In this document: positions 1-22,082 of the stretch, piece by piece
How positions within the stretch are numbered: the first letter of the stretch is position 1
Layout: each line of letters opens with the position of its first letter
Virus record (IMG/VR): IMGVR_UViG_3300010885_066606
Coordinates: 1 to 22,082 of that record
DNA from: a virus
DNA length: 22,082 nt
Direction: 5' to 3' (one strand)
Notes under the pieces: model-generated
What the model saw: the letters and a program-made list of their open reading frames with translations, nothing else
Told to the model about the DNA's origin: nothing
Database searches by the model: none
Position numbers and translations under genes: made by a program

Positions 1-186
1 GGCCAACATATAACGGAGATCTTCATCTGTGCCTGTAAATTGAACCACCGGATTTCCCCCACCTGGTCCGTGCCAATTTAAAACGTTTAATAATATGTTT
101 CTCTTTTCCAAAAGATCCCAGAAATTCTGATCTTCCTTTTGATTGCCTGTGAATGGAATGCAGTCCATCTCGATCGTTTTTGTCAT
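1..186 (-). CDS. Hypothetical protein, 3' part cut by window edge
   Basis: The reading frame opens with ATG at 186 and stays open for 62 codons to the left edge of the window, so the C-terminus is missing. The product begins MTKTIEMDCIPFTGN and includes a Gly/Pro-rich stretch (WHGPGGGNP) followed by VVQFTGTDEDL. I see no signal peptide, membrane segment or known domain. A TACATTTATA promoter-like motif lies 14 bases upstream of the start. The gene appears to be the last of the minus-strand series in this window. No function can be assigned. Confidence 0.6.
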   Translation of the reverse strand, partial: MTKTIEMDCIPFTGNQKEDQNFWDLLEKRNILLNVLNWHGPGGGNPVVQFTGTDEDLRYMLA

Positions 187-199
187 TGTTATATTGTTT

Positions 200-210
200 C
201 TATAAATGTA
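200..210 (-). promoter_or_regulatory. Promoter-like motif TACATTTATAG
   Basis: On the minus strand this reads TACATTTATAG, close to the Bacteroidetes -7 box TAnnTTTG but with A in the last position. Near-identical motifs precede several other minus-strand genes here (894-904, 6254-6264, 6792-6802) and the repeat genes. No clear -33 TTTG box is visible. Assignment as a promoter is inference. Confidence 0.35.
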
Positions 211-259
211 CGTGATTTTTACGACATGGAAAAATATTTGTTTTCTTAATGTAAGTATC

Positions 260-379
260 TTATATACTTAGCTGTTGTTTAGCAGAGAGTAACTCTAAGA
301 CTAATAAAATAATCATTTGCAGAAGTAAAAGCATATCAAGACATAGTGAGAATAATTCAGACTTATTTAGTCCTTGCAT
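260..379 (-). CDS. Possible small membrane protein, 39 aa
   Basis: An open frame from ATG at 379 to TAA at 260-262 encodes 39 residues starting MQGLNKSEL. Residues from about 10 to 32 are almost wholly hydrophobic (LCLDMLLLLQMIILLVLELL), enough for one membrane helix, followed by a short polar tail SAKQQLSI. It lies between the upstream repeat array at 404-476 and the promoter-like motif at 200-210. The length is marginal and there is no ribosome-binding signal, so it could be chance. It would be one of several tiny single-helix proteins in this window. Confidence 0.35.
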   Translation of the reverse strand: MQGLNKSELFSLCLDMLLLLQMIILLVLELLSAKQQLSI

Positions 380-403
380 AGAATAGACATCATAAGACCA
401 GGA

Positions 404-476
404 TACCTTTTTCGTTTTAGATACTTTTTTTGATTTTTATTACCTTTTTTGTTTCAAATACCTCTTTTGTTTCAAA
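404..476. repeat. Tandem 18-19 bp repeat around TACCTTTTTTG
   Basis: Four consecutive copies begin at 404, 422, 441 and 459 (spacing 18, 19, 18). The plus-strand core is TAC(C)TTTTTTG followed by TTT and A-rich sequence; the last two copies share TTTCAAA after the core. On the minus strand the core reads CAAAAAAGGTA. Isolated copies recur at 621-631 and 924-934. No good ORF runs through the array, so it is more likely a regulatory or protein-binding array than coding sequence. Confidence 0.6.
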
Positions 477-526
477 ACGTGTATATTTATAACTGTTGCC
501 ACTGTTCAACTAGTACTGTAAGTATT

Positions 527-649
527 TCAATCGGCGATAGCGTAGTCCTTAGTAAACGGAGCTGGTCTCATCTGAAACGGATCGATTGAAAGAAGCACGA
601 ACGCTACACGTAACACCCAATACCTTTTTTGATTTTGCAGGTTCGACAT
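527..649 (-). CDS. Possible small protein, 40 aa
   Basis: ATG at 649 opens a 40-residue frame ending in TGA at 527-529. The product begins MSNLQNQKRYWVLRVAF, has a hydrophobic patch (WVLRVAFVLLSI) and then a Pro-rich polar tail (DPFQMRPAPFTKDYAIAD). It follows the gene ending at 695 by 45 bases, like other consecutive genes here. A second start four bases upstream (653) opens a different 34-codon frame that looks less protein-like. One copy of the CAAAAAAGGTA motif falls inside the coding sequence (residues 7-10). Function unknown. Confidence 0.4.
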   Translation of the reverse strand: MSNLQNQKRYWVLRVAFVLLSIDPFQMRPAPFTKDYAIAD

Positions 650-694
650 TCATCCGTAAGACCTGAAGTAATTTTTTTGTTACGATGTTAATAA

Positions 695-892
695 TCAATT
701 CATAATTGTTATCAACGTCCACCAAAGATATGTTGTTATGACTAATAGAAGAGAGACAGCCCTCTTGTGATCATTATCAATTCCATCCGGTATGTGATTT
801 GACATCCACAAGAATGTTGCTATGACTGTTGTACATGTGACAGCCAATGCTGCCGTGATTATAACTAATATTAACCTGTTTGCATTTACCAT
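695..892 (-). CDS. Small two-helix membrane protein, 65 aa
   Basis: The 65-residue product has two hydrophobic segments, about residues 7-29 (LILVIITAALAVTCTTVIAT core) and 46-63 (AVSLLLVITTYLWWTLITIM), joined by a short polar loop HIPDGIDNDHKR. It is likely an inner-membrane protein; small two-helix phage proteins of this kind include holins, but nothing specific shows that here. The promoter-like motif at 894-904 almost touches the start codon, so if it is the true promoter the transcript would be leaderless. Confidence 0.6.
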   Translation of the reverse strand: MVNANRLILVIITAALAVTCTTVIATFLWMSNHIPDGIDNDHKRAVSLLLVITTYLWWTLITIMN

Positions 893-1063
893 ATTATAAA
901 TGTAATGAAAATAGGTTAATAAATACCTTTTTTGTATTGAGTTGTATATGCCTGGTCACTCGAAAGATAGATTTTTCCCCGAAGGCGTTTGTCTCTAAAT
1001 GGAGATTCTCCCTCTTTTCAGGATTCCTCCTCTTCTTCCATTCTTATTACCAGTCTCTACTAG
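893..1063. other. Stretch without a convincing gene
   Basis: No minus-strand frame with a start codon of useful length is visible. One frame (GESPFRDKRLRGKIYLSSDQ and onward to a stop near 913) reads plausibly but lacks ATG and is closed by TGA upstream, so it may be a decayed gene end. The stretch holds one arm of a 15-bp inverted repeat (997-1011) and a copy of the TACCTTTTTTG motif (924-934). Plus-strand frames here are hydrophobic antisense shadows. Confidence 0.4.
894..904 (-). promoter_or_regulatory. Promoter-like motif TACATTTATAA
   Basis: The minus strand reads TTTCATTACATTTATAA immediately before the ATG at 892. The 17 bases match exactly those upstream of the gene at 6399-6767. The closeness to the start codon implies a leaderless message or a wrong start choice. 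Confidence 0.35.
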
Positions 1064-1154
1064 TTATTTTAAGTTATTCTCTTTAGCTCCTCTAGTTATC
1101 TTGTCTTTACCACTCTTTGCTGTTATTTCCACTGATATAGGAGAATCTCCATTT
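997..1154. repeat. 15-bp perfect inverted repeat pair with 128-bp spacer
   Basis: AAATGGAGATTCTCC at 997-1011 is the exact reverse complement of 1140-1154. The right arm encodes the NGDSP part of the interrupted gene 1064-1333; the left arm lies beyond its stop. Such a pair could be the ends of an invertible segment or the remains of a duplication. No recombinase gene is present in the window. Confidence 0.6.
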
Positions 1155-1333
1155 GTCAGATACCTCTCGAACTGCCTTTGGACCAGAAATGTTTCTATCC
1201 AATTATCCAACCACTCATCCGTGTCATCTGTCCATATACTATTATATCCCCAGACTTTATTACGTATTGCTTCTTGTCATTCATTAAGTACTTTTTCTGC
1301 TCCCCATGCTTCTATTGTTTGCCTGTCTATCAT
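1064..1333 (-). pseudogene. Interrupted small gene (in-frame TGA at 1277-1279)
   Basis: ATG at 1333 overlaps the stop of the upstream gene by 4 bases (ATGA), strong evidence for a real start. The frame runs MIDRQTIEAWGAEKVLNE, then TGA, then continues in the same frame as QEAIRNKVWGYNSIWTDD and on through an acidic, Trp-rich part to TAA at 1064-1066, 90 codons in all. The sequence after the stop reads like protein. TGA in place of TGG would restore a Trp. TGA ends many other genes here, so recoding is unlikely; a nonsense mutation or an assembly error is more likely. Function unknown. Confidence 0.55.
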
Positions 1334-1668
1334 AGTTGTATCTGTTGGAACTTACTTATTACTGTCATTATCTGTTTTCTGAGATATGGTTCTAGTTCTT
1401 CATAATCTCCTTTGAACTCATCATAGTCATCTATATATTCTCTGCTGTCATCTTCACTGTGCCATATAGTATCTCCCATCCATTCTATGCATTGATATCC
1501 TGCTGTAGGTTCTAGTGTTACCCAGAGTATATATGCTGTGTCATCTCCTAATTGTTTGTATAGGTGGGTATTGATGTTCTCGACTGCTTGTAATAATTCT
1601 TGTATTTCTATGATGTTCATATCTACTATCTTTATTTTTGATTCTTGTCGTGGTTTAATTGAATTCAA
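1330..1668 (-). CDS. Hypothetical acidic protein, 112 aa
   Basis: The product is rich in acidic residues and aromatic pairs (for example EWMGDTIWHSEDDSREYIDDYDEF cut here into parts: EWMGDTIWHS then EDDSREYIDD) and ends with a Lys/Gln-rich tail. No signal peptide or membrane segment is visible. It overlaps the gene upstream (1655-1885) by 14 bases and the gene downstream by 4 bases, so these are translationally coupled. An internal Met at residue 17 (MNIIEIQELL) is a possible alternative start and would remove the long overlap. I do not recognise the family. Confidence 0.65.
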   Translation of the reverse strand: MNSIKPRQESKIKIVDMNIIEIQELLQAVENINTHLYKQLGDDTAYILWVTLEPTAGYQCIEWMGDTIWHSEDDSREYIDDYDEFKGDYEELEPYLRKQIMTVISKFQQIQL

Positions 1669-1885
1669 CTGGTTCTAATTGTTTTAGTATCTCTTTCCAT
1701 AATTCTTTATCTTGATACTCACAGATGATGTTACCTCCTTTACAGTAATATTGTATACTGCTGTTATCTTTTCTATCACTCCATGCCTGGTAACCAAAGA
1801 CGTCTTTCATCTTTACTTTCAGATGAGTATATCCATCTATGGTTATCGTCAGTGAATAAAAATTAGTGGTTATCTTGACAATCAT
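1655..1885 (-). CDS. Hypothetical protein, 76 aa
   Basis: The product starts MIVKITTNFYSLTITIDG, with alternating hydrophobic residues suggesting a small beta-rich fold, and ends KELWKEILKQLEPVEFN. There are two Cys (in YYCKGGNIICEY) but no clear metal-binding pattern. It overlaps the small gene upstream (1863-2024) by 23 bases and the next gene downstream by 14 bases. Function unknown. Confidence 0.65.
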   Translation of the reverse strand: MIVKITTNFYSLTITIDGYTHLKVKMKDVFGYQAWSDRKDNSSIQYYCKGGNIICEYQDKELWKEILKQLEPVEFN

Positions 1886-2024
1886 TGAATATTAGCATTA
1901 CTTGCCGTGTTTGTATTATACCATAGAGTCTTGGTGCCAAGTAGTGGATGCAGCTTAGACTATCTTGTCTGGTGATGATAGATTTATGATATGATTCTAT
2001 TATGTCTTCGGTTATTAGTTTCAT
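1863..2024 (-). CDS. Small hypothetical protein, 53 aa
   Basis: ATG at 2024 opens a 53-codon frame ending TAA at 1863-1865. The product starts MKLITEDIIESYHKSIITRQ and contains LSCIHYLAPRLYGIIQTRQ, without a membrane segment. It fills the gap between the genes ending at 2055 and starting at 1885 and keeps the overlapping-gene style of the neighbourhood. Codon use resembles the neighbours. Function unknown. Confidence 0.5.
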   Translation of the reverse strand: MKLITEDIIESYHKSIITRQDSLSCIHYLAPRLYGIIQTRQVMLIFNDCQDNH

Positions 2025-2054
2025 GAGTCTAGTCTGCTTTCTATTAGGCGCATA

Positions 2055-2429
2055 TTATATCGTCTTTTGCTTTTCTATGTCTAGATTAGTCTCTGTGCGC
2101 TTCCTGGATATGATCATATGCTTAGATGCTTCTACTGCTTTAAAAAAGATCTTATGGGCAGCGCTTTGGGACATCTGTTTACTTGACTCAGTACACAACC
2201 AGGTAATCCCCATGTCAGCTATATCAGCAATAGTTCCCCAAAGTAAGTAATAGTGCACTTTGAGTTTATTGGATCTTTTACCTCTAGTGCCATATACCCA
2301 TTTTCTTGTAGTAGTTCCCATGCTATGAATCTCTTTAGGGTATAATACTGATTTCCCCAATGCTAAATGCTTGCCATTGAGCTCTGTTTGTATAATGATC
2401 TTTATGTCTGTCTTTATGATATTATTCAT
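2055..2429 (-). CDS. Hypothetical basic protein, 124 aa
   Basis: The first half is mixed (MNNIIKTDIKIIIQTELNGK) and followed by a basic stretch (TTTRKWVYGTRGKRSNKLKV), which could contact nucleic acid. The C-terminal half contains SSKQMSQSAAHKIFFKAVEA, possibly helical, and a charged tail. No known domain is recognised. The start overlaps the end of the gene at 2422-2625 by 8 bases, supporting coupled translation. Confidence 0.6.
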   Translation of the reverse strand: MNNIIKTDIKIIIQTELNGKHLALGKSVLYPKEIHSMGTTTRKWVYGTRGKRSNKLKVHYYLLWGTIADIADMGITWLCTESSKQMSQSAAHKIFFKAVEASKHMIISRKRTETNLDIEKQKTI

Positions 2430-2625
2430 GCAATGCGATTTTTAGTTGTTCTTTTATTGGGAATACAGACATTGCTATTGCTCGATTAAACACACCCATC
2501 CATTGAAAGAAAACGCCCGCAGCTGGATTTGCTGGATATAGAGATCCGATAATAGGATGGGATTGAAAAGCTTTATATATATCGTGCACGTATCCTTGAT
2601 TATATTCGAATTTAATTTCTTTCAT
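2422..2625 (-). CDS. Hypothetical protein, 67 aa, MKEI leader
   Basis: The product begins MKEIKFEYNQGYVHDIYKAF and contains an aromatic Gly/Pro segment (GSLYPANPAAGVFFQWMGVF). Its first four codons match those of the adjacent SQLx repeat genes, and it starts three bases after the stop of the mini-array ORF (2629-2688). The rest has no SQLx repeat. A shared 5' end suggests that the repeat cassettes recombine through the MKEI start region. Function unknown. Confidence 0.6.
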   Translation of the reverse strand: MKEIKFEYNQGYVHDIYKAFQSHPIIGSLYPANPAAGVFFQWMGVFNRAIAMSVFPIKEQLKIALHE

Positions 2626-2628
2626 GTC

Positions 2629-2688
2629 TTAGAAAAAGTCGAGCTGTGAGTCGAGCTGTGAGTCGAGCTGTGAATTAATTTCTTTCAT
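2629..2688 (-). CDS. Mini SQLx repeat ORF, 19 aa
   Basis: ATG at 2688 to TAA at 2629-2631 encodes MKEINSQLDSQLDSQLDFF: the same leader as the longer arrays with only three SQLD units. Its ATG overlaps the TGA of the larger array upstream (ATGA), so it could be translated by re-initiation. It is either a minimal cassette or a remnant left by repeat deletion. The three units are identical at DNA level (CAGCTCGACTCA). Confidence 0.5.
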   Translation of the reverse strand: MKEINSQLDSQLDSQLDFF

Positions 2689-2882
2689 ATCTTGGAATTT
2701 TCTAGCTGTGACCAGAGCTGTGAGGCGAGCTGTGAGGCGGGCTGTGAGGCGGGCTGTGAGTCGAGTGGATGCCAAAGCTGTGAGGCGAGCTGTGAGGCGA
2801 GCTGTGAGCTGAGCTGCCAGTAGAGCTGTGAGGCGAGCTGTGAGCTGAGCTGCCAGTCGAGCTGTGAATTAATTTCTTTCAT
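2685..2882 (-). CDS. SQLx tetrapeptide-repeat protein (array A), 65 aa
   Basis: After MKEIN the whole protein consists of tetrads: SQLD, WQLS, SQLA, SQLY, WQLS, SQLA, SQLA, SQLW, HPLD, SQPA, SQPA, SQLA, SQLW, SQLE, then NSKI. Each tetrad comes from a 12-bp unit, CAG CTC NNN TCA, with Gln, Leu and Ser codons nearly fixed and one variable codon. I chose the ATG at 2882 because MKEIN recurs in the other arrays; the frame is open to 2972 but that stretch covers a terminator hairpin and the conserved leader. The stop overlaps the next ATG. The array is GC-rich compared with its surroundings. Molecular role unknown; similar Q[VL]xx tetrads occur, from memory, inside DUF6745 proteins. Confidence 0.7.
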   Translation of the reverse strand: MKEINSQLDWQLSSQLASQLYWQLSSQLASQLASQLWHPLDSQPASQPASQLASQLWSQLENSKI

Positions 2883-2934
2883 AAACCTTGATTTGTTAGA
2901 ATATAAAAGTACAAAAATAACCTGATCTAGAAAA
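2883..2934 (-). promoter_or_regulatory. Conserved leader of array A
   Basis: This 52-base leader recurs almost unchanged before arrays E (7657-7708) and F (7909-7960), and its gene-proximal half before array D. On the minus strand it contains TAGTTTTG in the E and F copies (a match to the Bacteroidetes -7 box TAnnTTTG) and TACTTTTATATTCTAAC in this copy. It probably gives each array its own promoter and 5' UTR. Confidence 0.5.
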
Positions 2935-2937
2935 GAA

Positions 2938-2969
2938 AGAGTGCAAAGTCTATTAGGAAATTGCACTCT
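2938..2969 (-). terminator. Rho-independent terminator
   Basis: AGAGTGCAA (2938-2946) pairs perfectly with TTGCACTCT (2961-2969) around a 14-base loop. On the minus strand the stem is followed by CTTTCTTTT. It lies 6 bases after the stop of the gene at 2975-3115, so it ends that operon before the promoter of array A. The plus-strand side also has a short T run, so it could work both ways. Confidence 0.7.
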
Positions 2970-2974
2970 CATTT

Positions 2975-3115
2975 TTACTTGTCTTCATGATAAATATTGG
3001 TTTCTGGCGCCAGATCTTCTTCTTTAAAATGATTTGGGTCGATCTTCAACATCTTACGTCGTGAACTTGAAACTAAAGCTACACAACACACTAGAATTAT
3101 TACTAACATTGGCAT
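2975..3115 (-). CDS. Small membrane-anchored protein, 46 aa
   Basis: The frame from ATG at 3115 to TAA at 2975-2977 encodes a hydrophobic N-terminus (MPMLVIILVCCVALVSSS) followed by a charged tail (RRKMLKIDPNHFKEEDLAPE). A Cys pair at residues 10-11 could be a lipobox-like site or simply part of a membrane helix. The second Met (3109) is an alternative start. The gene ends directly before the terminator at 2938-2969, so it is the last gene of its operon. The tail probably faces the cytoplasm by the positive-inside rule. Function unknown. Confidence 0.6.
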   Translation of the reverse strand: MPMLVIILVCCVALVSSSRRKMLKIDPNHFKEEDLAPETNIYHEDK

Positions 3116-3131
3116 GGGATTTACTTCTTTT

Positions 3132-3323
3132 TTAGTCTTCTGCTTCGTACGCCTCTTTTATAGAATTGACATAGAAATCTATAGCTTGATCTGCACTAGA
3201 TGTTGGCGGTTTCTTGCCTATAGTCTGATTCAGACACTCAGTATACCCCAGTGATCTACCATATTCCAATGCGTCCCTTACTTCATCAAGGACATCTTCA
3301 AGCATTATTGCTATTTCTTCCAT
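3132..3323 (-). CDS. Small acidic helical protein, 63 aa
   Basis: The product starts MEEIAIMLEDVLDEVRDALE and ends IDFYVNSIKEAYEAED. It is acidic and mostly predicted helical by eye, with one Cys and no membrane segment. It sits in a run of small genes with gaps of about 10-16 bases (3335-3520 upstream, 2975-3115 downstream). Function unknown. Confidence 0.6.
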   Translation of the reverse strand: MEEIAIMLEDVLDEVRDALEYGRSLGYTECLNQTIGKKPPTSSADQAIDFYVNSIKEAYEAED

Positions 3324-3334
3324 ATTATTTGATT

Positions 3335-3520
3335 TTATTCTTCGTCGTGTAATACAAGTCCAGACGACATATTACCACCCTGTTCTTTTAAATTCGAGTG
3401 TCCTTTTTTGATCAACTCCATTATCTTCTTCTTGATCTCCTTTATAGAAGTTCCGTATTGCTTAAGTTGATCTTGCTCATCTGGACTAAGTCCTTTAATG
3501 CTTTCTTTAACGTATGACAT
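3335..3520 (-). CDS. Small Lys-rich helical protein, 61 aa
   Basis: The sequence MSYVKESIKGLSPDEQDQLK followed by SIKEIKKKIMELIKKGHSNL looks like two amphipathic helices, the second strongly basic. The tail is NMSSGLVLHDEE. No known domain is visible. It lies 12 bases after the zinc-site gene at 3533-3769 in the same operon. Confidence 0.6.
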   Translation of the reverse strand: MSYVKESIKGLSPDEQDQLKQYGTSIKEIKKKIMELIKKGHSNLKEQGGNMSSGLVLHDEE

Positions 3521-3532
3521 TGAGTTGTATTT

Positions 3533-3769
3533 CTAATAAGTATCTGAAGTTTGCGAAGACTTAAGTCTATTTATCTCATAAGCTAGTTTAGGATCTCTAA
3601 TAACTTGGATTGATGATACTTCTTCGCTCTCTTTTCCTTCTGTAACTATTAGTCCTACAAATTTTTTGGTTTCAGAGTGAATAACACACGTATCTTTGTA
3701 CCCTAGTTGTACTCTCTTTGGGTGTATCTGAGTATCACATATTTTGCAATAATGTCTTGGTTCTTCCAT
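3533..3769 (-). CDS. Small putative zinc-binding protein, 78 aa
   Basis: Cys8 and Cys11 (CKIC) with Cys28 and His31 (CVIH) form a plausible CCCH zinc site in the first 31 residues. The rest is mixed polar, including an acidic linker (TEGKESEEVSS) and a C-terminal Ser/Thr-rich tail. Treble-clef or ribbon-like small proteins are common in phages, where they may bind nucleic acid or host proteins, but the target cannot be inferred here. Confidence 0.6.
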   Translation of the reverse strand: MEEPRHYCKICDTQIHPKRVQLGYKDTCVIHSETKKFVGLIVTEGKESEEVSSIQVIRDPKLAYEINRLKSSQTSDTY

Positions 3770-3824
3770 TAGTCTATAACTGTTTATTTAATGAATGTAT
3801 ACTTTATTTGTGATAGGGTAAAAA

Positions 3825-3938
3825 CTATTTCTTGTGCTCTTCTTTATAATATCTAGTCATTTTATTACTCTTCTTCTTTAATGAGAGAATAATAACAGTA
3901 ATAAAAAACATTATGAAAACGTAGTAATCAAGTAACAT
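3825..3938 (-). CDS. Tiny single-helix membrane protein, 37 aa
   Basis: ATG at 3938 to TAG at 3825-3827 encodes one hydrophobic segment (LDYYVFIMFFITVIILSL) followed by a basic tail (KKKSNKMTRYYKEEHKK). The start lies four bases after the stop of the holin-like gene (3943-4248). By the positive-inside rule the tail is cytoplasmic. Adjacency to a holin-like protein is suggestive of a lysis or membrane role, but nothing shows this directly. Confidence 0.5.
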   Translation of the reverse strand: MLLDYYVFIMFFITVIILSLKKKSNKMTRYYKEEHKK

Positions 3939-3942
3939 AGGC

Positions 3943-4248
3943 TTATTTTCTTTCTGAAATCATGAAATTCAATATAGTCTTCTGTAAATCATTGAGCGCT
4001 TGCGTATTGTCTTGTATTAGCTTTGACATCCGATCTCTCTCTTCTATAAGCAAATCATTCATCTCTTTCTGCACTCTGTCTATTTTCTCTTCTAGCATAT
4101 CATTTCTTTCTACTAGCTTTTGATATTGCTGGAATGCTACATATGCTAAGACGACCGTAATTACTCCTAGAATTCCATATTGGAGAACATAATTCTGTGC
4201 ACCTTCTGGCACCATAGCGTTTGTGACTTGAAGTAAAAGTGCTATCAT
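3943..4248 (-). CDS. Holin-like membrane protein with coiled coil, 101 aa
   Basis: A short N-terminal segment (MIALLLQVTNAMVPEGAQ) is followed by a membrane helix at about residues 24-41 (YGILGVITVVLAYVAFQQ) and a long charged coiled coil (LVERNDMLEEKIDRVQKEMN and on to the end). One helix followed by a charged coiled coil, with YGI before the helix, resembles the BhlA/UviB type of phage holin-like protein. No endolysin gene is visible nearby, so the lysis role is a guess. The ATG is preceded by TAAA, typical of Bacteroidetes initiation. Confidence 0.55.
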   Translation of the reverse strand: MIALLLQVTNAMVPEGAQNYVLQYGILGVITVVLAYVAFQQYQKLVERNDMLEEKIDRVQKEMNDLLIEERDRMSKLIQDNTQALNDLQKTILNFMISERK

Positions 4249-4281
4249 TTTATGTAGGATTTATTATCAATAAATATCAGA

Positions 4282-4431
4282 TTATTTATCAGATCTATAT
4301 CGTTCTATCAATCCTTTTGTATAAATTTTCAAACTTCCTAATTTTATATCTACTCCATTAAATGTAAGATAAAAAGTAAATAGGAGAAACGATATTATCC
4401 TAACGGTATTTAATTTATTAATGTTTTTCAT
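4282..4431 (-). CDS. Small membrane-anchored protein, 49 aa
   Basis: ATG at 4431 to TAA at 4282-4284 encodes 49 residues: a basic start (MKNINKLNTVR), a hydrophobic helix (IISFLLFTFYLTF) and a polar tail (NGVDIKLGSLKIYTKGLIER). The start overlaps the TGA of array B by 4 bases (ATGA), just as the mini-array overlaps array A, so it should be translated with the array. The first residues and helix could also be a signal sequence. Function unknown. Confidence 0.55.
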   Translation of the reverse strand: MKNINKLNTVRIISFLLFTFYLTFNGVDIKLGSLKIYTKGLIERYRSDK

Positions 4432-4589
4432 ATTTTGGAATTTTTTAGCTGCCAGTCGAGCTGCAAGTCGAGCTGTGAGAAGAGCTGTGAGAAGAGCTGT
4501 GAGTAGAGCTGTGACCAGAGCTGTGAGACGAGCTGTGAGTAGAGCTGTGAGTAGAGCTGTGAGTCGAGCTGTGAGTTAATTTGTTTCAT
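4428..4589 (-). CDS. SQLx tetrapeptide-repeat protein (array B), 53 aa
   Basis: After MKQIN the tetrads are SQLD, SQLY, SQLY, SQLV, SQLW, SQLY, SQLF, SQLF, SQLD, LQLD, WQLK, then NSKI, the same C-terminus as array A. The ATG at 4589 lies one base after the stop of the gene at 4591-4791; the frame is open to 4649, but starting there would overlap that gene by about 60 bases and lose the conserved leader. This array has no upstream copy of the conserved leader and lacks the W[RH]PL unit found in most others. It is probably transcribed with its neighbours. Confidence 0.7.
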   Translation of the reverse strand: MKQINSQLDSQLYSQLYSQLVSQLWSQLYSQLFSQLFSQLDLQLDWQLKNSKI

Positions 4590-4590
4590 T

Positions 4591-4791
4591 TTACTTACGA
4601 TCTTTATACCACGGATTAATACTATTATTCTTCTGGACTCTTGATCCAACCTTATTAAGATATGACCACGTATTGAACTCTATCTCTGACTCTGGATAAT
4701 ATGTTCTAAAACCTGGTTGCGTATTTACGATATTATCTCCTTTTGCAGAGATGCCAAATATAATGTGCTTTATTGTACTCATAACTTTCAT
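4591..4791 (-). CDS. Hypothetical protein, 66 aa
   Basis: The product starts MKVMSTIKHIIFGISAKGDN and contains GFRTYYPESEIEFNTWSYLN and a basic C-terminus ending WYKDRK. It sits exactly between arrays C and B, 15 bases after the first and 1 base before the second. An alternative start is Met4. No domain is recognised. Confidence 0.55.
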   Translation of the reverse strand: MKVMSTIKHIIFGISAKGDNIVNTQPGFRTYYPESEIEFNTWSYLNKVGSRVQKNNSINPWYKDRK

Positions 4792-4806
4792 TTTTATTAT
4801 TAAAAT

Positions 4807-5031
4807 CTAAAACGTCATTTCTAATTGTGAAATAAGCTGTAAATCAAGCTGTAAATCAAGCTGTAAATCAAGCTGTAAATCAAGTCTTGAATAGATTTGT
4901 GAATGGATTTGTGAGTCGAGCTGTGAGGCGAGTGGACGCCAAAGCTGTGACCTGAGCGTTGACCAGAGAGGTGAGTAGGACTGTAAGACGAATTGACGCT
5001 GACGTTGTGAACTAAAACTAATTTCCTTCAT
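4807..5031 (-). CDS. SQLx tetrapeptide-repeat protein (array C), 74 aa, diverged
   Basis: The protein begins MKEISFSSQRQRQFVLQSYS and then enters tetrads: PLWS, TLRS, QLWR, PLAS, QLDS, QIHS, QIYS, RLDL, then four QLDL-type units and QLIS, ending QLEMTF. The N-terminal third has drifted from the 12-bp consensus while leucine spacing of four is kept from residue 22. The DNA units in the C-terminal part differ from the other arrays (AGCTGTAAATCA on the plus strand instead of AGCTGTGAGTCG), so this array has expanded independently. The W[RH]PL unit is present. It follows the putative structured RNA at 5047-5138. Confidence 0.65.
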   Translation of the reverse strand: MKEISFSSQRQRQFVLQSYSPLWSTLRSQLWRPLASQLDSQIHSQIYSRLDLQLDLQLDLQLDLQLISQLEMTF

Positions 5032-5046
5032 AATTTTAATTTGTAA

Positions 5047-5138
5047 ACAATACTTCCAGTTAGATCAATGATACGCGGGTCTACATTGCCTTAATTATTC
5101 CGTGAGACAGGCGAGTACGGAAGCTGGTTTAGTATTGT
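5047..5138. ncRNA. Putative structured RNA / three-way junction
   Basis: ACAATACT (5047-5054) pairs with AGTATTGT (5131-5138), and CCAG (5056-5059) with CTGG (5124-5127), closing a junction with two hairpins: CAATG/CATTG (5066-5070 with 5084-5088) and TTCCGT/ACGGAA (5098-5103 with 5117-5122). Both loops are 13 bases and carry complementary GTCT (5079-5082) and AGAC (5105-5108), allowing a loop-loop contact. The segment lies in the 178-base gap between the DUF6745-like gene and array C, and could be a 5' regulatory element of array C. It does not fit a tRNA. The strand is not determined. Confidence 0.4.
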
Positions 5139-5209
5139 AATATTTTGAAGAGTTACCTATATCTTCATACCCAATGTTGAAGGCTCGAATGGTATTAATT
5201 ATTATTATG

Positions 5210-6232
5210 CTAAGACCTCATATCAAACCTATACTCATCGGCTGTCAACCTACTCAGTGAAGCGATTGCCTCTATTGCATCTGTATGGTGAGGTTCTACT
5301 CCCTGAAGATACTGAGTACCCGTAGAAGGACAAACCATCTTGACCCATGCAAAAGGTTGATTGTCTATCTCCTCAAATTTGTCTTCTGTCTTTAATAATG
5401 TTACTTCCTCGAGATCTCCATTTGAATGGACAATAGTCTGTTTATCAAACTCTTTAGCTCCGAGAAGATTCATTATGCCTTTTTGTCCAAGAATCTCATA
5501 CCACGCACCCTTGTGGTCAGAGTTGCGTTCTTTAATGAATTCCTCACGTGTAAGTGATTTGGCTTTATTAAAAATCTCTGCTGGAATATGACGACCATTG
5601 ATATAATAACAATCGTCCCAACTTGTACAAGGGTATGTGCTATCCCAAGTAACTGCTTGATATGCTGGGTTATGCAAGAGATTAGCAGCATTACGCACAA
5701 TCTTTGTAGGGTATTTGCTTACGATGCAAACTTCCTCGCAGAATATAGTAGAGTAGATATTCGCCTTCCAATTGAGAGACTCAAGCTCATTCAATTCCTT
5801 GGCAGCTCCTGTGGTTTCAATCTTAAATTCATCTTGGATAAATTTATACCACGTGTAATAATAGCGAGCATAAATACCTATGGCGAATAGAGAAGATTCT
5901 ACAAACTTCATCTTGCCTTTATTGTCTTTGATGAATTTAGCTAGATCTTTTTCTGGGATATTTGATATTCCACTAGCAGCGGTCTCTATCATATTCTCAT
6001 TCTCTACTAAGTAGTGGTACATTATCTTGGCTTCGAGAGGATTCTCTACAACGATAAGGTGCTTTGGACGAGGCTTTTCTGCCATATCATATAGCTTATT
6101 AATGATTCCAAGTGCAGCTTCTTTATCGAAGTTTTTGTGGTTCTTGCCATCAAATACACCATCTAAGGCGTGGTCTATATAATCTGGGATCTTTGCTTTG
6201 ATCTCGTCTGTAAATTGATCTAAAGTAATCAT
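5210..6232 (-). CDS. DUF6745-like protein, 340 aa
   Basis: The N-terminal part (about residues 38-76, IINKLYDMAEKPRP then LIVVENPLEAKIMYHYL) resembles the family pattern LYxxxGxPxP...vxSPxxA. The C-terminal half (about 167-335) follows the DUF6745 order: CIVSKYPTKIVRN, then VTWDSTYPC, YYINGRHIPAEIF, the ERNSDHKGAWYEILG helix, a D/NGDLEEV strand, VKMVCPSTGTQYLQGVEP and a final helix ending ADEYRF. From memory, family members often carry an internal Q[VL]xx tetrad repeat in the middle; here residues 80-130 show none. The domain has no known function. The gene is flanked by SQLx arrays on both sides. Its upstream element is shared with the gene at 6399-6767. Confidence 0.65.
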   Translation of the reverse strand: MITLDQFTDEIKAKIPDYIDHALDGVFDGKNHKNFDKEAALGIINKLYDMAEKPRPKHLIVVENPLEAKIMYHYLVENENMIETAASGISNIPEKDLAKFIKDNKGKMKFVESSLFAIGIYARYYYTWYKFIQDEFKIETTGAAKELNELESLNWKANIYSTIFCEEVCIVSKYPTKIVRNAANLLHNPAYQAVTWDSTYPCTSWDDCYYINGRHIPAEIFNKAKSLTREEFIKERNSDHKGAWYEILGQKGIMNLLGAKEFDKQTIVHSNGDLEEVTLLKTEDKFEEIDNQPFAWVKMVCPSTGTQYLQGVEPHHTDAIEAIASLSRLTADEYRFDMRS

Positions 6233-6253
6233 AACTATTTGTTTTTTAGTATG

Positions 6254-6288
6254 TTATAAAAATAATAAAATTTATTGAGATTTTATAG
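6254..6288 (-). promoter_or_regulatory. Conserved upstream element of the DUF6745-like gene
   Basis: On the minus strand CTATAAAATCTCA is followed about 12 bases later by TATTTTTATAACATAC and then the ATG at 6232. The same arrangement, with almost the same bases, lies before the gene at 6399-6767 (6785-6826). Two genes with the same promoter-like element should be expressed together. Confidence 0.5.
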
Positions 6289-6298
6289 TTAAAGTTTA

Positions 6299-6327
6299 AA
6301 GTAAGACGAATTTCCCTTGTTTTACTT
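6299..6327 (-). terminator. Weak terminator-like hairpin
   Basis: AAGTAAGAC (6299-6307) pairs with GTTTTACTT (6319-6327) with one G-U pair and an 11-base loop. It lies between the gene at 6399-6767 and the DUF6745-like gene. The minus-strand T run after it is short and broken, so termination would be partial. Confidence 0.35.
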
Positions 6328-6398
6328 GATACCAGATAGTGGATATAGATTTTTTAAAATGTATTGCTGCATCTTTTTTACATTTAGTGATTTACTTA

Positions 6399-6767
6399 TT
6401 AATCAAGTACGCGTTCCATTAAACGGCTATATGGGTTATACGAATTTTGAATATAGATTTCATAAATACCCGATGGAAGATGCAACGGCTTATGATCCGC
6501 TATAGGTAATTCTTTTGTGGACACCCAGTCACTCTCTTTGAAGTAATTCTCGTGGACGTGTTGCATGGTCGCACCATCGCTACCAACAGCTGCGAAGAAT
6601 GTTCCATCTTCTGCCATAAATAGTTCAACATCTCCTGTCAAGCAGTGTTGATGTCCTGAATGCTCACCATAAGCGACTGGTTGATTCTTAACTTTCTTCA
6701 GATTCTTTGGAAGCTCTGATATTTGACGACCTTGAACGTCTCCTTGGTGGAATACTAACTTTTTCAT
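6399..6767 (-). CDS. QGDV/GEHSGH-family small protein, 122 aa
   Basis: The sequence carries the motifs of a widespread uncharacterised small-protein family: HQGDV at 7-11, a conserved hinge PKNLKKVKNQPVAYGEHSGH at about 20-39 followed by QH, a beta-rich middle, MQHVHE near 68-73, and a C-terminus ADHKPLHLPSGIYEI (90-104) then NSYNPYSRLMERVLD. The clustered His residues (38, 41, 70, 72, 92) may bind metal; this is inference. From memory, homologues are often encoded beside DUF6745 genes, which matches the position here. It shares its upstream element with the DUF6745-like gene, so the two are probably co-expressed partners. Confidence 0.6.
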   Translation of the reverse strand: MKKLVFHQGDVQGRQISELPKNLKKVKNQPVAYGEHSGHQHCLTGDVELFMAEDGTFFAAVGSDGATMQHVHENYFKESDWVSTKELPIADHKPLHLPSGIYEIYIQNSYNPYSRLMERVLD

Positions 6768-6784
6768 AATTTTAATATTTTATT

Positions 6785-6826
6785 TGGTATGTTATAAATG
6801 TAATGAAATTTTTTGAGATTTTATAG
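6785..6826 (-). promoter_or_regulatory. Conserved upstream element of the QGDV-family gene
   Basis: The minus strand reads CTATAAAATCTCAAAAA, then TTTCATTACATTTATAACATACC, ending about 18 bases before the ATG at 6767. The second block is shared with 894-904 and the first with 6276-6288. The same TAAAATCTCA block also lies directly before the HTH gene (near 7152-7162) and before the gene at 9901-10239 (near 10246-10257). Confidence 0.5.
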
Positions 6827-6864
6827 TCTATCTTCTAAGTAATAAATATCTATCGTTTTAATAA

Positions 6865-6898
6865 AAGACTCACTGGATTCTTAGGCCCAGTGAGTCTT
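6865..6898 (-). terminator. Rho-independent terminator after the HTH gene
   Basis: AAGACTCACTGG (6865-6876) pairs perfectly with CCAGTGAGTCTT (6887-6898): a 12-bp stem with a 10-base loop. On the minus strand it is followed by TTATTAAAA. It lies 18 bases after the HTH gene stop, so that gene ends its own transcript. Confidence 0.75.
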
Positions 6899-6915
6899 AA
6901 TAATTAGATCTTTAA

Positions 6916-7149
6916 CTAGATCATTTCAGAGTTGGCTTTACGACCACGAACCATGTCAAAAACTTCATTCATGATCCGAGCATTAAACTCCTTGCCTGCG
7001 ATTACATCGCTACAATGTGTCAAAGAATACCCAGTGCGATTTGCTACTCGAGTTACATCGCCTTTACGGATACGACGGTTGGCTATGACGGCCTTTTGAA
7101 TGTACGTACGAGTCTGATAGCTCGTCGGACGATTGCTTGTGTTTCTCAT
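6916..7149 (-). CDS. Small basic helix-turn-helix-like protein, 77 aa
   Basis: The protein is basic and carries a likely helix-turn-helix at about residues 28-52 (RKGDVTRVANRTGYSLTHCS followed by DVIAGK), where the pattern DVTxVAxxTGYSxxHxSDVxxGK resembles lambda-repressor-type HTH proteins. The tail ends VFDMVRGRKANSEMI. It is probably a DNA-binding regulator acting in the cytoplasm. It has its own promoter-like upstream sequence and its own terminator, and is encoded between the QGDV-family gene and the tandem SQLx block, so it is a reasonable candidate regulator of those genes. Confidence 0.6.
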   Translation of the reverse strand: MRNTSNRPTSYQTRTYIQKAVIANRRIRKGDVTRVANRTGYSLTHCSDVIAGKEFNARIMNEVFDMVRGRKANSEMI

Positions 7150-7224
7150 TTTTGAGATTTTATTTAGTTAACAATAGATACAATATAAAAATAAACGATT
7201 TTTTTGAAGAATAAAAATTTTTGT

Positions 7225-7416
7225 TTAGAGTAATCTGAGCTGTGAGTAGAGCGGTGAGTAGAGCGGTAAGTAGAGCTGTGAGCCGAGCTGTGAGTCGAGT
7301 GGACGCCAAAGCTGTGAGCTGAGCTGTGAGCTGAGCTGTGAGGCGAGCTGTGAGTAGAGCTGTGAGCGGAGCTGTGAGTCGAGCTGCCAGTCGAGCTGTG
7401 AATTAATTTCTTTCAT
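7225..7416 (-). CDS. SQLx tetrapeptide-repeat protein (array D), 63 aa
   Basis: MKEIN is followed by SQLD, WQLD, SQLR, SQLY, SQLA, SQLS, SQLS, SQLW, RPLD, SQLG, SQLY, LPLY, SPLY, SQLR, LL. The W unit is the eighth, as in array A, and the first two units also match A in part. Variable codons are GAC, CGC, TAC, GCC, AGC, TGG and GGC, so mostly the first two bases change and the third is C. Gln, Leu and Ser codons are almost always CAG, CTC and TCA. The leader at 7417-7441 provides a likely promoter. Role unknown. Confidence 0.7.
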   Translation of the reverse strand: MKEINSQLDWQLDSQLRSQLYSQLASQLSSQLSSQLWRPLDSQLGSQLYLPLYSPLYSQLRLL

Positions 7417-7441
7417 AAACCTTGATTTGTTAGAATATAAA
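7417..7441 (-). promoter_or_regulatory. Leader of array D (gene-proximal half conserved)
   Basis: The first 24-25 bases upstream of the ATG match the leaders of arrays A, E and F. Beyond that the sequence switches to a block (TCTTCAAAAAAATCGTTT on the minus strand) that also lies upstream of the HTH gene, showing recombination between upstream regions. Confidence 0.45.
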
Positions 7442-7476
7442 AAAAAACGATTTTTTTGAAGAATAAAAATTTTTGT

Positions 7477-7656
7477 TTAGAGTAATCTGAGCTGTGAGTG
7501 GAGCTGTGAGTAGTGCTGTGAGACGAGCTGTGACCGGAGCTGTGACCGGAGCTGTGACCGGAGCTGTGAGTCGAGTGGATGCCAAAGCTGTGAGGCGAGC
7601 TGTGTGGCGAGCTGTGAGTAGAGCTGTGAGCGGAGCTGTGAATTAATTTCTTTCAT
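7477..7656 (-). CDS. SQLx tetrapeptide-repeat protein (array E), 59 aa
   Basis: ATG at 7656 to TAA at 7477-7479. After MKEIN the tetrads are SQLR, SQLY, SQLA, TQLA, SQLW, HPLD, SQLR, SQLR, SQLR, SQLV, SQHY, SQLH, SQLR, then LL. Three consecutive CGG units look like a recent local duplication. Two units depart from the consensus by single bases (TQL, SQH). The start, end and flanks are the same as in arrays D and F, and the full leader lies upstream. Confidence 0.7.
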   Translation of the reverse strand: MKEINSQLRSQLYSQLATQLASQLWHPLDSQLRSQLRSQLRSQLVSQHYSQLHSQLRLL

Positions 7657-7708
7657 AAACCTTGATTTGTTAGAATATAAAAGTACAAAACTAATTTGAT
7701 CTAGAAAA
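7657..7708 (-). promoter_or_regulatory. Conserved leader of array E
   Basis: The 52-base leader is the same as at 7909-7960 and nearly the same as at 2883-2934. On the minus strand it includes TAGTTTTGTACTTTTATATT; TAGTTTTG fits the Bacteroidetes -7 consensus. No -33 box is evident. Confidence 0.5.
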
Positions 7709-7716
7709 ATTTTTGT

Positions 7717-7908
7717 TTAGAGTAATCTGAGCTGTGAGTAGAGCTGTGAGCCGAGCTGTGAGTAGAGCTGTGACCGGAGCTGTGAGACGAGCTGTGACCG
7801 GAGCTGTGACCGGAGCTGTGAGTCGAGCTGTGAGTGGAGCTGTGAGTGGAGCTGTGAGGCGAGTGGACGCCAAAGCTGTGAGTCGAGCTGTGAATTAATT
7901 TCTTTCAT
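7717..7908 (-). CDS. SQLx tetrapeptide-repeat protein (array F), 63 aa
   Basis: MKEIN is followed by SQLD, SQLW, RPLA, SQLH, SQLH, SQLD, SQLR, SQLR, SQLV, SQLR, SQLY, SQLG, SQLY, SQLR, LL. The W[RH]PL unit is the second to third here instead of the eighth to ninth. Other frames of the array are also open because the 12-bp unit contains no stop, but only this frame shares the leader and the stop with the other arrays. The three-residue end SQLRLL and flank match arrays D and E. Confidence 0.7.
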   Translation of the reverse strand: MKEINSQLDSQLWRPLASQLHSQLHSQLDSQLRSQLRSQLVSQLRSQLYSQLGSQLYSQLRLL

Positions 7909-7960
7909 AAACCTTGATTTGTTAGAATATAAAAGTACAAAACTAATTTGATCTAGAAAA
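7909..7960 (-). promoter_or_regulatory. Conserved leader of array F
   Basis: Same leader as at 7657-7708, lying just after the stop of array G. It should allow separate transcription of array F from the HNH/array G operon upstream. Confidence 0.5.
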
Positions 7961-7968
7961 GTTTTTGT

Positions 7969-8169
7969 TTAAAGTGATGTATTAATTCTCCAATTTAATG
8001 GAATCATTACTTTGAACTTTATCCTATCTTCGAGTTTATCATGTAATTTCCACTCGAGTTGATTTCTTATTACAGATCTAATTTTGAAATTATCATCTAT
8101 TACTCTATTCATAGGAATCCATAATAATGAAGTGAGCTTATTAATAAATGTAGAATTTATCTCTTTCAT
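7969..8169 (-). CDS. Diverged tetrad protein (array G), 66 aa
   Basis: This gene starts MKEINS and ends in the same TAAACAAAAA flank as arrays D-F, but its DNA has no 12-bp repeat and normal AT-rich composition. Hydrophobic residues still fall on every fourth position: 8, 12, 16, 20, 24 (F, L, L, M, I) and, after a two-residue shift, 30 to 66 without exception (I, I, L, L, L, I, V, L, I, L). LWIPM at 16-20 and MIPLN at 55-59 match the LW[RH]PL unit of the other arrays. The tetrad pattern is therefore kept at protein level. The ATG overlaps the stop of the HNH-like gene by 4 bases (ATGA). Confidence 0.7.
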   Translation of the reverse strand: MKEINSTFINKLTSLLWIPMNRVIDDNFKIRSVIRNQLEWKLHDKLEDRIKFKVMIPLNWRINTSL

Positions 8170-9488
8170 CGATAGTCTATAAGATCTTCTATATCTGGAT
8201 GAGTCATATCTTTAGTCTGACTATTGGGAGATTCTTTTAATCTGTCCTCTTTTGCTTTGACATTCTCAGCCATGTCTTTAACCCCAAGATGTTTAAGATG
8301 TTCCAAGTAAAAATCATCTATCTTATAGAATGATTCTAGCTCTTTTGGGGCATCAGGGGATTCAGGCGCAATTGCTTGTAAGACCTGACGTTTAGCCTTC
8401 GTAAAGTAGTCAAGAGATAGCAAGAATGAACAATTATAACATAGCCACCTAAGATTATCTTCTCTCCAATCAGTTCTGTCATTATTTTTGAAGTTAAGTA
8501 ATAGTGGCATCTTCATATCTATAGGTCTCTTTTGTGAGAATTCACACTCGGCGCAACAGAATCCAAGTCTACCATCCTTCATTAGTCTTGATGCTAGTTC
8601 ATCTACTCGTACTGGAGTCGAATATTGACCTTGGATAAGTTGATACCCTAATTCTAAAGCTCGAGGGTTGACTTGATTCCTGGATGCTTTCCTTACTTTG
8701 GGTACGCCCTTGCCACCAGTCGCTGTATGGATATCAAATAGAGTTCTACCATTGATTGGATCTACGTACATCTTGGCATATTTCCTCCAAGTCTTATATG
8801 TTACTCTCAACCAAGAGGCCGCCTCTTTATTACTACGTGTATTTTTTATTGCACTACGTACTAATTCCTCAGAGAGCTGAAGTCCCTTATATTTATGTTC
8901 ATCTAGTATTACATGTCCGGGTTTAAATCTTGCTTCCTCGAATGCCTGCTTTCTCGCCTTTAGTTTATCAAACCAACCAGATTCTTTTCTTGCTAAAAAT
9001 CTCTCATAATTAATCTTTCTCCACTTCTCATATTGAAGTTCAAATAATGTCATTCCAGTCTCATCATCAGTATACATCTGAGCATACTTCTTCCAAGCGT
9101 CCCTAGATATTTCCATTATCTCAGCTGCTTCTCTATTAGAATTACTAATAGCCATTGCGTCTAAAACTTGCTGTTTGGTTAACTCAAGTTTATTATTATT
9201 AGATTTATTGTCAATTTTAATCCCCTTTTTACCCTCGCCAACCTTATTCGCCTTCTCTACGAGTAGTGCTTTGCGTTGGAGTTCTAGCAATGTAAGTCCT
9301 GTCTCTGCATCTAAGTACTTATTAGCCCAAGTCTTAAACCGCATTTCACTTACATTAATGAATCTAGCAGCTCTATTTATGTGATTAGAATGTTGTAGAG
9401 CTTTACGTATATCAGACTCGGAGATTACAAATTGTGCCGCATGTGATTTCCATGCTTTCTTGGGATCATCGAATAGACCTGAAGACAT
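8166..9488 (-). CDS. HNH-like zinc protein with three HTH-like repeats, 440 aa
   Basis: Three similar segments of about 50 residues lie at 23-71, 103-152 and 205-253. Each has the order helix, N.[ER]AA..[IL].[VI]......[KT]W..YA..Y.D..[TN]G.TL[FL][ED][IL], a likely helix-turn-helix followed by a shared tail. A zinc site follows (Cys312/Cys315 and Cys350/Cys353) enclosing LLNFKNNDRTDWREDNLRWL, the layout of an HNH nuclease, yet the usual catalytic His residues are replaced (LNF for HH, and Ser after the last Cys). So it probably binds DNA but may not cut it, or the true catalytic residues are elsewhere. Related proteins are known among phage homing-type endonucleases. Start is ATG at 9488. Confidence 0.6.
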   Translation of the reverse strand: MSSGLFDDPKKAWKSHAAQFVISESDIRKALQHSNHINRAARFINVSEMRFKTWANKYLDAETGLTLLELQRKALLVEKANKVGEGKKGIKIDNKSNNNKLELTKQQVLDAMAISNSNREAAEIMEISRDAWKKYAQMYTDDETGMTLFELQYEKWRKINYERFLARKESGWFDKLKARKQAFEEARFKPGHVILDEHKYKGLQLSEELVRSAIKNTRSNKEAASWLRVTYKTWRKYAKMYVDPINGRTLFDIHTATGGKGVPKVRKASRNQVNPRALELGYQLIQGQYSTPVRVDELASRLMKDGRLGFCCAECEFSQKRPIDMKMPLLLNFKNNDRTDWREDNLRWLCYNCSFLLSLDYFTKAKRQVLQAIAPESPDAPKELESFYKIDDFYLEHLKHLGVKDMAENVKAKEDRLKESPNSQTKDMTHPDIEDLIDYR

Positions 9489-9493
9489 AACAT

Positions 9494-9895
9494 TTATTTT
9501 ATTTTTGCGTTGATCTTTATCATCATATCCCAGAGATCGTAGGGACTTTGCATATTTATTTCATTACCTTGGGAATCTATAAGTGATAATGATTCGCCCT
9601 TTTCATCCATTCTTTCCCAAAGATAAAAGCTTATGAGATCATAACATTCTGGTCCATAACTTGTGAGTAGTAAGTAATCAATCACGCTATAGAATCTCTC
9701 ATCGTACTTAGCCATATCCATATCAAGATCTGTGTACATGATATTGGAACGAACAATGGCCTCTTCTATCATATTGATTATTCGTACAAATGATTCTCGT
9801 TTTTTCTCTGGTCCTCTCTGTGATTTTCTCTTAACGAATGACTGTACATTTAGAACTGAATTGACAGCGCCTTGTATATTCTTATATTCTTCCAT
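9494..9895 (-). CDS. Hypothetical protein, 133 aa
   Basis: The N-terminus (MEEYKNIQGAVNSVLNVQSF) is followed by a basic stretch (KRKSQRGPEKKRES) and a largely helical acidic part ending MIKINAKIK. There is no membrane segment or metal site. It lies 5 bases before the HNH-like gene and 5 bases after the gene at 9901-10239, in one operon. I do not recognise it. Confidence 0.65.
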   Translation of the reverse strand: MEEYKNIQGAVNSVLNVQSFVKRKSQRGPEKKRESFVRIINMIEEAIVRSNIMYTDLDMDMAKYDERFYSVIDYLLLTSYGPECYDLISFYLWERMDEKGESLSLIDSQGNEINMQSPYDLWDMMIKINAKIK

Positions 9896-9900
9896 GCGAC

Positions 9901-10239
9901 CTATTTTTTTGTCAATCTCTTATGTTTATCCTTTATATCATGGATCAATGCCGTAATCTTTCCGCATGTATCATAATCTTCTTCTTCTACATACATTGCT
10001 ACTACAGCTTCTAATGCATTTGGCCAATCATTCCGATGTAATTCTATAAAACAACCTGAATCATTGATCTCAAATATAGTTGCAAATACGCTATTGGATT
10101 TATATGCCTCTTCTATAATTATTGGCGTCTTCTCCTTTAGCAATAATTTAAATGGGATTGATTTTACAACGTCTTCTGTGGTGAGTTGGTGGATATCATC
10201 AAATATTGCCCTAATTGGAACTTCTTTCTTTGTTGCCAT
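9901..10239 (-). CDS. Hypothetical protein, 112 aa
   Basis: The product is mixed alpha/beta by eye: MATKKEVPIRAIFDDIHQLT, then KLLLKEKTPIIIEEAYKSNS, ALEAVVAMYVEEEDYDTCGK and a basic tail ending KHKRLTKK. No motif is recognised. The upstream sequence carries the TAAAATCTCA block seen before the DUF6745-like, QGDV-family and HTH genes. Confidence 0.65.
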   Translation of the reverse strand: MATKKEVPIRAIFDDIHQLTTEDVVKSIPFKLLLKEKTPIIIEEAYKSNSVFATIFEINDSGCFIELHRNDWPNALEAVVAMYVEEEDYDTCGKITALIHDIKDKHKRLTKK

Positions 10240-10258
10240 AACTCTTTCTGAGATTTTA

Positions 10259-10570
10259 TTATTGACCTTTAAGGATGTTTAGTAGGAGTGTAGTGATAGA
10301 ATTAAGTGGTACGAGGAATCCTATAACATTAGCATACGGTGTCCTGTCATCGAAGTCTATCATTATTCCAGCGTCTCCAAATCTTTTCTGTAATGCCGTA
10401 GATATCTTTTGTGTCAGTTCTTGCTTCTTCTTGGGATCCATGTCTTCATTATCAAGTATAAATTGCATCTTGACACCTCTCTTAGTCTCATTAGTATTTA
10501 AGTCAAATTGAAGTCCTAATTTCTGACCTGCTACAGTTACTGTGGTTTTTGGTTTTGGTATAGATGGCAT
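10259..10570 (-). CDS. Hypothetical protein, 103 aa
   Basis: The product starts MPSIPKPKTTVTVAGQKLGL, continues with charged sequence (MDPKKKQELTQKISTALQKR) and ends in a hydrophobic helix (FLVPLNSITTLLLNILKG). The tail could be a membrane or protein-binding helix. It lies between the ClpP-like gene and the gene at 9901-10239. Function unknown. Confidence 0.6.
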   Translation of the reverse strand: MPSIPKPKTTVTVAGQKLGLQFDLNTNETKRGVKMQFILDNEDMDPKKKQELTQKISTALQKRFGDAGIMIDFDDRTPYANVIGFLVPLNSITTLLLNILKGQ

Positions 10571-10599
10571 TGTCTGTTTTGAATAAATATACGTAATTA

Positions 10600-11154
10600 T
10601 CAGATAATCTCATCAATGAATCCAAGCTCCAGCGCTTCATCTGGTGTTATGTACCACTCTTGATTTCTGTCTTTAATAGATTTTAGAGTCTTTTTCGTCA
10701 CGCTTGTATATTCTAGTATCACATTATCATATAGCTGTTGCATCCTTTCGCCCTCTGCCGCCTCTTGCTTGTGATACCTAAGCTTCTCTTGTCCAGTCTC
10801 CCACGATATTTCATGATACATTAAAGTAGATCTTTTACTCATCTTTCTCACATTTCCTACACAGAGTATTGGTAGAGCCATTGATTGAGCTTGACCTTGA
10901 ACGATAATATGAATAGGGGTTTGTGAAGCTTCTATACAATCTACTAAACCAAAACCACAATAGACGTGTCCACCTTCTGAATTGAGTATAAGTTGTATTG
11001 GCTCACGAGAATCTATAGCTAATTTTTCATCTTCTTTATTGATCTCATATATAAGACCTATCACCTCATTCACATTCTCATCTTCTATTTCCCCAAGCGT
11101 AATTATTCTACTTAGCGAATCTTGATATTTCTTTTTAGTATGTTTAGGTTCCAT
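10600..11154 (-). CDS. ClpP-like serine protease, 184 aa
   Basis: The protein has the ClpP/crotonase fold signature: PIQLILNSEGGHVYCGFGLV for the first strands, GQAQSMALPIL with the nucleophile Ser, and STLMYHEIS with the catalytic His. ClpP forms a barrel-shaped protease; phage ClpP-like enzymes often act as prohead maturation proteases. Near the C-terminus DRNQEWYITPDEALELGFID aligns with the ClpP DRD..M...EAL..G.ID region, but the third member of the triad appears to be Glu rather than Asp by simple alignment. The length is close to bacterial ClpP (about 190-200). No capsid gene is adjacent in this window, so its role is open. Confidence 0.75.
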   Translation of the reverse strand: MEPKHTKKKYQDSLSRIITLGEIEDENVNEVIGLIYEINKEDEKLAIDSREPIQLILNSEGGHVYCGFGLVDCIEASQTPIHIIVQGQAQSMALPILCVGNVRKMSKRSTLMYHEISWETGQEKLRYHKQEAAEGERMQQLYDNVILEYTSVTKKTLKSIKDRNQEWYITPDEALELGFIDEII

Positions 11155-11210
11155 GAAAATGTCTTTTAATGAATATACTAAATATAGATGAGACTAAAAA
11201 ATAAAAGTTC

Positions 11211-11978
11211 TTAGTCTATATATTTTAGATTAGTTTCTGGATCATGTTTTATATAGGAACCCCATTTATATCTAGAATACTCATGAGCTGAGATTTCTGA
11301 ATCACGTCTTTGATTCCCAGTGGCTATCTGGGCAAAGTGGTAGAAATGACAGTTATATGTTCTTGTCATCTTAAGTTCTGATAAATTACACTTAAGGAAG
11401 AAATCCCAGTCTGCCACTACTCCATTTGTAGGGTAATTCTCATCCCATCCTCCCAATCTTAGATAATCTCTCTTGCTCATCATAAAAGGTAGAGTAGATC
11501 CACAATGTTCTTCTACTTCATCTTTTTTTATAGTTAGAGAGTACTCCTTAAACTTATGAAGATCGAAATTATCTATAGTTTTACCAAGATCTTTTATGTG
11601 GAACTGATTGAATATGCTAGGATTTGGCTCTATCTGATTTGGAGATAATACAGATCCTTGTTGGTAGGAACTCAACAAGTCTACATCCCAATTCATAGGA
11701 AATACATTGTCATCATTTACCACTAAGACTGCATCATATTTAGCATTATAAACTCCGATATTAGTAACTCTGCAAAGTCCTTGGTTTTCTTCCAAGATCA
11801 CTACGTCTATTTCACCTTTATACTTATCTAACACTGACTTATTTAGATCATAGAATCCGTCTACGATGACTATTATCTGATTCTTATTATACTGTCCTGA
11901 AATAGCCGATTTGATGCAAAGATCTAAATATTCAGGTTCTTTGTATGTTGGGATAATTACTGATATTTTATTGCTCAT
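11211..11978 (-). CDS. GT2-family glycosyltransferase, 255 aa
   Basis: The N-terminus VIIPTYKEPEYLDLCIKSA is typical of GT-A family 2 transferases, and VVNDDNVFP (residues 86-94) contains the DXD-like metal/nucleotide-sugar site (Asp89-Asp90). A later VADWDFFLKC (about 187-196) fits the acceptor/base region. It should transfer a sugar from a nucleotide donor in the cytoplasm; the acceptor is unknown. Base composition is like the phage genes on the right and left rather than the AT-rich genes that precede it in the operon. The start overlaps the end of the next gene by ATGA. Confidence 0.8.
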   Translation of the reverse strand: MSNKISVIIPTYKEPEYLDLCIKSAISGQYNKNQIIVIVDGFYDLNKSVLDKYKGEIDVVILEENQGLCRVTNIGVYNAKYDAVLVVNDDNVFPMNWDVDLLSSYQQGSVLSPNQIEPNPSIFNQFHIKDLGKTIDNFDLHKFKEYSLTIKKDEVEEHCGSTLPFMMSKRDYLRLGGWDENYPTNGVVADWDFFLKCNLSELKMTRTYNCHFYHFAQIATGNQRRDSEISAHEYSRYKWGSYIKHDPETNLKYID

Positions 11979-12655
11979 ATTTTAGACCAATCTATTGTAG
12001 GTGATAATAGCGAATTTGCACAATGAGTAGATAATCCGGGTATTGGAGTTAATATAAATCTATTTTTATGTTCATTTAAATATAAATGTTTATTATGATC
12101 TCCTATAATTGTAGTTTGAATTTCATAATCTTCATCAAATATTTTTTTAGGTACGATATATGATCCACAAGTACTTGGTGTAGTTCTCCAATGGTGAGTA
12201 TTTGTTGTAATTATTTTTGATACTAAATCTTGATATTGTGGTAAAAAATACTTATCATTATGATCATACAAACTAATATAGTTTAGAGCATTAAACGTAC
12301 TATATAATTCAATTAATTTTTCACTCCAATTATTAATATGCAAATAATCATTTTCTAAAATATAAATTAAATCATTATCATTACATTCATAATCTTTTAT
12401 AATTTTATATACTGATCTAGTAATTACATCTATGATACCACCACTAAATTCATACGCAGTATACAGATGTTTATATTTCTTAATCCAATTGTCTTCTATC
12501 TTTCCATCCATTAAAATATTAAGCTTAATATTTGCTTTATCTTTAATAGAATTAAGTAAATTTAAAAAACATTTTTCATAATCGAACCAACCTGGTCTAT
12601 TTTTATTATCCGTATGAGTTACGTTATAGTGACTATAAAATATGTGTATATTCAT
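11975..12655 (-). CDS. Putative GT-A-like glycosyltransferase, 226 aa
   Basis: The protein opens MNIHIFYSHYNVTHTDNKNR and has ILENDYLHINNW at about 99-110, where END may act as the DXD-like site. A later TTPSTCGSYIVPKKIF and GDHNKHLYLNEH fit an acceptor-side region. Similar proteins occur in phage and bacterial surface-sugar clusters, but the identification is by pattern only. It is the first gene on the left of the AT-rich part of the operon. Confidence 0.55.
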   Translation of the reverse strand: MNIHIFYSHYNVTHTDNKNRPGWFDYEKCFLNLLNSIKDKANIKLNILMDGKIEDNWIKKYKHLYTAYEFSGGIIDVITRSVYKIIKDYECNDNDLIYILENDYLHINNWSEKLIELYSTFNALNYISLYDHNDKYFLPQYQDLVSKIITTNTHHWRTTPSTCGSYIVPKKIFDEDYEIQTTIIGDHNKHLYLNEHKNRFILTPIPGLSTHCANSLLSPTIDWSKI

Positions 12656-12667
12656 TATTGTGATTTA

Positions 12668-13252
12668 TTATATCCACCTAAATTTAATTTCATTATTAGC
12701 AATATTCTTATTTTTATTACATTTTGCTAGTATATTATACTTAATTGGAAATAGTTCTCGGTCTGGAGTTTCTAAAGTATCTATCTCTATAATATCAAAA
12801 TCTTTTAATAAAACTCTCCATCCATGTTCTGTAAATCTCCAACAATCAGGCGAAGGGCCATGTATTCTCCAATTGAGTGGAGCTGATACTAATAAATAAC
12901 CGCCATCTTTTAAAAGTCTTCTTAGTTCTTTAATTGCATCAAAAGGATTTGTCGTATGTTCTAATACTTCTAAACATGCTATACAATCATAAGTACTATC
13001 AGCTATAGATGAATTACAAGTAGTTAAATCTCCTACGTGCGTAGGATTATATGTATCAACAATATCAAACGTATCTATACTATAGTTTGTAAAATTAAGT
13101 TGAATTTCTGAACGATCTTGAGAACCAATCTCTAATAATTTTCCAGTTAAATCTTCTTTTTTTGTAGTTTCTGCTACTCTTTGAATAAACTCAGTAATAT
13201 GTTTTCTTGTTAATTCAAAAGTCTCATTATCAAATTTTCCAGGTATCGCCAT
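12668..13252 (-). CDS. Class I SAM-dependent methyltransferase, 194 aa
   Basis: Motif I is LLEIGSQD (39-46), an acidic strand end follows (DIVD, 63-66), and CLEVLEHTTNPFDAIKELRR (93-112) is the typical Methyltransf_11 helix after the catalytic strand. LLKDGGYLLVSAP (113-125) is the next strand. NWRIHGPSPDCWRFTEHGW is found in many O-antigen cluster methyltransferases, from memory. It probably methylates a sugar or a glycan end. It lies 18 bases upstream of no terminator and continues the operon. Confidence 0.75.
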   Translation of the reverse strand: MAIPGKFDNETFELTRKHITEFIQRVAETTKKEDLTGKLLEIGSQDRSEIQLNFTNYSIDTFDIVDTYNPTHVGDLTTCNSSIADSTYDCIACLEVLEHTTNPFDAIKELRRLLKDGGYLLVSAPLNWRIHGPSPDCWRFTEHGWRVLLKDFDIIEIDTLETPDRELFPIKYNILAKCNKNKNIANNEIKFRWI

Positions 13253-13270
13253 TATATTTTCTATTTTTAG

Positions 13271-14089
13271 TTAAATTAATTTATGCTTAAATAAAGATCC
13301 TCCTAAAATATCTCCATCTTTTTTAGCTGTTGTAATAAAAAGATCTCTTAAATCTTCTCCACCTAAACAACAAGACGTTACTCTAGAACATGGAACTATT
13401 ATCTCATCTAATACTCGTCCGCTACGTATATCCCATTTTCTAACTCTACCCCCTTCCCACTCAGCTATCCAAATATGACCATCTAAATCTACACACATTC
13501 CATCTGGCCACCCAATTCCATCTATTTCTACAATGTATTTTTCAAAAACAATGTTACCTGTTTCTAAATCATACTCATACTGCGCTACTTTTTTTGTAGG
13601 AGTATCTATAAAATACATTCTTTTATTATCATGAGAAAATCCAATTCCGTTAGATATTGATAAATCATCTAATAACGTTGTATATTCTCCATTGTAATAA
13701 GAAAATAATTTTCCCTTTACGATAGATTTTTCCATAAAGAAATCTTTTTTACTTTTAGTCCCAACTATAAATCTTCCAATTGGATCAAATCTACCGTCAT
13801 TGTATCGTAAATCTTCACTTGATTCAAACTGTATTAGATATATTCTCTCTCCAGTTGTAGGGTTTATTTTATAGATACCACCCTTCTCAGCTGATATAAT
13901 ACAACCATCTTTGTATAGACCTATGCAGCCAACGCTACCTGAAGTAGTATAAGATTGTACTTCTCCTGAATTATGATTAATTTTATAAATAACCCCCTGT
14001 TCTATAGATACACAGTATACTAATTTATTATGCGCATCCCAAACCGGACCTTCTAATAAACTAGATCCAGCGTAAAAAACTAATTCCAT
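13271..14089 (-). CDS. SMP-30/gluconolactonase/LRE-like protein, 272 aa
   Basis: All main motifs of the six-bladed SMP-30 propeller are present: LLEGPVWD (Glu13), RYNDGRFDPIGRFIVGT (Asn97-Asp98), SNGIGFSHDNKRMYFID (Asn147) and PDGMCVDLDGHIWIAEW (Asp196), the metal ligands of the family. Members hydrolyse sugar lactones. No signal peptide is seen, so it acts in the cytoplasm. In this operon it may act on an oxidised sugar made by the SDR or RmlD-like enzymes; that is inference. The length is close to the usual 280-300. Confidence 0.8.
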   Translation of the reverse strand: MELVFYAGSSLLEGPVWDAHNKLVYCVSIEQGVIYKINHNSGEVQSYTTSGSVGCIGLYKDGCIISAEKGGIYKINPTTGERIYLIQFESSEDLRYNDGRFDPIGRFIVGTKSKKDFFMEKSIVKGKLFSYYNGEYTTLLDDLSISNGIGFSHDNKRMYFIDTPTKKVAQYEYDLETGNIVFEKYIVEIDGIGWPDGMCVDLDGHIWIAEWEGGRVRKWDIRSGRVLDEIIVPCSRVTSCCLGGEDLRDLFITTAKKDGDILGGSLFKHKLI

Positions 14090-14094
14090 AATAT

Positions 14095-15297
14095 TTATAA
14101 TTCAATTTTATATTGTAATAATAATTTTTGTATATCTTTTTTACCATAATAGCGTACTTGCAATATTTTTTGTTTATCTATACCGCTTTCTACTAGTTTT
14201 AATAATACATTATTAGAGTTATTTTCATCAATTAATGTTATTAGTATTACATCATATTTTAGAGATTTAATAATATCATAATTTGTTATTTGTAAATTTA
14301 ATTTTGAATAATACTGATATTTTTCGTCAACCCATCCCACAATATTATATGTTTTATTATTGTTTATTTTATTATATAGATGCTGACCAAATGTGCCTCC
14401 ACCGCATAAAATTATGTTACTCCCAATTTTAACTTTATTAAATGGATATAGATAATCGATGTCTTTTGATATAGGTCCTGATGTATTAATTATTAATAGA
14501 CTTAAAAGATAATATTGAAGTTGTATTAGCATTATGTCTATAAATCCTTTATTATAAAAGATTTCTTTAAAATCTTTATAAATTTGTTCCATTTTAGAAA
14601 TCTCAACTGTTCTTAAAGTTTTAATCAAAGAATCAGTTCTCTGTCTATAATGATAATATGGCTGATCTAAGATAACTAAAGAAGACGCATCTAATATTGT
14701 AGGATATACGCATAGCGCGTCTTCTCCTATGGTTATGTCTTCTCTAACTTTTAATTGATTTTCTATTAATATACTTCTTCTATATAATTTCCCCCACGAA
14801 TATGAAAATATACCAAATTGAGAAAATATCCCAGTATATATCATTTTTGGATAAATCTCTGATATGAGCTTATTCTTATCATAAAAACCAACTGGGAGAG
14901 TATTGAGCACGGTTTCTGCTCTGCCTTCTAAGTTTACTTTATGTGATGATATAATTATATCTGCATCATATTTTAGTGCTGAATGCATATAACATTCTAT
15001 TAATTTAGATTCAATCCAGTCATCGCCATCAATATATAATACATACTCTCCAGTTGACAAACTAATACCAGCTTTTCTAGAACTAACTAAGCCTCCATTA
15101 ATCTTATGTATTACTTTAATTCTATTATCATAAGCAGCATACTTATCACATAAATCCCCGCTTATATCTGTAGAACCATCATTAACAAGTATAATTTCAA
15201 TATTTTTATAAGATTGATTTATAACACTTTGTACACATTTATCTAAAAATATCGCACTGTTATATATAGGAATAATTATGCTTACTAATTTATTCAT
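14095..15297 (-). CDS. GT2 glycosyltransferase fused to a Rossmann-like domain, 400 aa
   Basis: Residues 1-220 are a classical GT2 domain: VSIIIPIYNSAIFLDKCVQS, VNDGSTDISGD (38-48) and YIDGDDW (88-94) with the DXD site. A helical middle follows, and from about 283 a second domain begins with IILCGGGTFGQHLYN, a Gly-rich nucleotide-binding loop, followed by IVGWVDEK and DVILITLIDENN, as in sugar-processing Rossmann domains. Such GT2 plus C-terminal domain fusions occur in capsule clusters. Donor and acceptor are unknown. Confidence 0.75.
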   Translation of the reverse strand: MNKLVSIIIPIYNSAIFLDKCVQSVINQSYKNIEIILVNDGSTDISGDLCDKYAAYDNRIKVIHKINGGLVSSRKAGISLSTGEYVLYIDGDDWIESKLIECYMHSALKYDADIIISSHKVNLEGRAETVLNTLPVGFYDKNKLISEIYPKMIYTGIFSQFGIFSYSWGKLYRRSILIENQLKVREDITIGEDALCVYPTILDASSLVILDQPYYHYRQRTDSLIKTLRTVEISKMEQIYKDFKEIFYNKGFIDIMLIQLQYYLLSLLIINTSGPISKDIDYLYPFNKVKIGSNIILCGGGTFGQHLYNKINNNKTYNIVGWVDEKYQYYSKLNLQITNYDIIKSLKYDVILITLIDENNSNNVLLKLVESGIDKQKILQVRYYGKKDIQKLLLQYKIEL

Positions 15298-15317
15298 AAA
15301 CTATTTTTTTATTGAAA

Positions 15318-16067
15318 TTACATATACCACCCCCCAGTGATTCTAATATTAGATCCTGATACCATTTTGGATTTATCACTTAATAAATAGATTATGGCTG
15401 GTACTATATCATCTATTTCATTCATTCTGCCCATAGGTATAATTTCAGAAGCTTTCTTTTTTAATTCCTCTTCAGTTAAACCTTGACTATCTCTCAAAGA
15501 TAACTCCCCTTCAGTAGGAGTCCACCCCATTGTGATATAGTTGGATCGTATATTGTATTTCCCGTAATTTTTAGCTATATGATTTGCCAATGTTACAACA
15601 GCACCTTTTGAACAAGCATAAGAAACTCTGTCTATCTCTCCCGCGCATGAATGAGGAGATCCTGTAAATACTATTGAACCACCCCCATTGTCTTTCATGT
15701 ACTGTATTGCGTACTTAGAACAAAATATCGCCCCTTTAATATTAACATCAAATATTTCATTGTGAACATCTTCTGTGCAATCCATCAATGATTGAGCTGG
15801 TGTGATCCCAGCATAGCTAAAAAATCCATCTATACGACCAAATTTTTCATAAGTAAATTTAAATAAGTACTCGCATTGTGAGACTTTAGTTATATCTGTT
15901 GGAATAAAGTATACTTGATCAATATACGTCTTTAATTCATTTATTAGATTATCTGGATTACCAATATCTCCAAATACTACATTATACCCTAGTATAATAA
16001 GTTCTTTTACTACTTTCGCTGCTACACCCGATGTACCTCCAGCTATTACAAATGTTTTTTTATTCAT
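15318..16067 (-). CDS. Short-chain dehydrogenase/reductase, 249 aa
   Basis: The classical SDR features are visible: Gly-rich loop GGTSGVA (10-16), DIT (58-60), the YAG variant of NAG (85-87), Ser in TGSPHS (135-140) and Tyr150-Lys154 in YACSK. The C-terminal GGWYM is near the usual cofactor-proximal end. The length is typical. It should oxidise or reduce a hydroxyl/keto group with NAD(P); in this context probably on a sugar. The start overlaps the ATP-grasp gene end by 8 bases. Confidence 0.85.
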   Translation of the reverse strand: MNKKTFVIAGGTSGVAAKVVKELIILGYNVVFGDIGNPDNLINELKTYIDQVYFIPTDITKVSQCEYLFKFTYEKFGRIDGFFSYAGITPAQSLMDCTEDVHNEIFDVNIKGAIFCSKYAIQYMKDNGGGSIVFTGSPHSCAGEIDRVSYACSKGAVVTLANHIAKNYGKYNIRSNYITMGWTPTEGELSLRDSQGLTEEELKKKASEIIPMGRMNEIDDIVPAIIYLLSDKSKMVSGSNIRITGGWYM

Positions 16068-17277
16068 AGATAAATCTATCTAAAATTTGATTATTACCAT
16101 TAATATCTAAAACTACTGTTTTTAATTGAATTTCATTAATTTTATTTTTAAGTTCAATTTCTGAATTACATGATATATATATTCTTGCTGCTACTTGACG
16201 TTCAGTTCCTACCATGTCTTCTGTAATTATATCACCTTTATTGAATCTTTGAGATATATAAAATATAGAAGGATCTTCTTTAAATATATCAATCTTATCT
16301 ATTATTCCACATTTAAGTAATATCCATATTGTAGCATTAAATTTATCAAATGGATTTCGGGTCTGTGTATCTTTAACTCCTAACGCATAGTTAATTAGAA
16401 ATTCTTTTTGATCAAAACCAGTCACATTATATATGTGTAAATCTGGAGCTTCACCTTGCAACCTAAATCCTGGATCATAATAATAAAATTTATTATTTTT
16501 TACAAATGCGGAAACTGTAAATATAGCATTTTGTACATCTAATGTTTTTAATAAATCACACATACGCTGATGATCATTATCTATATATATTGATAGAAAC
16601 TTAGATAAATATTTAGCGCCTAAACAAACTTTACTTGCATCTTTTTGTATTTTACAAGTATACCTATCTGTCATTGCTAATAAAAATACATCTCCTTCAA
16701 TGATAGTATAATTTAACATTACATCATCACAATCCATATATTCTTCTAATAAAATATATTCACTATTTGTTGAATTAAATGCTTTAGATATTCCTTTATT
16801 TAATTCATCATTATTATACGCTATACACATTCCCTGTCCAGAGTTTTTATCTATAGGTTTTACAAAGACTGGATATGTTATTTCTGAGAATATTTGATTT
16901 TTATATAATTTAATTGAGGGGATATTCTGTAAATTATGATCTAATAATATTTCATTAAATCTTCCTTTATTAGTAAGGTAATCACAAGACATCTCATTTG
17001 CATAACAAGGAAAATTAAGTCTTTTACATATTTGTTGGTATGATTCAATTAATCTATCTGCTACGCCTACTAATACCCCGTCCACTTTTTCTTCTAAACA
17101 AAATTTTACTAAATTATCTACGTCTAGTCCATTTATATTAATACCCATATCTGCAATCTTTTTTGCAGGAGCATTTGGGTCATGATCAGTAACTATCGTA
17201 TAAATGCCCATAGATTTAGCCTTATTAATAAGTCTTATAGTTTCAGGATTAGCTCCTAAGATTAGTAATTTTTTCAT
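16060..17277 (-). CDS. ATP-grasp enzyme (carbamoyl-phosphate-synthase-like), 405 aa
   Basis: An N-terminal Rossmann-like pre-ATP-grasp domain (MKKLLILGANPETIRLINKA) is followed by the ATP-grasp region: YPVFVKPIDKNSGQGM (135-150) with the Lys and Gly-rich loop, and LLEEYMD (176-182). The C-terminal part has FYYYDPGFRLQGEAPD for the metal-binding region, with DPG rather than the usual E.N.R pattern. Such enzymes ligate a carboxylate to an amine through an acyl-phosphate. In sugar clusters they are thought to add an amino acid or similar group; the substrate here is unknown. Confidence 0.75.
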   Translation of the reverse strand: MKKLLILGANPETIRLINKAKSMGIYTIVTDHDPNAPAKKIADMGININGLDVDNLVKFCLEEKVDGVLVGVADRLIESYQQICKRLNFPCYANEMSCDYLTNKGRFNEILLDHNLQNIPSIKLYKNQIFSEITYPVFVKPIDKNSGQGMCIAYNNDELNKGISKAFNSTNSEYILLEEYMDCDDVMLNYTIIEGDVFLLAMTDRYTCKIQKDASKVCLGAKYLSKFLSIYIDNDHQRMCDLLKTLDVQNAIFTVSAFVKNNKFYYYDPGFRLQGEAPDLHIYNVTGFDQKEFLINYALGVKDTQTRNPFDKFNATIWILLKCGIIDKIDIFKEDPSIFYISQRFNKGDIITEDMVGTERQVAARIYISCNSEIELKNKINEIQLKTVVLDINGNNQILDRFIYE

Positions 17278-17280
17278 TAA

Positions 17281-18180
17281 TTATTTTTTTGTAAAATATT
17301 CATTTAGATATTCATGTAAACATTCTTTCCAATTTCTCATATAATTTTTCCCTAATTCGTTTAAAGATTTATTTATAAGTTTTTCTGAATATGGTCGAGG
17401 TGCAAAATATTCTGTCTTAAAATAATCACTATCTACTTTATGAATAGTTAACCCTAAGTTTAAGTATTCATTAATAGCAACCGCTGTTTCATATCTACTT
17501 GCTTCACCTTGACTTACCATATTATATAAACCATAAGGTAAATCATCATTGATATGTTTTAAAATAGAATTAGCAAAATCTTTGGTATAAGTAGGAACAC
17601 CTAATTTATCATCTACAGCAAATAATTCTCTAGCTCCAGATTCTACCTGTTTCATAATTTTATTAATAAATTTTTTATCTTTTTCTGGTCCGCCGCCCAT
17701 CATCCAACCTGCTCTGAATATCCAATATTTTTCGTAACTCTGATTTAATAATAATTGCTCAGTATAATATTTACTCTTACCATATGCACTTAGGGGATGT
17801 GGTTGATCATCTTCTGTATAAAACTCTTTATCATTTCCAAATATTCCTGCAGTACTTATAAACACATATGGAATATTTAAGTCTTTTGATAAATTAAATA
17901 AATGTATAGCTGCAATAGTATTTGTCAAATAACAATCGTCCTTCTCTTTTTCGCAATATTCAAGATCAACTAATGCTGCAAAATTCAAAATTATATCAGG
18001 TTGATAATCATTTATAATTTTCGTTACACTTGATAAATCTCTTATGTCACAATATTTTACATTCGCAGATATTTCCTTATCGGTGAGATAGAAATCTTTA
18101 ATATCTACTATATTTTGTAATGTTGTACCTAACATACCATCTGCGCCGGCTACAAATATTTTTTTATATTTTTTCATCAT
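17281..18180 (-). CDS. RmlD-like NAD(P)-dependent sugar reductase/epimerase, 299 aa
   Basis: The extended SDR fold is shown by GADGMLG (12-18), the CDIRD acidic site (44-48), the NFAALVDLEYCE segment (66-77), STAGIFG (109-115) and Tyr133/Lys137 in YGKSK. The overall layout and length match RmlD (dTDP-4-dehydrorhamnose reductase, about 300), including the late segment GVPTYTKDFA. No RmlA, B or C partner is present, so the substrate is probably a host nucleotide sugar and rhamnose cannot be assumed. The gene uses MM at the start; either Met is possible. Confidence 0.75.
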   Translation of the reverse strand: MMKKYKKIFVAGADGMLGTTLQNIVDIKDFYLTDKEISANVKYCDIRDLSSVTKIINDYQPDIILNFAALVDLEYCEKEKDDCYLTNTIAAIHLFNLSKDLNIPYVFISTAGIFGNDKEFYTEDDQPHPLSAYGKSKYYTEQLLLNQSYEKYWIFRAGWMMGGGPEKDKKFINKIMKQVESGARELFAVDDKLGVPTYTKDFANSILKHINDDLPYGLYNMVSQGEASRYETAVAINEYLNLGLTIHKVDSDYFKTEYFAPRPYSEKLINKSLNELGKNYMRNWKECLHEYLNEYFTKK

Positions 18181-18192
18181 AATAATTCTTTA

Positions 18193-19107
18193 TTATATTT
18201 TATATTTTTCTTGTAACCATGTATAACTATTTTCAATAAATTGTTGTAATTGTTGAGTATTATTTTTTAAGCAATTTTCTAAATTATTTTTAACATTAGG
18301 TAATGTATCTATAGACTGTTGAATATCATTAAATCCATATGCTATACCAGATTTGAATATTGGAGTTTTAAGAAAATTCTCTTTAGTCGCTAATTCTGGA
18401 GGATGCGCGCCACCACCTGTTGGATGAGGAATTACTACAGATATGCATCCACATAATGCAGCTAATATACTTATAAAAGTTTGTGTATTGTAACTAAAAA
18501 ATATCTCATGTCTATTAAATACTTCTGCTAAATATTTCATTTTATCTGGACCATACTTCCAATAATCATCTATATTTGTATCTTTAGAAGTATGGTGTAT
18601 TGGACGTCCATCAATATATTCATTACCCTTTATTAAAAAACATCTACCTGATCTAGGCAAATTATGATTTTTAAATAAATTAAAATCGACATCAAATATT
18701 GTTAAATAACCATCAATATTCTGATTAGGAAGAACATTAAAATAATTTGCAATTGGATATAATTTATTACTCTTTGGATAATATAGCACTTGCTTATTAA
18801 CAAGATGACGAATAATATTATCTGCACTACTTATAAAATTAGGTATATCGTCTTTAAATGTATGCTCACCAGCTCCTGCTGGAATTATGACTATGGTATT
18901 CTCATTATCATATTCAACTGTACTATTCCATGGTATACACGTTACAGATTCATTTATTGTACTGTTTGCGTAAATATATGTATTCTCTCCCTGTAAAGCA
19001 AGATTTTTAGCTAGTATATGACTAACAGCCGAACTTCCAATATGATCCATATATTCTGGAAATTGAGAAAATACTATAAAATTAATATTAAAATTTTTAT
19101 TTTTCAT
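18193..19107 (-). CDS. GT-B-like glycosyltransferase, 304 aa
   Basis: The N-terminal half has the GT-B opening (FIVFSQFPEYMDHIGSSAVS) with helix ILAKNLALQGENTYIY. The C-terminal half contains EIFFSYNTQTFISILAALCG (201-220) followed by CISVVIPHPTGGGAHPPE, a pattern of a group of polysaccharide glycosyltransferases (S.DT.TF...AAL.GC..VV.P), and then SGIAYGFNDI. It overlaps the DegT-like gene by 11 bases. Its length is short for GT-B (about 350-400 usual). Confidence 0.6.
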   Translation of the reverse strand: MKNKNFNINFIVFSQFPEYMDHIGSSAVSHILAKNLALQGENTYIYANSTINESVTCIPWNSTVEYDNENTIVIIPAGAGEHTFKDDIPNFISSADNIIRHLVNKQVLYYPKSNKLYPIANYFNVLPNQNIDGYLTIFDVDFNLFKNHNLPRSGRCFLIKGNEYIDGRPIHHTSKDTNIDDYWKYGPDKMKYLAEVFNRHEIFFSYNTQTFISILAALCGCISVVIPHPTGGGAHPPELATKENFLKTPIFKSGIAYGFNDIQQSIDTLPNVKNNLENCLKNNTQQLQQFIENSYTWLQEKYKI

Positions 19108-19750
19108 TACTTTGTGTATATATTGAAAATTTTGACAAATCTGGATACGGTAATTCTAAATCTTGATTGTGTTTAGGTTTACCTTCTCCATCATAAAATT
19201 GATTCATTAGTAACAATCCTCTAGCAGCTAATTCAGGCATCATATAAAAATTCCAACCTAGCATATCAAAATGATCATCATGATAAGAACATTCTCTTCT
19301 TCCAGAATATCTAGCACGTCTAAACCATAAATGGGCATCATAATCATCTGTTAAAATTGCCCCGCCTTTACTCAACTTAAAATGTTTATAAGGTCCAGTA
19401 AAAGATATACATGTGTGAGTATTTGGTTTATACATCTGAAAAGTAAAACATAAAGCAGAATCCCAAATATTAGAACCTTCTAAATTATAAGCACCTTTAA
19501 TTGTCTTACCTTTAATTTGCTTAAATGCAACTTTTAATCCAGCATGTATAATTTCACATGGAACGGAAGGATAAGTTCTACTTGGGATAGTGATAAAATC
19601 CGCTTTAATATTCTTCTTAATATAATGTTCATAGTATAATGATAAAAATAAAGCATTACTTTGATTATCTACTGTTATTACATATGGAGCACCTGTATAA
19701 TCAGCTAAACGTTTTTCAAATTCATTAGTAATATCGTAAACATTTTTCAT
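19097..19750 (-). CDS. Short DegT/DnrJ/EryC1-like aminotransferase homologue, 217 aa
   Basis: I place the start at 19750 (MKNVYDITNEFEKRLADYTG) because its ATG overlaps the TGA of the GT2 gene; the longer frame to 19816 only reads through that gene. The fold type I PLP family pattern is clear: WDSALCF (Asp97, pyridine-N contact), SFTGPYKHFKLSKGGAI with Lys122 eight positions before the GG pair as in family members, and GWNFYMMPELAARGL (165-179). The protein stops about 40 residues later, whereas sugar aminotransferases have about 370 residues, so the C-terminal domain is missing. It may be a compact natural form or a truncated one. Confidence 0.65.
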   Translation of the reverse strand: MKNVYDITNEFEKRLADYTGAPYVITVDNQSNALFLSLYYEHYIKKNIKADFITIPSRTYPSVPCEIIHAGLKVAFKQIKGKTIKGAYNLEGSNIWDSALCFTFQMYKPNTHTCISFTGPYKHFKLSKGGAILTDDYDAHLWFRRARYSGRRECSYHDDHFDMLGWNFYMMPELAARGLLLMNQFYDGEGKPKHNQDLELPYPDLSKFSIYTQSNEK

Positions 19751-20364
19751 ATCTCCTCGTATAATTTGTTTTGTTTCTCTTGTCTTTCTATTTGTTTGTG
19801 ATGTATTAGACACCAATGATCTTCTGCTGGTAAATGAGCATATGTAGATGTTCCTATCAACCTTTCATGCACTTTACCAGTCCACTTTATCTCAGGAATA
19901 TTTTTCATGATCCTCGATTGATAGTCTGGGAAATTCACTCTGCCATGTTCATCAATTCTCCATCCCCATTTAGCTATGTGATCTTGTGTCAATCCTTCTA
20001 CTGTATTTATCCTAGGTACAATGAACATTTCAACAGTTGGATTTTGCTCAAGAAGAGAGGCTATATTAGTGATCAAATATTCATGCGGTAGTTCATCAGC
20101 GTCTATAAAAACAATGTAATCCTTTTTGCAGAATTTCTTTATATTGTTCTTGAAAGTAGCAAAATCTTTATTCAGTGGAAATTCAATTACTATTACATTC
20201 TTAAACTTCTCCAGTACTACTCTGACTTCAGTTGTGGCGCTTATATCTAATTGGACGATTATCTCATCATCTGAACTTATATGTGCCTCCAATTGCGTTA
20301 AGAGCTGCATTAACTCGTCGTGTTCGTTATGTGCAGTTATTGCGTAGCTTAATGTTGGTATCAT
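19747..20364 (-). CDS. GT2-family glycosyltransferase, 205 aa
   Basis: The sequence LSYAITAHNEHDELMQLLTQ and IVFIDADELPHEYL (DXD at 88-90) place it in GT2. QSRIMKNIPEIKWTGKVHER (149-168) is the typical acceptor-side segment of the SunS/WaaE-like group. It acts in the cytoplasm on an unknown acceptor. Its composition is like the genes on its right and unlike the AT-rich genes after it, so it may be part of the phage's core set. It overlaps its neighbours by 4 bases on both sides. Confidence 0.8.
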   Translation of the reverse strand: MIPTLSYAITAHNEHDELMQLLTQLEAHISSDDEIIVQLDISATTEVRVVLEKFKNVIVIEFPLNKDFATFKNNIKKFCKKDYIVFIDADELPHEYLITNIASLLEQNPTVEMFIVPRINTVEGLTQDHIAKWGWRIDEHGRVNFPDYQSRIMKNIPEIKWTGKVHERLIGTSTYAHLPAEDHWCLIHHKQIERQEKQNKLYEEI

Positions 20365-20822
20365 GCTTCTGTGTTTGGAATTTCAAAAAGCCCCAACTCA
20401 TCACATGCATCAAAAAACCCGTCTTGACCATGATTCTGTAAACTTTTAGGATCACTTTTGTGACTCTGTCCTTTAAATCGATGCATCTTCATCTCCTTCT
20501 TTGTAAGTGGCATTGATTTGATACTAGCCCATTGCCAGTCGTCTTTTGACTTTCCATTGACGAATACCACGCCTTTCTCTGGTGTATTGATTACATTTGG
20601 ATACCACACTCTCTTTTGCTCATCTATATACTTGATATCTTTATATAGTTCTGGCATTGTCTCTTCAAATGATGCAAAATCAAAGTCTCCTTCTATCATC
20701 ATATCATTTGCAAAGAATCCACAATTAAAACAGTTGTATGCTTTCTTGGTCTCGTTTATGTCTTGGGTGTAACATGACTCTGGAGCTTTGCACTTTGGAC
20801 ATGTCGTTAAGTTATCTATCAT
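20361..20822 (-). CDS. Zinc-ribbon protein, 153 aa
   Basis: Two CxxC pairs, CPKC (8-11) and CFNC (31-34, followed by GF), form a zinc ribbon of the type found in many phage proteins. The rest contains VWYPNVINTPEKGVVFVNGK and DDWQWASIKSMPLTKKEMKM, ending near FFDACDELGLFEIPNTEA. In some phages such ribbon proteins lie among structural or glycosylation genes, but a function cannot be given. It is encoded directly between two glycosyltransferases in the operon. Confidence 0.65.
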   Translation of the reverse strand: MIDNLTTCPKCKAPESCYTQDINETKKAYNCFNCGFFANDMMIEGDFDFASFEETMPELYKDIKYIDEQKRVWYPNVINTPEKGVVFVNGKSKDDWQWASIKSMPLTKKEMKMHRFKGQSHKSDPKSLQNHGQDGFFDACDELGLFEIPNTEA

Positions 20823-20823
20823 A

Positions 20824-22082
20824 TCATTCTGCTTTTTTAAGTTTTGGAAGTTCTATCTTTTTGAGGGTGGGAAGTTTCAAGGCAATTGGTTTAGGGACTG
20901 CATCAAGATATGTAATAAGCTTGGATTTCATTGAATCAAAAGAAAAATTAGTCTTTACAAAATGCGACTGTCTTTTTGCATTATCTACATATTTACTGTA
21001 GTTCTCAAACATGTCTTTCATCTTATCAGCTGAGTACTTCATATTTGCCGTAAACCACTTAGATCCCTGTATTAGCATATTTTGCGCCTGGGCGGATGGG
21101 TGTATGTCTGTGAGTTCTCCTGGTACAAATACAGCATACTCTGGACTGCAGAAGTCCATGTGACCTGACCATGCAGATACCAATGCAGGCTTCTTACTCA
21201 TGTAGTACTCTGCCAGTGGTCTTCCAAATCCTTCCCCCTTTGTAAGATATAGCATTGCTTTAACCTTAAAATGATTATAGAGATTATTCATATCAACATC
21301 ATCTAAATCTCCATGAAGCAGATAAATATTTGGAAGATCCTTGGCCTTCACAGTCTTGCGTATTGCGTCTATCTTTTCAAGAATTTCATCTCTGTCCATT
21401 ATGCTATTAGTCCCCTTGGCAGTCTTGAGTATCAGCGCCGGTTTCTTACTCTGATCTTTGAAAGTCTCTAAAAATGTCTTTATTGTAAGTCCTAAATTCT
21501 TTCTGTCCTCTCCTATATCACCCTGCAGCCAATGTCCTACGAAAAGAAAACAGAAGCTCTCTGGAATATCATCAAGTGCTAATACGAGATCAGTCTCTGA
21601 CATATCTTCATCATTAACATAATAGTATTTGGATAGATCAATTCCTTCAAAGAGCACGTCAATAGGGCGCTCTAATTTAATGGTTCTTGTTACCTGTCCA
21701 GTATTTTTGTCTTGTTCATTGAATACTGATTCTTGAAAGACCTTTTTTGCGTGCTCTGAAGATACTAGTGTAATATTCATCCTATTACATCCATCTATCC
21801 AACTTGGGTCACATACCGTGGTCTCAATGCCAGCTGTGACTCCGATATTGTACTTACCCACTGGTTGGAACTCATTTGGTACTGTGATTTGACACCAAAA
21901 ATCAGGTTGTTGAGTAAGTTGCTGGATGATGAGAGGCTTGATCCATGAGTATTTAGGATTATCTATTGAATTCCATGGAGTATTTCCCCACCTTTGTGGA
22001 ATGATTTTAATGTCCCATTCATCTTTCTTAAGTTCATATAATGCTTTTACAAAATCATAACTCCTATGACCATATCCAGAAC
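20824..22082 (-). CDS. GT-B glycosyltransferase (GT4-like), N-terminus cut by window edge
   Basis: The frame is open without a stop from 20824 to the right edge, so the 5' end lies outside. The first residues in the window are SGYGHRSYDFVKALYEL, the usual N-terminal GT-B loop, so only a few residues are missing. The C-terminal domain shows FLFVGHWLQGDIGEDRKNLG, LLHGDLDDVDMNNLYN and LTKGEGFGRPLAEYYM followed by SKKPALVSAWSGHMDF, the E.F(G)...E donor-binding region of GT4. A GTG at 21861 could be mistaken for the start. The C-terminus is Lys/Leu/Pro-rich. Confidence 0.75.
   Translation of the reverse strand, partial: SGYGHRSYDFVKALYELKKDEWDIKIIPQRWGNTPWNSIDNPKYSWIKPLIIQQLTQQPDFWCQITVPNEFQPVGKYNIGVTAGIETTVCDPSWIDGCNRMNITLVSSEHAKKVFQESVFNEQDKNTGQVTRTIKLERPIDVLFEGIDLSKYYYVNDEDMSETDLVLALDDIPESFCFLFVGHWLQGDIGEDRKNLGLTIKTFLETFKDQSKKPALILKTAKGTNSIMDRDEILEKIDAIRKTVKAKDLPNIYLLHGDLDDVDMNNLYNHFKVKAMLYLTKGEGFGRPLAEYYMSKKPALVSAWSGHMDFCSPEYAVFVPGELTDIHPSAQAQNMLIQGSKWFTANMKYSADKMKDMFENYSKYVDNAKRQSHFVKTNFSFDSMKSKLITYLDAVPKPIALKLPTLKKIELPKLKKAE

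Follow-up and report, generated by a model that had tools for sequence, protein, structure and literature searches.

The closest described relatives of the locus analysed here are the DUF6745 proteins, one of which is encoded by Microcystis phage LMM01. Their core is homologous over its length to a protein in the window (the whole stretch of DNA analysed, 22,082 nucleotides of IMG/VR virus record IMGVR_UViG_3300010885_066606) and has the same neighbour, a small gene referred to here as QGDV. Fused members of the family carry an array of Ser-Gln-Leu-x tetrads at one fixed place, whereas the window encodes a core without an array and the same type of array as separate genes in multiple copies. 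No paper naming DUF6745 or the tetrad repeat was found in a literature search that had most subscription journals outside its scope.

Three other systems invite comparison. The TAEL repeats of EcoR124 HsdS are 12-bp repeats that are helical and set spacing (PMC3874165). Like the arrays, the TAEL repeats of the type IC HsdS proteins (EcoR124I/II) have a 12-bp unit, a leucine at every fourth position and a variable copy number. They differ in forming a characterised spacer of two or three identical copies with no variable residue, and sequence homology with the arrays is not claimed. HsdS-type recognition domains were sought and none were found, and the array helices drawn by AlphaFold2 have a pLDDT of only 37-55. 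The variable proteins of diversity-generating retroelements resemble the arrays in having hypervariable codons in a fixed frame, but 21 virus records with arrays or cores yielded no reverse transcriptase, and the diversity of the arrays looks like the exchange of 12-bp units. TAL effectors are built from near-identical units of approximately 34 residues with one variable site. They are comparable to the arrays only in how they work, as the unit here is four residues and there is no homology.

Array genes and the tetrad unit

The window contains the seven (SQLx)n array genes that the original prediction had proposed. All lie on the minus strand between positions 2629 and 7908 and form complete open frames from ATG to stop codon. 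Mini-A (2629-2688, 19 aa) consists of three SQLD units, and its ATG overlaps the stop codon of array gene A (2685-2882, 65 aa) in the sequence ATGA. Gene A is identical in the related contig L108, which represents the same virus (99.95% identity across 7.4 kb); four further tetrad genes of this virus lie beyond, in L184. Array gene B (4428-4589, 53 aa, with an MKQI start) is matched at the corresponding position of L109 (6627-6788) by a gene that differs in its x residues but ends similarly. Array gene C (4807-5031, 74 aa) is half degenerate and contains a phase shift; its L109 counterpart is at 6208-6396. Array genes D (7225-7416, 63 aa), E (7477-7656, 59 aa) and F (7717-7908, 63 aa) follow. 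Tandem Repeats Finder detects 12-bp arrays at all seven gene sites. The three units of mini-A and the degenerate half of C are small corrections to the claim that these genes consist almost wholly of tetrads. The arrays are GC-rich in an AT-rich genome, as predicted, with a G+C content of 0.47-0.56 (0.40 for C) compared to 0.33 for the window.

The array genes also have related leaders on the same strand. Approximately 25 bp directly 5' of the ATG are identical among genes A, D, E and F (leaders at 2883-2935, 7417-7450, 7657-7710 and 7909-7960, respectively). The identity extends to approximately 50 bp between E and F, and the leader of A is nearly the same. Gene G (7969-8169, minus strand) encodes a diverged tetrad protein of 66 aa without a DNA repeat. 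It has hydrophobic residues at every fourth position at residues 4-28 and 30-66, with one phase shift between these segments, and orthologues are kept in five related contigs (L079, L109, L115, L123 and L186). An MKEI-start gene that follows mini-A (2422-2625, minus strand; orthologue at 8225-8422 of L042) lacks tetrads, and its membership in the array family is uncertain.

Several other features of the window were recorded. A gene at 8166-9488, encoding a 440-aa protein with weak matches to helix-turn-helix and HNH endonuclease domains, ends beside gene G, and this placement is conserved in relatives. The product of 10600-11154 is a ClpP-like protease for which the top PHROG match is a head maturation protease. 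A very AT-rich run of genes at 11211-21861 (G+C mostly 0.21-0.35), with glycosyltransferase, SDR dehydrogenase and SMP-30-like matches, is a probable sugar-modification island. An AT-rich 18-bp tandem repeat (ATACCTTTTTTG...) is located at 403-476, with more copies nearby to approximately position 930.

Variation within the tetrad is concentrated in the x codon. In the 71 in-phase units of the window (gene C being left out for its shifting phase), the fraction of non-major bases is 0.58, 0.56 and 0.27 at the first, second and third positions of x (x1, x2 and x3) and 0.03-0.17 at the nine positions of the Ser, Gln and Leu codons. The predicted hypervariable codon is thus present. The three remaining codons vary little, but are less fixed than was claimed: many units read WQL, HPL, RPL, SQP, LPL or SQH. 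The x residues in these units are D (14), Y (12), R (11), A (10), W (6), S (4), V (3) and H (3), plus others. None of the 71 x codons is a stop, where approximately three would be predicted from the column frequencies. Stops at x and loss of frame in relatives had been named beforehand as evidence that would count against the prediction, and neither occurred.

A comparison of codon use across loci covered 1749 units from 88 distinct perfect arrays. Because these arrays were chosen for a perfect SQL protein pattern, only the silent sites are informative on the uniformity of the Ser, Gln and Leu codons. Silent third bases depart from the majority of their own array in 0.2% (Ser), 0.4% (Gln) and 0.7% (Leu) of units, while x1 varies in 48% and x2 in 33%. 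The 88 arrays use 25 synonymous codon combinations, each fixed inside its own array; therefore, the units of an array are homogenised with one another, and the arrays have no DNA motif in common. At x, D (27%), Y (22%), R (19%) and G (15%) predominate, followed by W, H, N, S and E. The codons are mostly NNC or NNT, 97% have a purine as second base and A is the rarest first base. Among codons that end in G, AGG and CGG (Arg), TGG, GGG and GAG are used, AAG (Lys) occurs once and CAG (Gln) never. This pattern points to a preference at the amino-acid level. Given this choice of residues and their turnover, x may reasonably be a specificity position.

The DUF6745 core, its partner and the split and fused forms

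An IMG/VR search with array gene F identified 105 relatives, 80 of which were fetched. Most of these carry the array in frame inside a longer protein with common N- and C-terminal parts. Array gene F matches the fused proteins at 66-86% identity. The parts that flank the arrays match the Pfam family DUF6745 (PF20530; e.g. 5e-20, 5e-18 and 6e-29), and the array, of 14 to 57 units, is placed at one fixed site in this protein of approximately 300 aa. Among matches to genome contigs, L090, L091, L097, L101 and L103 were retained, whereas most of the others were discarded as simple repeats. L091 (Muricauda) and L090 (Rhizorhabdus) are loci with a fused array. DUF6745 proteins with an array occur in many phages and some bacteria, and the family is present in 13 of 146 sampled cyanobacterial genomes, with up to seven copies each. 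The original prediction had described a form without precedent in phages; arrays are in fact found in more than 100 IMG/VR contigs, mostly inside DUF6745 proteins. The proposal of a modular repeat with one variable position, kept uniform by unit exchange and conserved in frame, stands, but not that of a family standing alone.

In the window, an array-less DUF6745-type core of 340 aa is encoded at 5210-6232 (minus strand) and was recognised by alignment to the fused relatives. It scores 18.6 bits against PF20530, under the cut-off of 27, and its membership in DUF6745 thus rests on alignment and the core tree; the fused relatives L022, L010 and L089 pass with 65-101 bits. The window core aligns with L014, L023 and L091 (35-43% identity) both before and after the point at which these proteins carry the array, and it has motifs in common with the fused proteins in both the N- and C-terminal parts. 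Without their arrays, most fused cores have a length of 280-400 residues, which is the range of the array-less cores. The window core was found in 23 viral loci, in most of which its identity is 82-100%.

Just upstream of the core is a gene for a 122-aa protein (6399-6767, minus strand), the QGDV/GHxH partner. Members of this family are approximately 95-140 aa with a QGD motif at the start and conserved His, Glu and Asp residues. Of the 43 fused loci, 39 have a QGDV gene within a few kb, usually adjoining, as do 14 of the 15 array-less ones, and the gene adjoins DUF6745 genes on cyanobacterial chromosomes too. AlphaFold2 predicts an all-beta protein (pLDDT 93) with no solved relative by sequence or by fold. 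In the fused relative L023, the core is mostly predicted above 90 and the low-scoring array is drawn as two helices; the core likewise has no solved relative by fold or by sequence. Searches of the array peptides against Pfam, PHROGs, NCBIfam and PADLOC returned composition-driven matches only. With PADLOC, the core, partner and array gave weak matches, the best being a Type I specificity subunit (2e-6). This match covers the repeat and is plausibly driven by it.

Some related loci have additional genes. L012 encodes tandem fused DUF6745 proteins (148-1263 and 1558-3054) with a QGDV gene between them. A jumbo phage encodes a second DUF6745 protein with a [D/N]QVx array (895-2193 of L132) besides its array-less core (L126). 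Two similar proteins with CxxC zinc-finger-like starts, possibly transposase-like, are encoded in the DUF6745 region of L020 (7690-8616 and 10162-11079). L043 encodes a protein with G-I-K/E-A-G-x hexad repeats (84-677) and also has free SQLx genes.

In a tree of 51 cores, the array-less cores are interleaved with fused ones in four places: the window clade, three jumbo phages, L077 and L028. The window clade is sister to the fused L023 and nested within fused members. Strongly supported branches force at least three changes between the split and fused states, of four changes overall; L077 and L028 are long branches of uncertain placement. Free tetrad genes are located near 10 of 15 array-less cores compared to 1 of 43 fused loci, a count in which related contigs are scored separately and some loci came from the array query, so that its nominal p-value is too low. 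Five overlapping array genes directly follow the core in L077, and several surround it in L028. Degenerate tetrad genes are found in L118, and in the jumbo phage L127, free (SELx)n genes are located 7-13 kb from an array-less core. Diverged free members such as the jumbo-phage proteins retain hydrophobic residues at every fourth position without a DNA repeat; a filter for this spacing is passed by only 1 of 478 ordinary small ORFs. Their composition suits a helix with a Leu stripe. No recognisable free array was found in the available sequence around the array-less cores of L120, L121, L122 and L125, two of which are 4-kb fragments; in the 158-kb record of L122, neither SQL nor SEL queries gave a free array.

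Turnover of the arrays

Between near-identical phages, arrays diverge far faster than the flanking DNA. Outside their arrays, L013 and L057 are the same at all but 9 of 6318 sites, whereas 396 bp of array or adjoining sequence contain six codon changes, all nonsynonymous, and a two-unit insertion. Only two of these six changes are at x, and Ser and Leu codons are hit as well. L041 is without one whole array gene that is present in L042, with 1 difference in 6202 positions elsewhere in the alignment. L010 and L029 keep 95% of their core residues while their arrays are re-ordered. The make-up of x also differs sharply among close relatives, being D/Y in L014, Y/G in L015 and G/R/D in L084.

The order of x residues carries some signal of block duplication (67 repeated six-letter words versus 12). 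Adjacent x residues resemble each other slightly less than expected by chance (lag 1 z -3.2), and no clear periodicity was found in the order. Single-unit slippage is rejected as the main process, since it gives a lag-1 z of +7 to +17 in simulation. Simulated multi-unit exchange with frequent change at x approaches the observed order, and block exchange alone reaches a lag-1 z as low as -2.5. Pairing of opposite charges across a hairpin-folded array was also considered and gave no signal (0.724 versus 0.712, sd 0.028).

A proposed module and its alternatives

We consider it somewhat probable that the array genes are the detached and multiplied variable segment of a DUF6745 module composed of core, QGDV/GHxH partner and arrays. 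The proposed model is the following. Most phages carry the array inserted into the core, between its N-terminal and C-terminal parts. The cores of this virus and of at least two further lineages have no array, and several short array peptides are encoded separately in each genome. Given the repeated fusion and fission, these peptides would naturally be expected to assemble with the core in trans. The leucine at every fourth residue may form a packing face, probably along a helix, although the frequent Gly at x and Pro at the Gln or Leu position run contrary to a long regular helix. The residues at x (D, Y, R, G, W, H, N and S) would make up a multivalent interaction surface, one that could change quickly because near-identical 12-bp units recombine in blocks. 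Such recombination would add, remove or reorder units and homogenise silent sites, and several free cassettes would allow one core to use alternative arrays. Against this module stand the score of the window core under the Pfam cut-off, the four array-less cores without a free array and the small share of codon changes that fall at x in L013 and L057. In addition, a neutral shuffle of permitted residues would likewise yield a random x order.

A role for the x residues in recognition is a plausible proposal. More tentatively, the module may be a combinatorial phage system for protein recognition, in which interchangeable array peptides would program a single DUF6745 core and each four-residue unit would supply one contact from a small set of residue types (acid, aromatic, Arg and Gly).

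The main rival to a recognition role is a scaffold with freely drifting order. The array would be a self-assembly segment, in which Ser, Gln and Leu together with Tyr, Arg, Asp and Gly would make multivalent homotypic contacts to form a bundle, filament or condensate, and its make-up and length would matter while x order drifts. We regard this as possible, if rather unlikely. Sticky low-complexity proteins typically have a make-up of S, Q, Y, R, D and G, with R favoured over K and Y or W over F. The arrays resemble such proteins, and an x order close to random, fused arrays spanning 14 to 57 units and a core that is confidently folded beside an array that is not are all consistent with a scaffold. 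However, the Ser, Gln and Leu positions are far stricter than is usual in low-complexity segments, and the x make-up diverges sharply among the close relatives L014, L015 and L084. Neighbouring residues that are unlike each other also argue against a scaffold, yet the simulated block exchange alone comes close to the observed value.

It is improbable that the arrays are molecular rulers or spacers like the TAEL repeats, for which the number of units would matter and x would be tolerated. The unit size (12 bp, four residues and Leu at every fourth), the varying number and the indel of whole units between near-identical phages fit this explanation, but TAEL repeats have two or three copies compared to 14-57 units here. 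A spacer also needs no avoidance of Lys and Gln or preference for Tyr, Trp and Arg at x, and detached array genes cannot space the halves of the core in cis.

Less probable still is a role for the repeats as DNA (recombination or binding sites), with coding incidental. The extreme uniformity that each array shows at its silent sites and the lack of a recurrent stop in five of the six frames of a pure array speak for this explanation, but codon choice differs between loci, and a DNA-motif function is rejected on this ground. Moreover, all fused loci read are joined in the same frame, and diverged members keep the four-residue pattern without a DNA repeat.

Targeting of the x codon by a diversity-generating retroelement is the least probable explanation and is mostly excluded: x codons are mostly NNC or NNT and change at their first two bases, but a reverse transcriptase (PF00078) was found in 0 of 21 virus records with arrays or cores (some of them fragments), the purine second base and rare first-base A are unlike A-to-N mutagenesis, and Ser and Leu codons change too.

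Returning to the DUF6745 module, an uncharacterised family spread across many phages and bacteria holds a coding segment that changes very fast yet follows a strict four-residue grammar. As the components of the module are now named (core, array and QGDV partner) and separate genes can supply the array, its function is directly testable. If x proves to set binding, the tetrad would provide a new designable repeat. If the combinatorial reading is true, re-ordering of 12-bp units would alter the binding of the module in competition with hosts or other phages.

Follow-up and report, generated by a model that had tools for sequence, protein, structure and literature searches.

Low-complexity arrays with a 12-bp period are usually put down to slippage of the DNA rather than to a property of the encoded protein. 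Among proteins built from short units, the pentapeptide repeat proteins need small residues two places ahead of the hydrophobic residue of each unit. These proteins (PF00805; PMC8145042) resemble the tetrad class discussed here in their short repeats, their hydrophobic residues at fixed places and their variable exposed residues; however, the pentapeptide unit A(D/N)LXX has a period of five, not four, and neither the arrays nor G, the small protein at the centre of this work, matched PF00805 in a Pfam scan. Moreover, the residues two places ahead of the tetrad residue in G include large ones (W, F, I), unlike those of the pentapeptide repeats. The PARCELs (PMC2996958) are likewise amphipathic repeats in coding DNA, spread by horizontal transfer, in which hydrophobic positions are conserved and hydrophilic ones vary; their unit is palindromic and 25 residues long, against four residues here, and their abstract draws no tie to DUF6745. 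The closest known system is that of the DUF6745 (PF20530) proteins of phages and bacteria, which carry SQLx-type tetrapeptide arrays just before the domain. In the literature searched, neither DUF6745 nor the SQLx repeats were the subject of any paper.

The window analysed here, a stretch of viral DNA of 22,082 nucleotides (IMG/VR record IMGVR_UViG_3300010885_066606), encodes an array-less relative of these proteins with free arrays nearby (Table 1). In comparison with the DUF6745 proteins, G is a separate ORF without the domain. At the end of array B, a small membrane-like protein beginning MK[KN]INKLN (4282-4431) starts within the array through an ATGA overlap, and the pair is preserved in L001, L002 and L004.

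Table 1. Coordinates of the genes, free arrays and leader around G in the window
Feature	Coordinates	Strand	Remarks
Free SQLx array A	2685..2882	-	Leader as in D-F
Free SQLx array B	4428..4589	-	Overlaps start of next gene; position conserved in relatives
Free array C, partly degenerate SQLx	4807..5031	-	Conserved position after DUF6745
Array-less DUF6745-like protein, 340 aa	5210..6232	-	Below Pfam gathering score; linked by alignment A2 and iterated profile
122-aa partner gene	6399..6767	-	Neighbour of DUF6745 genes at many loci; gp175 in Ma-LMM01
77-aa gene	6916..7149	-	Next conserved gene past G in relatives
Leader of 77-aa gene	7150..7224	-	True source of the "3' flank" common to G, F, E and D
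Free SQLx array D	7225..7416	-	Own leader
Free SQLx array E	7477..7656	-	Own leader
Free SQLx array F	7717..7908	-	Own leader
ORF G	7969..8169	-	66 aa, non-repetitive tetrad protein; tetrad positions hydrophobic 17/17
HTH/HNH-endonuclease-like gene	8166..9488	-	Adjoins G upstream; stop overlaps G start (ATGA), likewise in all relatives

The translation of G, MKEINSTFINKLTSLLWIPMNRVIDDNFKIRSVIRNQLEWKLHDKLEDRIKFKVMIPLNWRINTSL, is hydrophobic at every fourth residue from 4 to 28 and, after a single shift of +2, again from 30 to 66. A preliminary description of this DNA had named 15 of these positions; all of them are hydrophobic, and with I4 and F28 added the count rises to 17 of 17. Shuffling the residues of G, which is equivalent to shuffling its codons, never reached 17 in 20,000 trials with free phase and one free break, and a larger set of 100,000 codon shuffles gave a top score of 16, seen once. 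Real proteins make a harder null: among 12,792 non-repetitive 66-aa windows drawn from the fetched loci and matched to G by hydrophobic content, with repetitive windows left out, the maximum was 13. When windows of any composition were admitted, 15 of 286,388 non-repetitive ones reached 17, and the examples listed among those 15 come from one extremely hydrophobic protein rich in M, V and L. That the four-residue rhythm of G is not due to chance is supported.

This rhythm is kept without any DNA repeat, as had been described. Tandem Repeats Finder (TRF) reported no 12-bp array inside G, and at lag 12 its DNA has an identity of 0.34, compared with 0.69 for array F. G does begin with MKEIN, and it shows the likeness of LWIPM to the LW[RH]PL of the arrays; in this motif W17 is invariant among the known versions of G and P19 is found in five of six. 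In the second half of the protein the strongest hydrophobic period is two rather than four, because W40, F52, I56 and W60 sit between the tetrad positions; such a period could be produced by a beta strand.

We found six distinct versions of G: those of the window, L001, L002, L003, L004 (identical in L005-L009) and L010, five of them in freshwater phage contig types. A second, profile-guided scan for more distant homologues brought no additions, and tblastn gave no match in deposited phage genomes. There was also no match to G in the close relative contig behind L014, which begins within array D, so that G is perhaps uncovered there. The other versions are 58-83% identical to that of the window. 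Between the latter and its nearest relative, L001, dS is 0.86 and dN 0.12, and across the nearer relatives the pairwise values are 0.8-0.9 and 0.12-0.17; dN is much smaller than dS, and the protein thus evolves under purifying selection. Among the six versions 11 of the 17 tetrad columns vary, yet 15 hold only L, I, V, M or F, the exceptions being K30 in L010 and T34 in L004. The spacing is thus retained among homologues, as expected if the preliminary description was right in placing selection on the protein, and the rhythm of G reflects protein-level selection, not DNA slippage alone. Small length changes do occur, with two residues deleted near the start in L004 and one additional residue near the end in L001.

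The genomic setting of G tells a different story from the one first proposed, in which G had lost its repeats within a series formed with arrays D-F. In all relatives G is a single-copy syntenic gene whose start overlaps the stop of the HNH/HTH-type gene, and the genes that follow are the same everywhere, namely the 77-aa gene, the 122-aa gene and the DUF6745-like gene. None of the six versions contains repeats. The 3' flank that G shares with D-F had been taken as evidence of kinship, and we reject this argument, since this flank serves the 77-aa gene as its leader and occurs in array-less relatives: L001, L002, L003 and L010 have it some 100 nt past the G stop, with no array there. In the window it is D, E and F that separate G from the 77-aa gene, each array with the leader TATATTCTAACAAATCAAGGTTT, and the 77-aa-gene leader has been copied along with them. 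The leader TATATTCTAACAAATCAAGGTTT also precedes array A and is absent from G. Because D-F have this leader and G does not, and because the flank belongs to the 77-aa gene, G is a conserved gene and not a decayed fourth copy of D-F, which are a late insertion limited to the lineage of the window. The last codons of the window G (S-L-stop) appear to derive from the 77-aa-gene leader. The sharing of one leader by several arrays suggests a duplicating or mobile array cassette that may carry its own promoter. The same leader, found in the window within 7150-7971 for D, E and F and again at array A, seems to be present in L012 and L015 too.

Are the SQLx arrays themselves proteins? Scans with degenerate codons over viral contigs and genomes placed them in 93 loci, and most lie in frame within proteins with a C-terminal DUF6745 (E = 7e-32 in L118), just on the N-terminal side of the domain, in many phages and in some bacteria. 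In these proteins the array is 4 to 57 units long. Among 107 DUF6745-like ORFs, 76 carry an SQLx-type array, and for none of these 76 does the listing show a free array in the 3 kb downstream; the remaining 31 are array-less, and 21 of them are followed by free arrays within that distance. Many of these ORFs come from near-identical contigs, with the G phages, L034, L078 and L084 as separate lineages, and array-free cases are under-sampled because the loci were fetched for holding arrays. It is in these four lineages, the first including the window, that an array-less DUF6745 protein is followed by free arrays. The PF20530 gathering score is passed by L118, L078, Ma-LMM01 gp174 and prophiGD102-1 gp38; the array-less protein of the window fails it (18.6 against 27), and G has no match. 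The best viral-model match of the DUF6745 scaffold is the annotated DUF6745 of Microcystis phage LMM01, and the 122-aa partner (gp175 in Ma-LMM01) is often in the same locus.

It could be argued that the arrays act as DNA, namely as repeats for recombination or protein binding, with their reading frames a by-product of the 12-bp period and G a bystander gene. When arrays are inspected singly, their 9-bp SQL core is indeed almost perfectly homogeneous, and their antisense frames are open too. However, from phage to phage the dominant 9-mer that encodes the core takes 32 different forms, with both TCN and AGY serine codons in use, although in a set selected for SQL, as the scan was made by peptide. 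In addition, DUF6745 relatives exchange the entire array with the rhythm intact: cta39025, with a DUF6745 protein that shares 60% identity with that of L118, has SSLx, and prophiGD102-1 gp38 has a [DG]QLx array at the same place. Together with the in-frame position, these exchanges make a role as DNA very improbable in our view. Since they are in frame inside DUF6745 proteins and written in many synonymous codon sets, the SQLx arrays are shown to be real protein modules tied to DUF6745, either in frame or as free ORFs nearby, and this part of the preliminary description holds.

Several further observations concern this family. Other tetrad arrays ([DG]QLx, SSLx, [DA]SVx) occupy the same position in the DUF6745 proteins of L253 (1245-2690), L254 (1510-2787) and L071 (5774-6595), and one array type can give way entirely to another between proteins with about 60% identity elsewhere. 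Arrays of the [DA]SV[WRG] type were found in 45 DUF6745 ORFs. A second family, with an N-terminus resembling NPxxPF...LLKEW (L262, L271, L303, L315, L335 and others), also has [DA]SV[WRG] arrays and gave no match to the DUF6745 profile. The 122-aa family (6399-6767 in the window; L252 602-973; L253 857-1252) adjoins DUF6745 genes in many phages and also in some bacteria; it had no match in Pfam, nor did the member of the window in NCBIfam or PADLOC.

Whether G belongs with these arrays is a separate question. We searched 21,837 ORFs, taken in all frames from about 250 loci, with a profile built from the six G proteins; this collection had been gathered by array searches. After G itself, the top matches were almost all SQLx arrays, with one from another phage, L078, first. 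With MKEIN removed from the profile, its score was reached in 0 of 150 trials when all columns were shuffled and in 1-7 of 150 when only the non-tetrad columns were, whereas shuffling columns within a unit position cost no score, as expected of a repeat. The likeness of G to the arrays therefore lies in the register and in the class of residue found at each unit place; either a decayed repeat or a shared fold would be expected to show this. The same core profile gave a median of 7.7 bits on 125 SQLx arrays, against -0.3 on 56 [DA]SVx arrays and -0.9 on 247 other tetrad-hydrophobic repeats. In the reverse direction, an SQLx profile ranked five of the six G members 1, 2, 3, 6 and 11 among 19,598 non-repetitive ORFs; the G of L010 came first with E = 0.0033, the only convincing E-value, and the G of the window scored 9.6 bits. 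Elsewhere in the units of G the class-level match to SQL-type residues exceeds that of the controls, and literal S-Q-L units are few. One further match, to MutH (PF02976), was rejected because it is partial, reaches 18.7 bits against a cut-off of 23 and occurs in four of six members; it seemingly is driven by the LW.P motif.

An alternative is that G is an unrelated small phage protein that met the packing rule of the SQLx arrays by convergence, through a helix or strand pattern, and that MKEIN is simply a common A-rich start. This would fit an old syntenic gene that is free of repeats in six versions, the lack of any signal from unit order in the profile shuffles, the red herring of the 3' flank, and the neighbouring non-array genes of the G phages, which also begin MKKIN or MKEIK. 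It does not account so well for the fact that G is closer to SQLx than to 303 other tetrad-type arrays, with a likeness that reaches the residue classes between the hydrophobics; in addition, a start of the form MK[EQKND]I[NHSD] occurred in none of 1,280 long phage ORFs, which come from many unrelated phages and make a weak control. We regard convergence as a serious minority reading. Given modest E-values, six members that are not independent of one another, and databases assembled through searches for arrays, common descent of G and the SQLx arrays is likely but not proven. The earlier view of G as a diverged array member is therefore favoured by the profile tests and stops short of demonstrated descent; the 12-bp tandem DNA repeats of the SQLx arrays and the 5' leader of D-F are absent from G, and the 3' flank belongs to the next gene.

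The "defined tetrad fold" that had been claimed did not emerge from the models. AlphaFold2 gave G as one long helix (residues 2-64; mean pLDDT 81), with pLDDT of about 90 at residues 11-50 and 62-65 for the last 16. The DUF6745 scaffold of L118 was modelled well, and its array was helical with pLDDT mostly below 50. A simple amphipathic helix fails to explain the register, because a strict period of four winds around an alpha helix; the hydrophobic power of G at 3.6 is low, and the model is nevertheless one helix. A helix, a right-handed coiled assembly and a beta-type solenoid are all candidate structures. Searches for solved structures related to G, or to the DUF6745 scaffold, found none. 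The single PDB match of the DUF6745 profile, 23fj, was set aside because it is confined to profile positions 91-174, the array columns. Matches to libraries of anti-phage defence were weak only, one of them to an array, and were taken as chance.

The low-confidence helices predicted for the arrays, and their low-complexity range of 4 to 57 units among DUF6745 proteins, would also suit a view of G and the arrays as spacers of tunable length or stalks for oligomerisation, in which the x residues take no part in binding. We hold this to be unlikely, as the x alphabet is narrow and recurs across unrelated arrays (in SQLx mostly D, Y, R, G and W, then S, N, H and E; in SVx W, R and G), and as the C-terminal half of G is strongly conserved across its versions.

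Judging from these comparisons, we moderately favour a reading in which G is a genuine small phage protein that keeps an SQLx-like register without DNA repeats and most likely represents a member of the same tetrad-repeat class that has diverged and become fixed. Its chain would follow the unit plan of the SQLx arrays (x, polar, polar or P, hydrophobic). We infer that the tetrad chain is an extended rod, probably helical, in which every fourth residue packs on partner chains while the x residues (D, Y, R, G, W and others) face outwards. Recombination between the repeats of an array would quickly reshuffle the string of x residues and so offer a variable binding surface; in G this surface would be fixed, which would be more in keeping with a constant adaptor or assembly partner than with a variable binder. 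Against placing G in the class stand the lone convincing E-value of L010, the +2 break at 28-30, the stronger period of two in the second half, K30 in L010, and T34 with the two-residue deletion in L004.

More tentatively, it is possible, though we would not expect it, that a phage tetrapeptide-repeat class (SQLx, SSLx, [DG]QLx, [DA]SVx), carried in cis or in trans by the DUF6745 and 122-aa cassette, constitutes a reshufflable binding code of one residue per repeat, of which G is a frozen member. If true, this frozen, non-repetitive protein would mark the tetrad as a true protein fold. With a relative-like protein that keeps the rhythm, and with arrays in frame in a widespread phage family, a four-residue-repeat fold with a variable residue becomes testable.
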